Shown here: positions 1 through 64,000 of the stretch, piece after piece
How positions within the stretch are numbered: position 1 is the stretch's first letter
Layout: the number at the start of each line of letters is the position of its first letter
Source: Caulobacter zeae
GTDB taxonomy: Bacteria; Pseudomonadota; Alphaproteobacteria; Caulobacterales; Caulobacteraceae
Reading direction: 5' to 3'
Assembly: GCF_002858925.1 (NCBI RefSeq)
Contig: NZ_PJRS01000022.1
Coordinates: forward strand, 186,001 to 250,000
DNA length: 64,000 bases
Program-made: the position numbers and the translations under genes
The notes under the pieces: model-generated
The model's database searches: none
What the model saw: the letters and a program-made list of their open reading frames with translations, nothing else
Told to the model about the DNA's origin: nothing

Positions 1-2
1 GC

Positions 3-2546
3 CTCGCCCCGTCGCGGCTCACCGCGGTCCTGGGGCCCACCAACACCGGCAAGACCCACCTGGCCGTCGAGCGGATGCTCGGCCACGGCTCGGGCATGAT
101 CGGCCTGCCGCTGCGCCTCTTGGCGCGCGAGATCTACGACCGCATCGTCAAGCTGCGCGGCAAGGCGGCCGTCGCCCTGATCACCGGCGAGGAGAAGATC
201 GTCCCGCCGCGCGCGGCCTATTTCGTCTGCACGGTCGAGGCCATGCCGCTGGGCCGCGAGGTCGATTTCGTGGCCATCGACGAGATCCAGCTTTGCGCCG
301 ATCCCGAGCGCGGCCACATCTTCACCCACCGCCTGCTGCACGCCCGCGGCCGGTTCGAGACCATGCTGCTGGGCGCCGCCACCATGGCCCCGCTAGTCCG
401 CCGCCTGCTGCCCGACGCCGAGATCGTCGGCCGCGAGCGGTTCTCCAACCTGTCCTACGCCGGCTCCAAGAAGCTGACCCGCCTGCCCCGGCGCACGGCG
501 ATCGTCGCCTTCTCCACCGACGCGGTCTACGCCATCGCCGAGCTGATCCGCCGCCAGCGGGGCGGCGCGGCCGTGGTCATGGGCAGCTTGAGCCCCCGCA
601 CGCGCAACGCCCAGGTCGCCCTCTACCAGAGCGGCGAGGTCGACTTCCTGGTCGCCACCGACGCCATCGGCATGGGCCTGAACATGGACGTCGACCATGT
701 GGCCTTCGCCGGCCTGCGCAAGTTCGACGGCCGCCGCACCCGCTGGCTGCACCCGCAGGAGGTGGGCCAGATCGCCGGCCGCGCCGGCCGCTACACCCGC
801 GACGGCACGTTCGGGGTGACCGGCGACTGCGAGGAGATGGACGAAGACCTGGTCCAGGCCGTCGAGGAGCACAGCTTCCAGCCGATCCTGGCGGCCGAGT
901 GGCGCAACGCCCGGCTCGATTTCGGCTCGTTGCAGGGCCTGCTGCGCTCGCTGTCGGAGCCGCCGAACCGCACGGGCCTGACCCTGTCGCAGGAGGCGCT
1001 GGACGAGCGGACCCTGCGCAAGCTGGCGGCCCACGAAGACGTCGTCGCCCGCTGCAAGACCGACCGCTCGGCCCTGCTGAAGCTGTGGGACGTCTGCCAG
1101 ACGCCCGACTTCCGCAAGACCACCGACGACGATCACCAGCGGATGGTCCGCACCCTGTTCGACGACCTGACCACGGGCCGCAAGCGCCTGCCGGAAGACT
1201 GGATCAACGGCCAGTTCAAGGCGCTGGACCGCACCGACGGTGAGATCGACAGCCTGGCCGCGCGCCTCTCGGGCGTGCGCACCCTGTCCTACATCGCCAA
1301 CCGTCCCGACTGGCTGGCCAATCCCGTCCACTGGCAGGGCCGCACCCGCGAGCTGGAAGACAAGATCAGCGACACCCTGCACGAAAAGCTGATGGCCCGG
1401 TTCATCGACCGCCGCACCAGCGTGCTGATGAAGCAGTTGGGCGAGCGCGAGGTGCTGCTGGCCGGCGTCGCCCAGGACGGCGAGGTCAGCGTCGAGGGCC
1501 AGATCGTCGGCCGGCTGACCGGCGTCACCTTCATCCCCGAAAAGGCCTCGACCCCGCTGGAGGAGCGCGCCCTGCGCAACGCCGCCCAGCGCGCCGTCGG
1601 ACCCGAGATCGCCCGCCGCCTGGGCCAGATGGCCGCCGAGCCCGACGAGGCCTTCGCCCTGACGCCGGACGGCGCGATCCTGTGGCGCGGCGAGGCGGCA
1701 GGCGCCGTGCGCTCGGGCGGCGACCTCTTGTCGCCTCGCGCCCGGCTGCTGGGCGAGCTTGGCCCTGTCCCCGCCCGCGAGCGGGCCGAGCGCCGGCTCG
1801 ACGCCTTCCTGGCCTCCGAGGTCGACCGCCATCTGTCTTCGCTGCGCAAGCTTCAGGCCGCCCTGGCCGGCGGCGAGCTGCGCGGCCTGCCGCGCGGCGT
1901 CGCCCACCGCCTGCTCGAAGCCGGCGGCGTGCTCGACAAGCGCCCCCTCGATCCCGAACTGAAGGCGCTGAGCCAGGCCGAGCGCCGGGCGCTCAAGAGT
2001 CTCGGCGTGCGCATCGGCGCCTTCTCGCTCTATTCCCCCGGCGTGCTGAAGTCCGAGGCCATCGCCTGCGCCCGGGCGCTGGATCCCGGTGGCTGGCGCG
2101 GTCCGCTGGTCGGGCTTTGCCCCCTGCCCTCGCCGCCGCCCTCGCCCCGCGCCCTGGCCGCCAGCGGCCTGCGCGTCGCCGGCAGGCACCTGGTCCAGGT
2201 CGAGACCCTGGAAAAGCTCGACGCCCTGCTGCGCGCCGAGCAGCGCCCCGGCGGCGTGGTGCTGACCCCGGCGGCGCTGGAGGCCCTGGGCTGGACGGCG
2301 GCCGAGGCCTCCTCGATCCTGCGCTCGCTCGACTACACCCCGGCCGTGCGCGCCAAGCCCGACGCGCCGATCATCTGGAAACGCCGCGGCGCCCAGCGGC
2401 TGGAGTCCAAGCCCGTCAAGGCGCGCCCGGACTCGCCGTTCGCCGCCCTGGCCAAGCTGACCGAGCCGCCGCCCCCGCCCGCGCGCCGCAGGAAGCCCCG
2501 CCGCCGCAAGCCGGCCGCCGCCGGGGCCGAAAAGGCCGCCTCATGA
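3..2546 (+). CDS. Suv3-like ATP-dependent RNA helicase (5' end outside window)
   Basis: The reading frame is already open at the left edge, so the N-terminus is missing. The first visible residues contain a Walker A motif (GPTNTGKT), followed by an SF2 DExH-type box (VAIDEIQL), a VVMGSLSPRTRN segment, and the motif VI region (QIAGRAGR). This order fits the Suv3/mitochondrial-degradosome branch of SF2 helicases, which unwind RNA or RNA/DNA duplexes. The C-terminal third is weakly conserved and ends in a Pro- and Arg/Lys-rich tail (PRRRKPRRRKP) that probably binds nucleic acid. The stop overlaps the ATG of the next gene by ATGA, so the two are probably translationally coupled. Helicase identity is firm; the RNA substrate is inferred from the family. 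Confidence 0.9.
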   Translation, partial: LAPSRLTAVLGPTNTGKTHLAVERMLGHGSGMIGLPLRLLAREIYDRIVKLRGKAAVALITGEEKIVPPRAAYFVCTVEAMPLGREVDFVAIDEIQLCADPERGHIFTHRLLHARGRFETMLLGAATMAPLVRRLLPDAEIVGRERFSNLSYAGSKKLTRLPRRTAIVAFSTDAVYAIAELIRRQRGGAAVVMGSLSPRTRNAQVALYQSGEVDFLVATDAIGMGLNMDVDHVAFAGLRKFDGRRTRWLHPQEVGQIAGRAGRYTRDGTFGVTGDCEEMDEDLVQAVEEHSFQPILAAEWRNARLDFGSLQGLLRSLSEPPNRTGLTLSQEALDERTLRKLAAHEDVVARCKTDRSALLKLWDVCQTPDFRKTTDDDHQRMVRTLFDDLTTGRKRLPEDWINGQFKALDRTDGEIDSLAARLSGVRTLSYIANRPDWLANPVHWQGRTRELEDKISDTLHEKLMARFIDRRTSVLMKQLGEREVLLAGVAQDGEVSVEGQIVGRLTGVTFIPEKASTPLEERALRNAAQRAVGPEIARRLGQMAAEPDEAFALTPDGAILWRGEAAGAVRSGGDLLSPRARLLGELGPVPARERAERRLDAFLASEVDRHLSSLRKLQAALAGGELRGLPRGVAHRLLEAGGVLDKRPLDPELKALSQAERRALKSLGVRIGAFSLYSPGVLKSEAIACARALDPGGWRGPLVGLCPLPSPPPSPRALAASGLRVAGRHLVQVETLEKLDALLRAEQRPGGVVLTPAALEALGWTAAEASSILRSLDYTPAVRAKPDAPIIWKRRGAQRLESKPVKARPDSPFAALAKLTEPPPPPARRRKPRRRKPAAAGAEKAAS

Positions 2547-2842
2547 GCGACGAGGCTCACCACAACGACGACCATTGCCGCGCCGACGTCTGGCTGTGGC
2601 GCGCCCGCTTCTTCAAGACCCGCTCGATGGCCGCCCGCTTCGTCGACGAGGGCCGCATCCGCCTGACCCGCGCCGGCGCCCCCGACAGCCGCATCGACAA
2701 GCCCTCGCGTTCGCTCAAGGCCGGCGACGTGCTGGTCTTCGCCATCGGCGGCCGGCTGGTGAACGTGCGCATCCTCGACTGCGGGGAACGCCGGGGCCCT
2801 GCCACGGAGGCGCGCGGGCTGTACGAGGCGCTGGAGGGGTAG
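2543..2842 (+). CDS. S4-domain RNA-binding protein (Hsp15-like)
   Basis: A 99-residue protein whose ATG overlaps the helicase stop. Residues 12-60 form an S4 fold: RADVWLWRARFFKTRSMA, then VDEGRIRLT, then a KAGDVLVF strand. This architecture is that of Hsp15 (HslR), which rescues stalled 50S subunits carrying peptidyl-tRNA. A short acidic/His N-terminal extension precedes the domain. Pairing with an RNA helicase suggests a joint RNA-handling role. The S4 assignment is strong; the Hsp15 function is by family resemblance only. Confidence 0.88.
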   Translation: MSDEAHHNDDHCRADVWLWRARFFKTRSMAARFVDEGRIRLTRAGAPDSRIDKPSRSLKAGDVLVFAIGGRLVNVRILDCGERRGPATEARGLYEALEG

Positions 2843-2959
2843 CGTGGACCTTGCTCCCTCTCCCATAGGGAGAGAGCTCACGAGCAGGCCGCTTTCCCCA
2901 TGGACGTCTCCGCGCCAATCGCTACCCTGGGGCGAGTTGCATCCTGGGGGAGTATCTGC

Positions 2960-3799
2960 GTGGCGTTGTTCCGTCCGGCCCTGGCCGTCAGCCTGGCCAT
3001 TCTGCTTTCCGGCGTCGCGCACGCCCAGCCCTCCGCCGGGACCGCCGCCGCCACCAGCAAGGCTCCGGCCAAGCCTGTCGCGCCCATCCAGGCCTACGAC
3101 CTGCCGCAGATCGAGGCCTTCGGGAACGCCATCTACCGCCAGGACATCGCCGCCTGGCTGGCCAGCGACGCCCTGACCGCCAAGGTCAAGGACCTGCAGG
3201 GCGCCGGCCTCAAGGGCTGGCTGGTGCAGGACGACGGCAAGACCGCCAAGGTCCGCTTCCTGCGCGACAAGGGAAACGGGTTGGAGGTCGGCTACGACGT
3301 CGTCGTCGACGGCAAGGGCGCAGGCCCGGTCACCGAGCCGGCCGACCGCAAGCTGACCGACGACGAGCGTCTGGCCTTCTCGGCCCGCCAGGCCGCGGCG
3401 GCCGCCCAGCCCGCCGCCTGCCGCGCCGGCTACAACGCCGCCATGGTCAAGAACCCCGACGGCGACGGCTGGATCGTCTGGCTGCTGGCCCCAGCCCCGG
3501 CCGCCGGCGCCATTCCGGTCGGCGGCCATTACCGGATCTTCGTCGCCGCCGACGGCAAGACGGTCAGGCGCGTCGACGCCCTGTCGGCCTCGTGCCTCTT
3601 GATCGAGAAACCCAAGGCCGCCGACGGCAGGCCGGCCGTGGCCTTCGCCAGCCACATCGTCTCGCCCACCCCGGTCGAGACCCACGTGTTCCTCAGCACC
3701 CTCTACAAGCTGCCGCTGGCCGTCGGCGCCAACGGCGGCAAGGACGCCTGGCTCGTCGACAAGGGCAAGATCGGCAAGCTCGACATGAGCAAGAAGTAG
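2960..3799 (+). CDS. Exported protein of unknown function
   Basis: I place the start at the GTG at 2960, because GGGGGAG sits eight bases upstream and the resulting N-terminus is a good Sec signal peptide (ALAVSLAILLSGVAHA, cleavage before QPSAG). An in-frame ATG at 2900 would add 20 residues ahead of the signal. The mature part starts with an Ala/Pro-rich linker, then has alternating short strands and two Cys in the middle region (AACRAGY, SASCLL) that could form a disulphide. No catalytic motif is visible. Probably periplasmic. Confidence 0.72.
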   Translation: MALFRPALAVSLAILLSGVAHAQPSAGTAAATSKAPAKPVAPIQAYDLPQIEAFGNAIYRQDIAAWLASDALTAKVKDLQGAGLKGWLVQDDGKTAKVRFLRDKGNGLEVGYDVVVDGKGAGPVTEPADRKLTDDERLAFSARQAAAAAQPAACRAGYNAAMVKNPDGDGWIVWLLAPAPAAGAIPVGGHYRIFVAADGKTVRRVDALSASCLLIEKPKAADGRPAVAFASHIVSPTPVETHVFLSTLYKLPLAVGANGGKDAWLVDKGKIGKLDMSKK

Positions 3800-3944
3800 G
3801 GCCGGCGGCCAGCCGGATTACAACCCTGCGACACACTGCAACGCGCCGTTTACGGCGCCGGTTGTGCGGCGTGGAGCTTCACCATAACGACGGTTAGTAA
3901 CGCTGCTCTTTCGCGCGGTCGCATCCGGCCGCCCTGGGGGCTGC

Positions 3945-5750
3945 ATGATCGATCGTCGCCTGTTGCTCGGGGGAGCGCTGTCGCTCGCCTCGACCTCTCT
4001 CGCCGGCTGCTATCAAGGCAAGATCGCCACCGCAGCGGACGGCCCGCGCCGTCTCTACGAGCACGAAGGCCAGGCGATCTCGGCCGACGTCGTCGTCTAC
4101 GGCGCGACCCCGGCCGGCGTCATGGCGGCCCTGGAGGTCGCGGAGTCCCGCGCCTCGGTGGTGATCGTCGGCGGCTGGCGCGAGGCCCATGTCGGCGGGA
4201 TGATGAGCGGCGGCCTGGGCTGGACCGACTTCCTGGACGCCAAGGCCTTCGGCGGCGCGGCCCTGCGCACGATCAAGGCGGTGTCGCGCGGCGGCGGCGA
4301 GGCGGGCAACCGCTTCAGCTTCAAGCCCAGCGCGGCCGAGGCCTATTTCGAGTACATGCTGGCCCTCAAGCAGATCTCGGTCGTCTATTCGCGCGGCGTC
4401 GTCGCCGTGGCCAAGGCAGACCGCCGCATCACCGGCTTCGAGACCGCCGACGGCCTGCGCGTCAAGGGCCGGGTGTTCATCGACGCCTCCTACGAGGGCG
4501 ACCTGCTGGCCGCCGCGGGCGTCGGCTTCCAGGTCGGTCGCGAGGCCGCCTCCTCCCTGAACAACCTGGGCGGCTATCGCGGCGCGACCCGCGAGGGCGA
4601 GACCAGCACGCACCAGTTCCAGATCCGCGGCCGGCCGATCGTCGTCGACCCGTTCCTGCGCCAGGGCGATCCGGCCAGCGGCCTGCTGCGCGGCGTGGCG
4701 CCGGGCGACCAGAAGCCGATCGGCGCGCCCGACAAGGCCGTGCAGGCCTATAATTTCCGCCTGACCATGAGCAACAAGCCCGGGCTGCGCATCGACCTGC
4801 CGTCGACGCCGCCGCCCGGCTACGAACGCGCCGACTACGAGGTGCTGTTCCGCTACGTGGCCGCCATCGGCCAGGCCGGTCTCAAGCACGGCGCAGACTG
4901 GTCTTTCACCGACGACCTGATCTACGCCAACGACCTGGGCGACGGCTATTTCGACGTCAACGCCCGCGGCGGCTTCTCGACCGACCCCGTTCTGCTCAGC
5001 TGGGCCTACCCCACCGCCGGCTACGCCGAGCGCGAGGTGATCTGGAAAAGGCACGAGAACTTCATCCGCGGCTTCTTCTACGCCCTGGCCTGGGAGAAGG
5101 ACGAGCGCCTGCCCGCCTCGCTTCAGCAGGAAGTCCGCCAGTGGGGCCTGGCCAAGGACCACTATTCGCGCCCGCACGCCAACGACTCGGCCGGCTGGCC
5201 CTATCAGCTATATGTCCGCGAGGCCCGCCGCCTCGACAACGGCGCCATGTGGTCGGCGGCCGACCTCGACAAGGACGGCGCCCCGCGCCTGTCGCGCGCC
5301 GTGGCCCTGGCCTCCTACCGGCAGGACAGCCACCTGGTGCAGCGCATCGCCGTGAAGGGCCAGCACGGCTGGACGATCTGGAACGAGGGCAATTTCGAGC
5401 AGAACTCCGGCGGCCGCGACCAGCGCTCGATCCTGCCGCTAGACATCATGCTGCCGCACCGCGACCAGGCCACCAACCTCCTGGCGCCCTTCGCCGTGGC
5501 GGCCTCGCACCAGGCCTTCTCGGCCATCCGCATGGAGATGACGTCGATGACGCTGGGCCAGGCGGCCGGCGCGGCGGCGGCCATGCTGTGCGCTCCGACC
5601 CGCCAGGCCGACGTGCAGGACGTCGACTACCGCACGCTGCGCGAGATCCTGGTCGCCGACGGGGTGGTGCTCGACGAACGCAACGCCATCGGCATGGCCG
5701 AGCTGCGCGGCGAGCAGTTGATGCGCAGGATAAAGCGCCGCCTGGGCTAG
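3945..5750 (+). CDS. FAD-dependent oxidoreductase, predicted lipoprotein
   Basis: A 601-residue protein beginning with a lipoprotein signal: two Arg, a hydrophobic stretch and a lipobox LAGC with Cys at residue 21. A dinucleotide-binding fold follows (VVYGATPAGVMAALEVA, then VVIVGGWREAHVGGMMSGG), and a second FAD contact appears as VFIDASYEGDLLAAAG. The C-terminus carries MTLGQAAGAAAAM, typical of the FAD_oxidored family that includes proteins annotated as xanthan-lyase-like. The family acts on sugars or unknown substrates, so the substrate cannot be given. It meets the GGDEF/EAL gene tail to tail with a three-base overlap. Confidence 0.85.
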   Translation: MIDRRLLLGGALSLASTSLAGCYQGKIATAADGPRRLYEHEGQAISADVVVYGATPAGVMAALEVAESRASVVIVGGWREAHVGGMMSGGLGWTDFLDAKAFGGAALRTIKAVSRGGGEAGNRFSFKPSAAEAYFEYMLALKQISVVYSRGVVAVAKADRRITGFETADGLRVKGRVFIDASYEGDLLAAAGVGFQVGREAASSLNNLGGYRGATREGETSTHQFQIRGRPIVVDPFLRQGDPASGLLRGVAPGDQKPIGAPDKAVQAYNFRLTMSNKPGLRIDLPSTPPPGYERADYEVLFRYVAAIGQAGLKHGADWSFTDDLIYANDLGDGYFDVNARGGFSTDPVLLSWAYPTAGYAEREVIWKRHENFIRGFFYALAWEKDERLPASLQQEVRQWGLAKDHYSRPHANDSAGWPYQLYVREARRLDNGAMWSAADLDKDGAPRLSRAVALASYRQDSHLVQRIAVKGQHGWTIWNEGNFEQNSGGRDQRSILPLDIMLPHRDQATNLLAPFAVAASHQAFSAIRMEMTSMTLGQAAGAAAAMLCAPTRQADVQDVDYRTLREILVADGVVLDERNAIGMAELRGEQLMRRIKRRLG

Positions 5751-7825
5751 CCGACGAACCCGTCGACGAAGCCCGGCACCTTTTCCGGCGGCATCGGGCG
5801 GCTGAAGTGGTAGCCCTGCACCTGGTCGCAGCCATAGGCGGCCAGGGCTTCCAGCTGCTCGCGGTCCTCGACGCCCTCGGCGACCACCTTCATGCCCATG
5901 GAGTCGCCCAGGGTGATCACCGCCTTGACGATGGCGGCGTCCTCGGCGTTCTGGACGAAGCCCTTGTCGATCTTCAGGCGGTCGATCGGGAACTGCCGCA
6001 GGTTGGCCAGGCTGGCGTAGCCGGTGCCGAAGTCGTCCAGCGCGATCATCACCCCCGCCGCGTGCAGCTTGCGCACCGTGTCGCTGACCACGTCCGAGGC
6101 CCAGCCCATATAGACCGTCTCGGTGACCTCGATGGTCAGGCGGTCGCACGGCACGCCCCAGCGCGCCAGGCGCTCCTGCACCTCCTCGGCCAGACGGCCG
6201 GAGCGGAACTGCGCGGCCGAGATGTTGACCGCCACCCGCCCGAACTCGACCCCGGCGTCCAGCCAGGCCCGCATCTGCTTAAGCGCCGTCTCGAAGGCCA
6301 CGTCGCCCAGCTTCAGCGAAAGATCCTGGTCCTCGAAGGCGGCCATGAACCGGTCGGGCGTCAGCACGCCCTGCTCGGGGTGGGCCCAGCGCATCAGCGC
6401 CTCGAAGCCGGCCACCGAGCCGCTCTCCAGGTCGATCACCGGCTGGTAGTAGAGGATGAACTCGTCGGCCTCGATCGCCGCGCGCACGTCGCGCAGCAGC
6501 TCCAGCCGCTGCTCCAGGGCCGAGCGCATCGACGGCTCGAACAGGATCGAGCGGTTTCGCCCCTCGTCCTTGGCCCGATAGAGGGCGATGTCGGCGTTCT
6601 TGAAGATGTGGTGCGGGTCGGCGTCAGGGTCGCCGTGCAGGGCCGCCCCGATGCTGGCGCTGACCGAGAAGCTGCGGCCGCCGTGCTGGATCGGCTGGCG
6701 CAGCAGGTCCTGCAGCGACTTGATCGGCCGCAGCATGTCGCCCTCGCCGTGCAGGCCGCGCAGGATCACCGCGAACTCGTCGCCGCCCAGGCGGGCCACC
6801 GTGTCGCCCGAGCGGAAGGCGTGGCGCAGCACGTCGGCGAGGCGCCGCAGCAAGGCGTCTCCGGCGTCGTGGCCGAGGGTGTCGTTGATGTCCTTGAAGT
6901 GATCGACGTCGATCATGATCAGGCCGAAGACCTCGCCGACCATCTCCGAGGCGTCGACCGCCTCCTGGAACTTGCGCTGGAAATAGGCGCGGTTGGGCAG
7001 GCCCGTCAGCGGATCGCGGAAGGCCAGGTTCTCGACCGCTTCGGTCTGCCGGCGGCGGTCGGTGATGTCCTTGAACAGGTTGACCAGCCGCTCGGGCTTG
7101 CCGTCGGCGCCCAGGAAGCGCTTGCCGACCGAGCGCACCCAGGTCTCGACCCCGTCGTCGCGATTGAGGCGGAACTCGAACACGGCGGCCTCGCCGTCGC
7201 GGCGGGCGCGCATGATCTGGGCCATGCGCTCGCGGTCGTCCTCGTGAACGATCTCCAGCGGATCGCGGTCGAACAGGCACCACTTCTCGAGCTCGAGGCA
7301 GGTGCCCGAGACATAGACCTCGCCGGTCTTCAGATCGACCTCGCGCACCATCAGGTCGTCGAGCTCCAGCGCCAGCTTCAGGCGCTGCTCGTTGCGCTCG
7401 GCCCGCAGCGCGGTCTGGGCGTAGCCGGTGACGTCGCGCGCGGTGACCATGACGGCGAAGATCACGCCCTCGTCGCTGCGGCAGGCGGCGAACTCGCTGC
7501 GCCAGATGCGCTGGCCGTCGTGGCCGGCCTGGGCGCGATAGCGCGAGAACGGCTCGCCCGTGGCCAGGCAGCGCTCCAGGCTCTCGACGTCCTCCAGATT
7601 CATCAGGCAGCGGGCGAACGGCTCGCCGGGTTGCAGGCTGGGGGTCAGGTCCTCGTCGCGCCACTCGGGGCTGACGGCGACCAGCCGGCCGCTGCGGTCG
7701 ATCAGGGCCGCGGCGAACGGGGCGTGCGCGACGAAGGCCTCGAACGAGGCCATTCGAAGCCGCAGCTGCGCGTGGATGTCATCGGCCGCCATGGACGGCG
7801 CGGGCTTCAGGGCCATGGAGAGCAT
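5747..7825 (-). CDS. PAS-PAS-GGDEF-EAL cyclic-di-GMP signalling protein
   Basis: A 692-residue protein with two PAS-type sensor segments (about 25-140 and 145-258), a GGDEF domain (about 265-430) and an EAL domain (about 440-690). The cyclase site is intact (GGDEF at 347-351), and an RSGD inhibitory site precedes it by five residues. The phosphodiesterase signature is also intact (EAL at 475-477). It can therefore in principle both make and degrade c-di-GMP. No transmembrane segment or signal peptide is seen, so it is probably cytosolic and senses an internal cue. ATG codons at 7816 and 7792 are alternative starts. The gene is divergent from fdxA. Confidence 0.93.
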
Positions 7826-8096
7826 TCTGTTGTCGGCTTCCCGACGTTGTTCTTGGACGCGTCCTCAACCGCACACTGAAACGCTCTTCCATAAGAAAAG
7901 GTATCTTTCGACGAACGCCGTTGTGCATCGTCGGAAAGCCGACGCTGCGCCGATCAGCGACGATTTTGCCTGTCGTCCTGCGGGCGCCATGAGAAATCCT
8001 GCGGGCCTTGCGCGCCGCGCCGCATTGACATTCGGCGCCGTCGCTCCGAAAACGCGGCCGCGTTACGTCCGTCCCAAGAAAGCCGCCCGAGTTCCG

Positions 8097-8438
8097 ATGA
8101 CCTACATCGTCACCGACGCCTGCATCCGCTGCAAGTTCATGGACTGCGTCGAGGTGTGCCCGGTGGATTGCTTCTACGAGGGCGAGAACACCCTCGTGAT
8201 CAATCCGGACGAATGCATCGACTGCGGCGTCTGCGAGCCGGAATGCCCGGTCGACGCCATCAAGCCGGACACCGAGGACGACGCCGACGGCAAGTGGCTG
8301 CGGATCAACTCCGAATACGCCAAGGTCTGGCCGAACATCACCGTGAAGGGCGAGCCGCCGGCAGACCGCGCCGACTTCGAGCGCGAGACCGGCAAGTTCG
8401 AGAAGTACTTCAGCGAAAAGCCCGGCAAGGGCTCCTGA
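8097..8438 (+). CDS. fdxA: Ferredoxin, 7Fe/8Fe type
   Basis: A 113-residue ferredoxin starting [12 protein letters not shown]. The N-terminal half has two cluster motifs: [17 protein letters not shown], with the irregular spacing of a 3Fe-4S plus 4Fe-4S protein, and [12 protein letters not shown] for the second cluster. The C-terminal half has no further Cys; it is charged and resembles the extension of Azotobacter FdI-type proteins. It would carry single electrons in the cytosol. I chose the ATG at 8097 because family members start here; the frame is open further upstream, but that sequence is not conserved-looking. Confidence 0.94.
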
Positions 8439-8754
8439 TCCCCGCAAAATACGGCGTTTGGCGGTCGGTTTAGGGCCGCCATACCCCAGCTTGGGGTCGC
8501 AAGCCTTTCATGAGGCTGATTTTTATGATATTGTCGCCCTCGACGTGACGGGTGCGGCCTCGCACCTGCATGTCTCGTGGAAGACGACAGCCGTTCCAAC
8601 GGCTCGCCCGATCGAAGGCGAAGGGTGACTTAAGAGACACTCCAAATCCTGATCCGACTTGGCCCCGCCTCTCCGACGGACGGGTTGCTATCGCCTTTTG
8701 GAATGTTTGGAAACGGCGTTTTGGGCGCAAGCCCAATTTTATGAGGACGAACGA
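8439..8754 (+). promoter_or_regulatory. Non-coding leader/promoter region of cdnL
   Basis: 316 bases without a convincing gene between fdxA and cdnL. A small CCCCA/TGGGG inverted repeat near 8481-8493 could end fdxA transcription, but it lacks a T run. The last 15 bases hold a purine-rich ribosome site (GAGGACGA) just before the cdnL ATG. An open frame runs into cdnL from 8659, but its codons show no conservation pattern. I cannot place a -10/-35 pair with confidence. Confidence 0.4.
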
Positions 8755-9261
8755 ATGAGCAAGAGCGGTCTGGAATTCTCGGTCGGCGATCACGTCGTCT
8801 ATCCCGCCCACGGCGTGGGGACGATCCAGGGCATCGAGACCCAGGAAGTGGCCGGGATGTCGCTCGAGGTTTACGTCATCACCTTCGACCATGAGAAGAT
8901 GACCCTTCGCGTCCCAACCAAGAAAGCCAAGGTCGCCGGCCTGCGCCCGCTGGCCGAAGGCGACGTCGTCAGCCAGGCCCTGACCACCCTGAAGGGCCGC
9001 GCCCGCGTGAAGCGCACCATGTGGTCGCGTCGCGCCCAGGAATACGAAGCCAAGATCAACTCGGGCGACCTGGTGTCGATCGCCGAGGTGGTCCGCGACC
9101 TGCACCGCGCCGAGAACCAGCCGGAACAGTCCTATTCGGAGCGCCAGCTCTATGAATCGGCCCTGGACCGCATGGCTCGCGAAGTCGCCGCCATCGAGCG
9201 CATCGACCGCGAAGCCGCCATCGGCATCCTGACCAAGTCGCTGGTCAAGACGGCCGCCTAA
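8755..9261 (+). CDS. cdnL: CarD-family transcription regulator CdnL
   Basis: A 168-residue protein with an N-terminal Tudor-like RNA polymerase-interacting domain (FSVGDHVVYPAHGVGTIQGI) and a C-terminal all-helical DNA-binding domain containing the characteristic MWSRRAQEYEAKINSGD segment. CarD/CdnL proteins bind the RNAP beta subunit and stabilise open complexes at rRNA and growth-related promoters. The protein ends in KTAA; in Caulobacter a C-terminal Ala-Ala is reported to mark CdnL for ClpXP turnover on starvation, and this sequence is consistent with that. ATG at 8755 is preceded by GAGGACGA. An ideal intrinsic terminator follows 30 bases after the stop. Confidence 0.94.
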   Translation: MSKSGLEFSVGDHVVYPAHGVGTIQGIETQEVAGMSLEVYVITFDHEKMTLRVPTKKAKVAGLRPLAEGDVVSQALTTLKGRARVKRTMWSRRAQEYEAKINSGDLVSIAEVVRDLHRAENQPEQSYSERQLYESALDRMAREVAAIERIDREAAIGILTKSLVKTAA

Positions 9262-10010
9262 GGCTTCCTGAGCCTACGACGTTTTCGAAGACGCCCCCGG
9301 TTCCGCCGGGGGCGTTTTTCGTTGGAGTCTATGCGCCGGCGGATGGCGCGGAACTGGCTCCTACGCAGTTCGGCGCGAGTCGCGGCCCGGCTCTGGGTGT
9401 TGGCCCGCACGACGCCGGCCAGCAGGGCGGCCGTGGAGCGGCTCCACGCCAGCCCCTGCTCCACCGTCAGCTCGGGACCTCGCAGCCACATCTCGTCCAG
9501 GTGCTCGCGCACGGGGACGCCGGCCTCGCTGTCGCGGCGCAGCACCAGCCCGTGGACGTCGCCGACGTCCGCCAGCAGCGGCGAGAGCAGATCGCGCGCG
9601 ACGATGGCCGACAGGTTGTCGATCCCGTCCGTACGCAGGGCGGCTGGGCGGGACAGGTCCAGCATGCAGATGTCGCCCGGCCGGACCGCCTGCTCGGCGC
9701 CGTCCAGGGTCAGGATGAAGCCGTGGCTGCGATAGTATTGGACGTGGAACTGGTCGACGCTCGACCGCGCGATGAGCTGGGGGCTTCGGACCATGATCGA
9801 CGCCGGTCCGTGCGACATGCCCAGCTTGATCGGGCCGTAGTCGTAGAGGGCGAAGCCCATGGCGTAACCAACGCGCCCATCTGGCGACGGCGCGTCCAGC
9901 TCGAACATCAGCGCCAGCAGCTCACGGCAGGCGGCGAAACTGTCGGCATAGTCGGCGCCGATATTGGCGGCCAGGTGCGGCAGACGATCAGGCTGGACGT
10001 CGTGCGGCAT
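9258..10010 (-). pseudogene. AraC-family regulator truncated before its HTH domain
   Basis: A 250-residue frame from the ATG at 10010. Residues 1-200 match the sensor half of AraC-type regulators with an AraC_binding_2-like N-terminus (GFILTLDGAEQAVRPGDICMLDLSRP, given here only as a landmark region; then a long helix pair). Where the two HTH motifs should begin (SQFRAIRRRIDSN), the frame turns into a short Arg-rich tail (NRGRLRKRRRLRKP) read through the cdnL terminator, and stops three bases inside the cdnL 3' end. The full DNA-binding domain, about 80 residues, is absent. It is either a pseudogene or, less likely, a regulator that acts by dimerising with others. Confidence 0.72.
9292..9319 (+). 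terminator. Intrinsic terminator of cdnL
   Basis: A perfect nine-base-pair GC stem (CGCCCCCGG / CCGGGGGCG) with a five-base loop TTCCG is followed by five T on the plus strand. It lies directly downstream of cdnL. It also falls inside the 3' end of the opposing truncated AraC-type gene. Confidence 0.93.
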
Positions 10011-10163
10011 GCTCCGCCCCCCCCGTGGCCAAGCTGTGGGTTCGAACCTTCTAGCGCGATCCGGCCGCGGGGACTTTCGACCAGGCGTCTCAATCTGCGC
10101 CGGCCGGGACCTTGGCGCCGAGCGCCATCCCGCCCACTCTGGCCCCATCATCCGGAGCCCGCC

Positions 10164-10580
10164 ATGGCCGCAGAGCCCAAGACCCGCCCCACGGACGCCA
10201 GCGTCGACGAGTTCCTGGCCGCCTCGCCGAGCGTCCGCCAGGCGGACGCGGCGATCGTCCGCGACCTGCTGGCCGAGATCGCCGGCGCGCCCGCGGTGAT
10301 GTGGGGCCCCTCGATCGTCGGCTTCGGATCCTATTCGACCGGCGGCCCCAAGCCGATGGACTGGCCGCTGCTCGGCTTCTCGCCGCGCAAGACCGAGCTG
10401 GTGCTCTATTTCGCCTCCGACTTCCCCGAGCGCGAGGCGCTGCTGGCGAAACTGGGCAAGCACCGCTCGGCCGTGTCCTGCGTCTACGTCAAGCGACTGG
10501 CCGACATCGACCTGGCCGTCCTGCGCCAGCTCGCGCAGGCCTCGGCCGCCTGGACGCGCAGCGGCCATACGAGCTGCTGA
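10164..10580 (+). CDS. DUF1801 (YdhG-like) domain protein
   Basis: A 138-residue soluble protein. It starts with an Ala/Asp-rich helix (VDEFLAASPSVRQADA), then PAVMWGPSIVGFGSY and a PLLGFSPRKTELVLYF strand pair, the recognisable core of DUF1801. It ends with a helical LADIDLAVLRQL segment. The biochemical role of the family is unresolved, though structural relatives have a small alpha/beta fold implicated in metal or ligand binding. It stands alone, divergent from the AraC remnant and convergent with the PepSY gene eight bases away. Confidence 0.85.
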   Translation: MAAEPKTRPTDASVDEFLAASPSVRQADAAIVRDLLAEIAGAPAVMWGPSIVGFGSYSTGGPKPMDWPLLGFSPRKTELVLYFASDFPEREALLAKLGKHRSAVSCVYVKRLADIDLAVLRQLAQASAAWTRSGHTSC

Positions 10581-10588
10581 GCCCCCCC

Positions 10589-11911
10589 TTAAGCCGGCTT
10601 CCTCCGCAGCACGCGGGCCCGGCGCTTCTTCAGCCAGATGACCACGCCGGTGACGCTGAGCGCGGCGACGACCAGGCCCGTCAGCGAGATCAGGATGCGG
10701 CCCGGGATCCCCAGGATCCGGCCCGAGTGCAGCGGGAACTGGGCCTGGACGAAAATGTCGGCCGCCGTGCCCTTCCACGGCAGGCGCTCGCCCAGGTAAC
10801 GGCCGTCGGCGCCGTCGTAATAGAGGTAGGGCGGGCCCACGCCGCCGGCCCCGTGATCGTCGCCCACCTTGTGGAAGGCCACGCCGTAGATGCCGTAGTG
10901 GGCCGAGTAGAAGGCGCCCCCCACCGGTGCGGTGAAGCCCCGCGCCTTGGCGTCGGCCTGGGCCTTGGCGATGATCGTCTCGTAGGTCTGCCTGGGCAGG
11001 ATCGGGTTGTCGTGGCTGGTCGGAACCCGGGTGTCGAACGGCGTCGGCGAGACCTTCGAGATCTTCGACATCACCGGATAGAACACCTCGCTGTAGAGGT
11101 TCAGCGAGAAGGCCGTGAAGGCCACCACGAACAGCACGCCCCACAGCCACAGGCCGAACGCCCGGTGGATGTCGAAATTGATCCGATAGGCGCTGGCCTT
11201 GGTCTTGATCTGCCAGGCCGGCTTCCAGCGGCTCCAGAAGCTCTTGGCCGGCTTGCGGCCGCTGGCCGAGCCCGGCGGCAGGGTCAGGTAGAAGCCGACG
11301 AAGCAGTCCAGCGTCCACAGGACCGCGATCACGCCCAGCAGCCAGATCCCCCAGCGGTCGATGCCCCAGAACTCGGGAATGTGCAGGGTGTAGTGCAGCA
11401 CGTAGAGGAACGAGACGAATGTCTCGGTCTTGATCGGCCAGACCGCGCCCCACTCGCGCCGGCCCTGCTCGACGCCCGTCGCCGGATCGACGAACACCTG
11501 GTTGTAGCCCAGCTCGTAGTGCTTGCCGGTCTTGGGGTCCTGGCGGGCGTCGACGCCGATGGCTAGGGTCTCGCCCGGCTCGGCGACCAGCGGGAAATAC
11601 GAGACGATCACCCGCGGATCGCGCGCCTCGACCTGCTTGACGATGTCCAGGGTGGGCAGGGCCGGACCATCGGTCTTGGCGTGCATCAGGTGCGGGTTGA
11701 GCACGTCGTCCAGCTCGTGGTCCCACGAGATCACCGCGCCGGTGACGCCCGAGATGAACAGGAACCCGGCCATGATCAGACCCACCCAGCGGTGGATGAA
11801 GGTCAGGGTCGGCCGCACGGCCGCGCGTACGGCCTGCGCCGCGCCCGCGGCCCGGCGCACCGGCGGCGAGACGGGCGGCGCGTAGGGCGTATCGAGATTG
11901 CGCGCGTCCAT
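10589..11911 (-). CDS. PepSY-associated transmembrane protein (iron-uptake type)
   Basis: A 440-residue inner-membrane protein. A first membrane helix (VGLIMAGFLFISGVTGAVI, preceded by FIHRW) is followed by a long periplasmic region, then three to four further helices, the last near 405-425 ending in a KKRRARVLRRK cytoplasmic tail. The HRW...G..SW.HEL pattern at the first helix is typical of the PepSY_TM family (PiuB/FoxB-like), which reduces or handles iron-siderophore complexes in the periplasm. It lies just downstream of, and on the same strand as, a TonB siderophore receptor, which supports a ferric-siderophore role. Confidence 0.88.
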   Translation of the reverse strand: MDARNLDTPYAPPVSPPVRRAAGAAQAVRAAVRPTLTFIHRWVGLIMAGFLFISGVTGAVISWDHELDDVLNPHLMHAKTDGPALPTLDIVKQVEARDPRVIVSYFPLVAEPGETLAIGVDARQDPKTGKHYELGYNQVFVDPATGVEQGRREWGAVWPIKTETFVSFLYVLHYTLHIPEFWGIDRWGIWLLGVIAVLWTLDCFVGFYLTLPPGSASGRKPAKSFWSRWKPAWQIKTKASAYRINFDIHRAFGLWLWGVLFVVAFTAFSLNLYSEVFYPVMSKISKVSPTPFDTRVPTSHDNPILPRQTYETIIAKAQADAKARGFTAPVGGAFYSAHYGIYGVAFHKVGDDHGAGGVGPPYLYYDGADGRYLGERLPWKGTAADIFVQAQFPLHSGRILGIPGRILISLTGLVVAALSVTGVVIWLKKRRARVLRRKPA

Positions 11912-11983
11912 GTCGGCCGCCTCCAGTCGATCGGAACCGAACGAAGCCGGCGCGACGGGCGCACCGGCTCCTCAAGGGTGTTT

Positions 11984-12000
11984 CTAGGAATGATTCTTAG
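11984..12000 (-). promoter_or_regulatory. Possible Fur box ahead of PepSY gene
   Basis: A 17-base near-palindrome, CTAGGAATGATTCTTAG, with seven of eight arm pairs matching around a central G. Its GAATGATTC core resembles many Fur sites. It overlaps the last codon of the siderophore receptor and lies about 75 bases upstream of the PepSY gene start. Binding is inferred only. Confidence 0.4.
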
Positions 12001-14102
12001 AAGCGATAGTCAAGACGCACCGAGGCGTTACGCGGCGCGGCGTAGTAGGCCTGCCCCCACATGACGCTGTTCAGGTAGGACTCGTCGAACAGGTTGCGGA
12101 CGTTGAGCGTGACCTTGATGTTGTCGGTCAGGTCGGCGCTGCCCATCAGGTCGACCACGGCATAGGCCTTCTGGGTGACCACGAAGGTGTCCAGGCCCGA
12201 GATCTCGTCCTGCCAGCGCAGCGAGGCGCCGACCTTGGCGTTGCGCCATTTGGGGAAGCTGTAGGTGGTCGAGACCTTCAGGCTCTTGCGCGGCAGGAAG
12301 GTGCGGGCGTCCTCGCCGTCCTTGTCCTCGAGCGACAGCTGGGTCCAGCCGGCGCTGAGCTGCCAGCGGTCGGTGACCATGCCGCTGACCTCCAGCTCGT
12401 AGCCCTTCGAGGTGGTGTCGACGCCCGTGTAGTAGGTGAAGCCCGCGGGGCCGGGATCGCCCGCGCCGAACGTGCCGGCGGCGGTCGCCAGGTTCTGCTG
12501 TTCCACCTTGAACACCGCGGCGCTGGCGTAGAGCTTGCCGCCGAACCACTCGCTCTTCAGGCCCGCCTCGAAGCTTTCGCCCTGCACCGGATCGAGCTTG
12601 CGGTTGCTCGCGTCGACCTCGGCCTGCGGATTGAAGATGTCGGTGTAGCTGCCGTACAGCGACACGTGCGGCGTCAGGTCGAAGACGAGGCCGGCATAGG
12701 GGCTGGTCTTGGACACCGTGCGGCCCTGGTCGACGCCGTAGGACGTGCCCGACGTCTTCTGCTCGACGGCGTTGAAGCCGACCACGCCCTTCAGGCGATC
12801 GGTGAAGTTCAGGTGCGCGGCGCCGAACACGCGGGTCAGGCGGTCCTTGATCTGGGCGGCCGAGTAGAGGTCGGTGTAGACCGTCGGCTCGGCGACGCTG
12901 CCCCAGTCATAGACCGACGGGTAGGCCGGATAGGTCGCGCCCGACGAGGCGAAGTCCTCGCGCGTCTGCTCGGCGTAGCTGGCGCCGAACACCAGCTGAT
13001 GGCTGCGGCCGAACAGCGAGACCGGACCGTTGAAGGTCAGGTCCGCAAGGTCCTGCTTGGACTCCGACGGGTAGTGGCCGACGAAGCCGCCGATGCCCAG
13101 GCCCGTGGTCTTGTCCGGATAGCCCGAAGCGTAAAGCAGCTTGGCGTTCTGCTCGACGTCCTTGTGGGTGTAGGTGGCCTTGGCGACCCAGGCGTTGTCA
13201 AACAGGTAGCTCGCCTCGACGAAGGCGGTCTTGTCGTTGACGTCCCAGTAGGACCAGTCGGCCGAGGTGCTGGCCGAGCGCTTCCAGGGGATGCGCGAGC
13301 CGTCCGAGAAGCTCAGCGGCAGGGCGCCCCACAGCACGCCGGTGGCAAGGTTGTCCTGCTGCGAATAGCCGCCGGTGACGTTCAGCTTCGGCGTCACGTC
13401 CCACGACAGCACGCCATAATAGACGTTCCGGTTAACCTTGTAGTGGTCGAGATAGGAGTCGCGGTCCTGGTTGGCGTAGATCAGCCGGCCCGACAGCGTG
13501 CCCGAGGCGTTCAGCGAGCCGGAGACGTCGGCCTCCAGGCGCTTGTCGTTCCACGAACCGTATTGAGCCGCCGCCGAGGCCTGGAAGCCGGCGATCGGGC
13601 GCTTGCGGATGTAGTTGACGGTGGCCGACGGATTACCGACGCCGGTGGTCAGGCCGTTGACGCCGCGCACCACGTCGACCCGGTCGAACAGGATGGTGTC
13701 GATCTCGCCATACTGGATGCCCCAGTTCAGCGGCAGACCCACGCCGTCGACCTGGAAGTTGGTCACGTCGAAGCCGCGGGCGTTGAAATAGGTGCGGTCG
13801 GTCTCGACCCGCTCGACATTGATCCCCACCACGCGGTCCAGCAGGTCGGTGACGCTGGTCAGGCCGAAGTCGCGGATCTGCTGCTGGCCGACGATGGTCA
13901 TCGACTGCGGCGTCTCGCGCAGGCTGAGGTCCAGGCCGGTCGCGCCGGTGGAGCGGGCGCGGGCCCCGGTCACCACCACCCCGTCCACGTTGCTGTCCGC
14001 CGTCGCTTCGGCCGCCGGCGCCTCGTCGGCATGGGCGGCGGCCGCCAGGACCGCCGGGCTCAGCGCGGCGGCCAGGAGAAGGGCGCGGAAGGTGCAGGGC
14101 AT
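11997..14102 (-). CDS. TonB-dependent siderophore receptor
   Basis: A 701-residue outer-membrane receptor. I chose the ATG at 14102 because it gives a clear signal peptide (FRALLLAAALSPAVLAAAAHA); an earlier in-frame start adds 51 implausible residues. The plug begins with a TonB box-like VDGVVVTGARA, then ETPQSMTIVGQQQI and DFGLTSVTDLLDRVVGI, which are the hallmarks of the siderophore receptor subfamily (FhuE/FpvA type). The remainder is a 22-strand barrel, with NVRNLFDESYLNS near the end and a terminal RLDYRF giving the C-terminal Phe. The PepSY gene downstream and a candidate Fur box upstream suggest iron-regulated ferric-siderophore import. Confidence 0.92.
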   Translation of the reverse strand: MPCTFRALLLAAALSPAVLAAAAHADEAPAAEATADSNVDGVVVTGARARSTGATGLDLSLRETPQSMTIVGQQQIRDFGLTSVTDLLDRVVGINVERVETDRTYFNARGFDVTNFQVDGVGLPLNWGIQYGEIDTILFDRVDVVRGVNGLTTGVGNPSATVNYIRKRPIAGFQASAAAQYGSWNDKRLEADVSGSLNASGTLSGRLIYANQDRDSYLDHYKVNRNVYYGVLSWDVTPKLNVTGGYSQQDNLATGVLWGALPLSFSDGSRIPWKRSASTSADWSYWDVNDKTAFVEASYLFDNAWVAKATYTHKDVEQNAKLLYASGYPDKTTGLGIGGFVGHYPSESKQDLADLTFNGPVSLFGRSHQLVFGASYAEQTREDFASSGATYPAYPSVYDWGSVAEPTVYTDLYSAAQIKDRLTRVFGAAHLNFTDRLKGVVGFNAVEQKTSGTSYGVDQGRTVSKTSPYAGLVFDLTPHVSLYGSYTDIFNPQAEVDASNRKLDPVQGESFEAGLKSEWFGGKLYASAAVFKVEQQNLATAAGTFGAGDPGPAGFTYYTGVDTTSKGYELEVSGMVTDRWQLSAGWTQLSLEDKDGEDARTFLPRKSLKVSTTYSFPKWRNAKVGASLRWQDEISGLDTFVVTQKAYAVVDLMGSADLTDNIKVTLNVRNLFDESYLNSVMWGQAYYAAPRNASVRLDYRF

Positions 14103-14113
14103 TGGGCTCTCGC

Positions 14114-14132
14114 GATAACGATAATGACTCGC
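14114..14132 (-). promoter_or_regulatory. Possible Fur box ahead of siderophore receptor
   Basis: GATAACGATAATGACTCGC lies just upstream of the receptor start. Against the classic 19-base iron box (GATAATGATAATCATTATC) it matches at about 13 of the first 17 positions. The location immediately upstream of a siderophore receptor supports the call. It has not been tested against a Caulobacter-specific matrix. Confidence 0.45.
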
Positions 14133-14238
14133 AAAAGCGAATAGGCGCAGCCGTCGCCGCCTGTCAAACGCCGCCGAAACGGCGTAGCGAATTGAGCTGG
14201 GGTTGCGTCTTTTCGGCCACGGCACGCTAAGGTCGAGC

Positions 14239-14255
14239 TTGGTTAGCGCTACCAA
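14239..14255 (+). promoter_or_regulatory. Possible LacI-family operator
   Basis: TTGGTTAGCGCTACCAA lies about 70 bases upstream of the glycosidase gene. It has an AGCGCT palindromic core flanked by GGT and ACC arms, as in LacI-family operators that control polysaccharide-use genes, but one arm has an extra base, so the symmetry is imperfect. The site also sits in the divergent promoter region of the siderophore receptor. Confidence 0.4.
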
Positions 14256-14326
14256 TTGGGGCTAGCGAAGCGTGTCGGCCGCATGCCAAACCTTGCTGGA
14301 ACAGTACGCTTGAGCTCAGGGACGAC

Positions 14327-16590
14327 ATGATTTCCAACGCTCCGACACGCCGCGCGACCCTTACCGGCCTTCTGCTCGCGACCAGCCTGACAGCGCTGCC
14401 TTTCGGGGCGACGGCCGCCACGCGCGCCCTGCCCTACCGCTGGCGCAACGTCCGGGTCGGCGGCGGCGGCTTCGTGCCCAACGTCGTGTTCAGCCGCGTC
14501 GAGCGGAGCCTGGCCTATCTGCGCTCCGACATGGGCGGGGCCTATCGCTGGCAGGCCTCGCAGGAGCGCTGGATCCCGCTGCTCGACGACCAGGCCCAGG
14601 GCAGCTGGCAGGGCGTCGAAAGCGTCGCGCCCGATCCCGTCGACCCGAACGTCGTCTACCTGGCCTGCGGCATGGGCCGTCCCGACCCAGCCGCCATCCT
14701 GCGCTCGGAAAACCGCGGGACCGACTGGACCGTCATTGCCGTCCCCTTCCGCATGGGCGGCAACGAAGACGGCCGGGGCCTGGGCGAGCGCTTGGCCATC
14801 GACCCCAACGACACCAGGACCCTGTATTTCGCCTCGCGCCACGACGGCCTGCAGGTCAGCCGCGACCGGGGCGCGAACTGGACCAAGTCGGCCAGCTTCC
14901 CCCTGCCGGGCCTGGGCCTCAACACCCGCCCCGCCCCCACGCACGGCGGTCTTTCGTTCGTGGTCTTCGATCCCCGCAGCGGCGAGCCGGGCAAAGGCTC
15001 CCGGACGATCTTCGTCGGCGTCGCAGACCCGTCCGAACATCACCTTTGGCGCAGCGACGACGGCGGGACCAGCTGGAAGCCGCTCCCCGCCCCGCACGCC
15101 TATCTGGCCTGCAAGGCGGCGCTGGACCAGGAGGGCCGGCTCTACGTCACCTATTCCAGCGGCATCGGCCCGTCGAATGTGGCGGACGGCGCGGTCTGGC
15201 GGCTGGACACGGCCACCAACGCCTGGACCGAAATCACGCCGGCCAAGCCCCTGCCCCAGCGCGGCGGCGGCTTCATGGGCGTGGCGGTCGACGGCGACGG
15301 CGCGGTGGCGGTGACCAGTCTCAACCGCTGGACCCCGCATGATGCGCTGTGGCGCTCCACCGATCACGGGGCGACCTGGACCGACCTCTATCCCGACGCC
15401 CGCCGCGACGTGACGACGACGCCGTTCCTCTACTGGGGCGAGCCGCAGGCCGACTTCGGCTGGTGGATGGCGGGCCTGGCCATCGACCCGTTCGACCCCG
15501 ACTTCGCCTGCTACACCACCGGCGCGACCATCTACGCCACCCGCGACTTCACCAAGGCCGCCGCGGGGCGCCCGACCACCTGGTTCCCGTGGGTCGAGGG
15601 CATCGAGCAGACGGCGATCATCACCCTGACCAGCCTGCCGGAGGGCCCGCAACTGCTCAGCGGTTTCGGCGACATCTCCGGCTTCGTGCACGACGACCTG
15701 TCCGTCTCGCCGACCGACCAGTTCACCACCCCGGTGTTCGGCAACACCAACTTCATCGACTACGCCGGCGGCAAGCCGTCGGTGGTCGTCCGCAGCGGCA
15801 CGCCCCACCAGCGCCACGGCGGCCCGACCCTGGCCTGGTCCGGCGACCACGGCCGCACCTGGGCGCCGATGACCGCCCCGCGCATCGCGGATGCTCCGCC
15901 GCCGCCCGGCCAGGGCCGGCGCGGGCCCGACCCGCACGACGACGCCGCCATCGTCGTCAACGCCGACGGCTCGGCGTTCATGGTCATGACCGCCCAGGCC
16001 CAGGTCACCCGCGACCGGGGCGCGACCTGGACCGCCTGCCAGGGCCTGCCGCCCTGGGTCCGCCCCGTGCCCGACCGCGTCGCCCCCCAGCGCTTCACCG
16101 CCATCGACACCCAGACCGCAAGCGTTTCGTCAGCACCGACGCCGGCGCCAGCTTCGCCGAGGCCCCAACCCGCGGCCTGCCGGCCGACCTCGCCGCCGAC
16201 CAGGTGACCTGGCGCGAGATCCCCTGGCCGCTGAAGGCCGTTCCCGGCCAGGCCGGCCACCTGTGGTTCGTCTCGACGCAGGGCCTCTACCGCTCCACCG
16301 ACGGCGGCGCTCGTTTCACCCGGATCGACGGCGGCGTGCAGGTGGACCAGCTCGACCTGGGCGCCCCGCCGCCTGGCAAGGCCCATCCGGCCCTCTTCGC
16401 CATCGGCCGCAAGGACGGGGTCAGGGCCATCTGGCGCTCGGACGACGAGGGGAAAAGCTGGGTCCGCGTCAACGACGGCCGCCACGAGTACGGCCGCCGC
16501 TTCCGCTGCCTGGCCGCCGACATGCGGGTGTACGGACGCGTCTATGTGGGCACGGACGGGCGCGGGATCGTCTACGGCGAGCCAAGTTAG
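14327..16590 (+). pseudogene. GH74-like BNR-repeat glycosidase, frameshifted
   Basis: The N-terminus is a signal peptide (TLTGLLLATSLTALPFGATAA), then WRNVRVGGGGFVPNVVFS and YLRSDMGGAYRW, the start of GH74 xyloglucanase-type seven-bladed propellers. Repeated Asp-box motifs (SDDGGTSW, STDHGATW, SRDRGANW, STDGGARF) follow. The frame is good to about residue 597 and then runs to a stop at 16207; the coherent sequence (RFVSTDAGASFAEA to GIVYGEPS) continues in another frame to 16590. Restoring one G near 16118, so that ACC-GCA becomes ACC-GGC-AAG, joins the frames. The intact protein would be about 754 residues. The cause is either a real inactivating mutation or a sequencing error. Confidence 0.82.
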
Positions 16591-16600
16591 ACAAACCTCC

Positions 16601-17527
16601 CTATGGGAGAAGGCGCCGACTGATCCAGGCGTCGACCGCCTGGGTGTAGGCCCCCGGCAGGCCCAGCGAGCGGTTGATGTCGGCGTGGCTCAGCGCCTGG
16701 GGCAGGACCGGCGTCGTCACCCCCGCCCTCGCGGTCAGGGCGGCGAAGGCGTCGGCCTCGTCGCACGGCCGATCGGGCCGCTGGGACGAACAGACCAGCA
16801 GCATCGGCACGGCCACCCGGGTCCACTGGTCCATCGGCGAGACCCTGGCCCACGCGGCCGGATCGCCGCCGAACGCCTCGTCGTAGAAGCCCGGATGGCG
16901 TCGCTGCATGACGGTCGAGACCTTCATCGCCGCCGAGTCCAGCACCACCGTGCCCGCCCACGGCCGGCCGACCATGTCGGGCTTCGACGACAGCAGGGCG
17001 GCCAGATGAGCCCCGGCCGAGTGGCCCATCAGCACGATCTTGCGCGGATCGCCGCCCCACTCGCCCGCCCGCGCCTGCACCAGTCGCATCGCCGCCGCCA
17101 CGTCCTGCGCCTGCCCTTCGGCCATGGCCTCGGGCAGCAGGCGGTAGTTGACGCTGACGAACACGTAGCCCTTGGGCAGCCAGTGCTTCAGCTTGTTCTC
17201 GATCGAGCCGGTATTGGCCTTGTCGCCGATCTTCCAGGCCCCGCCATGGACCATGACGATCACCGGCGCGTCGCGCGCACCCGGCGGAACATAGACGTCG
17301 ATCGCCTGCTTGGCCGAAGGGCCGTAGGCGGCCTCCACCTTGCGCGCCCCCGGCGCCATGGCCTGAAGGTCCAGCGGCCGCGCCTCCTCGCCTTGCCGGG
17401 CTTGCAGACGCTGGGCCATCCGCTCGCGCAGGCGCTCACGCACGGGACCGGCCTCGCCCGCCGAAGCGGCGGCAAGTCCGCCGATCAGGGCGACGGCGGC
17501 GAGACAGGTCTGGAGGGTTCTGGGCAC
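16601..17527 (-). CDS. Exported alpha/beta-hydrolase (esterase)
   Basis: A 308-residue protein from the GTG at 17527, which has GGAG seven bases ahead; a TTG at 17560 is the only longer option. The N-terminus is a signal peptide (TCLAAVALIGGLAAASAG). The hydrolase core shows the oxyanion motif VMVHGGAWKIGD, the nucleophile elbow GHSAGAH, and a late SHADINRSL that supplies the His. The pattern fits BD-FAE/carboxylesterase-type enzymes that deacylate small esters or polysaccharides in the periplasm. It lies tail to tail with the GH74-like gene, ten bases apart, which hints at a shared polysaccharide theme. Confidence 0.85.
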   Translation of the reverse strand: MPRTLQTCLAAVALIGGLAAASAGEAGPVRERLRERMAQRLQARQGEEARPLDLQAMAPGARKVEAAYGPSAKQAIDVYVPPGARDAPVIVMVHGGAWKIGDKANTGSIENKLKHWLPKGYVFVSVNYRLLPEAMAEGQAQDVAAAMRLVQARAGEWGGDPRKIVLMGHSAGAHLAALLSSKPDMVGRPWAGTVVLDSAAMKVSTVMQRRHPGFYDEAFGGDPAAWARVSPMDQWTRVAVPMLLVCSSQRPDRPCDEADAFAALTARAGVTTPVLPQALSHADINRSLGLPGAYTQAVDAWISRRLLP

Positions 17528-17594
17528 GGTCGGGCTCCGGCGAAGGGGTCGCAGAAGCAAACGGCGCTCGGGCGGATTTCCGGCGCGCGGCCCG

Positions 17595-17954
17595 TCAGGC
17601 CGCGTGGCCGAACCCGTGCACGGCGTCGCGCAGGTGGCCGAAATTGATCGGCTTGGACAGCACGGTCACATCTTCGAAGCCCTTGCGCGGCAAGGCCCCG
17701 TAGCCGGTGGCGAAGACGAACGGCACGCCCTTGGCCCGCAGGGCCTCGGCGACCGGAAACACCATCTCGCCGCCGATGTTGATGTCGAGCACGGCCCCGT
17801 CCAGCGGCGGCTTGCCGTCGCCCAGATAGGCCAGGGCCTCGCCCACCGCGCCGAACGAGCCGGAGACCTCGCAGCCGAGATCGGTCAGCAGGTCCTCGAC
17901 CATCATGGCCACCAGGGCCTCGTCCTCGACGATCATGATCCGACGCCCGCTCAT
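17595..17954 (-). CDS. Single-domain response regulator
   Basis: A 119-residue receiver domain with no output domain. It has the acidic pair (VEDEAL, residues 9-12), the phospho-acceptor Asp57 in VLDINI, the Thr/Ser position in FATGYG and the conserved Lys in LSKPINF. The ATG overlaps the kinase stop (ATGA), so the kinase and regulator are coupled. Single-domain receivers paired with HWE kinases in alphaproteobacteria often act as phosphate sinks or tune the general stress response; that role is inferred. Confidence 0.92.
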   Translation of the reverse strand: MSGRRIMIVEDEALVAMMVEDLLTDLGCEVSGSFGAVGEALAYLGDGKPPLDGAVLDINIGGEMVFPVAEALRAKGVPFVFATGYGALPRKGFEDVTVLSKPINFGHLRDAVHGFGHAA

Positions 17955-19102
17955 GCCGCCGCCAGCCTTTGCGACAGGGGCGCGCGGAAGGTGAAGGTCA
18001 GGCCTTCGGGCGCGAAGTCCAGCACCGCCGCGCCGCCCAGGTCGCGCGACAGGCCCCGGCGGATCAGCCGCGAGCCGAAGCCCTCGTCCTTGGGTTCTGG
18101 GGGCGCCACCGGCGGGCCGCCGCGCTCGCGCCATTCCAGGGCGAAGGTGGGATGCGGCCCGCCCGCGTCCTCGATGCGCCAGGAGACCGAAACCGCGCCG
18201 GTCGGAACCGACAGGGCCCCGTACTTGGCGGCGTTGACGATCAGTTCGTGCAGGGTCATGTGCACGGCCACGGCCGCCTCGGGCGTGATCTCGATCGGCG
18301 GCCCCTCGACCACGAAGCGGCCGTCCTCCAGCCCGCCGAACGGGCGCATTGCCGCGGCCAGGATCTCGCGCAGCTGGGCCTTGCCCCAGGCCTGCTTGGT
18401 CAGAAGCTCGTGGGCCTGCGACAGGGCCAGCAGGCGCGACTCGAACGACTCGTTGAAAGCCTGCGGCGAGGCGGCCGTGCGCAGGGTCTGGCTGGCGATC
18501 GACTGCACCGAGGCCAGGGTGTTCTTCACCCGGTGGTCCAGCTCGCGCATCAGGAAGGTGCGCCGCTCCAGCTCCTTGTTCAGCGAGGCGTGCAGCCGGC
18601 CGCTCTCCAGGGCCGCGGCGGTGGCGCGGGCCATCACCTGCAGCTTGGCCACGATCTCCGGCGGCGGCGTATGCTCCTTGGCCCAGTAGGCGCCCAGGGC
18701 CGCGATCGGGTCGCGGGTGCGCACCGGCGTCATCACCAGGCTCTTGACGAAGGTCGGCCGGTAGGCGTCGTGCGGGATGCGGTCGTCCTGGTAGATGTCG
18801 GGGATCACCACCGTCTGGCGGTTCAGCATCGACCAGCCCGAGATGCAGGCGGTCAGCGGGAAGCGCTTGCCCTTCCACAGCGGGCCGATCGCGTCCTCGT
18901 CTAGGTACCAGCAGCAGTCGTTGTCGCGCAGCACGAAGGCCACGCCGTCGGCGCCCGAAATTCGGCGCGCGGAAGAGCGCACCACCGCGGCCACCTCGTC
19001 GATGGTCCGGGTGGCCGAGAGCTCTTCGATCGTTTCGACCAGGGTCAGAAGGGCGGAATCGTCTTCGCCGTCCGACAGGTCGTGCTCGGCCATATCCAAC
19101 AT
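17951..19102 (-). CDS. GAF-domain HWE-family sensor histidine kinase
   Basis: A 383-residue soluble kinase. Residues 20-165 form a GAF sensor with Cys-Cys at 63-64. The phospho-acceptor His190 lies in MRELDHRVKNTLA, the HWE signature. The ATP domain has the N-box HELIVNAAKYGAL and the WRERGGPPV segment that supplies the family's Trp-x-Glu. The last G-box is GFGSRLIRRGL. I use the ATG at 19102; ATG 19093 and GTG 19126 are alternatives, and none has a strong ribosome site. It forms an overlapping pair with the downstream receiver. No membrane segments are present, so the signal is probably cytosolic. Confidence 0.91.
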   Translation of the reverse strand: MLDMAEHDLSDGEDDSALLTLVETIEELSATRTIDEVAAVVRSSARRISGADGVAFVLRDNDCCWYLDEDAIGPLWKGKRFPLTACISGWSMLNRQTVVIPDIYQDDRIPHDAYRPTFVKSLVMTPVRTRDPIAALGAYWAKEHTPPPEIVAKLQVMARATAAALESGRLHASLNKELERRTFLMRELDHRVKNTLASVQSIASQTLRTAASPQAFNESFESRLLALSQAHELLTKQAWGKAQLREILAAAMRPFGGLEDGRFVVEGPPIEITPEAAVAVHMTLHELIVNAAKYGALSVPTGAVSVSWRIEDAGGPHPTFALEWRERGGPPVAPPEPKDEGFGSRLIRRGLSRDLGGAAVLDFAPEGLTFTFRAPLSQRLAAA

Positions 19103-19376
19103 ACGAAAAGACGCTCGCGGATCCACTGGAACGCGAGCCTAGCACGCGCGGGGGAGACAACAACAAGAGGCGTGACGACGCACGCATCTACTCACGGTTG
19201 CCGGGAAGGTTAACAGAGTCTTCCGGGCGACGCACAGTCGAACCAGATCAAGGCTTTGAAGCGGCGCCATGCGACATTTCCATCACGCGCCCTTGCGACA
19301 ATCCGCCGCGCCGTCGCCACGCTCAGGCTTCGCACCCGGCGCAACATGCGCTATGCACCCTCTCCGCCGCGCACGC

Positions 19377-19453
19377 GGCCCGGTAGCTCAGCAGGATAGA
19401 GCAGCGCTTTCCTAAAGCGAAGGTCAGGGGTTCGAGTCCCTTCCGGGCCGCCA
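19377..19453 (+). tRNA. tRNA-Arg (CCT), CCA encoded
   Basis: Folds as a cloverleaf: acceptor GGCCCGG/CCGGGCC, D stem GCTC/GAGC, anticodon stem with loop TTCCTAA giving anticodon CCT, T arm with TTCGAGT, discriminator G and an encoded CCA. The first anticodon-stem pair is a G-A mismatch. Prophage genes begin directly downstream, so the 3' end is the likely integration target. Confidence 0.95.
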
Positions 19454-19461
19454 TGCGGGGC

Positions 19462-19489
19462 CTTATCCCGCAAGGGTTTGCGGGATAAG
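19462..19489. repeat. Perfect 12-bp inverted repeat just after tRNA-Arg
   Basis: CTTATCCCGCAA and TTGCGGGATAAG face each other across a four-base GGGT loop, nine bases after the encoded CCA. There is no following T run, so it is a poor classical terminator, but it could process or end the tRNA transcript or be an attachment-site arm. Confidence 0.75.
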
Positions 19490-19617
19490 ATCCGGTGCGT
19501 GAGCCCTAGCGAAAATCGGAACAAAACCGGTCAGGACCGAAGGTCCGGGACCCAAACCCCCGGAATAGTCCCGGAGGATGTTCCAGGTTCGTTCACGCCA
19601 GTTTGCCCGGTACGGCG

Positions 19618-20481
19618 TCAAATTAGCGCCTGCTGACGCTCCAGAGCACGCGGCACGCCCTTCGTTCCGATCAGCAGTTCCTTCGCCGGTGCAGCCGTGC
19701 CGCCCCCGCCCACCGAGTAGACGGTGTCGACCGCCTCGATCTCAGCCCAGGCGAACGCGGTTCGCATCTCTCGGACGTCATTGATCGAGAGTAGGAACTT
19801 GCCCTGGATCCCCACCAGCACGTCGGCCAGGCGCTGGAAGTCGGCTCGGCTGAACAGTTCGTTTCCATAGTCGTCTTCGCTGCCCCAGTAAGGCGGGTCG
19901 AGATAGAAGAGCGTGCCCCGACGGTCGTACCTCGGGATGAACTCTGACCAGTCCAGGTTCTCAATCACGACGCCAGCGAGACGATCGTGGATACGCTGTA
20001 GGCGCGGCTCCAGCCGGCGAAGGTCGAAGTTGTGGGGCTTGATCGGATCGACGCCGAAGCTGCGCCCCTTGACCTTGCCGCCAAAGGCCAGGGTCTGGAG
20101 ATAAAGGAACCTGGCCGCCCGCTCGATGTCCGTCAGGTCGTGCGCTGTGGCCGCCTTCAAACGATCGAACTCGAGGCGCATCGCAGGCCGCCAGCGGAGC
20201 TCCCGCAGCAGCGCTGCCGGGTGGGCCCGCAGCACCCTGAACAGGTTCACCACATCGCCCGACACGTCGTTGATGACCTCGACGCCGGGCCTGACCGCCC
20301 GACGCAGGAACACGCCCCCCATGCCGGTGAAGGGCTCGCAGTAGGCTTCATGCGGCGTCGCCGCCAGGATCTGGCAGATCCGCTTAGCCAGGTGGCGCTT
20401 GCCGCCGATCCACGCCGCAGCAGGCTCGGCCGGGACGACGGGCACAGCTGGCGGGACTAGAACATTTTGAGAACATTTCAT
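19618..20481 (-). CDS. D12-class DNA adenine N6-methyltransferase (Dam-like)
   Basis: A 287-residue enzyme. The order of motifs is that of Dam-type methylases: WIGGKRHLAKRI near residue 24 (motif X), EPFTGMGGVFLRR (AdoMet-binding motif I), a recognition region in the middle, and YLDPPYWG (catalytic motif IV, DPPY). ATG 20481 has CGGAG about nine bases upstream. There is no restriction gene beside it, so it is an orphan enzyme that may protect phage DNA or alter host methylation. It is the first gene of the prophage and reads toward the tRNA. Confidence 0.92.
   Translation of the reverse strand: MKCSQNVLVPPAVPVVPAEPAAAWIGGKRHLAKRICQILAATPHEAYCEPFTGMGGVFLRRAVRPGVEVINDVSGDVVNLFRVLRAHPAALLRELRWRPAMRLEFDRLKAATAHDLTDIERAARFLYLQTLAFGGKVKGRSFGVDPIKPHNFDLRRLEPRLQRIHDRLAGVVIENLDWSEFIPRYDRRGTLFYLDPPYWGSEDDYGNELFSRADFQRLADVLVGIQGKFLLSINDVREMRTAFAWAEIEAVDTVYSVGGGGTAAPAKELLIGTKGVPRALERQQALI
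19751..19765. repeat. Prophage palindrome, variant centre
   Basis: GCGAAC-GCG-GTTCGC inside the methylase gene: both six-base arms are perfect, but the centre is GCG instead of CCG/CGG. Possibly a weak member of the family. Confidence 0.4.
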
Positions 20482-20628
20482 TTGAGAAGGCTCCGAGTGG
20501 CGAGTATGAGTCCGCGCCCCGGGATGGGGCGGACAGGCCGTCGGCGATCGACGGCGGCACGTGACGGGGGAGCTACCCGTCGGTTCGGCGCGTTGACGCG
20601 CGCCTGACCCCGCCCTTTCGGCCGGGGA

Positions 20629-21054
20629 ATGGAATTGTCAGCGGAGGCGATCGTGGGCGGACCGAGCCCGAACCGCGTCAGCCCGCCGGCGTCGCCGCTG
20701 GCGGCTCTGACGGTGACGGAGATGCACGCCAAGCGCTGGACGGTGCGCAGCCGCTGCAGGCGGTGCGGCTTGACCTTGAAGGTTCACCTACCGTCCGTGA
20801 TCCGCGTGCTCGGGCCCGACGCCGTCCTTTGGGGACGCACCTTCCGATGCCAGCGGGTCGATGACGGCTTCGCCTGCGCCGGCGACACCGGCTACACCGC
20901 CCAGACCATTCGCCATGGATCTTGGGTAGGGCTTCGAGCCGCAACCGCCCGTGAGATCCAGCTAGCCCATGCAAACCGCGCCACCGCCGCCTACGACGCC
21001 TACCGGGGCCGTGAGCCAACAGGCTTCGACGGAAAGCCTAGCGGATCGACCTAG
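20629..21054 (+). CDS. Small Cys-rich protein, possible zinc ribbon
   Basis: A 141-residue protein of unknown function. It has four or five Cys arranged as CRRCGL, then FRCQR and FACAG, which could form a zinc-binding treble or ribbon. The C-terminus is a charged helix (REIQLAHANRATAAYDAYRG). Codon use is host-like, in contrast with the next gene. It is divergent from the methylase. No function assigned. Confidence 0.6.
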   Translation: MELSAEAIVGGPSPNRVSPPASPLAALTVTEMHAKRWTVRSRCRRCGLTLKVHLPSVIRVLGPDAVLWGRTFRCQRVDDGFACAGDTGYTAQTIRHGSWVGLRAATAREIQLAHANRATAAYDAYRGREPTGFDGKPSGST

Positions 21055-21100
21055 GGTGGCGCCAGAACCCGATTCGTCAGTTATAATCAACTCCAGGCCG

Positions 21101-22591
21101 ATGCTTCGACCACGACAAGGCGACATTCCGCTAGAGCACGAAAAGAATTATCGGAGTATCGCAGCCCCACCATCGACAACAATAGGCGATCAACAGAAAC
21201 TGGCGCTTCTGGAGAAATATATCAGAATGAAGACGATAGCCACAGTAAACACTTACCTACCATCTATTGATGGATATATCGAATATTCGTCGGATGAATC
21301 CCTTAGAGACTTCGACATTATAATTTTTAATCCGACTCTACCGTATGAAGAGCGCGTCAATTTCTCTGGTGGCGGATCTTGCGTGAGCATAGAAGGCTGG
21401 AGGCGGCTATCATCCGCCATGAACCACTGGTCTAGTGAAATATCTCACGCCCTCAGCGCCGGAAAAACAATATTTGTCCTACTTGCAAAGAAGACTATAG
21501 ATGAAGGCGCCACACACGTAACAACTCCATCAAAAGGAAATAGACAATACAGCACGACGCAATTTAATAATTATCAATCTATACCGATAGATTTGAAAAT
21601 TAAAAATGCCACTGGAAAGATTTTTAGCCCCGTAGATAGCATCCTTAAGCCTCTTTATGAGGAACTGAAGCACATTTCTTCATATAGAGTAATAATCGAA
21701 CAAGCAGTCGGAAAGAAGGCGTTCGCCGCCAAAGATGGCTCCTCTGTAGGTGCGATAATAGAATTCGGCCCAAAGAAGGGCCACATCGTACTTATACCGA
21801 ATATAGAATTGGAATCGTTCGAGGATGACGATGATGGCGAGTGGACAGAAGAGTCTGTTCAAAAATCAATAAGGCTCGTTAATCAGATAATTGCACTGGA
21901 CAAAAACTTAAGAGAAACCGGCGGAAAAAGCCCAGCGCCTGAATGGCTCAGCGATGTAAAAAAGTCGAAAGCGCTAATATCTCTTGAGGACGACAGGAAA
22001 TCTCTCACTGAACAAATCAACGCTTTAAATAACTCCATCGCTTCAATTGACGCGGAAATATCGAATATTAATGATATTTCCGACCTTCTCTTCGAAAATG
22101 GCCCCCGGTTGGAGGCAGCAATAGAAAGGTGCCTTATCTCGTTGGGGTACACGGTCGAAAATTTTCGCAAGGGTGATTTCGAGATCGACCACCTCATCAC
22201 GTCACCGTCGGGATTTCGAATGATAGGAGAATCCGAGGGCAAGGACAGCAGCGCGATTGATATATCGAAATTCAGACAGCTGGAGAACAATATAAACGAA
22301 GATTTTCAGCAGGATGACGTGATAGTTCCGGCGAAGGGCATACTTTTTGGAAATGGCTTCCGGTTAACGAAGCCTGAGTCTCGCCCCGAACAGTTTACTC
22401 AAAAATGCCTCACCAATGCCGCCAGATTAGGAACAGCGCTAGTCCGAACCGCTGACCTTTTCCGTATTTCAACGCACCTCCTCGATAAGCCTGATGACGA
22501 AAAATTTAAGGCGAGCTGCAGATCGGCCATAGAGACCACGGCTGGAGGGGTAGTTGATTTCCCGCCGCCTTCCATATCTGAGATAGATTAG
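21101..22591 (+). CDS. Low-GC accessory protein with a possible PD-(D/E)xK nuclease end
   Basis: About 496 residues from ATG 21101. ATG 20969 (540 residues, overlapping the previous gene) and ATG 21227 are alternatives; none has a clear ribosome site. Base composition and codons (many ATA, AAA, TTA) are unlike everything around it, so it was probably acquired from elsewhere. Residues near the start (DFDIIIFNPTLPYEER, then HWSSEISHALSAGKTIFVLL) look like an alpha/beta domain. A Glu/Asp-rich middle leads to a coiled coil. The last domain has LEAAIERCLISLGYTVE, then EIDHLI and GESEGKDSS, a spacing like restriction-endonuclease-fold D...ExK sites. Phage or host defence is a fair guess, not proven. 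Confidence 0.7.
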   Translation: MLRPRQGDIPLEHEKNYRSIAAPPSTTIGDQQKLALLEKYIRMKTIATVNTYLPSIDGYIEYSSDESLRDFDIIIFNPTLPYEERVNFSGGGSCVSIEGWRRLSSAMNHWSSEISHALSAGKTIFVLLAKKTIDEGATHVTTPSKGNRQYSTTQFNNYQSIPIDLKIKNATGKIFSPVDSILKPLYEELKHISSYRVIIEQAVGKKAFAAKDGSSVGAIIEFGPKKGHIVLIPNIELESFEDDDDGEWTEESVQKSIRLVNQIIALDKNLRETGGKSPAPEWLSDVKKSKALISLEDDRKSLTEQINALNNSIASIDAEISNINDISDLLFENGPRLEAAIERCLISLGYTVENFRKGDFEIDHLITSPSGFRMIGESEGKDSSAIDISKFRQLENNINEDFQQDDVIVPAKGILFGNGFRLTKPESRPEQFTQKCLTNAARLGTALVRTADLFRISTHLLDKPDDEKFKASCRSAIETTAGGVVDFPPPSISEID

Positions 22592-23133
22592 CGCCCGAGG
22601 CCGAGCGCAGCCTGGCGGGGATACCATCCACGCCAGGCCTTCACTTCTGCAACGCAGGCGTTGAAGGCGGCGGCGTTGACGAGATCGTTCGCGGCGAGGT
22701 CAGAGAGGACCAGGCCGGTATCGGCGTCGACGGATCCACCGGCGGCGGGGGGAACGACGGACAGACCAGCGCCGGCCGCGTCGCGCAGGCGGACATAGCC
22801 GTCAGGGACAACGCAGCGGCGATCAGCTTCAGCCGTGACATAGGCAGGCACCTTTTCTTTCAGTTGAGCGGTAAGAGCGGCGATGCGGCCTTGGGCGGCC
22901 GCCAGTTCGCCCGCGACGTCGGCCGAGATCTCGACGCCGCCTTTTTCGACCTTGGCCACGACCTTGGCGGCCTTGGCCGCGCGCCTGACCTCGGCGGCCT
23001 TTGCGGCCTCGATGCCGTCGCCTCGGCCAACCAGGTAGCCGCCGGCGACCAGGCCAAGCGCGACGAAGCTGGCCTGCACCAAGCCAGCCGCCCAGCGGAC
23101 GCCTACGGGGATGGAAGCGACCGGCCCGGTCAC
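22588..23133 (-). CDS. Spanin-like (Rz-type) lysis protein
   Basis: A 181-residue protein whose GTG overlaps the endolysin stop (GTGA). One membrane helix lies near residues 13-35 (AAGLVQASFVALGLVAGGYL), followed by an Ala/Lys/Glu-rich coiled coil (about 45-90), then a YVTAEADRRCVVPDGYVRL segment seen in Rz-type inner-membrane spanins of proteobacterial phages. The place after holins and endolysin supports a role in disrupting the outer membrane. It meets the low-GC gene tail to tail with a four-base overlap. Confidence 0.68.
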   Translation of the reverse strand: MTGPVASIPVGVRWAAGLVQASFVALGLVAGGYLVGRGDGIEAAKAAEVRRAAKAAKVVAKVEKGGVEISADVAGELAAAQGRIAALTAQLKEKVPAYVTAEADRRCVVPDGYVRLRDAAGAGLSVVPPAAGGSVDADTGLVLSDLAANDLVNAAAFNACVAEVKAWRGWYPRQAALGLGR

Positions 23134-23660
23134 GCGACTTGCTCCCAGGCGTTGCCGGTCATCAAGCCCTTGGACCGCTTGGCGACGATCTTGGAGCAGA
23201 CCTCGGCCCGCGTGATCTTGCCGTCGCGGTTGAAGTCCAGGCCCGCGTTCTGGATGTAGAGCTTGGGCCGCTTCGCATCGGCCTTGTCGAAGACCACGTA
23301 GTCGTCGGTTCGGCCGATCATCCCGGGCCAGAGGATCGCGCCGTAGACGTCGCCCAGATTCTTCAGCCTGAAGGCCCACGGCTTGAAGTAGCGGTGGACC
23401 ACCGTCAGCTGTTCCTCGGCCGTCATGGCCGCGAGGGTGGTCGTGGTCGTGCCCAGGGCGGCCGCCGTCGACGGCATGAACTGGATCAGGCCGGTCGCCC
23501 CACTGCCGGCGGCGTTGCGGATGTCCGGCCGGAAGGTCTCGGCGGTCTCGAAGGCCATGCAGGCCATCAGGTCGCTGGGATCGATCCCCAGCTGGGCGGC
23601 GATCTGAAGAACGCGCAGCCGAAAGGCCGCGCTCACCTTGGCGCCCCAAGCGAGTTTCAT
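23130..23660 (-). CDS. Phage endolysin, SLT-like, with EF-hand loop
   Basis: A 176-residue lysozyme/transglycosylase-type enzyme. The catalytic Glu is probably E38 in CMAFETAETF; GATGLIQFMPSTAAALG follows, the classic Gly-Leu-x-Gln-Phe-Met strand of the SLT fold. No signal peptide, so it needs a holin. Residues 142-153 (DFNRDGKITRAE) match every ligand position of an EF-hand calcium loop (D1, N3, D5, G6, I8, E12), which is unusual in an endolysin. It sits between holin candidates and the spanin-like gene. Confidence 0.88.
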   Translation of the reverse strand: MKLAWGAKVSAAFRLRVLQIAAQLGIDPSDLMACMAFETAETFRPDIRNAAGSGATGLIQFMPSTAAALGTTTTTLAAMTAEEQLTVVHRYFKPWAFRLKNLGDVYGAILWPGMIGRTDDYVVFDKADAKRPKLYIQNAGLDFNRDGKITRAEVCSKIVAKRSKGLMTGNAWEQVA

Positions 23661-23684
23661 TGTCTGTCTCCGATGTATGGAAAG

Positions 23685-23699
23685 GCGAACCGGGTTCGC
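23685..23699. repeat. 15-bp prophage palindrome, copy 1
   Basis: GCGAAC-CGG-GTTCGC, exact. This copy is intergenic, between the endolysin and a holin candidate. Confidence 0.85.
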
Positions 23700-23702
23700 G
23701 GA

Positions 23703-23990
23703 TCAGGGCCGAGGCGGCGCCTGACGATGAAGGTTGATGAGCATGACGCTCGCGGCCACGCCCGCGCCGACAAGCACCATGGCTTCCCGGGCGGTGGCGT
23801 GGCCGTGGCCGCCGGCGATCGAGAGCACCGACAGGGCGCAGACCACCGAGAAGGCCAGCAGGGAGGCCCAGACCCTGGCCGGCGCGCTGCACCAGCTGTC
23901 GAAGGCGGGCTTGAGCATGTAGGCGCGCAGGGCCAGGCAAACGCTGGCCACCGAGCCCCCCAGGACGGCGACGATGTCTTCCCCCGTCAT
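23703..23990 (-). CDS. Small membrane protein, holin candidate
   Basis: A 95-residue protein with two or three membrane segments (IVAVLGGSVASVCLALRAY; VWASLLAFSVVCALSVLSIA; AMVLVGAGVAASVMLINL). The ATG overlaps the previous stop. Size, topology and position next to an endolysin suit a holin or antiholin, though there is no diagnostic motif. Confidence 0.65.
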   Translation of the reverse strand: MTGEDIVAVLGGSVASVCLALRAYMLKPAFDSWCSAPARVWASLLAFSVVCALSVLSIAGGHGHATAREAMVLVGAGVAASVMLINLHRQAPPRP

Positions 23991-24337
23991 CAGCCGCCTC
24001 CCAGCCTATCGGCCTGACCTTCGGCCCATCGCAGGGCCTTGGGAAACAGCAGCGGCAGAAGCTCCCAGCCAAAGACGCCGAAGGCGAAGGCGATGAGGCC
24101 CGCGTCCTGGAGCGTGGGCCAGGGGATCAGTGCGACCAGGCGGCCGGCGAAGACGGCGGTCAGGATCAGGCCCGAGGCCGCGGCGCCGGCGAGGTTGGCC
24201 AGGACCAGCAGGCCGTCACGAAAGGTGATTGTCGCGCCGGACCTCAGTCGAATGGCGAAGAGATAGAGCCCGTAGAGGCACGCCCCGCCCACGGCCATGC
24301 AGTATCGCCCGAATAGTTCGGGGTCTTTCCAGGGCAT
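23990..24337 (-). CDS. Small membrane protein, holin candidate
   Basis: A 115-residue protein with about three hydrophobic helices (YCMAVGGACLYGLYLFAI; LLVLANLAGAAASGLILTAV; LIAFAFGVFGWELLPLLF) and a charged C-terminal tail. It is translationally coupled to the next small membrane gene (ATGA), giving a holin/antiholin-like pair ahead of the endolysin. Confidence 0.65.
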   Translation of the reverse strand: MPWKDPELFGRYCMAVGGACLYGLYLFAIRLRSGATITFRDGLLVLANLAGAAASGLILTAVFAGRLVALIPWPTLQDAGLIAFAFGVFGWELLPLLFPKALRWAEGQADRLGGG

Positions 24338-24394
24338 ATCCCCCTCCTATGGTGAAAAACGGCGGAACAAGCTGCGCCGCTCAGCGTTAGTTGG

Positions 24395-24455
24395 AGGTGT
24401 CATCCCCTTTGACACCTGAAGCCCTGGCCGCCAGCCCCCAGGCGGCCAGGGCTTC
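24395..24455 (-). terminator. Two tandem hairpins between tail and lysis genes
   Basis: The first has an eight-base-pair stem (AGGTGTCA/TGACACCT, 24395-24417, seven-base loop). The second has a perfect 15-base-pair GC-rich stem (24418-24432 with 24441-24455, eight-base loop). They are one base apart end to end. Neither has a strong T run, so termination is partial at best. They may protect or process the late mRNA between structural and lysis genes. Confidence 0.6.
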
Positions 24456-24461
24456 TTCACG

Positions 24462-24557
24462 TCACGGCGGCGTGCCGTTGGCGTATTGCAGAACGAAATC
24501 CTGCGACCAGCGCGCGCCAGTACGCACAGCCGCCAGGGGTGTCGTGATCCGCACCAC
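24462..24557 (-). CDS. Tiny tail-region ORF (31 residues)
   Basis: GTG 24557 follows the previous stop directly (TGAGTG). The peptide includes ARWSQDFVLQYANGTPP and then stops. Many phage baseplate or receptor-binding proteins begin with a similar W-x-x-x-F...Y.NGTP strand, so it may be the remaining start of a longer tail protein. It may equally be a genuine short protein. Confidence 0.4.
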   Translation of the reverse strand: MVRITTPLAAVRTGARWSQDFVLQYANGTPP

Positions 24558-24881
24558 TCAAGCCTCCTCTGTCGGGCTATCGGCCGCGTCCGCCAACGCT
24601 AGCTGCGGTGCCACGTCGGCGGCCCAGACGCTGATGACGGCGTCGATCTGGCGCGCGAGGACGTCGGCGTTCACGGACAGGCGGCCCGACGGCCAGGTCA
24701 CAACCGCAGCCTTCAGCGCCCCTGACAGGGCCGGCAGGGTGTAGGACCCGCCCTCAAAGATGGGCCGGGCGGCGCCGTAGCGCAGGGCGACGGCTTGCGC
24801 CGCCTCCAGCGCCTGGGCTGCGGCGCGCCGCGCCAGTTCGGCCGCAAGGTCCTCTTGCGGCACGGTCGATAGATCGGTCAT
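24558..24881 (-). CDS. Small tail-fibre-region protein, unknown
   Basis: A 107-residue Ala-rich, mostly helical protein (MTDLSTVPQEDLAAELARR, then a strand with YTLPALSGALKAAVVTW). It lies 17 bases after the tail tip gene. Small proteins here are often tail-fibre chaperones or assembly factors, but no motif proves this. Confidence 0.55.
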   Translation of the reverse strand: MTDLSTVPQEDLAAELARRAAAQALEAAQAVALRYGAARPIFEGGSYTLPALSGALKAAVVTWPSGRLSVNADVLARQIDAVISVWAADVAPQLALADAADSPTEEA

Positions 24882-24898
24882 CCGATTGTTCCTTGTTG

Positions 24899-27800
24899 TC
24901 AGGGAGTGCGCTGCACGCGCAGCTCGGCGTGAATGCCGTTGCCGGTGATGGTCGGTCCGCTGTTGCGCCACATGCGCAGCGCGTAGCGGACAGTTCCATT
25001 GAGGGTCCGCTCAGGCAGTCGCATGAATGCGTCCATCGGCTCGCTCGACTGGATGTCGAGAAGCCCACCGCCGCTGTCTTCGATGGTCAGCAGGCCTGAC
25101 GCGCGCACGGCCGTCGACCCGCCGGCGGTCGTCTGCTCGACGATTTCCCAGCCGCCCGACCAGGTGCCGGTCGTCGACAGGGCGCCGGCCATTTCCTGTG
25201 TGATCAGGAACTTGGCCTCGACGAGATCGCTGGCCGCGACGCCCGACAGGTCGAGCTGAACCGCGAGCGCATGCGTGCCGGTGTTCGGCGCCAGGTTGGA
25301 CTGCTGCCCATACCGGCCGGTGACGGCATCGGGATTGCCCGCCCCCGTGCCCAGCTCGGCCGTGCCGTAGTAGACCTTGCCGTCCGTCGCGAGCGCGAAG
25401 TGGCCGTTGACCTTGGTCATGCTGACCACGCTGGTGGCGCTGGGCCCGAACCACCAGACCAGGTCACTCGACGATCCAAAGCCTGGCCCGAGCGTCAGAC
25501 GCTTGCCCGCTACGTCGATGGAGACCGGAGCGCCGAAGAACACTTCGCCGCCGACGATCTTCAACACGTCGATCACGACCCCGCCAACCGTGTTGGCCAG
25601 CGAAATCGCCTTGGCGACCATGCGGATCAGCGAACCGCCCTCGTCGGCGACGACCTCGACCTTGGCCTCTTCCGATCCGCTGGACGCCGTCAGCTTAAGC
25701 CAGGCCACGACGCGCCCCTGAACGGTCGTCATCGCCGATTGCAGCAACCCGGTCGCGGCGCGCAGGCCGCCGAAGCTGGCCGTGGTCGAGGCGTCATAGG
25801 TGCTGATCGCCTGGTTCGCGTCGGCCAGGCTTTGGGCGATGGCCTGGCTCTTGGCCACCTGCACTTCGCCAGTCGGGCTGGTGAAGCGGGCGTCGGTCGT
25901 CGTCTGGTACGACGCGAACGAGGCCGACAAGGTCGAGTACGCCGTCAGCGCCGTGGAGGCGTCGGCCTGGGCGGCGCGAACAGCGGCGTCAACCGGATAG
26001 ACGTCAGCCACCTGGATATCGATCGTCTTGGCCGAACGACCGCTGGCGTAGCCGTCCCAGGTGGCCATGGCATAGAAGGTCACGACGACTGGCGAAGGCA
26101 CGGCGACCTTCTTGGTGAACCGTCGATACCCCGGGCCGCCCGCGCCGATCACACCGCCGTTGTCGGGGTCGACGCCGCAGTCGATCCGTCCGATCTCGCC
26201 GCCGGGATACGAGGCCAGGAGGCCGCAGCCGCGCCAGTCGCCCGACGTGACCATGGCCTGGAACTCCAGGATCCAATCACCCGGCGTCAGGACGACGCTC
26301 TGCACGATCCCATACATCTGGGTCGCCGCCGTCGACCAGCGGGGGGCGTAGCGGCCTCCTGGTGCGGGTTGGCGTGTGGCGGCCGCGCCGTTGAGGTACT
26401 CGCTCCAGCCGTCGGGAATGCCCGCCGCCGCCGTGTACGCCCCGAACCGAGCGTTCGCGACGACGGAGTCTCCCTGCTGCATGGAGACGCCGACGCGGTT
26501 GGTCAGCACGGCCAGGCTGCCGTCGGTCGCAGCTTGCGCCAACTCCAGGCTCGCTGTGCGCGCCAGGCTGTCTTTGGCGGTCGACAGGTCGTTGAACGGT
26601 AGGGCGACCGCGCCCTGATTGACCATCACGTATGAGAAGGTCGAGTTCAGGTGGCCGTTGGGCACGGCGTAGCAGATCTGGAACCCATCGGGGACCTGAC
26701 CCGCCACGGTCGCCGGTACCGTGACGCCCTTGAGTTCGGCGCGCTTGGTCCAGCTCATCACGCCGGTGTCGAGGAACACCTCCGCGCTGTTGCCCAGCTG
26801 AATACCAGCGCGCGTCCAGGTGAAGAACACGAACGCTCGGGCAGAACCGAAGCTGCCGCCCGGGTCGCCTTGCAGGCCCAAGCTCCACACGTCGCCAGGA
26901 CTGGTCCCGTGGATCTCCGAAAGCAGGACCCGCGTGGCGCCGCTGGTGTTCGCCACCGCACCAAAGTACGGGCCGTATCGCGGATCGTTGCCGACCACGA
27001 AGCCTCCCGACGGCGCGGTCCAGTAGCGCAGGGCCTGAGGATCGGCGGCATTGCCGTTCCTAAGCGCGTTGGCGACCACGCGGCGGCTGGCCTCGAGGTC
27101 GCCGATACGGGCCACCGCCGCGGCGTTCTGGGCCGTACGCAGGGCGACCTCGTCGGTCAGTCGCGCATCCGCGCCGTCCGCCTGGACCTCGACGTCGGCC
27201 AGGCGCTGGATCACGCCGGTTCCTGGCGTCTGAAGCAGAGCCAGGGCCTGGCCCGACGCTATCGACGCGGCCTGCGTGGCAGCATCGACGGCGGCGATAG
27301 CCGGCTGCACCGACGCGCCGGCGTCAGCGATGATCTGGGCCGGGGTCTTGCCCTCGACCGTCCCCGCGTCGACGCCACCGACTTCGACTTCGCCCAAGTC
27401 GGTCCCGGTCCCCCCGTTCTCGACCCCGGTGGCCGTGATGTATCGCAGTCGGACCTGGTATCTGGCTCCAGCCTCCACCCCGGTGACAACCAGTCGGACC
27501 GCCTTCGCGGAGAAGGTCTGGGACTGCCAATCTCCATAGGTCACAGGAGTGGTAGCGAAGATCCGCCGATAGTCGACGACGATCGAAACAGCCTCATAGA
27601 GATCCGCTTCGCCTTCCACGACGATCGCGGGAAGCGCGCCATCCGAGCCAGCCAGTTGGCCTGCCACGACTTCGAATGCCCCCTCCCCCGGCAGAGGAAC
27701 AACCGCCGGGTTATAGGAGGTGAGCTGTCGGGGGATGGGTGGGTCGTTCACCTGGCCAAGCGCATAGCTGTGCTTGGCGTCGGTCTCGGTCCGCATCGTC

Positions 27801-29236
27801 CAGCCGACGGTCTTGGTCGACATTTCCCGGGTGCGCTTCAGCAGCCGGATCTTCTGCCCATTGAGCCCGGTTTCAGGGGCCTGGATCAGGGCGCAGGATC
27901 CCGGCGGCACCCAGCGGAGCCAGGGCTTCAGCATCAGCACGATGCTGTTCAGCTCACGGGCGTCCTCGATCGCGTATCGGCAAAGCTGGCCGACTTGGGT
28001 GGCTTCCTGCACGAGCGGCAGGCCGAGCTCGATCGACCGCTCCTCGCCGTCCGCTTCGACGTAGGCGGCCACCTGGACCGGCGCGTCTGGGGTCACAACC
28101 TCCCAATCCAGCGCCTCCTCGGTGTAGGAGGGCCAGACGGTGTTGATCGCCTCGTCTGCCGCCACTTGCGCCGGCACCGTCGCGGTTCCGACGATGTCGT
28201 CATCCGTAACCGTGACGAGGCTCGCCGACGGCGCATTGACCATGCAAGAGATCTGCGAGCCGCCCAGGATCGGCGTCGCCGCCCCGGCCTGCAGGATCGC
28301 TTTCAGAACTTCCCAGGTGTTGTCGGTGCTGGTGACGCAGCCGCCCATGGTCCAGCCGTTGGCGTCGCAGACGTTGGCCAGATGTACGAAGGCGGCAATG
28401 TCGATCTCCTCGGCGGTGGCGCCGAGGCCGAGGATCAGCACCCCGCCCGAAAGGCGGCCGATGATCCAGGTTAGACCGTGAAGGCCAGGGTTGGCCGACC
28501 ACTCCCAGGTGGCTTCGTCGTCGATGCGATGGGGGCCGTTCCCACCAGGGTAGGTGCTGTCCTTCCGAGGGTCGTAGACCTTGACCCAACGCCCCACCAT
28601 GCGCGGCGAGGGCACGCCCGAGGCGAAGCGCTCGGGGTCATACTCTAGTGCCCAGAGGGTGGCCGCGTAGCCAGACAGCTTGTGCGCCGCCGTCCATTCC
28701 GAGGGCATCCCGCCATGATTGGACGGCGTATCCTTGGAGCCGACCGCCGTCCAGCGCATCCAGCCCTCAGTGGCGAGCCCCAGCTGGCGCTTCTGCCACA
28801 TCCGATTGAGGTAGTAGCCGGAAGCGCCCTCGCCGCTGTCAGCGGTGAACGAGACCGTCACGCCCTCGCACTGGAACGCCTCGAAGCCCTGGATCGGCCC
28901 GGCCCCGCTGTAGACAGTGGCGAAGTTCAGGTACTTGTTGCCCGACCCCGCCGACTGGTTGAAGACGATGTTCCCGCCGATCGCGCAGCGACCCATGCCG
29001 TAGGGCACGCCGGCGCGAGGATCGGCCTGCCACTGCACGGTCGATCCTTGGTCGCGGATCTTCGGCGTCATCGCCTCGGTCGCCTTGACGACCGCATAGG
29101 CCTCGACGGCCAGGGTGGCGGCGGCGGCGACGTTGGCGGCCGTGGCGGCGGCGCTGACCGACATGCCGATCGCGCTTGCGACCTGGAACACGGTTTGGCC
29201 GACCCACGCGGCGACGGCTAGGGCTGCTTGAGGCAC
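24899..29236 (-). CDS. Tail tip / host-specificity protein (J-like)
   Basis: A 1445-residue protein, the largest in the window. I chose GTG 29236, which has GGAG nine bases upstream and overlaps the NlpC-like gene by 19 bases. Residues 1-55 are an Ala-rich hydrophobic helix (VFQVASAIGMSVSAAATAANVAAAATLAVE is the region). Then come PYGMGRCAIGGN and a long beta-rich hub, with fibronectin-like stretches near 600-680, Ala-rich coiled-coil repeats, carbohydrate-binding-like beta segments, and a J-type central-fibre region. The position after the cell-wall peptidase gene is that of the lambda J/HK97 gp24 class, which recognises the host receptor. Confidence 0.85.
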   Translation of the reverse strand: MPQAALAVAAWVGQTVFQVASAIGMSVSAAATAANVAAAATLAVEAYAVVKATEAMTPKIRDQGSTVQWQADPRAGVPYGMGRCAIGGNIVFNQSAGSGNKYLNFATVYSGAGPIQGFEAFQCEGVTVSFTADSGEGASGYYLNRMWQKRQLGLATEGWMRWTAVGSKDTPSNHGGMPSEWTAAHKLSGYAATLWALEYDPERFASGVPSPRMVGRWVKVYDPRKDSTYPGGNGPHRIDDEATWEWSANPGLHGLTWIIGRLSGGVLILGLGATAEEIDIAAFVHLANVCDANGWTMGGCVTSTDNTWEVLKAILQAGAATPILGGSQISCMVNAPSASLVTVTDDDIVGTATVPAQVAADEAINTVWPSYTEEALDWEVVTPDAPVQVAAYVEADGEERSIELGLPLVQEATQVGQLCRYAIEDARELNSIVLMLKPWLRWVPPGSCALIQAPETGLNGQKIRLLKRTREMSTKTVGWTMRTETDAKHSYALGQVNDPPIPRQLTSYNPAVVPLPGEGAFEVVAGQLAGSDGALPAIVVEGEADLYEAVSIVVDYRRIFATTPVTYGDWQSQTFSAKAVRLVVTGVEAGARYQVRLRYITATGVENGGTGTDLGEVEVGGVDAGTVEGKTPAQIIADAGASVQPAIAAVDAATQAASIASGQALALLQTPGTGVIQRLADVEVQADGADARLTDEVALRTAQNAAAVARIGDLEASRRVVANALRNGNAADPQALRYWTAPSGGFVVGNDPRYGPYFGAVANTSGATRVLLSEIHGTSPGDVWSLGLQGDPGGSFGSARAFVFFTWTRAGIQLGNSAEVFLDTGVMSWTKRAELKGVTVPATVAGQVPDGFQICYAVPNGHLNSTFSYVMVNQGAVALPFNDLSTAKDSLARTASLELAQAATDGSLAVLTNRVGVSMQQGDSVVANARFGAYTAAAGIPDGWSEYLNGAAATRQPAPGGRYAPRWSTAATQMYGIVQSVVLTPGDWILEFQAMVTSGDWRGCGLLASYPGGEIGRIDCGVDPDNGGVIGAGGPGYRRFTKKVAVPSPVVVTFYAMATWDGYASGRSAKTIDIQVADVYPVDAAVRAAQADASTALTAYSTLSASFASYQTTTDARFTSPTGEVQVAKSQAIAQSLADANQAISTYDASTTASFGGLRAATGLLQSAMTTVQGRVVAWLKLTASSGSEEAKVEVVADEGGSLIRMVAKAISLANTVGGVVIDVLKIVGGEVFFGAPVSIDVAGKRLTLGPGFGSSSDLVWWFGPSATSVVSMTKVNGHFALATDGKVYYGTAELGTGAGNPDAVTGRYGQQSNLAPNTGTHALAVQLDLSGVAASDLVEAKFLITQEMAGALSTTGTWSGGWEIVEQTTAGGSTAVRASGLLTIEDSGGGLLDIQSSEPMDAFMRLPERTLNGTVRYALRMWRNSGPTITGNGIHAELRVQRTP

Positions 29237-29664
29237 GGCGGTGCGCTCCACAGGATCTGGATGTCGGAAGGTTCCGGACGGGCAATGCGGCAAAGCCCGT
29301 CCACGTTCGAGAAGGCAAGGACGTGGTTCTGATCCATCACCACGCCCAGGGCGGGCCAGTCCTCGCCGCTGGGCAAAGCGACGATGTCGCTGGGCAAGGC
29401 GTAGGCCCAGCCGAGACGCATGAGGCCCAGATCGTCCACGGCCGCTTCGATCGAGGCGAACCCGGTTCGCCTGATCGCGCGACGGGCGCCAAGGGCGGTG
29501 CTGTAGAGGCCGCCGCGTAGTAGGCGCGGCGCATAGCCCATGCCAAGCGCCGCGAAGGCGGCCAGGCGCACGCAATCGTAATGGCCCCAGGCGAAGGCGT
29601 GACCCTCGAACGCGGCGCGCGTGGCCTCGGCGACCTGAACGCGGAGATCCAGAGGATGGGTCAC
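29218..29664 (-). CDS. NlpC/P60-like tail peptidase (DUF6950 type)
   Basis: A 148-residue protein. The N-terminal AWGHYDCVRLAAFAALG supplies a candidate catalytic Cys. A later DIVALP, LGVVMDQNHVLAF gives the downstream strands and His of the papain-like fold. Tail peptidases of this type cut peptidoglycan during DNA entry and occupy this exact slot ahead of the tail tip gene. The gene contains one copy of the 15-bp prophage palindrome at 29456-29470. Confidence 0.8.
   Translation of the reverse strand: MTHPLDLRVQVAEATRAAFEGHAFAWGHYDCVRLAAFAALGMGYAPRLLRGGLYSTALGARRAIRRTGFASIEAAVDDLGLMRLGWAYALPSDIVALPSGEDWPALGVVMDQNHVLAFSNVDGLCRIARPEPSDIQILWSAPPCLKQP
29456..29470. repeat. 15-bp prophage palindrome, copy 2
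   Basis: GCGAAC-CCG-GTTCGC, exact and extended to 17 bases by flanking G and C. Inside the NlpC-like gene, 5771 bases from copy 1. Confidence 0.85.
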
Positions 29665-30323
29665 TTCGTCACCCCGAAATAGGTGGAACCGTAGAGCCGC
29701 GCATAGGCGGCGGCCTGGGCGGCGCTCAGCGAACTGGTGGGGGTCGTCGAGCCCCAGGGGATCGTCCGGCTGACGTTCTGCATGAACTGCATACCCATCT
29801 CGCCGGGCTTGCAGCGCTGGTGCGTACCGTGGTTCAGCCGCACCCCTTCCCGGGGCCGCAGGAACCGGCCAAACCGGCTCAGCACCGTGACGGTCAGGGA
29901 CCGGACCCCCTTATCGACGGTGTTCGTCGGAACGTCGCTCTGCCCGATCATCAGCGGGATCGCATCGCCAATCGGGCGCCCCGTGATGGGATCCAGCACT
30001 ACCTCCCAGATCCGCACGCGCCGCTTGCCGGCGGCCGACAGAGCGGCGGTGACGGTGTTGACCAAGGCCGGGGGCGGGAAGAGCACGAACGATGTCGAGG
30101 GCACTTCAGAGGTCACGCCATCGCTGATCGGGCCGACAGCGCCAAGCACGCCGTAATTGCCGTCGACGGGGGTGAACTCGGCGGCCTGACCGTCGACCGG
30201 AAAGCTGAAGGGCGAGTGCTCGCTAAGCCGCAGCGGTCCCGTCGGAAGGTCCCACTGAAGGCAATAGGGCATCATCACCGCCGAGCGTTTCAGCGCGGCG
30301 GCCGTCGTGGGCGCGAGGCTCAT
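29661..30323 (-). CDS. Minor tail protein
   Basis: A 220-residue protein from ATG 30323. It is beta-rich (YCLQWDLPTGPLRLSEHS, RRVRIWEVVLDP) and ends with FMQNVSRTIPWGSTTP. A CKPGEMGMQFM segment contains the only Cys of its second half. Its place between the tape-measure side proteins and the peptidase is that of lambda L/M or GTA hub-type proteins. Its stop overlaps the next start by four bases. Confidence 0.7.
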   Translation of the reverse strand: MSLAPTTAAALKRSAVMMPYCLQWDLPTGPLRLSEHSPFSFPVDGQAAEFTPVDGNYGVLGAVGPISDGVTSEVPSTSFVLFPPPALVNTVTAALSAAGKRRVRIWEVVLDPITGRPIGDAIPLMIGQSDVPTNTVDKGVRSLTVTVLSRFGRFLRPREGVRLNHGTHQRCKPGEMGMQFMQNVSRTIPWGSTTPTSSLSAAQAAAYARLYGSTYFGVTK

Positions 30324-30328
30324 GGCGG

Positions 30329-30922
30329 TTACTGGATCTCGGTAATCGTGAAGCTGACGCCGGTGTGTCTCAACCGGACCAGCGACCATTCGACGTTACC
30401 CGTCTCCAGCTTTCCCTGGATCTGGGGGTCGGCGAAGTTGAGGGCGGCGCCATCGGGAGGCCTGACCCGAACCATGGGACTGATGGGCAGGAGCGCCTTG
30501 CCGTTGGCGTCGACCAGGGCGTCTGCGCTGGTGCAGTAGAGGAAGCCTTCGCCCGCGACCTCGAAGCTGAAGAACGCGAAGCCAGGAACCGTCGAGCCGG
30601 GGGTAAGCCCCCTAACAGCCAACCTGGCTCCGGTCTGGCCCGCTCCATCGACAACCGCAGTCGCCGGGATCTGGGCGACGTCGGCCTGCGGCCAACTCAA
30701 CGAGATTAGCCCGCCCTCGGTCTTGTGCCTGACCTGGGCGGCGCAGAACCGGCGGGCGTCGACCGGGTTCAATTCGGGGATCGTGACCTTCACTCCCCAC
30801 TTGCCCGGCCGAAGGATCGTCTGGACCTTGCCGACCACGATCGGCTCCATGTCGGCGTTGGCGTCGACATAGAAGGGCTCGACCTGAGCCGTCTTGGGCA
30901 GGCGTGGAAGTTGGAAAGCCAT
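30329..30922 (-). CDS. Minor tail protein (distal tail type)
   Basis: A 197-residue, beta-rich protein starting MAFQLPRLPKTAQVEPFYVD. It lies four bases after the tape measure gene, the usual slot of a distal tail or lambda M-like protein. No recognised catalytic motif. Assignment rests on position and composition. Confidence 0.65.
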   Translation of the reverse strand: MAFQLPRLPKTAQVEPFYVDANADMEPIVVGKVQTILRPGKWGVKVTIPELNPVDARRFCAAQVRHKTEGGLISLSWPQADVAQIPATAVVDGAGQTGARLAVRGLTPGSTVPGFAFFSFEVAGEGFLYCTSADALVDANGKALLPISPMVRVRPPDGAALNFADPQIQGKLETGNVEWSLVRLRHTGVSFTITEIQ

Positions 30923-30926
30923 CTAC

Positions 30927-33410
30927 CTACCTCCAGCCCAGCCGGGCCTTGGCCTGCTGCGCCAGCCGGGCCTGGGTGAGCGCCAGGCCGCCTTGCGCGC
31001 CTCGGGTCGCCGCCCGGTTTTCACTGGCGTCGATCTGGTCGTTGATCTGCGCCAGCAGATCCTCGGTCATCACCGCGCCGCGCAGATCGAACACCGGCCC
31101 GCCGCCGCGCAGGAACGACCCGCCCGCCAGAGCCGCCGGTGACGAACCCAGGATCCCACCGCCTGCGAAACCGCCGATGCGGCCCGAGTTGATCGCTTCG
31201 AGCAGCGCGCGATGCTTTCGCGTGGCGGCGGCGTTGACGATGAACTCGCCGTCGCTGAACCGCGCGAGCTTGCCCTTGCCGTTGCTGGCCAGGATGCTGT
31301 CGGAGGTTCCCGTTCCCGGCCCCTGGAGAAGACCGCCACCGGCGAAGCCGCCGAGGTAGCCGCCGTCCTTGAAGCCGAAGAGCGCCATCGCCGCCTTGGC
31401 GATCCCGCCCCCCGCCTTCTTGGAAAACGCCTCCGCGAGGCCCTTGGCAGCCCCCTTGAGAAGCGACTGCCGCAGTTGCTCGCCGAAATAGGCAAGCAGC
31501 CCCTTCGCGCCGCCCCTGAAGGCCGCATCGAGCGCGCCGTAGGTCGCATCATAGATGCGATCGAACTGCTGCTGGCGCATGGCCTCCAGGGCGTTCGCCA
31601 GGTCGGCCACGCGGTCTTCGCTGCTGACCAGACCCCGCTCGTTCGAAACCACATCGACCGGGCGGCCGACGTCGCTGTTGATGTCGAAGAAGGTGCTGGG
31701 ATCGACGGTCGCGGGATCGATCTCCCATCCCTGGATCCCGCCCTTGTCCTTGCCCTTACCCTTGGGCTTGCCCGCCGGTGGAGCCGTGGCCGCCTGAAGC
31801 GCCTTGGCCTCGTCAACGAACTCCTTCAGGTCGGCGTTGCCGAGATCGACGATCGCCTTCTCAAGCTCGATCATCCTGGCCTTGGCGGCCTTGATCGAGT
31901 CAGCAAGTTCCTGGTCGCTCTTGCCGCCCGTGTACCAATTGGCGATCTCGCCCGCGAAGAACCGCTTTGCCCGGCCCATTTGGTCTTGCAGCGAGCCGTG
32001 GTCGCCAAAGCCGAAATCCCGGCCGAACGCCTCTCGGCGCTGCTGGGGCAAGCGTCGCTCGTTGTTCTGGATCTGGGTCGAGAGGTTTGCCCGCTCGCCG
32101 AGCAGCTTATTGATCGCCGCGGCCTTCTGCGCGGCGGCCAGCTCCCAGAGCTTGGCGGCCGCCTTGCCGACCTCCCCGGCGAAGGCCGTGATGCCCGGCA
32201 CCGCCCCGGCGGCCTCCTTGCCCACGCTGGCCAGCTTGCCCGGCGTCGGATCGAGGAGCGCCCTGGCGTCGGCCAGCGAACTCTTCAGGTCGTCCGTCGT
32301 CGCCTGGAGCCCCGCCACATCGCGCTGGGCGACGGCGGCTTCACCAGCGACGCTGGCGATCGCGATGCCCACGGCGGTGATCGCCAGACCGACGGGCCCG
32401 CCGAAGGCCGTCAGGATCGCCGCGCCAGCGCCGCGTCCCGCCACCGCCGCCTTGGTGGCGTTGGCGACGAAGCCGACGCCTAGCGCCACGCCCAGGACGG
32501 CGATCGCCGGGATCAGCACGTCGATGTTGTCGGCCAGCGTCTTGATCGCCGCCGCCATGGTGGCGCTCGCGCCCGAGGCTTGGTCGCCCTCGCCGACGTA
32601 CTTGACCAGGGCGTTGCGCAGCTGGGTGAGCGCCTGCGCCGTAGTCAGGCTCGACTTGGCCGCCCGCTCCTCCAGCTGGGCCGAGCCCCGCAGGAAGGCC
32701 GCGAAGAACTCCTGCGACGAGACCTTACCGGCCAGCACCTCGGCCCGCAGTTTGGCGACCGAGCCGCTGAAGCGATCGGCCCCGGCCGCGACGGCCTGCA
32801 GGATCGGGAAAGCACCCTCGTTGATGCTGTTGAACTCCTCGGCCCGCACCGTGCCGGCCTGGAGCGCTTGGCTCAGCTGGAGCAGCGCGCCCGAAGCGGC
32901 CGCAGGATCGCCGCCCTGGATCCGCAGGGCGTTGGTCACGCCGTCGGTGAACCGCAGCAGGTCATTCTGGCTCGCGCCGAGCGTCTTGGCCGCCTGCGCG
33001 GCCCGGCCATAGAGCGTGCCCAGCGTCTCCAGTTCGACGCCGTTCTTCTGCGCCGAGGCGAACAGTGCCTCTTGGACCTGCGCCAGCGCCGCGCCCTCGA
33101 CGCCGGCCACCTTCAGCGAGTTGGTGAACCGGGTGTAGGTGTCGGCGATCTCGGCGACCTCGCGGGCGCTCATCGCCGCGCCGAACGCCGAAGCCACGCC
33201 CGCCAGACCAGCCCGCAACTTGTCGGGGTTGAGGCTGCTGGCCAGGTTGTCGTTGGCCGCCTTGAAGTTCCGCGAGAACTTCCAAGCGCGGTCCTCCATC
33301 TTCTTGGAGCCGCCGTCGACAACGCCGATGGCCTTGGTCCACTGCTTTTCCAGGCTGCGAATGTCGGCCGAGACTTGCAGCAGCAGAGCGTCGGCGTCCT
33401 TGCGAGCCAT
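30927..33410 (-). CDS. Tail tape measure protein
   Basis: An 827-residue, mostly helical protein. Residues 60-260 match the tape-measure N-terminal domain (AMSAREVAEIADTYTRFTNS, LYGRAAQAAKTLGAS, GALLQLSQALQAGTVRAEEF). Around 290-350 are hydrophobic segments (LIPAIAVLGVALGVGFVA and a second one) thought to insert into the inner membrane during DNA delivery. The C-terminus is Gly-rich (LGGFAGGGLLQGPGTG, GRIGGFAGGGILG). With about 1.5 angstroms per residue, a tail near 120 nm would be expected. This marks the phage as long-tailed. Confidence 0.92.
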   Translation of the reverse strand: MARKDADALLLQVSADIRSLEKQWTKAIGVVDGGSKKMEDRAWKFSRNFKAANDNLASSLNPDKLRAGLAGVASAFGAAMSAREVAEIADTYTRFTNSLKVAGVEGAALAQVQEALFASAQKNGVELETLGTLYGRAAQAAKTLGASQNDLLRFTDGVTNALRIQGGDPAAASGALLQLSQALQAGTVRAEEFNSINEGAFPILQAVAAGADRFSGSVAKLRAEVLAGKVSSQEFFAAFLRGSAQLEERAAKSSLTTAQALTQLRNALVKYVGEGDQASGASATMAAAIKTLADNIDVLIPAIAVLGVALGVGFVANATKAAVAGRGAGAAILTAFGGPVGLAITAVGIAIASVAGEAAVAQRDVAGLQATTDDLKSSLADARALLDPTPGKLASVGKEAAGAVPGITAFAGEVGKAAAKLWELAAAQKAAAINKLLGERANLSTQIQNNERRLPQQRREAFGRDFGFGDHGSLQDQMGRAKRFFAGEIANWYTGGKSDQELADSIKAAKARMIELEKAIVDLGNADLKEFVDEAKALQAATAPPAGKPKGKGKDKGGIQGWEIDPATVDPSTFFDINSDVGRPVDVVSNERGLVSSEDRVADLANALEAMRQQQFDRIYDATYGALDAAFRGGAKGLLAYFGEQLRQSLLKGAAKGLAEAFSKKAGGGIAKAAMALFGFKDGGYLGGFAGGGLLQGPGTGTSDSILASNGKGKLARFSDGEFIVNAAATRKHRALLEAINSGRIGGFAGGGILGSSPAALAGGSFLRGGGPVFDLRGAVMTEDLLAQINDQIDASENRAATRGAQGGLALTQARLAQQAKARLGWR

Positions 33411-33413
33411 GCT

Positions 33414-33833
33414 TCACCCCTTGGGATAGATTTTGTTCAGGGCCTTGCGAGCGCCGGCCGCCAGGTCGCGCTTCGTCGGCCTCTTCCAGGCGCGGTAAGT
33501 CGGGAAGAAGCTCGGGCTGGCCTCGACGTGGGTTCCGTCGCGAGCGCGGTGGCCGTGCTCGATGTTGCCGCCGATGAACTTGCCGTCGGCGTCGCGGGCG
33601 TCGGCCGTGATCCGGTAGCTCAATGGTCGGTCCGGGTTTTCGTAGGCGCGGATGCTGTCGCGGAACTTGCCCGGGTCATCCGATTGGGGATCGACGGGGG
33701 CGGCCCTCTTTTGCCGCCCCACCAGCTGGTCGACCTTTCGATAGAGCCTGCTGTCGACCTCTTCCTTCACAGCCGGCGGCAGGCGCTTCATGCGCGCCAG
33801 CGCCCGCTCGATGTTCTTCATGCGGCGCGGCAT
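33414..33833 (-). CDS. HK97 gp10-like tail-completion protein
   Basis: A 139-residue basic protein from ATG 33833. It has MKNIERALARMKRLPPAVK at the start, ALARM/REKV-type helices, then NIEHGHRARDGTHVEASPSF and FPTYRAWKR, in the pattern of HK97-gp10/Phage_HK97_gp10-like proteins (EFGT..q.a.PFm.pA). The location differs from HK97, being after the chaperones, so a minor tail role is also possible. Confidence 0.6.
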   Translation of the reverse strand: MPRRMKNIERALARMKRLPPAVKEEVDSRLYRKVDQLVGRQKRAAPVDPQSDDPGKFRDSIRAYENPDRPLSYRITADARDADGKFIGGNIEHGHRARDGTHVEASPSFFPTYRAWKRPTKRDLAAGARKALNKIYPKG

Positions 33834-33837
33834 GGCG

Positions 33838-34050
33838 TCATCCCCACTTGGCCATAAGGGCGTCGTGCTCTTCGGGTGTGGGCGGCTTGGGTGGTTCTTC
33901 ACCGCAATTGGCCGCCTTCCAGCCGGAGATGGCGGCGGCCAGTTCCCATTCGGTCAGGTCGTCGACCTGACGCGGCGAAAGGCCGATGACAGCGCCAAGG
34001 CCGTACAGCTGGGCGAAGTCGGTGAGAGCGGTCAGGTCGCGGGGCTCTCC
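33838..34050 (-). CDS. Tail chaperone extension read by -1 frameshift
   Basis: An open frame of 70 codons that overlaps the end of the upstream chaperone in the -1 frame. It reads DLTALTDFAQLYGLGAVIG, LSPRQVDDLTEWELAAAI and SGWKAANCG, a helical pattern like tail-assembly chaperones. It contains no ATG, GTG or TTG before its last five codons, so independent initiation is not available. A run of five G (34053-34049) occurs where the frames meet. Ribosomes slipping back one base there would make a 203-residue fusion, as for lambda G/GT. The slippery site is not a perfect X-XXY-YYZ heptamer. Confidence 0.75.
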   Translation of the reverse strand, partial: GEPRDLTALTDFAQLYGLGAVIGLSPRQVDDLTEWELAAAISGWKAANCGEEPPKPPTPEEHDALMAKWG

Positions 34051-34448
34051 CCCGCCATCGGCTCCCCCGGCTCTTCCTCCTCCGGGGCTTGCCGCGAAGC
34101 CCAGAGGACCTCCAGGGCGGTCGTCGCGTGGTCGAGCAGCCCCTGGATCCCGCGCTCGTCGATATCGAGGCGAACCAGGTTCGTCGCGTCCTTGCTGGTC
34201 ATGCCGGCCCCCAGGAGGCCCTGGTAGATCGGCGCCCGCACGTCCTCGGCGTGGAACTCGACGCCGGCGGCCAGCGCCTCGATGCCCGAGTATTTCGAGA
34301 GGGCGAAAACGGCCCGAGCCAGCCGGCGCAGCACTTCGCCGATGCCCGTTCCACAGGCTTTCTCGATGCGGCGGATCTCGCCGAGGCGGATACGGAAGTC
34401 CCGCTCCTCCCCGGCGAAATCGGCGGTGCAGTGACCCGAGCCGTCCAT
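34032..34448 (-). CDS. Tail assembly chaperone (GTA TAC family)
   Basis: A 138-residue protein whose ATG overlaps the tail tube stop. The N-terminal ADFAGEERDFRIRLGEIRRI and EKACGTGIGEVLRRLA match the phage/gene-transfer-agent TAC family. The acidic C-terminus (EEEEPGEPMAGESPAT) ends just after the G-run that probably promotes a frameshift into the extension. The short form would be the abundant product. It is expected to coat the tape measure during tail assembly. Confidence 0.85.
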   Translation of the reverse strand: MDGSGHCTADFAGEERDFRIRLGEIRRIEKACGTGIGEVLRRLARAVFALSKYSGIEALAAGVEFHAEDVRAPIYQGLLGAGMTSKDATNLVRLDIDERGIQGLLDHATTALEVLWASRQAPEEEEPGEPMAGESPAT

Positions 34449-34906
34449 CAGCTGCCCGCCTGGATCACGGTCATGGTGATCTCGCCGTCGGAGGCCAGCG
34501 TCATGGACGTCTGGGCCTTCTCGCCGACGTTGCCGGTCACGGAGAAGTTGGACAGATGATAGAACCCTTCCCACAGGACGCCGCCGTCAGCCGCCGGGAC
34601 GTCCATGATGATCTGGCACTTCACCGGGTCAGGCGACTTCAGCCAGGTCCACATGCGCGGCAGGTCCGGCAGGTTGAGAATGCCGGCGCCGGTGAAGGCG
34701 CTCGACAGCGACACCTTCTCGCGCACCAGCCAGGACAGCAGATCGGTGTCGGTGCAGTCGGGCAGGTTGAAGTCGTTGGTCGCGGCCTCGAAGGTCAGTT
34801 CGCGCTCGGCGTTGATCGAGCAGATCCCTTCGAAGGTTTCGGGGTTTCCGCCCGCGCTGACCTTCAGCACGAGCTTCACGCCCCGCGCATGTTTAACGCC
34901 CGCCAT
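34448..34906 (-). CDS. Major tail tube protein
   Basis: A 152-residue, mostly beta protein. GICSINAERELTFEAATND and CTDTDLLSWLVREKVSLSS are typical of the Phage_tail_2 tube subunit, and the last strands carry SVTGNVGEKAQTSMTLAS. A strong ribosome site (AGGAGG) precedes the ATG, in keeping with a highly made structural protein. It is followed by the chaperone pair and tape measure, the canonical order. Confidence 0.9.
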   Translation of the reverse strand: MAGVKHARGVKLVLKVSAGGNPETFEGICSINAERELTFEAATNDFNLPDCTDTDLLSWLVREKVSLSSAFTGAGILNLPDLPRMWTWLKSPDPVKCQIIMDVPAADGGVLWEGFYHLSNFSVTGNVGEKAQTSMTLASDGEITMTVIQAGS

Positions 34907-34984
34907 GACGGGGCCTCCTATGAATGTTGGTGGACGCCCTACCCGGGCCAGGATCGGGGCGAGCCCCGGATGTCACGCGCCTGG

Positions 34985-35410
34985 TCAGTCCAGGGCGGTT
35001 GTCTCGTAGCGATAGGCGACGCGGCCCCGGCTCGATTGGTCGGGGTCGGTGCCGTAGGTCTCGGGCGTTTCCATCTCGGCTAGCACGACCGCGTGCCCCT
35101 CGATCTCCAGGGCCTCGCCCAGGGCCTGGACGATCGCCGCGCCCATCAGGCGGGCCACGTCGGAGCCAGGCACGCCGGCGACGATCTTGGTCCACCATTG
35201 CACGGTCGAGACGATCTCATGCGCCTCGCCGCAGCCGTCGGACTGATCGTCGATTTCGTGCTGGCCGAGGACCACGTAGGGCAGCGGCGCGTTCGTCGGC
35301 ACCTCGGTGTAGAGCCTCACCTCGGCGAGGCCCATGGCCGCCTTCAAAGCGGCCGATGCCCGCAGCGCCGCCTCCTCCGCGCGCTTGAAAGGAAGGGCCG
35401 GGCTAGCCAT
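34985..35410 (-). CDS. DUF3168 tail terminator/completion protein
   Basis: A 141-residue protein from ATG 35410. Helical N-terminus (RAEEAALRASAALKAAM), then RLYTEVPTNAPLPYVVLGQ and STVQWWTKIVAGVPGSD, the DUF3168 signature. The family includes HK97 gp10/lambda U-like tail terminators that cap the tube. The gene overlaps the head-closure gene by eight bases. Confidence 0.85.
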   Translation of the reverse strand: MASPALPFKRAEEAALRASAALKAAMGLAEVRLYTEVPTNAPLPYVVLGQHEIDDQSDGCGEAHEIVSTVQWWTKIVAGVPGSDVARLMGAAIVQALGEALEIEGHAVVLAEMETPETYGTDPDQSSRGRVAYRYETTALD

Positions 35411-35741
35411 CGGTCCCTCCGGTGTCGCAGGCGAAATCGAGGACACGAGCGCGGCGATCGAGGATCCTAGAGCGGATCGCGAACACGTCGCCCGTGCCCA
35501 GGTCGACGACGCGGAACGCCGTCGTCACCGTGGCCAGCAGCTGCGAGATCCGCACCCGCACGACGACGGGCTGCACGCCCTGGAGGCGGGCGTTGATCGC
35601 GGTCTCACCGCCGCGCAGCCAGGTGAAACCGGCGGCGGTCTCGAAGGCCGGATCGGCGACCCAGTCGCCCAAGCGGTCGCCGTTCCGGTCGAGGCCCCGC
35701 TGTTCGAAGCGGACCCGTTCGGGAAATTGTCCGGCCCGCAT
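35403..35741 (-). CDS. Head closure / head-tail adaptor protein
   Basis: A 112-residue beta-barrel protein: MRAGQFPERVRFEQRG, then WLRGGETAINARLQG and FRVVDLGTGDVFAIRSR. This is the Phage_H_T_join pattern (SPP1 gp16/HK97 gp7-like). It closes the neck between portal-connector and tail. Confidence 0.85.
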   Translation of the reverse strand: MRAGQFPERVRFEQRGLDRNGDRLGDWVADPAFETAAGFTWLRGGETAINARLQGVQPVVVRVRISQLLATVTTAFRVVDLGTGDVFAIRSRILDRRARVLDFACDTGGTDG

Positions 35742-35742
35742 G

Positions 35743-35955
35743 TCAGCCCTCGCGAACCGGGTTCGCCTGGATCAGGCTGACGGGCTGCTGGCCGCGCCGG
35801 GGCGTGGCGATCCGATGGGCCTTGCCAGCGGCGATCGCCGCCGTCGCGCAAGGCGTCGTGACCAGCAGGATATGCCCGGGAAGGTAGACGGTGGTTCGCC
35901 GGCGATCCTTGGGCGGCGTCCAGTCGAAGCGGGCGGTGAACTCGACCCACGGCAT
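35743..35955 (-). CDS. Small basic protein of unknown function
   Basis: A 70-residue protein (MPWVEFTARFDWTPPKDRR, then VYLPGHILLVTTPCA) one base from the head-closure gene. Similar tiny proteins occur in the connector region of many alphaproteobacterial phages. Its last codons read through one 15-bp prophage palindrome (35752-35766, encoding ANPVR). No function known. Confidence 0.65.
   Translation of the reverse strand: MPWVEFTARFDWTPPKDRRRTTVYLPGHILLVTTPCATAAIAAGKAHRIATPRRGQQPVSLIQANPVREG
35752..35766. repeat. 15-bp prophage palindrome, copy 3
   Basis: GCGAAC-CGG-GTTCGC, exact, in the last codons of a small connector-region gene, 6296 bases from copy 2. Confidence 0.85.
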
Positions 35956-35979
35956 GGCACAGCCTCCTGGTGCTGGCGG

Positions 35980-36270
35980 TCAGAAATTGGGGCGTGCGTA
36001 CTTGCGCAGCAGGTTGGCTACCGTGGCCGCGCGCTTTTCCCCGTCGCTCATCGCCGGATCGAAAAGCTCCTCGACCTTGAGGAGCACGGCGGCCTGAACG
36101 GCCGGCGGCGGCGGGCTGGGGATCTCGTGGCTAGCGCGGACGTCGTCGCTGGCGGCGTTGAGGTACAGCGTGATCAGGGCGTCGTGGTCGCCGCTGCACA
36201 CCGCCAAGTGGACCTTGGCCATGTCCAGAGAGACGAACGGCCCGGCCGAGGGTTCGACCGGGTCCGCCAT
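35980..36270 (-). CDS. gp6-like head-tail connector
   Basis: A 96-residue helical protein: VSLDMAKVHLAVCSGDHDALITLYL then AAVLLKVEELFDPA and ATVANLLRKYARPNF. This fits the gp6/gp15 connector family (L...K.hL.i...d.D..l..li..A). Its ATG overlaps the stop of the coiled-coil gene. Confidence 0.82.
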   Translation of the reverse strand: MADPVEPSAGPFVSLDMAKVHLAVCSGDHDALITLYLNAASDDVRASHEIPSPPPPAVQAAVLLKVEELFDPAMSDGEKRAATVANLLRKYARPNF

Positions 36271-36731
36271 CAGCCTTGCCCTTCGCCGGCGGCCGTCAGC
36301 GCGGCCAGCTGGCCCGCCAGACGATCGGCCGTGGCCTGGACGTTCTCCAGATCCTCCAGCGCCGTCAGGCGCTCTTCCTTAGCCGTGGCGAGGTCCGCCT
36401 TCAGCGCCTCGACTTCGGCCGCCAGGGCCTCGTTCGTGGCCTTGGCTTCGGCCACTTCCGCAGCGGCCGCTTCCAGCCTGCCCGAGACGGCCGAGAGGTC
36501 GGCCCGCAGCGCGATAAGCTCGCCCTCGGCCGTCTTCAGCTTCTTCACCGCCTCTTTGGCGACGCCCGCCTGCCTGGTGGCCTCGGCCTCCAGCACGTCG
36601 GACGGCTTGGTCTCTTCGGCAAGGCCGGCTTCGATCCAGGCGCGGCCGATAGCCGACTTCACTTCGACCACGTCCCCATGGCCATACGAGAACGAGGCTC
36701 CGGCCATGGCCGTGAGCATTTTGACGTACAT
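36270..36731 (-). CDS. Coiled-coil capsid-region protein
   Basis: A 153-residue protein. The first 40 residues are a compact domain (MYVKMLTAMAGASFSYGHGD, VVEVKSAIGRAWIEAGLAEE) that resembles small capsid-decoration or head-fibre heads. The rest is one long Ala/Glu/Leu heptad coiled coil (about 55-145). Placement straight after the major capsid gene suggests a head fibre or accessory capsid protein. No enzyme motif. Confidence 0.65.
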   Translation of the reverse strand: MYVKMLTAMAGASFSYGHGDVVEVKSAIGRAWIEAGLAEETKPSDVLEAEATRQAGVAKEAVKKLKTAEGELIALRADLSAVSGRLEAAAAEVAEAKATNEALAAEVEALKADLATAKEERLTALEDLENVQATADRLAGQLAALTAAGEGQG

Positions 36732-36792
36732 GGCGTCTTCCTGTTCTTGGGAGGGGGCCGGCCAGGATCAAGTCCCGGCCGGCGAGCCGCGC

Positions 36793-38046
36793 TTAGGCGG
36801 CGGCGTTGACGTATTTGCGGATCGACTCGTTGGAAGCGTCGATCAGGTCGCCGTCGTGACGCGACCAGGCCAGGAAGCCGATCTGCCCCTTCTCCAGGTA
36901 CTTGGAGTCAGCGAAGCGGAAGAGCGTCACCGCCATCACGTCGCGGATCTTGTACTTCTTGAAGTCGCCGAACAGCAGCGAGGTCGCGCCGGCCGCCATC
37001 TGCGCCATGTGCTGGTTGATGGTGTAGCCGTAGCCCAGGATGTCGTTGGGATCGCCGCCGGTGACGCCGGGGCGCCACAGCGGGCGGCCCTGGCCGTCCT
37101 TCAACTTCTTGATCGCCTTCAGCGTCTGGTCGTGGAACATCCACGTGCCGTTGCGGCGATAGGCCGGATCCAGCGAGTGCTCCATGTCGACGAAGTCGTC
37201 ATAGGTGATGCTGGCCGTCTGACCGGCGGCGCCGGTCTTGCCCAGCGCCGCCGCGACCGCCGCGCCGCGCGGCTTGTTGTTCCCGTCCCCGACCGTGGTG
37301 TGCCGGTTGGTGATACGGGCGATACGCTCGGCCAGGGCGCCGTTCACATAGGCCTCGATGTCGACCCGGGCGTCTTGGATCAGTTCGATCGGAACGGTCA
37401 CGACCTTCGAGCCGTACTTGTAGGCGCCGATGTCGGTGGTGCCGAAGGTGATGTCGCCACCCGTTGCCGCCGTGCTTTCGCCGACCAGTTCGCCCTCCTG
37501 GCCGCTCTCGTCCACCGTCGGGAAGTCGATGGAATTGCCGCCATCGGTCTGGAACACGTCGGCGACCGCGCGCATCCCGCCGTAAGCGGCCATCTTCTCC
37601 AGCAGGGTCGCCGAGAAGTCGCGCGGGACCAGGAAGCCGCCCTGCGCGCCGGTGCCGACCGACTGCGCGCCGTAGAGGCGTCGGCCCTCCTCCCGGCGGT
37701 TGGCCACGTACTGGCGCTGTTCGTCGTCGAGACCGTCCAGGCCGCCCCGGCACCAGGCGTCGAAGATCGCCTTCTCGGTGGCGACGTTGTTGGTCTCCTC
37801 GTCGACCGAACGGCCCGAGCGCTCCGACCGGCCGGCGCCGCGGCCTTCCAGGCTGTCTTCGATCTGCAGGGCACGCTCGAAGCGCTCGATCTGGCCGTCC
37901 AGGTCGTCGATCTTGGCGTACAGGTCGTCGACCTGCTTGGCGGCCTCGGGGGTCCAGTCCTTGCCGGTCTTGGTGTCCAGGATGTTCCGGGCTTCCTTGG
38001 CATGGGCCGCGCGTTGTTCCCGCAGGGCCTGAATGGCTTTCGCCAT
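36793..38046 (-). CDS. HK97-fold major capsid protein
   Basis: A 417-residue protein from ATG 38046, with GGAG seven bases ahead. Residues 1-75 are a coiled-coil delta/scaffold domain (ALREQRAAHAKEARNILD; AAKQVDDLYAKIDDLDGQIE). The capsid core starts near 130 with GGFLVPRDFSATLLEKMAAYGGMRAV and has TVDESGQEGELVGES, FGTTDIGAYKYGSKVV and a late MAVTLFRFADSKYLEKGQIG, as in HK97 gp5. The scaffold part is presumably removed by the neighbouring ClpP-like protease. Confidence 0.94.
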   Translation of the reverse strand: MAKAIQALREQRAAHAKEARNILDTKTGKDWTPEAAKQVDDLYAKIDDLDGQIERFERALQIEDSLEGRGAGRSERSGRSVDEETNNVATEKAIFDAWCRGGLDGLDDEQRQYVANRREEGRRLYGAQSVGTGAQGGFLVPRDFSATLLEKMAAYGGMRAVADVFQTDGGNSIDFPTVDESGQEGELVGESTAATGGDITFGTTDIGAYKYGSKVVTVPIELIQDARVDIEAYVNGALAERIARITNRHTTVGDGNNKPRGAAVAAALGKTGAAGQTASITYDDFVDMEHSLDPAYRRNGTWMFHDQTLKAIKKLKDGQGRPLWRPGVTGGDPNDILGYGYTINQHMAQMAAGATSLLFGDFKKYKIRDVMAVTLFRFADSKYLEKGQIGFLAWSRHDGDLIDASNESIRKYVNAAA

Positions 38047-38060
38047 GGGTAGTCTCCATG

Positions 38061-38090
38061 AAAAAAGCCGCCGGGAGATCCCAGCGGCTT
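38061..38090 (-). terminator. Terminator-like hairpin just upstream of capsid gene
   Basis: On the minus strand, AAGCCGC-T-GGGA pairs with TCCC-G-GCGGCTT around a two-base loop, and six T (reading into 38061) follow. It looks like a full intrinsic terminator, placed between protease and capsid and 15 bases before the capsid ATG. Since the capsid must be expressed, it probably works with antitermination or as a 5' stabilising end. Confidence 0.8.
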
Positions 38091-38117
38091 GAGGGGTGGC
38101 GCCCTTGCGGGGGCGGG

Positions 38118-38834
38118 CTAGGCGGCGCGCTCGTAGAGGGCGAGCCGGGCTTCGTAGCGCTGGCGGTCGTTGGCCATCGCGTCGAAAGTCGTCTCCGGCG
38201 GCTCGGTCAGAGCCTTCGGGGTATTGCTGTAGGCGGTGAGGTCGAACGCCGACAGGCGGGCGTCGACCTTCGGCTTTTCGGCCAGTACGTCGGCGAAGCC
38301 ATGGTCGATCGCCTCGGCCGAGGTGAACCACGTTTCGGCCGCCATCCACGCGCCCACCTGATTGGCGTCCTTGCCGGTCTTGGCCACGTAGTCGTTGACG
38401 ATCGAGCCATCGACCTTGTCGAGCAGATCGGCGGTCTCGCGCATCTCCCGGGCGTTGCCGATCGCCAAGCCCCAGGCGTTATGGATCATCACGAACGCGC
38501 CGTCGGCGATCCGCACCTCGTCGGCCGCCATCATCAGGAACGACGCAGCCGAAGCCGACAGGCCGTCGACATGGGCGATGACCTTCGCGGGGTGTTGCTC
38601 CAGCGCGACTTTCATCGCCCTGGCGTCGAACACGTCGCCGCCGGGCGAGTTGATGCGCAGATGGATGGTCGAGGCCTTGACCGCCTTCAGGTCGCGGACG
38701 AAGTCGCCCGCCTCGATCCCCCACATGCCGATCGCATCGTAGAGATAGACCGTGGCTTCATCGCCGGCGGTCTCGGCCTTGGGACGCGAGCCGCGATCCT
38801 TATTGCTGGCCAGCATCTGGATCAGCTTTCGCAT
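38118..38834 (-). CDS. ClpP-like prohead protease
   Basis: A 238-residue serine protease. STIHLRINSPGGDVFDARAM gives the oxyanion Gly-Gly, HVDGLSASAASFLMMAA supplies the catalytic Ser, and VMIHNAWGLAIGNA the His; a downstream Asp lies in the AEAIDHGFAD region. It belongs to the ClpP/S14-type phage proteases that trim scaffold and capsid. I prefer ATG 38834 to GTG 38837. The start lies inside the portal gene's 3' end. Confidence 0.92.
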   Translation of the reverse strand: MRKLIQMLASNKDRGSRPKAETAGDEATVYLYDAIGMWGIEAGDFVRDLKAVKASTIHLRINSPGGDVFDARAMKVALEQHPAKVIAHVDGLSASAASFLMMAADEVRIADGAFVMIHNAWGLAIGNAREMRETADLLDKVDGSIVNDYVAKTGKDANQVGAWMAAETWFTSAEAIDHGFADVLAEKPKVDARLSAFDLTAYSNTPKALTEPPETTFDAMANDRQRYEARLALYERAA

Positions 38835-40080
38835 CACCTTCTTCCTTCTTCTGTTGAGGGCCTGCCCAGGCGGTCAGCTTGTCCGCGTTGGGGTCGGTGC
38901 TGCGCGGCAACTTGCGCCGGCGACGCACCTCGTTCTGGGTCTCGACGCCGGGGCCGGACGATCCGCCCAGCGCGATCCTGTCGGCCTCCGACCGGGTCTT
39001 GGTGTCGGCGCGGTCCAGCGCGGCCGGGTCGTGCTCGCAGTAGATGTTCCACGGGCCGAAGAGCTTCCAGCTGCACTCCTCGTTGATGGCCTTCCAGTGC
39101 GGGTCCAGGGTGTGGGTGCGGAAGAACACGTCGAGCACCAGCGTGCCCGTGCCCCAATTCGTGCCGTCCATGGCCAGGTGGGGGCGCGGCACACCGAACA
39201 GCCGGCCGATGTCCTCGACCGAGAACTTTCGTGTCTCCAGCAGCTGGGCGTCCTCGGCGGTGATCTCCAGCTGCTTGATCTCGCCGCCCTGGTCGAGGAC
39301 GGCCGGCCCGGAATGCCGGTTCTTTCCGCCGAAGCGGTTCTTCCAGTACGTGCGGATCTCGTCGGCCTGGCCCGAAGCGTTGGCGAACTTCTCGGGGTAG
39401 CTGATGTAGGTCGGCGGGGAGGCGTCGTTCTCAAAGAATGCCTCCGCATAGCGGTCGGCCTCGAGGCCGATCCGCACCGACCTGGCCATTGCCTGGATCG
39501 GCGTCTTGCACTTCAGGCCGTCCCACTCGACCGACCCGGGGAAGTGCAGCACGTCGTCTTGGTCGGCGATCACGATCTGGCCGTCGTCGAGCGTCATCTG
39601 GTAGCGCAGACGCCCGTTGCGCAGGCTGATCGCCACCCGGCTGAACGGGATAGGCCACAGCGCCAGCGGCTGGCCCGACGGCTTGCGTTCGATCCAGGCG
39701 ATGCCGTTCCCGCGCAGCAGCATGTTCGCCACGATCTGCCGCCAGAAGATGGTCGGCGTCATGCGCGGGTTCGGTCGGTCCTTAAGCAACCGCGCCGTCG
39801 GATGATCCAGCATCACCTGGTCGAAGCCGTCGGCGCCGCGCTGATAGGTCAACAGCGGGGACATGGCCGTAGCGCCAGCGATCAGCGCGACGCAGCGGTA
39901 AACCGCCCCGTGGCGCATCGCCGTGTCCGGGCTTACGCCCGAACCGAGATCCGGGAAGACGCTATGCCAGGCCTCCTGGTCGGACGACACGAAGGTCGTT
40001 CCAGCCTGGGGCCGCCCCTCGGGGTCACCGAGGACGAGGGGCTGATAGCCGCCGGCGGCGGACTTGGGTCGAAGGCGCAT
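38800..40080 (-). CDS. Portal protein, HK97 type
   Basis: A 426-residue protein. AMRHGAVYRCVALIAGATA, then RPNPRMTPTIFWRQIVANML, GNGIAWIER, and VLHFPGSVEWDG are hallmarks of the Phage_portal (HK97 gp3) family. The tail (ETQNEVRRRRKLPRS) contains the usual NEVR motif. Portals form the dodecameric vertex through which DNA enters. ATG overlaps the terminase stop by one base. Confidence 0.94.
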   Translation of the reverse strand: MRLRPKSAAGGYQPLVLGDPEGRPQAGTTFVSSDQEAWHSVFPDLGSGVSPDTAMRHGAVYRCVALIAGATAMSPLLTYQRGADGFDQVMLDHPTARLLKDRPNPRMTPTIFWRQIVANMLLRGNGIAWIERKPSGQPLALWPIPFSRVAISLRNGRLRYQMTLDDGQIVIADQDDVLHFPGSVEWDGLKCKTPIQAMARSVRIGLEADRYAEAFFENDASPPTYISYPEKFANASGQADEIRTYWKNRFGGKNRHSGPAVLDQGGEIKQLEITAEDAQLLETRKFSVEDIGRLFGVPRPHLAMDGTNWGTGTLVLDVFFRTHTLDPHWKAINEECSWKLFGPWNIYCEHDPAALDRADTKTRSEADRIALGGSSGPGVETQNEVRRRRKLPRSTDPNADKLTAWAGPQQKKEEGDAKADPDAGQQ

Positions 40081-41861
40081 CAGACATCCACCACGCCGCC
40101 GGTGATCGATTTGTCCTCGGGCTCCTCATGGAAGGCCAGGACGCAGCCCATGACCGCAGCCACGATGCCGTCGATCTTCTCGCGCGACTTCTTTTTCGCC
40201 GGAGCGAAGTTCATGTTTTCGTCGAAGCGGACGACGGTGTTTTTCGCCATCCAGCGCAGGACGGGGTTGCCCCCGTGGTCCATCTCGCCGGCGTACACCA
40301 GGCGCTCGAAGTGCTTGGTGCCTTCGCCGAGCGAGGGGATGCCCTGGCGGATCTCAACGAACTTGTCGGGATCCACGCCGTCGCGCTGCAGGTCGGTGAC
40401 CAGCTTGCGGGCGTTCCAAGGGTCGAAGCCTATTAGCTCAACGTCGTAGTCGCCAAGCGCTTCCTGGATCGCCAGCATGACGACGTTCTGGTCGACGTAG
40501 TCGCCGTCCGTGGTCTCAAGCGCCTTGGCGGCGACGAAGCGGTCATACGGGACGCGGGCGTCGCGAACCCGGTTCGCCATGCTCTCGGCCGGAACCCAGA
40601 AACGACAGATCAGCTTCCACCGCTCGCCCGGCTTCTCCGGCGGGAAGGTCAGCACCAGGGCGGTGATGTCCTGCGTCGACGAAACGTCGATGGTCAGGAA
40701 ACACCGCCGGCCGCGCAGTTCCTTGGGGAACCTCTTCCAGGCCGCCTTGTCCTTGGCGCAGGCGTCCCATCGCTTGATGTTCAGCCAGCTGACGAGGCTG
40801 TCGACCCACTGGTTGAGGTGGTAGCGCCGGAAGTGCGCCTCGGCCCGTGGGTTGTCCTTGGCCAGGGCCGCCTCACGGCGAAGGAAGGCGATCGTCGGCG
40901 ACAGGCCCAGCGACGGGTTAGCCCCCGGCCAGTTCTTTTCGTCGAACGGGTCGGCCTCCGGGTCGGCCGCGAAGATCACGACCAGCGTGGTCGGATCGTC
41001 GATCCGGCCGTCCAGGATCCCCTGGCTCTCCTCCCACAGGCTGTATCCGACGACCTTGTCCTTCAGGCCGGCGGTCGAGGCGTAAAGCTCGATGGGCTGA
41101 AGGCGGGCGCCGGTGCCCTGACGAAGCGTCGTCTCTAGCTCCCGGCTCTCCCATTCGTGCATCTCGTCGCCGACGATGACCGTCGGCGAGCGCCCGTGCT
41201 TGCCCTCGGCCTTGCCGGTGAGCAGTTCGAACACCGCACGCAATTTCGGGATGAACAACGACTTCTTGAAGCCGTGAACGTCCTTGGCCAGGGGCGGCTT
41301 TTTCTTGTCGAGCCGCTCGCCGAAGATCATCGCCTTCATCTTGTCGAAGACGATTTTCCCCTGCTTCTCGTCGCGGGCGAACGCGAAGCCCTGGCCCGCC
41401 ATCGTGCCGTCGAGCACGAAGAACAGCAGGGCCAGGGCCGACAGGAACTCGCTCTTGCCGTTCTTGCGCGGCACCCAGAGCATGAGCCGGCGGTAGAGCC
41501 GGACGTGGATGACCGTGGGCTGGCCGGTGAGCGCGTCCTTGACCTCGGCCGGGATCTTCCAGCCGACCAGCAGGCGAACGATAAGCTCCTGCCAGAGCAC
41601 CAGGCGGAACGGAGTTCCGGCGAAACGGTCCTCGGTGAGGGTGAAGATCGTCGGCCAGAGGTCTACCGCGCTCTGGGCCTTGGCGTAGTCGAACCACGCG
41701 CCGGGAACGGCGGCGGCTCGCTTCCACTGTGTGACGAAGCCGGCATAGGTCGGATCGTCCTGGACGGCCTTCAGCCAGTCGGGCAGCGGCCACAGGCCCT
41801 CGCCGTGGCCAGCCTGCATCGCCGCCGACGAGACGTCGGCCGGCGCGCTATCGGCGCTCAT
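40080..41861 (-). CDS. Terminase large subunit
   Basis: A 593-residue packaging motor from ATG 41861. The ATPase has a Walker A variant at 131-137 (PRKNGKS), Walker B PTVIVGDEMHEW, and the C-motif region YASTAG. The nuclease half shows FLTIDVSSTQD and LIGFDPWNA, the usual acidic residues. It belongs to the HK97/Terminase_1 (YmfN-like) class, normally cos-packaging. An internal 15-bp palindrome lies at 40563-40577. A longer in-frame start would overlap the small subunit and is unlikely. Confidence 0.94.
   Translation of the reverse strand: MSADSAPADVSSAAMQAGHGEGLWPLPDWLKAVQDDPTYAGFVTQWKRAAAVPGAWFDYAKAQSAVDLWPTIFTLTEDRFAGTPFRLVLWQELIVRLLVGWKIPAEVKDALTGQPTVIHVRLYRRLMLWVPRKNGKSEFLSALALLFFVLDGTMAGQGFAFARDEKQGKIVFDKMKAMIFGERLDKKKPPLAKDVHGFKKSLFIPKLRAVFELLTGKAEGKHGRSPTVIVGDEMHEWESRELETTLRQGTGARLQPIELYASTAGLKDKVVGYSLWEESQGILDGRIDDPTTLVVIFAADPEADPFDEKNWPGANPSLGLSPTIAFLRREAALAKDNPRAEAHFRRYHLNQWVDSLVSWLNIKRWDACAKDKAAWKRFPKELRGRRCFLTIDVSSTQDITALVLTFPPEKPGERWKLICRFWVPAESMANRVRDARVPYDRFVAAKALETTDGDYVDQNVVMLAIQEALGDYDVELIGFDPWNARKLVTDLQRDGVDPDKFVEIRQGIPSLGEGTKHFERLVYAGEMDHGGNPVLRWMAKNTVVRFDENMNFAPAKKKSREKIDGIVAAVMGCVLAFHEEPEDKSITGGVVDV
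40563..40577. repeat. 15-bp prophage palindrome, copy 4
   Basis: GCGAAC-CCG-GTTCGC, exact, within the terminase large subunit gene, 4811 bases from copy 3. Confidence 0.85.
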
Positions 41862-41862
41862 G

Positions 41863-42489
41863 TCAGTGCGGACGCGGCGGCGCCGAGTCCATGCGGCCGA
41901 GGATCCCGATCGGGTCTTCCGTCGGGGTGGCCGCCGCAGGCTGTTCGGGTGGCGGGCCTGCGCCGGCGGCCGATTGCGAGCCACCGAAGAGGCCCAGCTG
42001 GACAACCGTCTGCTGGGTCTTCATCAGGGCGTACTCGTCCTGCGGCGTGAAGCCGAAGTGCTCGGACAGTTCCATCACCGCCGAGAAGGCGGTGGCCCGA
42101 CGAGCGACCGCTGGGCGGTCAACCTCGCGGTTGGATCCCGAGACATTCCTGATCACCTGGGTCGGCCCCTTGGTGATGATCTCTTCGTTCGCGGTGACCC
42201 ACTCGCCCATGTAGACGCAGAAGAGCGCGAAGGTGTGCCGGTGCATGTCGCCCAGGCGGTTCGTCGCGGCCAGCTTCGGCGCGTACTCGCGCCAGATCAC
42301 CAGGGCCGGGGCGAAGCGCTCATCCAGGAACGCGGGCGGGGCCAGCGGATCTTCGCTCGACGCGGGCGCGGCGGCCATCAGGCCGGCGATCCGCTCGCTC
42401 TCTTGCCGCTGGCGATCGGCTTTCGACAGGCGCTTGCCGGGATTGCCCTTGGCGTGTTGCTCGGCCGCGGATTGGGGGCGTCTGCCCAT
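41863..42489 (-). CDS. Terminase small subunit (P27 type)
   Basis: A 208-residue protein. RPQSAAEQHAKGNPGKRL is the typical N-terminus of the P27 family, followed by PPAFLDERFAPALVIWREYAP and a helical core with RMEELSEHFGFTP-like spacing (AVMELSEHFGFTPQDEYALM). It binds packaging sites and directs the large subunit, whose gene follows after one base. The C-terminus is Pro-rich and disordered. Confidence 0.88.
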   Translation of the reverse strand: MGRRPQSAAEQHAKGNPGKRLSKADRQRQESERIAGLMAAAPASSEDPLAPPAFLDERFAPALVIWREYAPKLAATNRLGDMHRHTFALFCVYMGEWVTANEEIITKGPTQVIRNVSGSNREVDRPAVARRATAFSAVMELSEHFGFTPQDEYALMKTQQTVVQLGLFGGSQSAAGAGPPPEQPAAATPTEDPIGILGRMDSAPPRPH

Positions 42490-42597
42490 GCGCGCCTCCC
42501 TCTAAAAAAAACTTCCTGGGAAAAAATATCGCGGAGTTTTGCGCGTCCTTAGCGTGCCGGAGTCCACCGTTTAGGCGGCCCAACTTTTCGCCCCCCC

Positions 42598-42963
42598 CTA
42601 CCCCCGAAAGGGCAGGGAGGGGGTCGGCCCGCGCCGCTTCGCGGCGGCCTCATCTGCCTGCTTGGTGCTGTCGTGGCACCGCTTGCAGAGCGACTGAAAC
42701 GGCCCCGCGAAGAACCGCTCCTCGTCGCCCCCGTGCCGCTCGACGTGGTCGCAGACCGTGGCCGGGGTGACCCGCTCCTCGCGCTCGCAAAAGGCGCAGA
42801 GCGGGAAGTCACGCAGCTGGCGCACGCGGATCTTGTGCCAGCGCGCCGTCGAGTAGAACCGACGCCAGGAATGCCGCGCTTGGCGGGTGGCGTCGTACTC
42901 GCGGCGGGCTTCAACACGCGACCTCGCGCCGCCCGGTCGAAGGACACGGGGACGAGACGGCAT
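42598..42963 (-). CDS. HNH endonuclease
   Basis: A 121-residue protein. The core is RRFYSTARWHKIRVRQLR, CAFCEREERV, VCDHVERHGGDEERFF and LCKRCHDSTKQ: two zinc Cys pairs and the catalytic DH of the HNH fold. Phage HNH proteins next to the terminase are required for cos cleavage in HK97-type phages, so a cos site may lie nearby. The intergenic stretch 42490-42597 holds long C runs but no clear repeat. Confidence 0.92.
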   Translation of the reverse strand: MPSRPRVLRPGGARSRVEARREYDATRQARHSWRRFYSTARWHKIRVRQLRDFPLCAFCEREERVTPATVCDHVERHGGDEERFFAGPFQSLCKRCHDSTKQADEAAAKRRGPTPSLPFRG

Positions 42964-43086
42964 CGAACAGACCTCGGGAAGGCCGCCAGGAAGCGCGCAC
43001 GAAGAAGCCCGCCACGGCGGGACCGGGCGGGCTCAAGGCGCATCTCTGTGCGTGGGCAAATGGCTACGATTAAAGGCCCGTTATTG

Positions 43087-43857
43087 TCAATCCTGGGCAT
43101 CGTAGAAAACCGACATGCGCTCCAGGGCCGCTTCGACGATCAGGGCGGTAGCCGTGCGCATGTCCTTCTCGCCATTGGCCGGGCCGCGCAGGCTGTCGCC
43201 GATCAGAGCCCAGCCCACATCGGTCGCGGTCATGCCCAGGACGAGGAAGCCCCAGGTCGCCGCTCGCTCCTTGCGGGTCAGGCGCTCTAGCGCTCGGCCC
43301 AGGCGGTCCAGGGCCTGGAGGATACGCAGCGGCTCGGCCGTGGCGTTACCGCCGCCGCCGCTCTCGCCGTAGGAGGCCGTCAGCCGGCCGATCGTGGCCC
43401 GCTCGACGTCCATGGCGAACATCTCGGCCGTGCGCGCCAGCTTCTTGTCGACGCCCGTCGCTACCAGCACCTCGGCCATCGTCTTTGCCCGCATCACCGG
43501 CCGGACGGTGAACTCGCCCGCGTCGGCCACCTGGACCGAGGCGACGGCGATGTCCTCGCGCAGCAGGCGCTCCAGGGTCGGGACCACGCCGTCCTTGCCG
43601 CCCAGGCGAGCCCCGGTCTGGCGAAGGGCCACAGCGCGTCGAACCGTGTTCGCCTCTTCCTTGGTCGCCTCGCGGGCGATGACCTCGCGAACGGCGGCTT
43701 GGCGACCCCGGTCCAGATCGGCGGGCAGCGGGGCCTCGATCGCCCGCAGCGCGGCGCGGCTGATCGCCAGCCGGGCCTCGGCGGCCGACAGTTCCCGCAG
43801 CCCACTGGCCTTCCGGCCAGGCTTACCCTTGGTTTCTTTCTTGATGGATTTGATCAT
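43087..43857 (-). CDS. Phage protein of unknown function, basic N-terminus
   Basis: A 256-residue helical protein from ATG 43857 (GGGAG seven bases upstream). It begins KSIKKETKGKPGRK, then long Ala/Arg helices (LSAAEARLAISRAALRAIE, AVREVIAREATKEEANTVRR), an EFTVRPVMRAKTMAEVLV segment, and a hydrophobic stretch WGFLVLGMTATDVGWALIG. No family recognised. Position between replication genes and the packaging module, plus the basic end, suggests DNA binding. A weak variant of the prophage palindrome sits at 43639-43653. Confidence 0.65.
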   Translation of the reverse strand: MIKSIKKETKGKPGRKASGLRELSAAEARLAISRAALRAIEAPLPADLDRGRQAAVREVIAREATKEEANTVRRAVALRQTGARLGGKDGVVPTLERLLREDIAVASVQVADAGEFTVRPVMRAKTMAEVLVATGVDKKLARTAEMFAMDVERATIGRLTASYGESGGGGNATAEPLRILQALDRLGRALERLTRKERAATWGFLVLGMTATDVGWALIGDSLRGPANGEKDMRTATALIVEAALERMSVFYDAQD

Positions 43858-43999
43858 CTCAATTCTCCCGACTGACACCCAAAACGCAGCGCCAAAACGC
43901 ACCGCCGAACACCCGAACAGATACGCAGCCTACGCACCCACAAACGCCACGCCTGCCCGCACCCACCGCATGGACCCCGAACCCCGCCCAACTAGGCCA

Positions 44000-44137
44000 A
44001 CTGTTCGGAACCGTTCAGACCCCACACCTTTTCAATGACTTACACTCCGAACAGTCTGGAGGGTCTGAAGGGTTCGGACTGTTCGGGCGGCCCTTGTTCG
44101 CGCCCCGCGACTGTTCGAACTGTTCAGGACTGTTCAG
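44000..44137. repeat. Iteron-like cluster ACTGTTCRG, possible replication origin
   Basis: The gap between the unknown gene and the helicase gene (43858-44169, 312 bases) has no gene. It holds seven copies of ACTGTTC(G/A)G or one-mismatch forms: 44000-44008, 44010-44018 (ACCGTTCAG), 44051-44059 (inverted), 44078-44086, 44110-44118, 44119-44127 and 44129-44137. The last three are spaced 9-10 bases, one DNA turn. This is how iterons at phage and plasmid origins or operators look. No AT-rich unwinding stretch is obvious, apart from a modest one near 44029-44045. Confidence 0.75.
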
Positions 44138-44169
44138 AGACCGGGTCGACGCGAGGCCGCCCGCGACGG

Positions 44170-45783
44170 CTAGTCCTCCTCGTCATCCGGCGGCAAATCG
44201 AACCCGCCTGACGGCGGGTACTGCTGGCCACCGGCGTCGCCGTCCTTCGTGTCCACCACGTCGGCGGCGCGCTCCGCATCAGTCTTCAGACGGCCGCCCG
44301 AGCGCAGCACGCGGCCGACGCCGTCCCGGCCGCCACGGATGACCTGGAGGTCGGCCAGCGCCCGCCCGAAGGCCGTCTGGGACATGGGTTTTTCATCGCG
44401 CTCGGTGATGAAGGCCTTGTAGCTGGCGTAGAGCTCGGACGCCGGGGTCGAGGCCCCTTTGTCGAGCACCAAGTAGTCGCTGACCCATTCGGCGAACGGC
44501 GAGGCCCCCTTGCGATACTCGTCGATCGCCTCAAGCACCCGAGGCGGATCCTGAAGCCCCTCGACCATCCAGCGCTGCACGCCCTCCACGATCCAGTTCA
44601 GGATCCCGGGCCACTCGGCCGCCAGCTTGCGAGGCAGTTCCTTGTCCTCGGTCCCCTTCTGGATCTGATTTTCCCAGAGGAGCAGCTTCAGACGTCGCCA
44701 GATCCCTTCGTCCGAGCCCTGGGGCTGGGGCCGGGCGTTACATTCCATGAAGACCTTGCCGACGGGCTCAAACTCGAAAATCCCCTCCCGGAGATGCCGC
44801 GCCGTGATGTTGCCGCCGCCGGTGAAGCTCTTGATCCGGTCGTCCGACAGCTTGGCGTTCTTGGGCGGCTCGGCGGTCGAGACCAGGCGCGTGTCGCCGG
44901 CCAGACGGGCCAGATCGGGGCTGGCGTCGCCGCCGCCCTTCATTCCAGTCTCCAGGAAGGTCTTCACGTCGGCCGTCGCCGCGTAGCTGCCGAACAGCTT
45001 GCGCAGCATGTTCATGAACGTCGATTTGCCGTCCCGACCCTTCCCCTGGAAGATGATGAAGGCCTGTTCGGTGGTGTCGCCCGTCGCGCCGTAGCCGGTC
45101 AGCACCTGGAGATAGCGCCGCAGCGCTTCCTGGGGCTGCCACGTGGCCAGCACGGCGTGGAACGTCGGCGCCTGGGCGGTCTTGTCGTAGGACACGTCCG
45201 CCATCCGGGTCAGACGATCGGCCGGGTCGTGGCGGTCCTTGAACGTGACCTCGGCGCGAACGACCTTGCCCTGGGCGTCCCGAACGCGGCGGAAGAACAG
45301 CGTGCCGTTCTTGACGTTCAGAGCGAAGGGATCGAGGTCGAAGCTGTCCAGCTCGACCTCCAGATACGTCTTGGCCACCTTCAGCATGGCGTCCATGCGC
45401 CCGCTGTTGCCGCAGCTTTCGGCGAAGTCGTAAGGGGCGTCGATTTCCTTCTTCGCCAGCTTCTTCTCGATCGCCTCGTCCGACAGGATCTTGGCCTGGT
45501 CGTGCATTCCCCGGGCGACCTTGGCCGCCCATTTCCGGGCCAGGCCCTCGCCGGCCTTCAGGTCCCAATGCTGGCCGTTGAACCCGACCCAGCCGTGATT
45601 GCGGACATAGAGGACGGTCGCGGCCGACAGGTCGCTGACCTCGCCGTCCTTGTCGACCTGGCCGCCTACGTTGCGGATAAACCGCAGGGCGTTGCCGAAG
45701 TCGTTCAGCGGGTACGCGCTCAACTCTTTTGCCGACGGGCCGCCGCTCAACGGCGACGCGCCCAGAAACTCACCATCGGCCAC
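44170..45783 (-). CDS. SF3 replicative helicase, D5/P4 type
   Basis: A 537-residue protein with a GTG start overlapping the primase stop (TAGTG). The N-terminal D5_N-like domain has GWVGFNGQHWDLKAGEG and NVKNGTLFF. The SF3 ATPase shows Walker A GKGRDGKST (248-256), a B-type segment near LVSTAEPP, and motif C VFMECNARPQ with the sensor Asn. The C-terminus after about 445 is a winged-helix-like linker (TPASELYASYKAFITE). It would unwind phage DNA together with the adjacent primase. Confidence 0.92.
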   Translation of the reverse strand: MADGEFLGASPLSGGPSAKELSAYPLNDFGNALRFIRNVGGQVDKDGEVSDLSAATVLYVRNHGWVGFNGQHWDLKAGEGLARKWAAKVARGMHDQAKILSDEAIEKKLAKKEIDAPYDFAESCGNSGRMDAMLKVAKTYLEVELDSFDLDPFALNVKNGTLFFRRVRDAQGKVVRAEVTFKDRHDPADRLTRMADVSYDKTAQAPTFHAVLATWQPQEALRRYLQVLTGYGATGDTTEQAFIIFQGKGRDGKSTFMNMLRKLFGSYAATADVKTFLETGMKGGGDASPDLARLAGDTRLVSTAEPPKNAKLSDDRIKSFTGGGNITARHLREGIFEFEPVGKVFMECNARPQPQGSDEGIWRRLKLLLWENQIQKGTEDKELPRKLAAEWPGILNWIVEGVQRWMVEGLQDPPRVLEAIDEYRKGASPFAEWVSDYLVLDKGASTPASELYASYKAFITERDEKPMSQTAFGRALADLQVIRGGRDGVGRVLRSGGRLKTDAERAADVVDTKDGDAGGQQYPPSGGFDLPPDDEED

Positions 45784-47582
45784 TAGGATTGCCCTCCTGT
45801 GTTGAAGCCGGCGCTACTCGCCGGGGCCACGAGGCGAACCCGGTTCGCCGCCGTGAAATCGGTGGAATTGGTCGACCAGGCCTGTTCAGCCAGGCCGCCG
45901 AAGAAGCGGGCCGCTGCGTCGCCTTCCAACTGGAAGGGTCGCGTCCCGCCGGCGAAGGCCCGCGCCCGCATCGGCGGTCCACGAAGATCCCGGCGAACGG
46001 CCAGGACGACGTGCGACTGGCCGCTGGCGCGCCACGGCGGAGCCGCAGGATCCAGCGCCGGCGCATCGGGATTGACCCTGCCCCAGCGATCCCCCAGGGC
46101 GACGCCGGCGAAGGTCGACAGGCGCGGCGCCACCACGGCGCCGGCGTCCATCTCCTCGGCCCAGGCGTTGGTCAGCAGGTGCCAACCGTCCTGGATGTCG
46201 ATCGCGACAATCAGCACGTCGGGTCGGCGATCGGTCGACAGCGGCGTCAGGAACGCCACCTTGCCATCGGTGTCGCCGACCAGGTTGGTGAAGCGGTCGG
46301 CCTCGAAAGGCAGGACCGCCAGGGCCTCGACGGGATCGCCGTCGGCCTTCAGCAGCGGGACCAGAAGCGCAGGGCCGTTGCGGCCGTCACCCAGCGGCGC
46401 GGCCGGATGAACCCGAAAGCGGGTCAGCACGTCGGTACTGCCGCCGGGGGTGCTGGACAGTCCCCGCGCCTCGAACCACTTCGCCGAGGCCTTCACCCAC
46501 GGCGATCCGGCCGAGGCCCACAGCCGAGCGGCGAACTCCCGCTGGCTCAAACCCTCGTCTACCCCTTCGGCCGCCGGCGCCCCCCCGCCTTGAGGCGGCG
46601 ACGGGCGGCGAGCCCGATCCTGGGGCGCGCGATCCGGCGCAGAGCGCGGTTGGCCCTCTCCCCACAACAGGGCGCGGTCGACCTGGCGCTCCAGCTGGGC
46701 CGCCGTCATGGCGTCGGGAACGTGCGCCATGCCGGCGTCGATCAGCGAAGCCCGTGCGTAGTCGCGGTCGATTTCGCCGCCGGCGACGAGACAACCGATC
46801 GAGCACGCGCTTCGATAAACGGTGGTGTCGCGTTGGCCCTTGGTCGCGCCGAGGATGGTCCTGACCGCGCCGTCCAGGGCGGCCTCGCCATAGGGGCTTG
46901 CTCGACCAGCCGCCGGCGCACGGGGTTTCACCGGTTGGCGCGGGGCCACCGGCTCAGGGGGCGGGCAGACCAGATCCAGCAGCCAGGCCGGAGCTGGAGC
47001 GAAGTCGATCTCCAGCGGCGAGCGGCCTGGCGTCCAGGCGTAGAGCCGGCCTGGGGGTATGCCCTCCTCGGGCTTGCCGGGGTGAACCGACGGCGGCGCG
47101 ACGATGTAGCCGCCGTCGCCGCGCACGTCGATCTTGGCCCCGATCCGCTCTTGGCTGCGCTTGCTCATGTTGCGCACCGGGAAGTCTGGGTTCCAGGCGA
47201 AGCACAGGTGACGGCCCCGGCCCGTCGATTGCTGGACCGTCGCGGGCAGCGCGCCGTGCTCAGCTTCCAGGCGCGCGATCGCGGCCTCGGCCTCCGGCCC
47301 ATCCAGGTCCAACACCCAGAAGCCGGAGACTGCGCCGGTGGCGATCCCGATGTTGCTGTCAGGCCGCGCGCGGACCGGCCGCCGGTCCTTGGCGGCCGGC
47401 TTCAGGTCGAGTGGGCAGTTGCCGCGCCACCAGTCGCCGACCACGGCCGGCATGGACGACGCGCCTTTGAAGCCCGTCGTCCGGGCGTAGGGCTCTTTCG
47501 TCCGGGGGCGCAGCGGGAACACCGCAACGCCGCGCCGGCCATAGGCCAGGGCGTGGTCGATCAGGCGAACCGGGTTCGTCAT
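45783..47582 (-). CDS. Prim-Pol type DNA primase/polymerase
   Basis: A 599-residue protein. Residues 1-190 are the bifunctional primase-polymerase domain: ALAYGRRGVAVFPLRPRTKEP, the metal motif FWVLDLDG (DxD), GRGRHLCF (sxH), and KIDVRGDGGYIVAPPSVHPG. A Pro-rich hinge near 230-330 leads to a C-terminal TOPRIM-like domain (VLIVAIDIQDGWHLL; WASAGSPW, FRVHPAAPLGDG). Its stop overlaps the helicase GTG. ATG 47582 lies in a 15-bp palindrome variant (47565-47579). Confidence 0.9.
   Translation of the reverse strand: MTNPVRLIDHALAYGRRGVAVFPLRPRTKEPYARTTGFKGASSMPAVVGDWWRGNCPLDLKPAAKDRRPVRARPDSNIGIATGAVSGFWVLDLDGPEAEAAIARLEAEHGALPATVQQSTGRGRHLCFAWNPDFPVRNMSKRSQERIGAKIDVRGDGGYIVAPPSVHPGKPEEGIPPGRLYAWTPGRSPLEIDFAPAPAWLLDLVCPPPEPVAPRQPVKPRAPAAGRASPYGEAALDGAVRTILGATKGQRDTTVYRSACSIGCLVAGGEIDRDYARASLIDAGMAHVPDAMTAAQLERQVDRALLWGEGQPRSAPDRAPQDRARRPSPPQGGGAPAAEGVDEGLSQREFAARLWASAGSPWVKASAKWFEARGLSSTPGGSTDVLTRFRVHPAAPLGDGRNGPALLVPLLKADGDPVEALAVLPFEADRFTNLVGDTDGKVAFLTPLSTDRRPDVLIVAIDIQDGWHLLTNAWAEEMDAGAVVAPRLSTFAGVALGDRWGRVNPDAPALDPAAPPWRASGQSHVVLAVRRDLRGPPMRARAFAGGTRPFQLEGDAAARFFGGLAEQAWSTNSTDFTAANRVRLVAPASSAGFNTGGQS
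45834..45848. repeat. 15-bp prophage palindrome, copy 5
   Basis: GCGAAC-CCG-GTTCGC, exact and extended to 17 bases, near the 3' end of the primase gene, 5271 bases from copy 4. Confidence 0.85.
47565..47579. repeat. 15-bp prophage palindrome, one mismatch
   Basis: GCGAAC-CGG-GTTCGT, one mismatch in the last position, at the 5' end of the primase gene. Confidence 0.7.
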
Positions 47583-48409
47583 TTCGCGCCACCTATGGTA
47601 GCGCTTGGGCCATGGACGAAATTGCTTTCGTAAAGTGGATTGGCGGCAGCTCGGCCCTGGCGTCTTGGGTTCAGGCCGTAGGCTCGATCGCCGCGATTGC
47701 CGCCACCGCTCTCGTGACGATCCACGGTACGCGAGAGACCCGTCGGGCGATATGGCGAGAACAGCGCGACGCCGTTTCCCGCCATATCGATGCACTCGAT
47801 TTGTTGGGTAACAAGCTGTTTTCCCCCACCGGCCAAAGAGCCATCAGATCGCCCATCGGCGGCATCATCATCATTCTCGTGCACCTGATCTTCAAAGCAG
47901 CAGGCACCTCGGGGCGAATTGATCCTCGAGAAAAGGTGAAACTTAACCAGTTTATTGATGTCGCAAACGAGCACTGCGAGGCGGCCGAAGGATACAACTT
48001 TCCATCGCACTACGACCGCATGAGAGCAGTATCTACACTTCAGCGTTTCGCAGCCAGAGCTCGCGCCATTATCTATGACATTGAGGTCGGCACTTACTCT
48101 TCCCGCGATGGTCAACACTATATTTTCGTCGACCTGATTGAAATTTGCGTCGATATTAACGAAGAGCGCAGGGCGTTCAGGGCGCTCCTTCGGTCCATGC
48201 GCTAAACTATCCGGCGCCCGGACACCGTGCTCGATCAACACATCCTCGACGTTGGCCACTACGACAGCGGTCGCCATCGAGTGGTTCCGCCAGTTGCCCG
48301 TATTGTTGGCCGCATCGCCCAGCGACCGCACGCCAGCCCAGCGCAACACAGCGCGCGAGCGGTCGGCCAGGTCAGCGATGTCGTCGATGTGCAGGTTACG
48401 CGAAATCAT
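47579..48409 (-). CDS. Phage early protein whose 3' end is overlain by an insert
   Basis: The ATG at 48409 overlaps the preceding stop, and the first 68 codons (MISRNLHIDDIADLADRSR, NNTGNWRNHSMATAVVVAN) look genuine and phage-like. From 48205 leftward the frame is simply antisense to a plus-strand accessory gene, with no protein-like pattern, up to a stop at 47579. The natural 3' end has probably been lost to the insertion. Whether the 276-residue product is made is unknown. Confidence 0.45.
   Translation of the reverse strand: MISRNLHIDDIADLADRSRAVLRWAGVRSLGDAANNTGNWRNHSMATAVVVANVEDVLIEHGVRAPDSLAHGPKERPERPALFVNIDANFNQVDENIVLTIAGRVSADLNVIDNGASSGCETLKCRYCSHAVVVRWKVVSFGRLAVLVCDINKLVKFHLFSRINSPRGACCFEDQVHENDDDAADGRSDGSLAGGGKQLVTQQIECIDMAGNGVALFSPYRPTGLSRTVDRHESGGGNRGDRAYGLNPRRQGRAAANPLYESNFVHGPSATIGGAK
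47612..48205 (+). CDS. Accessory membrane protein (moron-like)
   Basis: A 197-residue protein on the opposite strand from its neighbours and with lower GC. One membrane helix near residues 17-40 (WVQAVGSIAAIAATALVTI) is followed by a basic helix (RETRRAIWREQRDAVSRHI), a second hydrophobic stretch (GGIIIILVHLIFKAAG), and a helical C-terminal domain. Similar layouts occur in small phage-borne immunity or exclusion proteins, but nothing identifies it further. Confidence 0.7.
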   Translation: MDEIAFVKWIGGSSALASWVQAVGSIAAIAATALVTIHGTRETRRAIWREQRDAVSRHIDALDLLGNKLFSPTGQRAIRSPIGGIIIILVHLIFKAAGTSGRIDPREKVKLNQFIDVANEHCEAAEGYNFPSHYDRMRAVSTLQRFAARARAIIYDIEVGTYSSRDGQHYIFVDLIEICVDINEERRAFRALLRSMR

Positions 48410-48609
48410 GCGGCCTCCCGCCGCTTCATGGCTTCCAGCGCTTCGGCCGGGGTCCTGCCCAGCAGCATCCAAAGCGCCCAATCGATGTCTCGGCGGGTCG
48501 TGCCCAGCATCTCGGCCAGCTGGTCGAGATCGCCGCCCAGACGGTTCAGCTGGCGCAGGTGATCCAGCGCCGCGACCGTCCAACCGGAACTGTGTGTGCC
48601 CCCCGCCAT
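48406..48609 (-). CDS. Small helical protein, HTH-like
   Basis: A 67-residue protein. LDHLRQLNRLGGDLDQLAEM, LGTTRRDIDWALWMLLG reads like a helix-turn-helix (QLAEMLGTTRRDIDWAL). It is coupled to the next gene by ATGA. Likely an early regulator; the target is unknown. Confidence 0.6.
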   Translation of the reverse strand: MAGGTHSSGWTVAALDHLRQLNRLGGDLDQLAEMLGTTRRDIDWALWMLLGRTPAEALEAMKRREAA

Positions 48610-48639
48610 GCCCCTATCCGCCCGTGCTCAGCTGCTGGA

Positions 48640-49077
48640 TCATTCGGCCGCCCCCGGCTTCAGGGCGGCGGCGGCGTCGGCCAGTCGGGTCGCGTGGTCG
48701 GCCAATGACCGGGTGACCTTCTGGACGTCGCGGATCTCGCCGGGGTCGCGGTGGCCGTCGGCGTCCATCGTGTGGACGCTCTCCAGAGCGGCCGCGCTGG
48801 CCGCGACGGCGCCAACGGCGGCCGCCACGATCGACGAAGGCGTTTCGCCGGTGATCGCCCGGCTCGCCGCGCCAGTGACGATGTCACGACCCGCGACCGC
48901 TTCCAGGGCGCAGATCTGAAGCATCGTCATCTGGTCGTCGTGCCGGATGTTCTGCAGGGTCGAGACGCGCTGGACGGAGACGCCGAGGATAACGGCCGCG
49001 GCCTCCAGGCCACCGACGGCGGCGACCAGTTGGCGCACGTGCGCCTTCAACTCGCCGGGCGTGAGCGACCGGCTCAT
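48640..49077 (-). CDS. CII-like early regulator
   Basis: A 145-residue protein. The N-terminal half contains AVGGLEAAAVILGVSVQRVS, a helix-turn-helix, followed by LQICALEAVAG. The C-terminal half is Ala-rich helical and may oligomerise. It lies right after the Cro-like gene (ATGA overlap), which is the cII slot. Confidence 0.65.
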   Translation of the reverse strand: MSRSLTPGELKAHVRQLVAAVGGLEAAAVILGVSVQRVSTLQNIRHDDQMTMLQICALEAVAGRDIVTGAASRAITGETPSSIVAAAVGAVAASAAALESVHTMDADGHRDPGEIRDVQKVTRSLADHATRLADAAAALKPGAAE

Positions 49078-49379
49078 TGAATTTCTCCTCTTTTCTCAAT
49101 GGTGGAGTTCGGTTCGGTATCGGCGAGGTTGTCCCCCGCAATCGACGGGACGGTGGGGGGCAATTGGGGACCGAGACCTTGGGCGGCCAGCAGTTGGTCG
49201 AGGTGATGCCGCGCGGCCTCAAAGTTACGCAGGGTCGGCGACACGGCGCCGATCTGCCAGCGACGCCAAAGGGTGGGGTGGATCCCAGCGCCCTTGAGCA
49301 CAGCCGTGGGCGCCACGCCCGCACGGGCGCAATCAACTTCGAACTCGGCCAAGAGGCCTGGGCGTTCCGAGACGGTCAT
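49074..49379 (-). CDS. Cro-like regulator
   Basis: A 101-residue protein with a helix-turn-helix: ARAGVAPTAVLKGAGIHPTL then WRRWQIGAVSPTLRNFEAA. It is the first gene of the leftward early operon, divergent from the S24 repressor across an operator region. This is the Cro position. The C-terminus is short and charged. Confidence 0.75.
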   Translation of the reverse strand: MTVSERPGLLAEFEVDCARAGVAPTAVLKGAGIHPTLWRRWQIGAVSPTLRNFEAARHHLDQLLAAQGLGPQLPPTVPSIAGDNLADTEPNSTIEKRGEIQ

Positions 49380-49388
49380 AGTGAGCTT

Positions 49389-49428
49389 GAATGCTGCATT
49401 AATGCTGTTCGCGCAAGTGCATTCATGC
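49389..49428. promoter_or_regulatory. Operator region between Cro-like gene and repressor
   Basis: Contains GAATGC, the perfect ten-base palindrome GCATTAATGC (49396-49405) and GCATTCATGC (49419-49428), about 23 bases apart. The same GCATTAATGC occurs again at 50766-50775. This is the layout of a phage repressor/Cro switch. Confidence 0.75.
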
Positions 49429-49469
49429 TGCTACCTCGCACAGCATTCCCGCTGCATGGTCCGCCGCGC

Positions 49470-50144
49470 ATGGACGCGCCGCAAAAAATCCGGGAATGGC
49501 TGGAAGAGATCATCCACAAGACAGGATGGTCGGCCGCGCATTGGGCGTCCGAAGCTGACGTAGCCGCGTCTACGGTTCAGCGGGCACTGAAGCCCGAGTA
49601 CCCCTTTGTTACGTCCAGTAGAACGCTTTCCAAGCTTGCCGCCGCCGCCGGCGTTTCGCCGCCCGACCTTGTCGATCCCGCGCCCAACGCAAAGCCCGCG
49701 ACGTTCCTTGAGATCCGCTACGAAGTCGGCGCCGGCATGTGGCGGCGAGTGGATGACGTTCAAGAATCATACGGGTCTGGCCCCGTAATGGCCGACCCGA
49801 CCTTCGCCGGCTTTCCCCAGTGGCTTGAGCGGGTAGTCTCCGACAGCATGGACCTGGAGTACCCGGTGGGGACGCTCCTTCACGTGGTCGATGCGATCCC
49901 CATCCACTACTCGATCCGCCACGGCGACCATGTAGTGATCGAGCGTAAGCAGATGGGCGGATCGATGGTCGAGCGGACGGTCAAGGAAGTCGTCGTCACG
50001 CCAAAGGGCGGCATTCAGTTCTGGGGGCGCTCGCGGAACCCCAAATGGAACCAGGCCCTGCCGATGAATGGCGATGGTAGCGACGAGACAGAAGAGGTGT
50101 CGATCGCCGCGCTCGTGCTGGGAAGTTACCGCCCACGCAGGTGA
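49470..50144 (+). CDS. S24-family phage repressor (CI-like)
   Basis: A 224-residue protein. The N-terminal HTH includes IIHKTGWSAAHWASEADVA and STVQRALK. A linker leads to a LexA-like peptidase: a candidate cleavage pair Ala88-Gly89 in EVGAGMW, Ser126 in VVSDSMDLEYPVG and Lys172 in RTVKEVVV, the right spacing for a Ser-Lys dyad. It is thus probably inactivated by RecA after DNA damage. ATG 49470 lacks a ribosome site; ATG 49425, in the operator, adds 15 residues. A hairpin terminator follows. Confidence 0.88.
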   Translation: MDAPQKIREWLEEIIHKTGWSAAHWASEADVAASTVQRALKPEYPFVTSSRTLSKLAAAAGVSPPDLVDPAPNAKPATFLEIRYEVGAGMWRRVDDVQESYGSGPVMADPTFAGFPQWLERVVSDSMDLEYPVGTLLHVVDAIPIHYSIRHGDHVVIERKQMGGSMVERTVKEVVVTPKGGIQFWGRSRNPKWNQALPMNGDGSDETEEVSIAALVLGSYRPRR

Positions 50145-50166
50145 GCACCACGCGAGCAAAAATGAG

Positions 50167-50194
50167 AAAGGCCCCGCCGTAAAGCGGGGCCTTT
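50167..50194. terminator. Bidirectional hairpin terminator after repressor
   Basis: AAAGGCCCCGC and GCGGGGCCTTT form an 11-base-pair stem with a six-base loop. A/T ends on both sides make it suitable for both the repressor gene and the opposing lipoprotein gene. Confidence 0.85.
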
Positions 50195-50226
50195 GCATAT
50201 GTAGCGCTAGACCATCTAAGCGAACA

Positions 50227-50613
50227 CTATTCGCCAGAGAATACATCCCCGAAGAACTGCCCGATCATAGCAGGAAGGCTGGCGCTTTCGGCCCCGCACC
50301 TCTTCGTCGCCTTCGCGTTATTCAGCGCCACGACGCGATTGTTGATCGCCTTTTCGGCATCGGCCTTCGCCATGGCGTTGCCAATCCCGTAATCGCCGAG
50401 GAAACCGGCAACCGACCGCCAATCAGTCTTGGCTGTGTCCGTGATCTGCTTGCGAACTTCGTCGGCGCGGATCAGCTCCAGGTCGATTTCACGGCAGCTC
50501 AGCGCGGACGCTTCGGCCGCACCTAGGCCGGTCGCGATAGGATAGCGCTTGGTAGCGCAGCCGCTTGCGACGCAGGCGATAGCGATCACGCCGAGAACAA
50601 TAGTCTTCCTCAT
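50227..50613 (-). CDS. Predicted lipoprotein, phage-borne
   Basis: A 128-residue protein with a lipoprotein signal: MRKTIVLGVIAIACVASGC, with the lipobox Cys at residue 19. The mature part is helical with two further Cys (LSCREIDLEL; TKRCGAES) and ends FFGDVFSGE. A ribosome site rich in G precedes the ATG. It lies in the immunity region, so superinfection exclusion is possible. No family function is known to me. Confidence 0.7.
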   Translation of the reverse strand: MRKTIVLGVIAIACVASGCATKRYPIATGLGAAEASALSCREIDLELIRADEVRKQITDTAKTDWRSVAGFLGDYGIGNAMAKADAEKAINNRVVALNNAKATKRCGAESASLPAMIGQFFGDVFSGE

Positions 50614-50734
50614 AGGTCCCCCCTTACCCACCCGATCGGTGGGCGAATAGCAGCGTTCTACGTTAGCGGACGCGAGCTATCAACAGATCTACCGCGTAAG
50701 GCGATTAGGGCACCTCGAAGGTGCCCGAAACCCG

Positions 50735-50776
50735 AATGCAGCATAAATGCTGTTGCTCCGACGCAGCATTAATGCT
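50735..50776. promoter_or_regulatory. Second repressor operator region
   Basis: AGCATAAATGCT (50740-50751) and AGCATTAATGCT (50765-50776) are 25 bases apart centre to centre and share the core of the operator at 49396. They lie ahead of the rightward early operon, so the repressor probably controls both directions. Confidence 0.75.
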
Positions 50777-50810
50777 TTTTTGCACCCGTAACCAATCGGG
50801 GAGCGCTTCA

Positions 50811-51131
50811 GTGCAGGTCACGAGCACCACACAAGACGCCGTCGACACCCTCGTCGACAGCGTCCTCCTTTCCTCGCCGGGCTTTAAGATCGCGGCCATC
50901 AAGGCCGAGGCCCGCGAGATCCGCGGCGCCCCACAGGGCATCGTCCAGTTCACCTTCGGCGGCATCGAGTGGAAGCTGGGGGCCGACGCCGCCCACGCCG
51001 CCGCCCAGGATCTTTCCATCGCTGGCGCAGTGATCGAACAGCCCCAGGTCGCCCAGGTCGGCCGGCGGTTGGCCATCGCCGCTTTCCAGGCCAAGGCCGC
51101 CGCCGCCTGCTTGATCGTGAGGGCGGCATGA
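50811..51131 (+). CDS. First gene of rightward early operon, unknown
   Basis: A 106-residue protein from GTG 50811, with GGGGAG eight bases before. An ATG at 50721 would run through the operators. The sequence is a small alpha/beta protein (STTQDAVDTLVDSVLLSSPG, IVQFTFGGIEWKLG). No motif identified. Stop overlaps the next ATG. Confidence 0.65.
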   Translation: MQVTSTTQDAVDTLVDSVLLSSPGFKIAAIKAEAREIRGAPQGIVQFTFGGIEWKLGADAAHAAAQDLSIAGAVIEQPQVAQVGRRLAIAAFQAKAAAACLIVRAA

Positions 51132-51286
51132 TGCGCCCGGTCCCGAAAGCACTGCTACGCGCCCTCATGACCGGCCGCGTTATCCTCGCTGCCGAGCCGG
51201 CCAAGGGCGCTCGGCTGTCGGAGGAAACCGTCAAACGGGCAGTGCCCGCAGGCTCTACGCCTCGCCCTCCGGAGACGCGCTCGTGA
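51128..51286 (+). CDS. Small basic phage protein (52 residues)
   Basis: Starts MMRPVPKALLRALMTGR with an ATGA overlap to the previous gene. Contains RLSEETVKRAVPAG, a possible helical binding segment. It overlaps the end of the opposing gene by about 30 bases. Function unknown. Confidence 0.5.
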   Translation: MMRPVPKALLRALMTGRVILAAEPAKGARLSEETVKRAVPAGSTPRPPETRS

Positions 51287-51614
51287 GCGCCGCCTTCGCC
51301 GCATCGGCCAGTGCCGCAAGCCCCTCCCAGTCGAGCAGAAACGTCGCTGTGTGGTCGCGGATGTCGACCGCCAGCCGGCCAGGCGCGCCCTGCTCCGGAG
51401 CCGAAACAACGATCCGCTCGACGAGCCCCGCGAAGCCGGGGCGATCGGGCCGCCGCTCGACGATGGAAACGAGGCGCTGGGCCAAGGTTAGTGCCGCGAC
51501 GTCGTCGATGAGCATCACCGTGGGGTCCTCTTCGGTACCCACCCAAACCGCTACCCGACCGTCTTCCATTCGCTGCACGGCGGGTGTTCCCGCCACTTGC
51601 ACGACTACGCCCAT
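51255..51614 (-). CDS. Small minus-strand phage protein
   Basis: A 119-residue protein from ATG 51614 with an excellent ribosome site (GAGGAGG, eight bases ahead). It is beta-rich at the start (MGVVVQVAGTPAVQRMEDG) with ALTLAQRLVSIVE and LDWEGLAALADAAKAAL helices. It is the only minus-strand gene inside the rightward operon, which may mark it as an inserted or antisense-regulated gene. No function known. Confidence 0.6.
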   Translation of the reverse strand: MGVVVQVAGTPAVQRMEDGRVAVWVGTEEDPTVMLIDDVAALTLAQRLVSIVERRPDRPGFAGLVERIVVSAPEQGAPGRLAVDIRDHTATFLLDWEGLAALADAAKAALTSASPEGEA

Positions 51615-51646
51615 CCGCAACGCCTCCTCGAAAAAGGAGCGCCACC

Positions 51647-51967
51647 ATGGCTGATTCCAAGTCCCCCAAGAACGCCCCGCCCATGTTCACGCTGATCCGC
51701 GACTGGGCGGGCGGCGTCGAGCATCACCAGAACCTCGACGGCCTGGCGCTGCGGATCCAGGCGATCCGCGCCCGTCGCGGCCTCACCATCACGCCGTGCA
51801 TTGGAGCCCACGACGCCGGCGACGAGTTCGAGGGCTTCAACGTCTCTGTCACGCCCCGAGGCGGCTCGCCCGAGTGGGTGGCGACCATCGTCCTTCCCCA
51901 CGCCCAACTGGACGCCCTGAAGGGCGCGATCCAGCGCGCCGCCAAGCCGCTGCAAAGGGCCGCCTGA
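51647..51967 (+). CDS. Small early phage protein
   Basis: A 106-residue protein with AGGAG seven bases before ATG 51647. Sequence begins MADSKSPKNAPPMFTLIRD and includes a conserved-looking ARRGLTITPCIGAHDAGD. The stop overlaps a tiny following ORF. No motif identified. Confidence 0.62.
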   Translation: MADSKSPKNAPPMFTLIRDWAGGVEHHQNLDGLALRIQAIRARRGLTITPCIGAHDAGDEFEGFNVSVTPRGGSPEWVATIVLPHAQLDALKGAIQRAAKPLQRAA

Positions 51968-52017
51968 TGACGGACGAGATCCTCGACCTCTACCTGTCCG
52001 CCATCGGCGAGGCCTGA
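51967..52017 (+). CDS. Tiny ORF (16 residues)
   Basis: ATG overlaps the previous stop (TGATG), peptide MTDEILDLYLSAIGEA. Coupled position makes translation plausible, but it could be a chance ORF. Confidence 0.3.
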   Translation: MTDEILDLYLSAIGEA

Positions 52018-52022
52018 CGCCC

Positions 52023-52139
52023 ATGCGCCGCCGCCCTCGCCGCCACTTCCGCACCTTCACCCCGCTCGCCATCGCCTTCTTCGGCCTCGGCGCCGTCTCC
52101 ACCGCCCTCGCGGTCATCGTCTTCATCACGCAGGCCTGA
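52023..52139 (+). CDS. Small single-span membrane protein (38 residues)
   Basis: MRRRPRRHFRTFTPLAIAFF leads into a hydrophobic helix ending VIVFITQA. A basic N-terminus keeps the Arg side in the cytosol. It lies one base before the ParB-like gene. Similar tiny membrane proteins are frequent in phage early operons. Confidence 0.5.
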   Translation: MRRRPRRHFRTFTPLAIAFFGLGAVSTALAVIVFITQA

Positions 52140-52140
52140 C

Positions 52141-54048
52141 ATGGACATTCAACTCGCCTTCCAGAACGCCGACGTCCTGCGCGCGATCATCGCCGCCGGC
52201 CCCGCGATCCAGCTGGGGCAACTGGCCACGGACACCGGCAAGGACCAGTCGAACCTGCGCCGCACCATCGAGCGGATGGAAAAGGCCGGTATCGTCACCC
52301 GCGAACCCGGTTCGCTGACGGTCGTCGCCGACGCCCTGCGCGTCATCGCCGCCGCCGACGTCGCCGAGGGCAAGGCGAACCCGGTTCGTGCGCCCGAAGG
52401 CCACGCCTACCGCTTCCATCGCCAGATCCGCATCGGCGAGTTCAACCCGCGCAAACACTTCGACGAAGAAGCCCTCGACCAGCTGATGCACGACATCGTG
52501 GATCGCGGCCTGAAGACGAACCTGGAAGTCCGCGCCGACGACGCCGAGCCCAATGCCGAGGGCCTGTCGACCAACGAACTGATCGCCGGCGAACGCCGCT
52601 GGCGCGCGATCGGCCGCGCCATCGCCCAGGGCTTCCTGCCCGATGACTTCCCGATCCTGGTCAAGGTCGAGAACGTCTCCGACAGCGAGCACGCCCTAGC
52701 CGCGCTGCTCGAGAACCTTCAGCGCGTCGACCTCAAGCCGCTGGAAGAGGCGGTGGCCTTCGACCGCCTGGTCAACATGAACGGCTGGACGACCGCCCAG
52801 GTCGCCGACCGGGTGAAGAAGACCCAGCGCTTCGTTCAGCTGCGCCTCTCGCTGCTGAAGCTAACCGAGGACCAGAAAGCCCGCCTCGACAAGGGCGAGA
52901 TGACCGTCAAGGACGCGCTCAAGGCGCTCGCCAATCGCCCCGACCCGGTCGAGGCGTCAGCCGTCGACCTGCTGGTCTTGGCTCTGATCTGGACGAATGC
53001 CAACCCAGCGCCGGAGAAGTACCTGAGCTACTGGCGCAAGGGCGAATGCCATATGTCGGCGGCTGATCAGCCGCTGATCGCCTCGCTCATTTCGCGCGGC
53101 ATGGTCGAAACAGAGGAACCGACCAAGTGGGAACCGAAACACCGGATCGGCACCACCTGGAAAGGCTTTCAGGCGCTGGAGCAGCACGCCACTGAGCTGG
53201 TGAAGGCGGACACAACGGACGCCCGCAAGGGCGCGATGATGTCGGTCGACAACAACGCCTACGCCGCTGACAAAGCGGCCAGCACCGAAGCCATGGGGCT
53301 CAACCAATGGCTCGGCAAGCCCATGCTCAATTCGCCGATCGTGCAGAGGCTGATCGACGAGAAGGCCGCCGAGGACCTGGCGCGGGCCGAGGCTGAGCGC
53401 GAACGGCAAGCAGCCATCGCCGTAGCCGAGGCGAAGGCTGACGCAGCCGAGGCCATCGCCAACGGCGTGATCGACCGCATCCGCAAGCTGGAACTCGATG
53501 AGCCCGCGCTGGACCGGAAAGAGTTCGGCGCGGCGTTTAACGCCCTCATTGAGAGCCTGGGCTACCAAGGCCCCTTCCGGCTCGAACTGCGCTCGCCGGG
53601 GCTCGACCGTTTCAACCAACCGCTGCCGGAAACCTACGTCCTGGTCGATGCACGCGGCGAAATGCTTTCCGCCAGCGGCGCGCGGTTCGTTGCCGTCCGT
53701 CGCCTCCAAACTGTGGCGCTGAACTACGCCATGGGTCTCGCTGATGTCTTCAGCGGCCATGACATCATCCGCCCCTCGGACGAGGAGACCGACAGCGAGG
53801 ACGAAGCTGAGGATCCGCAGAACGAGGTCGAGTTTCTAGACGCCATCGCCGCCCGCTTCCGGGACCACTGCGGGGTGGAAGCGGCGCTGGCCATAGACCT
53901 TGCCCACAAGGCGTATGCCCGCAACTTCGAAGGCGAGGAATGCGAGTACGGCGACGAGCGCTTCACCTGGGATCTGCTTGACGCCCAGCTGATCGCCGAC
54001 GGTTGGGCCGAGGACTACCCCGAAACCCTGTCCGCGACGGAGGCCTGA
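52141..54048 (+). CDS. ParB-like DNA-binding protein with winged-helix N-terminus
   Basis: A 635-residue protein, larger than typical chromosomal ParB (about 290). Residues 1-75 are a winged helix (QLATDTGKDQSNLRRTIERM). Residues 95-200 are the ParB/Srx CTP-binding domain: NPRKHFDEEALDQLM, GERRWRA (150-156), ENLQRVDLKPLEEA. Residues 213-240 form the ParB HTH (GWTTAQVADRVKKTQRFVQL). The rest has a coiled coil (about 410-450) and an acidic C-terminal domain. Two prophage palindromes (52301, 52375) lie inside its own first 85 codons. It may be a partition or genome-organising factor, or a transcription regulator. Confidence 0.88.
   Translation: MDIQLAFQNADVLRAIIAAGPAIQLGQLATDTGKDQSNLRRTIERMEKAGIVTREPGSLTVVADALRVIAAADVAEGKANPVRAPEGHAYRFHRQIRIGEFNPRKHFDEEALDQLMHDIVDRGLKTNLEVRADDAEPNAEGLSTNELIAGERRWRAIGRAIAQGFLPDDFPILVKVENVSDSEHALAALLENLQRVDLKPLEEAVAFDRLVNMNGWTTAQVADRVKKTQRFVQLRLSLLKLTEDQKARLDKGEMTVKDALKALANRPDPVEASAVDLLVLALIWTNANPAPEKYLSYWRKGECHMSAADQPLIASLISRGMVETEEPTKWEPKHRIGTTWKGFQALEQHATELVKADTTDARKGAMMSVDNNAYAADKAASTEAMGLNQWLGKPMLNSPIVQRLIDEKAAEDLARAEAERERQAAIAVAEAKADAAEAIANGVIDRIRKLELDEPALDRKEFGAAFNALIESLGYQGPFRLELRSPGLDRFNQPLPETYVLVDARGEMLSASGARFVAVRRLQTVALNYAMGLADVFSGHDIIRPSDEETDSEDEAEDPQNEVEFLDAIAARFRDHCGVEAALAIDLAHKAYARNFEGEECEYGDERFTWDLLDAQLIADGWAEDYPETLSATEA
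52301..52315. repeat. 15-bp prophage palindrome, copy 6
   Basis: GCGAAC-CCG-GTTCGC, exact, in codons 54-58 of the ParB-like gene. Confidence 0.85.
52375..52389. repeat. 15-bp prophage palindrome, one mismatch
   Basis: GCGAAC-CCG-GTTCGT, one mismatch, 74 bases after copy 6 in the ParB-like gene; centre distance is close to seven helical turns. Confidence 0.7.
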
Positions 54049-54051
54049 TCC

Positions 54052-54246
54052 ATGGACCTCCTCCTCACCGTCCTCGCGATCGCCGTGGTCGGCATCTGGG
54101 CGGCCGCCTCGGCCTACATGCTCGATGTCGCAACAGAGGCCGCCGACCAGCAATGCCGCGCCCTGGACGCCTTCGACTGGCTCCAGATCGCCCTCGGGCC
54201 AATCACCTACATCACCCTCCTGGTGGAGAGCCGCCATGACCGATAA
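54052..54246 (+). CDS. Small two-span membrane protein
   Basis: A 64-residue protein with two hydrophobic segments (LLLTVLAIAVVGIWAAASAY; LQIALGPITYITLLV). It follows the ParB-like stop by three bases and overlaps the next gene. Function unknown. Confidence 0.6.
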   Translation: MDLLLTVLAIAVVGIWAAASAYMLDVATEAADQQCRALDAFDWLQIALGPITYITLLVESRHDR

Positions 54247-54571
54247 TGCCAGCCTTAAGACCTTGCCGCTCGCCGACGCCGTCCGCCAGGTCTCGGCCTG
54301 GCTGGAAGATTGCGAAGATCTCCTCGGCTTGAAGCCCGACCGCGATCTTCCCCGGCCGCCCTTCCGCCTGGACGAGGCCTGGGTGGTCGTGCGCCTCGCC
54401 GCCGACCAGCTGGCCGTGCCCACAAAGGGCGAGATCCCCCACCAGCTGGTTGGCATCGCCCAGCATCTGGAGACCGAGCGCGGCCCCGACTTCCCTGCCC
54501 GCCGCGCCGTGCTGCTGGAAGCCGCGCGGCAGCTGTCGGCCGGCCAGGATCCTCAGCGAGCCCTGCGATGA
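54236..54571 (+). CDS. Small soluble early protein
   Basis: A 111-residue helical protein (LADAVRQVSAWLEDCEDLLG; HQLVGIAQHLETERGPDF). It overlaps both neighbours, consistent with one operon ending in the integrase. No motif assigned. Confidence 0.6.
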   Translation: MTDNASLKTLPLADAVRQVSAWLEDCEDLLGLKPDRDLPRPPFRLDEAWVVVRLAADQLAVPTKGEIPHQLVGIAQHLETERGPDFPARRAVLLEAARQLSAGQDPQRALR

Positions 54572-54909
54572 CCGCAGATCAGCCCCGCGGCTTCACCTAC
54601 CTTGGTCCGACCACGGAGGCCCGCTTCGCAGCAGCCTTCGCCGTAGCGGCCGTCATCACCGCCAAAGCCGCGAGCGAACTGCTGGGGCTTGACGCCGACA
54701 CTCTGTCCGCGATGACTGACGCCGGAGTGATCAGGGCTGTCCGCAAAGGCCGGGTGCGCTCCTACACCGAGCGGGATCTCCGCACCTACCTGACCGAGGG
54801 CCCTGATGCGCGCGTCGCGTCTGATAGAGAACCGAAGAGTAAGGCCGCGCCCGTCCGACAAGGCAAGGTCGTGCCATTCTCGGCCCGCAAGGGAGCCAAG
54901 GCCCGCTAG
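54568..54909 (+). CDS. Excisionase-like HTH protein
   Basis: A 113-residue protein. ITAKAASELLGLDADTLSAM then AGVIRAVRKGRVRSYTERDL is the excisionase/HTH_17 pattern (winged helix with a wing of basic residues). The tail is Lys/Arg-rich. It overlaps the gene before it and is nine bases ahead of the integrase, the usual place of a recombination directionality factor. Confidence 0.8.
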   Translation: MTADQPRGFTYLGPTTEARFAAAFAVAAVITAKAASELLGLDADTLSAMTDAGVIRAVRKGRVRSYTERDLRTYLTEGPDARVASDREPKSKAAPVRQGKVVPFSARKGAKAR

Positions 54910-54918
54910 GCCTCGTCC

Positions 54919-56082
54919 ATGAGCGTCTATCTGCCGAAGAAGAGCCGCTTCTACGCCTACGACTTCGTGAAGGGCGGGAAACGCTACACCGGATCCACCG
55001 GCGTCGAGACCCTGCGCAAGGCCCAGGAAGTCGAGCGCAAGATCCGCAACGACGTCGCCTTGGGGCTGCACGACACTCAGGCCGGCATGACCCTCGACCA
55101 GGGCGCTGGCCAGTGGTGGTCCGAGGTCGGCCAGCACCTCAACACCGCCGAGGACGCCGAGCGCCGGATCGAGATCCTGCTGCGCCTCATCGGCAAGGAC
55201 ACCCGCCTCGTCGACATCACCACCCGGACGGTGGCCCGCGCGATCGAGAAGCGACGCGGCGAAACCTACGCCAAGGGCAAGGACCGTCCAGGCGCCCCGG
55301 CCAAGCGCTACCCGATCTCCAACGCCACCGTGAACGCCGACATCATCGTCACCCTGCGCCGGATCCTGCGCCGCGCCGAGGTCGTGTGGGAGGTGAAGCC
55401 CCTCCCGGCCATCGACTGGAAGGTGCTGACCTTGAAAGAGCCTGAGCCGGAAATCCGGCTCTACACGGCCAAGCAGCGCGCGGCCTGGGCGGCCGGCTGC
55501 GACGTCGCCTGTCGCTTTCCGTTGAAGATGCTCATCCGCTACGGCCTGCGCCTCAACGAACTGTTTTTCCCGCCTGAAGCCTACCTGCCGGCTGACGAGG
55601 AGTTCGGCCCCAGGCTGGCCATCAACAAGCGCAAGCGCGGCGTCATGCTGCTGCCGCTGCGGGAAGACGACGCGCGCGAGATCGCCGCCCGGGTCAGCCG
55701 CGCCCAGGCCCTCGGCCTGGAAAGCATCTGGTACGAGGAAGAGGCCCAGCCTGCACGCGGGCGTTACAAGGCCAAGAAGCCCGGCGACCCGATCACCTAT
55801 TATGGCCTGTCCCAGCGGCTCAAGAACGGCGCCAAGCGCGCCGGCCTCAAGATGCCGCGTCTGATCCACGGCGCCCGCCACCACGCCGGCACCGTCATGC
55901 TGGGCAAGACGGGGAACCTGAAGCTCACCCAGCAGCTGCTAGGCCATGCCGACATCAAGTCGACCCTGCGCTACGCCCATGCTCTGGAGAGCGACCTGCG
56001 CGCGGCGTTGGAGGACGACGGCATCCGCGCCCCCACTGATCCTCAGTCGGGTAAGCAGGCTCGGGGCGGAAACAGGGGTTAG
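54919..56082 (+). CDS. Tyrosine integrase
   Basis: A 387-residue recombinase. An N-terminal arm domain (KGGKRYTGSTGVETLRKAQ) and SAM-like core-binding domain (about 55-160) lead to the catalytic half, with Arg211 in RYGLRLNELF, His317-x-x-Arg320 in LIHGARHHAG, His343 in LLGHADIKST and Tyr352 in LRYAHAL. All active residues are present. It reads toward the right end of the prophage. Integration into tRNA-Arg is inferred from the junction. Confidence 0.94.
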   Translation: MSVYLPKKSRFYAYDFVKGGKRYTGSTGVETLRKAQEVERKIRNDVALGLHDTQAGMTLDQGAGQWWSEVGQHLNTAEDAERRIEILLRLIGKDTRLVDITTRTVARAIEKRRGETYAKGKDRPGAPAKRYPISNATVNADIIVTLRRILRRAEVVWEVKPLPAIDWKVLTLKEPEPEIRLYTAKQRAAWAAGCDVACRFPLKMLIRYGLRLNELFFPPEAYLPADEEFGPRLAINKRKRGVMLLPLREDDAREIAARVSRAQALGLESIWYEEEAQPARGRYKAKKPGDPITYYGLSQRLKNGAKRAGLKMPRLIHGARHHAGTVMLGKTGNLKLTQQLLGHADIKSTLRYAHALESDLRAALEDDGIRAPTDPQSGKQARGGNRG

Positions 56083-56195
56083 CGCTCTAATGCATGTAGT
56101 CGGCGGATCGAACAGCCGTCGCCACGATCAGCGACCGGCTCGGCCATTGCCGAGAAGAGCCGGTGGACGGGTCTGCTAAGGGTGGTGAGCGGAAG

Positions 56196-56744
56196 TTAGC
56201 GAACTAGCCCTGGCGGCCACGGGATCGGCATCGAGGTATGGCGCTTCGGCAACCAGTCGAGCAAAAAGTCCCAAGCAGGCTGGTTCGAGACAGATGCCAA
56301 ACCTCTGATCGTCTCTGACTGGAGGTGATACGCCTGAACAAGTTCGTCCAGAGACGTTGGAATTCTCTCCAGCCTGACTTTCACCCGCTCGACCCATTCG
56401 CTGATCGGCACATCCTCTCCGGAAGCAGCGAGAAAGTCGAAATCTCGATCGTTCCCCAAATGCCACCCGACGAATGTTGAGCGGAATATTCCTTGATCGG
56501 CAGACGGGTAATTAGCATCGAGCCAAGAGCGAAATTCTAGCACTTCGATCGCGATCACTCCCGTCAGGTTAAAACCCCAAGGATGTCTAATTTCATGCGG
56601 GAAGTATTGCGGCTTGATCGCTCCCTCGCTGGGAACTTCCCAGCCTGGCTGAACCTGGGGCCGCAACTTCCTACGAGAAAGGCCATGCGCTTTTAGGGCG
56701 TCGCTTAGCCCCGCGCGGAAATCCTTGATGTTGTTCGGGGTCAT
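56196..56744 (-). CDS. Accessory protein of unknown function
   Basis: A 182-residue soluble protein from ATG 56744 (weak AGG seven bases ahead). MTPNNIKDFRAGLSDALKAH, then GWEVPSEGAIKPQYFPHEI and SWLDANYPSADQGIFRSTF. GC is lower than in the phage core. No family recognised. It lies past the integrase, so it may be cargo. Confidence 0.6.
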   Translation of the reverse strand: MTPNNIKDFRAGLSDALKAHGLSRRKLRPQVQPGWEVPSEGAIKPQYFPHEIRHPWGFNLTGVIAIEVLEFRSWLDANYPSADQGIFRSTFVGWHLGNDRDFDFLAASGEDVPISEWVERVKVRLERIPTSLDELVQAYHLQSETIRGLASVSNQPAWDFLLDWLPKRHTSMPIPWPPGLVR

Positions 56745-56921
56745 TCGTCGCCTGCAAGCTGCACCGCGACGTTGTGCCAATTTGCGGGGAGTCTGCAACG
56801 GGTCGGGAGCGGGAATTAGCGCCGGCGCTGAACGCGGACATGGCGCCCGTCGCCAACGAGCGGACTATTCTGGCGTCAGCTGGGGGTGGATTGCGGACCC
56901 GTGCCGGTCTAGCGTCGCCTT

Positions 56922-57422
56922 ATGAATAAGCGCTGGATAGTTGTCTTAGCCGTTGTCCTCCTCGGGCTCGCTGCGTCGGCCATCTACGTTCGGTTCTCAC
57001 CGGCTGTGGCCCAGGATGCTTGCCTCGATGGAGGTGGAGCATGGCGGAATGGTGAGTGCATCCGCGAACAAAAGGCCGCGCACTCCGCGGTTCCTGAGGA
57101 CGCAGTCATGCAAGGGGCATTGACGCGAAACGGCTCGCTGGACGGGCGGGCCGCGTTCGATATTGATCTGCCTGACGACTGCAGAATGACCACCAAGGGC
57201 TTCATGGTGGACTATCAGGTGTTCAAGGTCACCTGTGGCAAAGGGGATTACGCCGGGGTCTATGTCGGCAACTTCGGAGATGAGACGGTCCCGAGAAGCC
57301 GGACCCTTCGCACCCAGTTTGGCTGGCCGACCCAAGTACAAGTCTGGAGCAACATCGTTCCAGGTGATCAAGCCCGCGCCGACGCTATCGCCGCATCGGT
57401 GCGGCTAAGAGCGCTGAAATAG
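56922..57422 (+). CDS. Exported or membrane-anchored protein, unknown
   Basis: A 166-residue protein with a signal anchor (WIVVLAVVLLGLAASAIYV). Cys pairs (DACLDGGGAW, GECIREQ; DDCRMT, KVTCGKGDY) suggest two disulphides in the periplasm; the first resembles a short C-x-x-x-G-G-x-W...C loop. No enzymatic motif. Accessory gene. Confidence 0.65.
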   Translation: MNKRWIVVLAVVLLGLAASAIYVRFSPAVAQDACLDGGGAWRNGECIREQKAAHSAVPEDAVMQGALTRNGSLDGRAAFDIDLPDDCRMTTKGFMVDYQVFKVTCGKGDYAGVYVGNFGDETVPRSRTLRTQFGWPTQVQVWSNIVPGDQARADAIAASVRLRALK

Positions 57423-57653
57423 CGGGGCACCTGTGCGATTGTCATCGGACATTCCCGAAGCCGGCTAAGGGTCGGGACGCCATAGCGCGGGATTTCGAGA
57501 TCGTCCGCAGTCACACTGGCAAAAGCGATAGATGAGCTGAGTATTCACTGAACGGTCGGAGTCGACCGCCAGCGCAAAGGGCGCCGCGGGCGCAACTTTA
57601 CCAACTTAACAAACTTTTCAAATTGTCCTACCATGGCCTATCGGAGGCGGGTC

Positions 57654-58412
57654 ATGGCGAATTTGGACAGAGAGGGGCCCGGTAACCCCGGATGGCAGAG
57701 CCGAAAAGTTGACGAAGCGGCCGAGGGTCAACCGACATACGAGGAAAGCGCGCCCCCTGCTGCGCTTAATAAGATAACAAAGCTCGGCATCCAGAGCACG
57801 GAAGCTGTACAAGCTTTACCCAACAAGGACCCGGGCGGCGTAGCAATGCTATTGCATGGCTATAGCATCGCAATCGAACGATCCCGAGCGCTTGGACAAC
57901 CTGTCAACTTCCTTGTGGAAGTTTCCCCTGATGGACTGGTCGCTTTAACTCCCATTGCAGAGGGAACTGTCGCGTCCGAACACGGGGATCCAGAGTCTCG
58001 AGCATCGGATTTTAGCCGATCAGATCCCTTAGCCGCCGCACGCGAGCGTGGTCGGCTTAGGGCCGCAGAAATCCTAGCCGGCGAGGAAATGGTGAGCGCC
58101 GACGTGTTTGCAACGCTTCTCGGCACAACGCGCGTAACGGTGAATACGAAACGTCAGGGTGGACTGCTATTAGGCCTCGACGGTGCCAAGCGTGGCTTTC
58201 GCTTCCCATTATGGCAGCTCGATGCTGATGGCGTGCCTTACGCCCAAATCTCGGCGCTTCACGAACGGCTAGGCGGCCCCTGGGCTGTTTATCGCTTCTT
58301 GATGCAGCCGCACGGCGAACTCGGAGGCTTGACCGGATTGGAGGCGCTAAAGCGGGGTAAAAGCCTAGCAGTTATTGACGCCGCAGAAAGCGTCACAAGA
58401 GGCTCCCATTAG
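57654..58412 (+). CDS. Antitoxin-like protein with Xre/MbcA/ParS-type C-terminus
   Basis: A 252-residue protein from ATG 57654, which has GGAGG six bases ahead; ATG 57633 is less well placed. Residues 135-250 show GEEMVSADVFATLLGTTRVT, FRFPLWQLDADGVPY and LHERLGGPWAVYRFLMQPHG, the pattern of Xre/MbcA/ParS toxin-binding antitoxins. No RES-type toxin gene is beside it. The N-terminal 100 residues are unrelated to the domain (a LLHGYSIAIERSRALGQPV segment). Confidence 0.78.
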   Translation: MANLDREGPGNPGWQSRKVDEAAEGQPTYEESAPPAALNKITKLGIQSTEAVQALPNKDPGGVAMLLHGYSIAIERSRALGQPVNFLVEVSPDGLVALTPIAEGTVASEHGDPESRASDFSRSDPLAAARERGRLRAAEILAGEEMVSADVFATLLGTTRVTVNTKRQGGLLLGLDGAKRGFRFPLWQLDADGVPYAQISALHERLGGPWAVYRFLMQPHGELGGLTGLEALKRGKSLAVIDAAESVTRGSH

Positions 58413-58562
58413 CTCCAAGAGAGTTGCCACCTCGTGCTATCTCCGGGCGCCGAGCCGCTGTTAGGGCGTTGACGTGGAAATCGCTCCGCTCTTAGCTGCG
58501 CCGGCTAACTAGCCAAAGCCACCAAAACTCAACGCCCGCGGCGCTGGGAAGCGCCGCTCTTA

Positions 58563-58967
58563 ACTGGATCCGATACGCGTGTCGCGGTCACCCGCGACGC
58601 GCTCGTCGAGCAAGGCGGTGGCGCGTTCGGCCTGGCGGTGGCCGGCGACACCAGCACCGACTGGTTCGTCGAGGGCCGGCTGGAGCTGATCGGCGGCCAG
58701 GCCGCCGGCGAACGACTGCACCCCTATGCCGCGGTCGGCTTCCGCTCACGTGTCGGCGGCGACGAGGCCCGGGCCTCGGGAACGCTGGTCGGGCTAGCCA
58801 CGCCGTTGTCCGTCACCGGCCTCGACCAGGACGGAACCCTGGCCACGCTCGGCTTCGGCGCGGCCTACGACCTGTCGCGCGGCTTGACCGTGTTCGGCGG
58901 CTACGACGGCGCGTTCGGCGACAACGGCCGCCAGGCGGCGTCGCTGGGCCTGCGCTGGGCGTTCTGA
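58563..58967 (+). pseudogene. Autotransporter beta-barrel fragment
   Basis: Only the C-terminal part of an autotransporter barrel remains: alternating strands from TRVAVTRDALVEQGGGAFGL through RLHPYAAVGFRSRVG to the end SLGLRWAF, with the terminal aromatic residue needed by the barrel assembly machinery. There is no signal peptide or passenger, and the sequence to the left is unrelated, so the 5' part was lost, apparently at the island junction. A short frame from 58638 could be translated but would have no export signal. Confidence 0.78.
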
Positions 58968-58990
58968 CCAACGCTCGCCCCGAACGAAAA

Positions 58991-59020
58991 CAGGGCGCGG
59001 AACCTAGGTTCCGCGCCCTG
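58991..59020. terminator. 30-bp perfect palindrome terminator
   Basis: CAGGGCGCGGAACCT and its exact complement meet with no loop, giving a complete 30-base palindrome between convergent genes. On the minus strand it is followed by TTTT, so it probably ends the S9 peptidase transcript and also blocks read-through from the left. Confidence 0.88.
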
Positions 59021-59046
59021 CTCTCTTCCGGCCTGATCCTCAGGCG

Positions 59047-60996
59047 CTACTGGCCCAGCAGCGTCTTTCGCCAGAACATGATGCTGCTCCAGAAGTAGTA
59101 GTCGGCGTTTTCCTTCTTGCGGAAGACGTGGCCGTCGTTCTTGGCCAGCAGGTGCCAAGCCTCTCCGCCCTTTGCGCGGACGGCGGCGATCATCTGGTCG
59201 GCTTCCGAGGCGGGCACGCGCGGATCCGTGCCGCCGGTGGCCACCAGCAGCGGGATGGTGATCTTGTCGACGCTGGTCAGCGGCGAGATCTTCATCAGCT
59301 GGGCGCGCTGCTTGGGATCGCGCTCGTCGCCGTATTCCACGCGGCGCAGGTCGCGGCGGTAGGACTGGGTGTTCTCCAGGAACGTGACGAAGTTGGAGAT
59401 CGCGACGTAGCAGTTGGCGCCCTTCAGGCGCGGGCTGTAGTGCGTGGCCGAGGCGTAGCACATGTAGCCGCCATAGGAGACGCCGTTGACCGCGAAGCGG
59501 TCGGCGTCCAGGGCCGGCTCCTTGGAGAGGGCGTCGAGGAAGGCGCCGACGTCCTTGACCGAGTCCTCGCGCTTGAACGGCCCGTTGTCGAGATTGACGA
59601 AGCGCTTGCCGTAGCCCGACGAGCCGCGGACGTTGGGGAAGAACAGCGCCACCCCCAGCTCGTTGACCAGGTAGTTGTTCCCGCCGAGGAAGTCGGGACG
59701 GGTCTGGCCTTCGGGACCGCCGTGAATGTCGACGATCAGCGGGCGCTTGCCCGGGAACCTGGCCGGATCAGGCTGGTAGAGGAAGCCCGAAACCGTCTCG
59801 CCGTCGAAGCTCATGATCTCCACGAGGCGCGGCTCGACGTTCCTGGCGGGGTCCAGACCGCCGGTCTCGCTGTGGGTCCACTGGGTGACCTTCAGCGTCT
59901 TGGCGTCGATCGAGAAGGCGTCGCCGGCGACCTTGGCCGAGGACATCGACAGGCCGATGTCGCCCCACGGCGAGATCTCGATGGCCGGGCCGATGCTGTA
60001 GGGGATGACGCCCCCCGGCAGGCCCTCGACGGTGCGCACCGCGCCGCTGGCTAGGTCCATGACCCGCACCCGCGACACGCCCGCCTCGTTGATGGCGTAG
60101 ACCGCGAAGCTTCCGTCGGGGGACAGGGCGAAGTCGGAGACGTCCCAGCGCGCTTCCTTGCTGACGGGAACGAAGGCCTTGGTCTTGGCGTCGAGGCGCC
60201 CCAGGCGCAGGAAGTCGCTGTCCTTGTCCGAGGTCAGCCACACCGAGCCGTCGTGCGCGTAGTGGGGATCGACGAACGAGGCCTTGGCCTTGGGGTCGGT
60301 CAGCGGGGTCATCGCGCCGCCGGCGAGGTCCAGCTCGTAGACCATGGCCTCGTTGATCGACATGCGATTGAGCACCAGGGCCTTTTTGCCGTCGGCTGAG
60401 AAGTCGGCGATGTTCCAGCCGCCGCCGGTGACCTTGGCGACCAGGCGGTCGGTCTTGGGATCGCGCGGGTCGACCACATAGAGGTCCATGTCCGCGCCGT
60501 TGCGGCGCGAGGAGGCGTAGCCGACCTGCTTGCCGTCGGGCGCCCAGGCGCCGAACCAGTTGCGGCTCTTGCCGTCGGTCACCAGGCGCGGGCGGCCGTC
60601 GACCAGCAGGTAGAGCTGGTAGAACTCGTCGCCGCCGACGTCCTTCTGCAACACCAGGGCGTCGCCGGCCGGCGACAGGGCGGCGGCCAGGATCGGCTCG
60701 GCCTCGAAGCTCAGCTGGCGGCGGTCGGCGTCGGGCCCCGCCACAGTGTGCACCTGGTCGGTGCCGCCGAAGCGGGTCTTGATCAGCATCGAGCGGTCGG
60801 CCGCGTTCCAGCCCAGGAAGTTGGCGTGGCGGGCCTGGAGATAGGGCGTGGTCGCCGAGACCAGCTCCTGCGGGATCGGAGGCAGGCCGTCGGCGACGAT
60901 GGCGGCCGGAACGGCGGCGACGGGCGCGTTTTGGGCCATGGCGAGGCCGCCGCTCGCCGCCAGCAGGGCGAGCGTCAGGGTGAGGCGCGAGATCAT
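59047..60996 (-). CDS. S9 prolyl oligopeptidase family serine peptidase
   Basis: A 649-residue exported enzyme. Signal peptide (LTLTLALLAASGGLAMA), then a seven-bladed propeller (about 40-380) and the alpha/beta-hydrolase domain. Catalytic residues are visible: Ser in GVSYGGYM, Asp in GGTDPRVP and His in NDGHVFRK. IVDIHGGPEGQ provides the oxyanion region. The family removes short peptides after Pro or Ala. It shares strand and neighbourhood with a large TonB receptor, so it may process an imported peptide. Confidence 0.93.
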   Translation of the reverse strand: MISRLTLTLALLAASGGLAMAQNAPVAAVPAAIVADGLPPIPQELVSATTPYLQARHANFLGWNAADRSMLIKTRFGGTDQVHTVAGPDADRRQLSFEAEPILAAALSPAGDALVLQKDVGGDEFYQLYLLVDGRPRLVTDGKSRNWFGAWAPDGKQVGYASSRRNGADMDLYVVDPRDPKTDRLVAKVTGGGWNIADFSADGKKALVLNRMSINEAMVYELDLAGGAMTPLTDPKAKASFVDPHYAHDGSVWLTSDKDSDFLRLGRLDAKTKAFVPVSKEARWDVSDFALSPDGSFAVYAINEAGVSRVRVMDLASGAVRTVEGLPGGVIPYSIGPAIEISPWGDIGLSMSSAKVAGDAFSIDAKTLKVTQWTHSETGGLDPARNVEPRLVEIMSFDGETVSGFLYQPDPARFPGKRPLIVDIHGGPEGQTRPDFLGGNNYLVNELGVALFFPNVRGSSGYGKRFVNLDNGPFKREDSVKDVGAFLDALSKEPALDADRFAVNGVSYGGYMCYASATHYSPRLKGANCYVAISNFVTFLENTQSYRRDLRRVEYGDERDPKQRAQLMKISPLTSVDKITIPLLVATGGTDPRVPASEADQMIAAVRAKGGEAWHLLAKNDGHVFRKKENADYYFWSSIMFWRKTLLGQ

Positions 60997-61155
60997 GGGA
61001 AAATCACCAATCTGGGGGTGAGGCGCCGCCGGTCCGGAGGGAGGGCCGGCGGCGCGGGTATCGGCCGGGCCCGGAGCCTTTGGGGGAAGGCTCCGGACCT
61101 CGCTGGGTCTGGCGCGGCCGGCGGGGGCGACGGCGCGCGCCAGGTCCTAGCGTCC

Positions 61156-63885
61156 CTAGAAGCGCATCCGCGCGCCCAGGGTCACGTAGCGACCGATGAC
61201 GTCGTAGTAGGGCGAGTAGAGCGAGCCGATCGGCGGCTCCTTGTCGAACAGGTTCGTGGCGTTGGCGTAGAGTTCGACATTGTAGCCGCCCACCTCAGGC
61301 AGCTTGGCGCGCACGCCCAGGTCGACATAGGTGTAGGCCTTGATGTGGCCGTTCACGAGATCGACGGTGTTGTTGTAGTTGCCGGGCGAGATGTAGCGGG
61401 CCCGCAGGTTGGCCCCGAACACCGGACCCGAATAGTCCATGCTGCTGACGACCCGGAACTCCGGCACGCCCAGGCCGAACGAGTAGCCCTGCGAGCGGAC
61501 GTAGTCGATCTCGCTGACCCCGTCGTTGGTGGTCAGGTTGTTGACCCAGGTGCCGACCGTGCGCAGGCGCAGGCGGCCGTCCAGGCTCGAGTGCACGCGC
61601 GAGGCGTCCATCGAATAGGACATCTCCACGTCGACGCCGTCGGTCTTGTAGTTCGACAGGTTGACGTAGGTGGAGACGATCCGGGTGATGGCGTTGGTGG
61701 CGCTGTCACGGGTGATCCGCGAGCACATGTCCTGGTTGCCGGCGGCGCAGCGGGTGACGATGTCCTGGGCGCCGATCGTGGTGATCACGTCGTCGATGTC
61801 GATGTTGTAGTAGTCGACCGAGACGTTGAAGCCCGGCAGCTGCGGCGGCGAATAGACGAAGCCGGCCGTGAAGGTCTTGGCCGTCTCGGGCTGCAAGGCC
61901 TGGTTGCCGCCGCCGTTGGTCAGCACATAGACGCTGGAGCTGGTCACCGGATCGACGATGGTGTTGTACCCCGTCGTGCTGGTGGTGAAGAGCTCGGTCA
62001 GGTTGGCCGAGCGGATGTCGCGCGACTGGGTGATCCGGCCCCGGAAGCCGGGGAAGAACTCGTTGGTGGCGCCCAGCTTCCACGACCAGATCGAGCCGGT
62101 GGTGTCGTAGTCGCTGATACGGGCGGCGGCGTTGACTTCCAGCTTGTTGAGCACCGGCACGTCGCGGACGACGGGCACCAGCACTTCGGCGAAGGCTTCC
62201 TTGACCGTGAAGCTGCCCGACATCGCCGAGAAGCTGAACGAGGTGAAGGCCTTGGCCGTGTCGAGCGCGCCGACCGAGCGGTCGACCGACTCCTTGCGGG
62301 CCTCGCCGCCGACGGCGATCGAGACGGGACCGGCCGGCAGTTCGAAGGGCTCGCCGCGCAGGCTGAAGCCGCCGACGTCGAGCTTGGAAGTCTCGCGCAT
62401 GCTGGGCGTGCCGGTGACATAGGCAATGGCTTCGGCCGACGGCGCGCCTTCGCCGAACAGGTTGATCGGCACGCAGTTGCTGGTCGGGTTGGTCAGGGCG
62501 ACGCGGCAGACGGCCTGGCCGGTGGTCGGGCTGATCACCGAGTCCACGGCGTTGGCGTAGTTCTGGGTCAGCAGGAACCCGGGGGTGTCGATGTTGTTCT
62601 CGTTCTCCCCGTGGCTGTAGTAGGCGCTCCAGCGCCAGCCGTCGCCGAACGAACCGTCCAGCGCGATCGTGCCTTGCGTCGCCACGCGTTCGAAGTCGAT
62701 GGTCGAGTACGACAGGTCGCTGTTGAAGCGGCCCATGGTGAACTGGGTCTCGCCGGCGTTGGCCAGGGCGGTGCGCACGGCGGTCGGCAGGAAGGCGTTG
62801 TCGGCCTTGATCGTCAGGTTGCCGCGGTTGTGGTCGCCGAACCAGACGTAGTCGTTCCACATCCGCGAGTGGCGCAACTCGGCGGTCAGCTTGACGCTGT
62901 CGGTCAGGTCGTAGGTGACGCTGGCCATGGTGGCGTAGCGGCGCTGGGGCGTGACCAGCGGCGACAGGTCGTCGTTCGAGGGGCCTTCGCCGCCGATCGA
63001 GTTGGTGCCGCTGACCGTGCCGTAGTCGAAGTCGCGCAGGCTGCCGTCGGGATTGAAGGCCTTGCCCTTCAGCACGCCCGACATGATCAGGCCGCCATAG
63101 GCCGCGTTCGAGAAGCCGACGTCAGGCGCCAGCTTGTAGCGGCCGTCGCCGTTCGGAACCGTGGCCCAGCGGCCGATGTCGGGACGGCTGTTCTTGGGAA
63201 CCACGCCTTCGTTGTTGAGGAACTCGCCGCCGATCACGAAGTGGCCGCGGCCGTCGGCGAAGCCCGTGCCCCAGGCGCCTTCGACACGCACCTGCTCGGC
63301 GTCGTCAAAGGACGAGATGCCGCCTTCGACGCCCAGCTTTCCGCCGGTGAAGTTGCGGTCGATCATGATGTTGGCCACGCCCGCCACGGCGCCCGAGCCC
63401 CAGGCGGCCGAGGCGCCGCCGGTGACGACGTCGACGCCCTTGACCAGCACGCTGGGCACCACGTTCAGGTCGTTCTCGCCCGAGAAGCGGCGGCCGTCGA
63501 TCAGCACCAGGGTGCGGCTAATGCCCAGGCCGCGCAGGTCGAGCGGCGCATTGCCGGCGCCGGTGTTGGTGCCGGTGGTCTGGGCCGAGGTGGTGGCGCG
63601 GAACTGCGGCAGGTCGTTCAGGGCCGCGGCGATGTTCGGGCGCGCGCCGACGGCCAGGTCGGCATCGGTGACGCGGACGGTCGGGGTCGGGGCCTGGAAG
63701 CCGGCGCGGTCGATGCGCGAGGCGGTGACGACGATCTCGCCGACGCTGTCGTCGGCCTTGTCGCCCGAGGTCTGGGCCAGGGCGGCGCCGTGAAGGGCGA
63801 GCGCCGCGGGCAGGATGCTGGCGCCGATCAGCAGGGCGCGGCGGGAGTGACGTGAAAATGCCAAGTGAGATCCCCTCTCAAACAT
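61156..63885 (-). CDS. TonB-dependent receptor
   Basis: A 909-residue outer-membrane receptor of the large, peptide/carbohydrate-type subfamily. After the signal peptide (RALLIGASILPAALALHGAA) comes the TonB box region (EIVVTASRI), the plug with PLDLRGLGISRTLVLIDGRR and GGASAAWGSGAVAGVANI, and a barrel containing SRDIRSANLTELF and the final GARMRF. ATG 63885 is used; TTG 63864, with GAGGGG upstream, is an alternative. It lies 159 bases upstream of the peptidase gene on the same strand, in a probable uptake-and-cleavage pair. The last 115 bases of the window hold no gene. Confidence 0.92.
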   Translation of the reverse strand: MFERGSHLAFSRHSRRALLIGASILPAALALHGAALAQTSGDKADDSVGEIVVTASRIDRAGFQAPTPTVRVTDADLAVGARPNIAAALNDLPQFRATTSAQTTGTNTGAGNAPLDLRGLGISRTLVLIDGRRFSGENDLNVVPSVLVKGVDVVTGGASAAWGSGAVAGVANIMIDRNFTGGKLGVEGGISSFDDAEQVRVEGAWGTGFADGRGHFVIGGEFLNNEGVVPKNSRPDIGRWATVPNGDGRYKLAPDVGFSNAAYGGLIMSGVLKGKAFNPDGSLRDFDYGTVSGTNSIGGEGPSNDDLSPLVTPQRRYATMASVTYDLTDSVKLTAELRHSRMWNDYVWFGDHNRGNLTIKADNAFLPTAVRTALANAGETQFTMGRFNSDLSYSTIDFERVATQGTIALDGSFGDGWRWSAYYSHGENENNIDTPGFLLTQNYANAVDSVISPTTGQAVCRVALTNPTSNCVPINLFGEGAPSAEAIAYVTGTPSMRETSKLDVGGFSLRGEPFELPAGPVSIAVGGEARKESVDRSVGALDTAKAFTSFSFSAMSGSFTVKEAFAEVLVPVVRDVPVLNKLEVNAAARISDYDTTGSIWSWKLGATNEFFPGFRGRITQSRDIRSANLTELFTTSTTGYNTIVDPVTSSSVYVLTNGGGNQALQPETAKTFTAGFVYSPPQLPGFNVSVDYYNIDIDDVITTIGAQDIVTRCAAGNQDMCSRITRDSATNAITRIVSTYVNLSNYKTDGVDVEMSYSMDASRVHSSLDGRLRLRTVGTWVNNLTTNDGVSEIDYVRSQGYSFGLGVPEFRVVSSMDYSGPVFGANLRARYISPGNYNNTVDLVNGHIKAYTYVDLGVRAKLPEVGGYNVELYANATNLFDKEPPIGSLYSPYYDVIGRYVTLGARMRF

Positions 63886-64000
63886 GCAGTCGACAGTCGC
63901 CCCCGCCCCGAGCCGTCCATGATCTGGACGGTCCAGCAGCCGCGATCCGCCAGCGGCGCACCACGCGCCGCTCGCCAGATCGCAAGGCGTTCCTCTGCCC

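Follow-up and report, generated by a model that had tools for sequence, protein, structure and literature searches.

The gene at 52141–54048 on the plus strand of the window (the whole 64,000-nucleotide stretch of Caulobacter zeae DNA analysed here) encodes an orphan ParB-like protein. We consider it to be a ParB-type clamp of a temperate phage that would load at sites scattered over the genome of the phage itself, mainly for the organization or marking of DNA, a reading to which we give a probability of about 0.6. The candidate site is a 13-bp palindrome, CGAACC-N-GGTTCG (CGAACCNGGTTCG), which has nine exact copies in the window, all of them within the prophage that carries the gene.

The ParB-like protein and its prophage

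The gene is an open reading frame with an ATG start that specifies 635 residues. It was described in an earlier note as consisting of a winged helix, a ParB domain, a helix–turn–helix (HTH) and a long C-terminal part, an architecture borne out by the reading frame, Pfam and an AlphaFold2 model; PHROG ParB-like matches span residues 96–270. The N-terminal MarR-type winged helix (residues 1–75, 52141–52365, plus strand as for all parts of the gene) is supported by the model and by other members of the family. It matches MarR_2 in Pfam at residues 5–56 (28.2 bits against a cut-off of 27), as do 13 of 24 members at an E-value of 0.01. The ParB nucleotide-binding domain follows (residues 88–195, 52402–52725), and is seen in Pfam, the model, Foldseek and the alignment of members. 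ParB_N (PF02195) matches residues 95–194 with 47 bits (cut-off 26.3) and is found in all 24 members. The ParB HTH occupies residues 197–265 (52729–52935; HTH_ParB in Pfam at 197–268), and here residue 234 aligns with N178 of Caulobacter crescentus ParB, which has been reported to contact parS (PMC7383237).

After the HTH the model continues for a further ~365 residues, which are mostly ordered. The model was built from 24 sequences and has a mean pLDDT of 85.8, with a pTM of 0.42 that leaves the domain arrangement uncertain. This C-terminal region contains a possible second winged helix (residues 274–350, 52960–53190), a weak match to MarR proteins by VIA-align (Z 6.4, a range in which chance is possible; r.m.s.d. 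3.1, 68 aligned). It continues with a long helix, probably a coiled coil (residues 399–456, 53335–53508), a small α/β part (residues 459–530) and C-terminal helices (residues 562–625; together 53515–54015), all assigned from the model. Past residue 273 no Pfam family with an E-value up to 1 has its best stretch, and Foldseek gives no match for the C-terminal part at an E-value of 0.001. The ParB core, by comparison with the PDB in Foldseek, resembles ParB, Spo0J, Noc and KorB structures (for example 6t1f, 7nfu and 1vz0). Speculatively, the coiled coil and the additional winged helix or helices probably serve to contact DNA non-specifically, to bridge it or to bind a partner.

The earlier note had named loss of the CTP-pocket residues as the observation that would count against a clamp. 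The pocket residues are kept: GERRWR of the C motif (GERRWRA, residues 150–156, 52588–52608), R104, and N192 and R195 of the P motif (ENLQR, residues 191–195, 52711–52725) are invariant in all 35 aligned members, and E191 is kept in 34. This does not extend to the residue aligned with the catalytic glutamine of the Myxococcus xanthus protein (Q52; the Q52A variant is reported to be deficient in hydrolysis; PMC12462528), which is Asn in 32 of the 35 and Gln in 3. A more diverged member found later, on contig C25 of genome G269, reads GTRR in the C motif. Because of these two departures hydrolysis or the ligand may differ from those of known proteins, and such motifs have been described as poor predictors of which nucleotide is bound (PMC12704722). 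Judged from sequence and model, CTP would be the most likely nucleotide.

The element, a prophage of Caulobacter type in a genome of 5.39 Mb, begins at a tRNA-Arg gene (19377–19453, plus strand). Its IMG/VR record of 36,465 bp corresponds, by arithmetic, to window positions 19618–56082. Homology to two relatives stops at 19455–19460, just beyond the 3′ end of the tRNA, and this junction, together with a tyrosine integrase (54919–56082, plus strand), agrees with the earlier description of an integrating phage. No attL/attR direct repeat of at least 16 bases was found between 1–45000 and 55900–60000; a single 15-mer looked like chance and was discarded, and the left junction was taken from the relatives instead. 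Terminase, primase/helicase, a CI-like repressor (49473–50144, plus strand, start codon uncertain; phrog_4, with an S24 match below the cut-off), an excisionase-like HTH_17 protein (54568–54909, plus strand) and the integrase are recognizable.

A pattern search for CI-type operators (CAGCATTAATGCTG, up to 3 mismatches) gave six matches in the window, a number reached by none of 100 shuffles (mean 1.01). Four lie at 49383–49454 and two at 50739–50777. Right after the second group begins a rightward run of genes that contains the parB-like gene and ends with xis and int; it is interrupted by one called gene on the minus strand (51255–51614) that is absent from a close relative of the prophage. 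The position of the parB-like gene behind these operators suggests that it is probably silent in the lysogen, barring a separate promoter, and this speaks against a plain role in lysogen stability. Given the operators and a run that ends in xis and int, induction or infection is probably when the protein is produced.

The close relative (locus L003) is found in Caulobacter endophyticus (G200), a species of the same genus. Within the taxonomic family, 11 of 390 genomes, this one included, match the protein at an E-value of 1e-30, and a profile made from 11 members was used to select the best 79 of 382 viral loci. From match start and by eye, 26 of the 79 were taken to have the same winged helix–ParB architecture; L075, L083 and L094 were excluded from the family, their N-termini resembling other HTH types. 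A class-wide profile search was swamped by ordinary chromosomal ParB and does not enter the counts. The neighbourhood was counted in 37 loci (L075 and L094 among them), mostly with ~8 kb of flanking sequence to left and right. In 29 an integrase follows the gene, on the same strand in 28, and there is a DnaN-like clamp in 9 (three representatives confirmed with Pfam) and a GapR-like protein in 5 (one representative confirmed). Aligning the window prophage with L003 shows that genes either side of the parB-like gene are ~90% identical. Within the gene, the winged-helix codons up to 52343 retain 82–100% identity per 60 bases, and from ~52404 to the stop codon identity falls to 22–70%. The N-terminal winged helix and the remainder are thus exchangeable as separate modules.

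A dispersed palindrome and its arrangement

When 14 family loci were searched for palindromes after masking of the initiator-like gene, ACGAACC-N-GGTTCGT was present in all 14 at up to 2 mismatches; two shuffled sets reached 8. GC-rich palindromes also reached 11–12 of the 14 loci in this near-palindrome search, and other near-palindromes exceeded the shuffles (n=11 in L081, 8 in L062). The shuffles are therefore too lenient, and counts of perfect palindromes form the cleaner test. Two further candidates were set aside. One is the 16-bp palindrome GCGGCTGATCAGCCGC, inside the gene at 53059–53074; 16-bp even palindromes have no more than 1 copy in the prophage. The sequence GTGACACSSGTGTCAC, common to many relatives, was rejected as a ParB site because all of its copies (up to 2 mismatches) lie inside the initiator-like gene. 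Of the 19 loci with such a gene (HTH_36 in the one scanned), 12 contain this sequence, which probably represents replication iterons.

The nine exact copies of CGAACCNGGTTCG are located at 23686–23698, 29457–29469, 34171–34183, 35753–35765, 40564–40576, 45835–45847, 47566–47578, 52302–52314 and 52376–52388. The first is intergenic and the other eight are inside called genes, six of them in one codon phase. The copy at 45835 is at the 3′ end of a primase-like gene, and the last two are inside the parB-like gene itself. The whole genome contains 11 exact places, so that 9 of 11 fall in a 36.5-kb prophage (binomial 1.6e-18). Allowing one mismatch gives 11 in the window against 0.33 expected, the largest of 100 shuffles being 3, and no other perfect palindrome in the prophage exceeds 2 copies.

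Among relatives the site exists in two main versions, CGAACC-N-GGTTCG (the C version) and CGAACG-N-CGTTCG (the G version). In 16 of the 22 full phage records (L105 taken without its last 336 bases) one or other of them, with 3–9 copies, is more frequent than any other perfect 13-bp palindrome; neither is on top in the other 6. CGAACA and CGAACT versions are absent from all 22. L063 has a CGCACG version, L060 has no site, and L064, L074, L079, L090 and L024 have half-degenerate C-version sites. Information in the site is limited to ~10 bases on each side of its centre.

The sites are conserved in place. When relatives were compared in 117 directed pairs, 170 sites could be aligned and 80 of them were retained, where random windows predict 17.8; the pair counts are not independent, as the members are related. 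In 13 phages with 86 sites, 63 are inside called genes and 23 are not fully so; the 63 divide among the codon phases as 8, 41 and 14, and the 41 in a single phase suggest that codon use may help to create some sites. The nearest site is no more than 460 bp from the start of the parB-like gene in 15 of 16 phages, the exception being L105 (3.9 kb), and this proximity gives a combined p of 3.7e-5 over 15 phages (L016 left out). With all sites counted, spacing is more even than random in 13 phages (the 16 without L016, L058 and L059), the combined p ranging from 3.7e-6 to 1.6e-4 across four ways of counting. Over all 16 phages it ranges from 1.5e-5 to 5.6e-4; in most single phages the evenness is not significant.

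Possible self-regulation through sites inside the gene had been raised in the earlier note. Two perfect palindromes are indeed there, yet they make up only 2 of 9 across the prophage. With eight of the nine copies in called genes over the whole element and at even spacing, self-regulation would be at most part of the story.

Association of the site with the protein

The C version was compared in 50 of the best 79 viral loci, 25 from the family and 25 with other ParB-like proteins. Between 3 and 9 exact sites are present in 13 of the 25 family records (including the window prophage and its close relative) against 1 of the 25 others (Fisher 2.9e-4), and the reversed pattern occurs in none of the 50. 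The association was also examined from site to protein. Among the matches listed, the 38 contigs searched comprised all 13 that had at least two listed sites and were not already in the family, and 25 with one, mostly longer contigs. A family protein is encoded on 7 of the 13 and on 4 of the 25 (Fisher 0.024). The 6 contigs with at least two perfect sites and no family protein are five records of 13–23 kb and one of 37 kb.

In other host genomes the C-version sites lie mostly on the contig that carries the parB-like gene. This holds for 8 of 8 sites in G250, 6 of 6 in G104, 9 of 11 in G269, 7 of 10 in G160 and 6 of 10 in G200, with 1 site in G351 and 0 in G117. All 7 G-version sites of G117 lie on its parB-like contig, and the 7 of G351 are spread over four contigs, two of which hold its parB-like genes. 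The G version is otherwise found 4 times in the present host, none in the prophage, twice in G200, once in G160, and in neither G250 nor G104. G269 has 9 G-version sites, 8 of them on contig C25 at steps of ~5 kb. These sites led to a profile search that found a diverged family member of 859 residues on C25, with one site inside its gene, which a single-sequence search at 1e-30 did not report.

The two versions replace one another in situ. In 17 of 26 alignments between C- and G-version phages, representing 9 distinct phage pairs, the other perfect version stands at the same place with both arms changed; the other 9 alignments have no site there. This happens at two positions. The first is inside the parB-like gene (L017 and L018 versus L057, L058 and L059). 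The second, where the window prophage has its copy at 45835–45847, is the primase-like gene at its 3′ end (L015, L016 and L017 versus L068).

Changes in the recognition helix run largely parallel to the version of the site. Members with Leu or Met at residue 234 have the C version in 7 of 7 cases. The helix VQQR goes with the G version in 8 of 9, V/IQQHR with the C version in 14 of 15, VEQR with the C version in 2 of 2 and VQDR with the G version in 1 of 1, six of these labels resting on degenerate or variant sites. Two members, L005 and L009, do not follow the rule. On trees of the separate protein parts the version must change 4 times for the HTH, 5 for the winged helix, 5 for the C-terminal part and 6 for the core, so the four trees do not tell which part tracks the site, and the residue-234 rule is therefore suggestive only. 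It is suggested, from sequence comparison, that site version largely follows the ParB recognition helix, and we strongly infer that RCGAACCNGGTTCGY DNA is a binding target of the ParB-like protein.

Proposed function and alternatives

The reading we favour can be put as a series of steps. The ParB HTH would recognize the 13–15-bp palindrome RCGAACC-N-GGTTCGY, as co-occurrence, conservation and co-variation suggest. Site contact and a nucleotide, most likely CTP, may then close the clamp by analogy with ParB, KorB and Noc, and from its fold and motifs the closed clamp is predicted to slide off the site and cover the flanking DNA. Given one site per ~5 kb, the clamps would coat the greater part of the phage genome and leave the host chromosome uncoated. 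The protein, probably produced upon induction or infection, would then organize or mark the phage's own DNA, which is its most likely purpose. The nearest alternative purpose, long-range gene control, would probably have the clamp-loading step in common.

In that alternative, which is possible but on balance unlikely, the protein is a KorB- or VirB-like regulator whose clamps slide from dispersed sites to phage promoters, to repress or de-silence them, and maybe to its own operon via the two internal sites. As clamp loading is common to both, its odds and those of the favoured reading are not exclusive. KorB of plasmid RK2, also a ParB fold on a mobile element, is described as a CTP clamp that acts from operators more than 1 kb away (PMC11790492), and Shigella VirB as a ParB-like antisilencer that controls genes with CTP. 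The presence in nearly all phages of a site at most 460 bp from the gene start, the MarR-type N-terminus and the 23 sites not inside a called gene are consistent with a regulator. The majority of sites inside genes, in the window and in the 13 phages, and the more even spacing argue against one, as does the KorB domain PF08535, which falls below its cut-off in the phage protein (12.7 bits against 22.3). The fold matches that of KorB (8qa9, E 2e-7), and the several dispersed operators of KorB on its own element have an analogue here in nine sites of another sequence; the phage protein differs from KorB in its extra winged helix and C-terminal part. The KorB operator and the Noc NBS both differ in sequence from the phage site.

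It is improbable, though binding of the site by the ParB-like protein is a prediction, that the palindromes are functional but serve a different protein, of phage or host origin, and that the parB-like gene merely travels along. The trees that do not single out the HTH and the 6 of 13 multi-site contigs with no detected family protein would be compatible with this. Such a reader is difficult to reconcile with the scarcity of copies outside prophage contigs in the majority of searched hosts, with a version that follows residue 234 in most members and with the G269 protein that was reached from its sites. Furthermore, apart from the parB-like gene, no gene cluster is present in all 37 loci (~8 kb flanks mostly), the next being in 26.

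Slightly less probable again is a role in partition or copy pairing of the phage, once excised or during replication, without a ParA of its own, even though the ParB fold, the site near the gene and the dispersed, centromere-like sites would suit such a role. As the earlier note had stated, no ParA is next to the gene: AAA_31 has no match in the prophage and none in 25 whole viral records of relatives, some of which are possibly fragments, and no KGGxGK[ST] protein is among the called proteins of the 37 loci. The search for a ParA elsewhere that the note had advised located chromosomal ParA and ParB on contig C6. The ParA-binding motif is lacking near the N-terminus in all 35 members, the host ParB having LGRGL, and a scan of the window for chromosomal parS, allowing up to 3 mismatches, gave no match. 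In the light of the missing ParA and ParA-binding motif this is not a classical partition protein, and the downstream integrase of most loci and the CI-type operators upstream likewise argue against partition. That this is an ordinary orphan ParB annotation beside chance palindromes in GC-rich DNA is hardly credible: other perfect palindromes do occur in the region, yet no shuffle of 100 reaches the site count, and neither the 9 copies against 2 nor the conservation fits chance.

The protein therefore has both likenesses to and differences from better-known relatives. Like chromosomal ParB/Spo0J it has the CTPase domain and HTH with the motifs GERR and EN..R, and differs from them in having no ParA, no ParA-binding motif and no parS in the window. 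Noc is likewise a ParB relative, is the best PDB sequence match of the phage protein, and is reported to nucleate on its own sites around the chromosome (PMC8429893); it has an N-terminal amphipathic membrane helix where the phage protein has a winged helix, and the phage sites are on the phage genome. Orphan ParB-like proteins on mobile elements are described as numerous, with roles largely open, and the orphan phage ParB-CTPase fusions of Kaljevic et al. (2025; PMC12704722), with their extra domains and prophage location, belong to the same broad class, although the available part of that survey describes neither a MarR-type N-terminal fusion nor a phage site. Published titles and abstracts among the matches listed contain neither this site nor a MarR–ParB phage protein, that survey being the closest.

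These results supply the likely DNA address for one phage family of such proteins, which makes its function directly testable as loading, sliding and effect on phage DNA. The near-even spacing over the phage genome would point to whole-genome coverage and not to a centromere or promoter. We tentatively propose, at a little under even odds, that temperate phages of the Caulobacteraceae, and phages of unknown host, carry a form of self-recognition, in which an orphan clamp and spaced loading sites of at least two co-evolving versions would cover the genome of the phage itself and hardly any other DNA in the host, a phage-made, sequence-addressed nucleoid. On the same reading, as the site versions co-evolve with the clamp, two prophages in one cell, as in G269, would keep separate coats. 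The two versions of the site, together with residue 234 as a candidate specificity residue, form a natural test set for the evolution of ParB specificity.

Exchange of the ParB module

The prophage of the window and that of Caulobacter endophyticus (L003) are approximately 90% identical except in the parB-like gene, where the ParB core and the C-terminal part have been replaced (window 52404–54048 compared with L003 ~8258–9896) and the N-terminal winged helix is retained. At its left end the window prophage carries a D12-class adenine methyltransferase gene (19618–20481, minus strand).

Two prophage regions within one genome (G269, contigs C5 and C25) differ in the version of the candidate site of the ParB-like protein, with 9 copies of CGAACC-N-GGTTCG against 8 of CGAACG-N-CGTTCG.

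Other domain arrangements were noted by eye among phage ParB-like proteins. The C-terminal extension of the protein encoded at L012:358–2538 (minus strand) resembles a Ros/MucR zinc-finger regulator, and XRE-like or other HTH types seemingly precede the ParB domain at further loci (L072, L075, L084, L086, L088, L091 and L109).

Neighbours of the parB-like gene

In 26 of the 37 loci compared, a gene for a small protein lies downstream of the parB-like gene at a distance of one to four genes, with one member at L026:11112–11528 and one in each of the 25 others. The Pfam search of this small protein returned no match; it is possible that it is a partner of the ParB-like protein. A phage-encoded DNA polymerase III beta clamp shares the stretch with the parB-like gene in 9 of the 37 (L025, L026, L064, L066, L071, L078, L079, L080 and L082). 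Directly upstream, a GapR-like DNA-binding protein is encoded in L016 (7613–7879) and L017 (9709–9978), compared with which the window prophage has no GapR-like gene at this place.

Palindromic repeats

Record G782 (L067) contains a second palindrome array at 10689–10956, in which TCCAGACCGGTCTGGA or a near-match occurs four times, spaced apart.

The palindrome GTGACACSSGTGTCAC (≤2 mismatches) is found in 12 of the 19 loci that have the initiator-like gene (L024, L025, L026, L064, L065, L071, L074, L076, L078, L079, L080 and L082), in one to four copies per locus, every one of which lies within that gene. This arrangement is reminiscent of lambda O, where the replication iterons are situated inside the initiator gene, and the GTGACACSSGTGTCAC palindromes are probably replication iterons.
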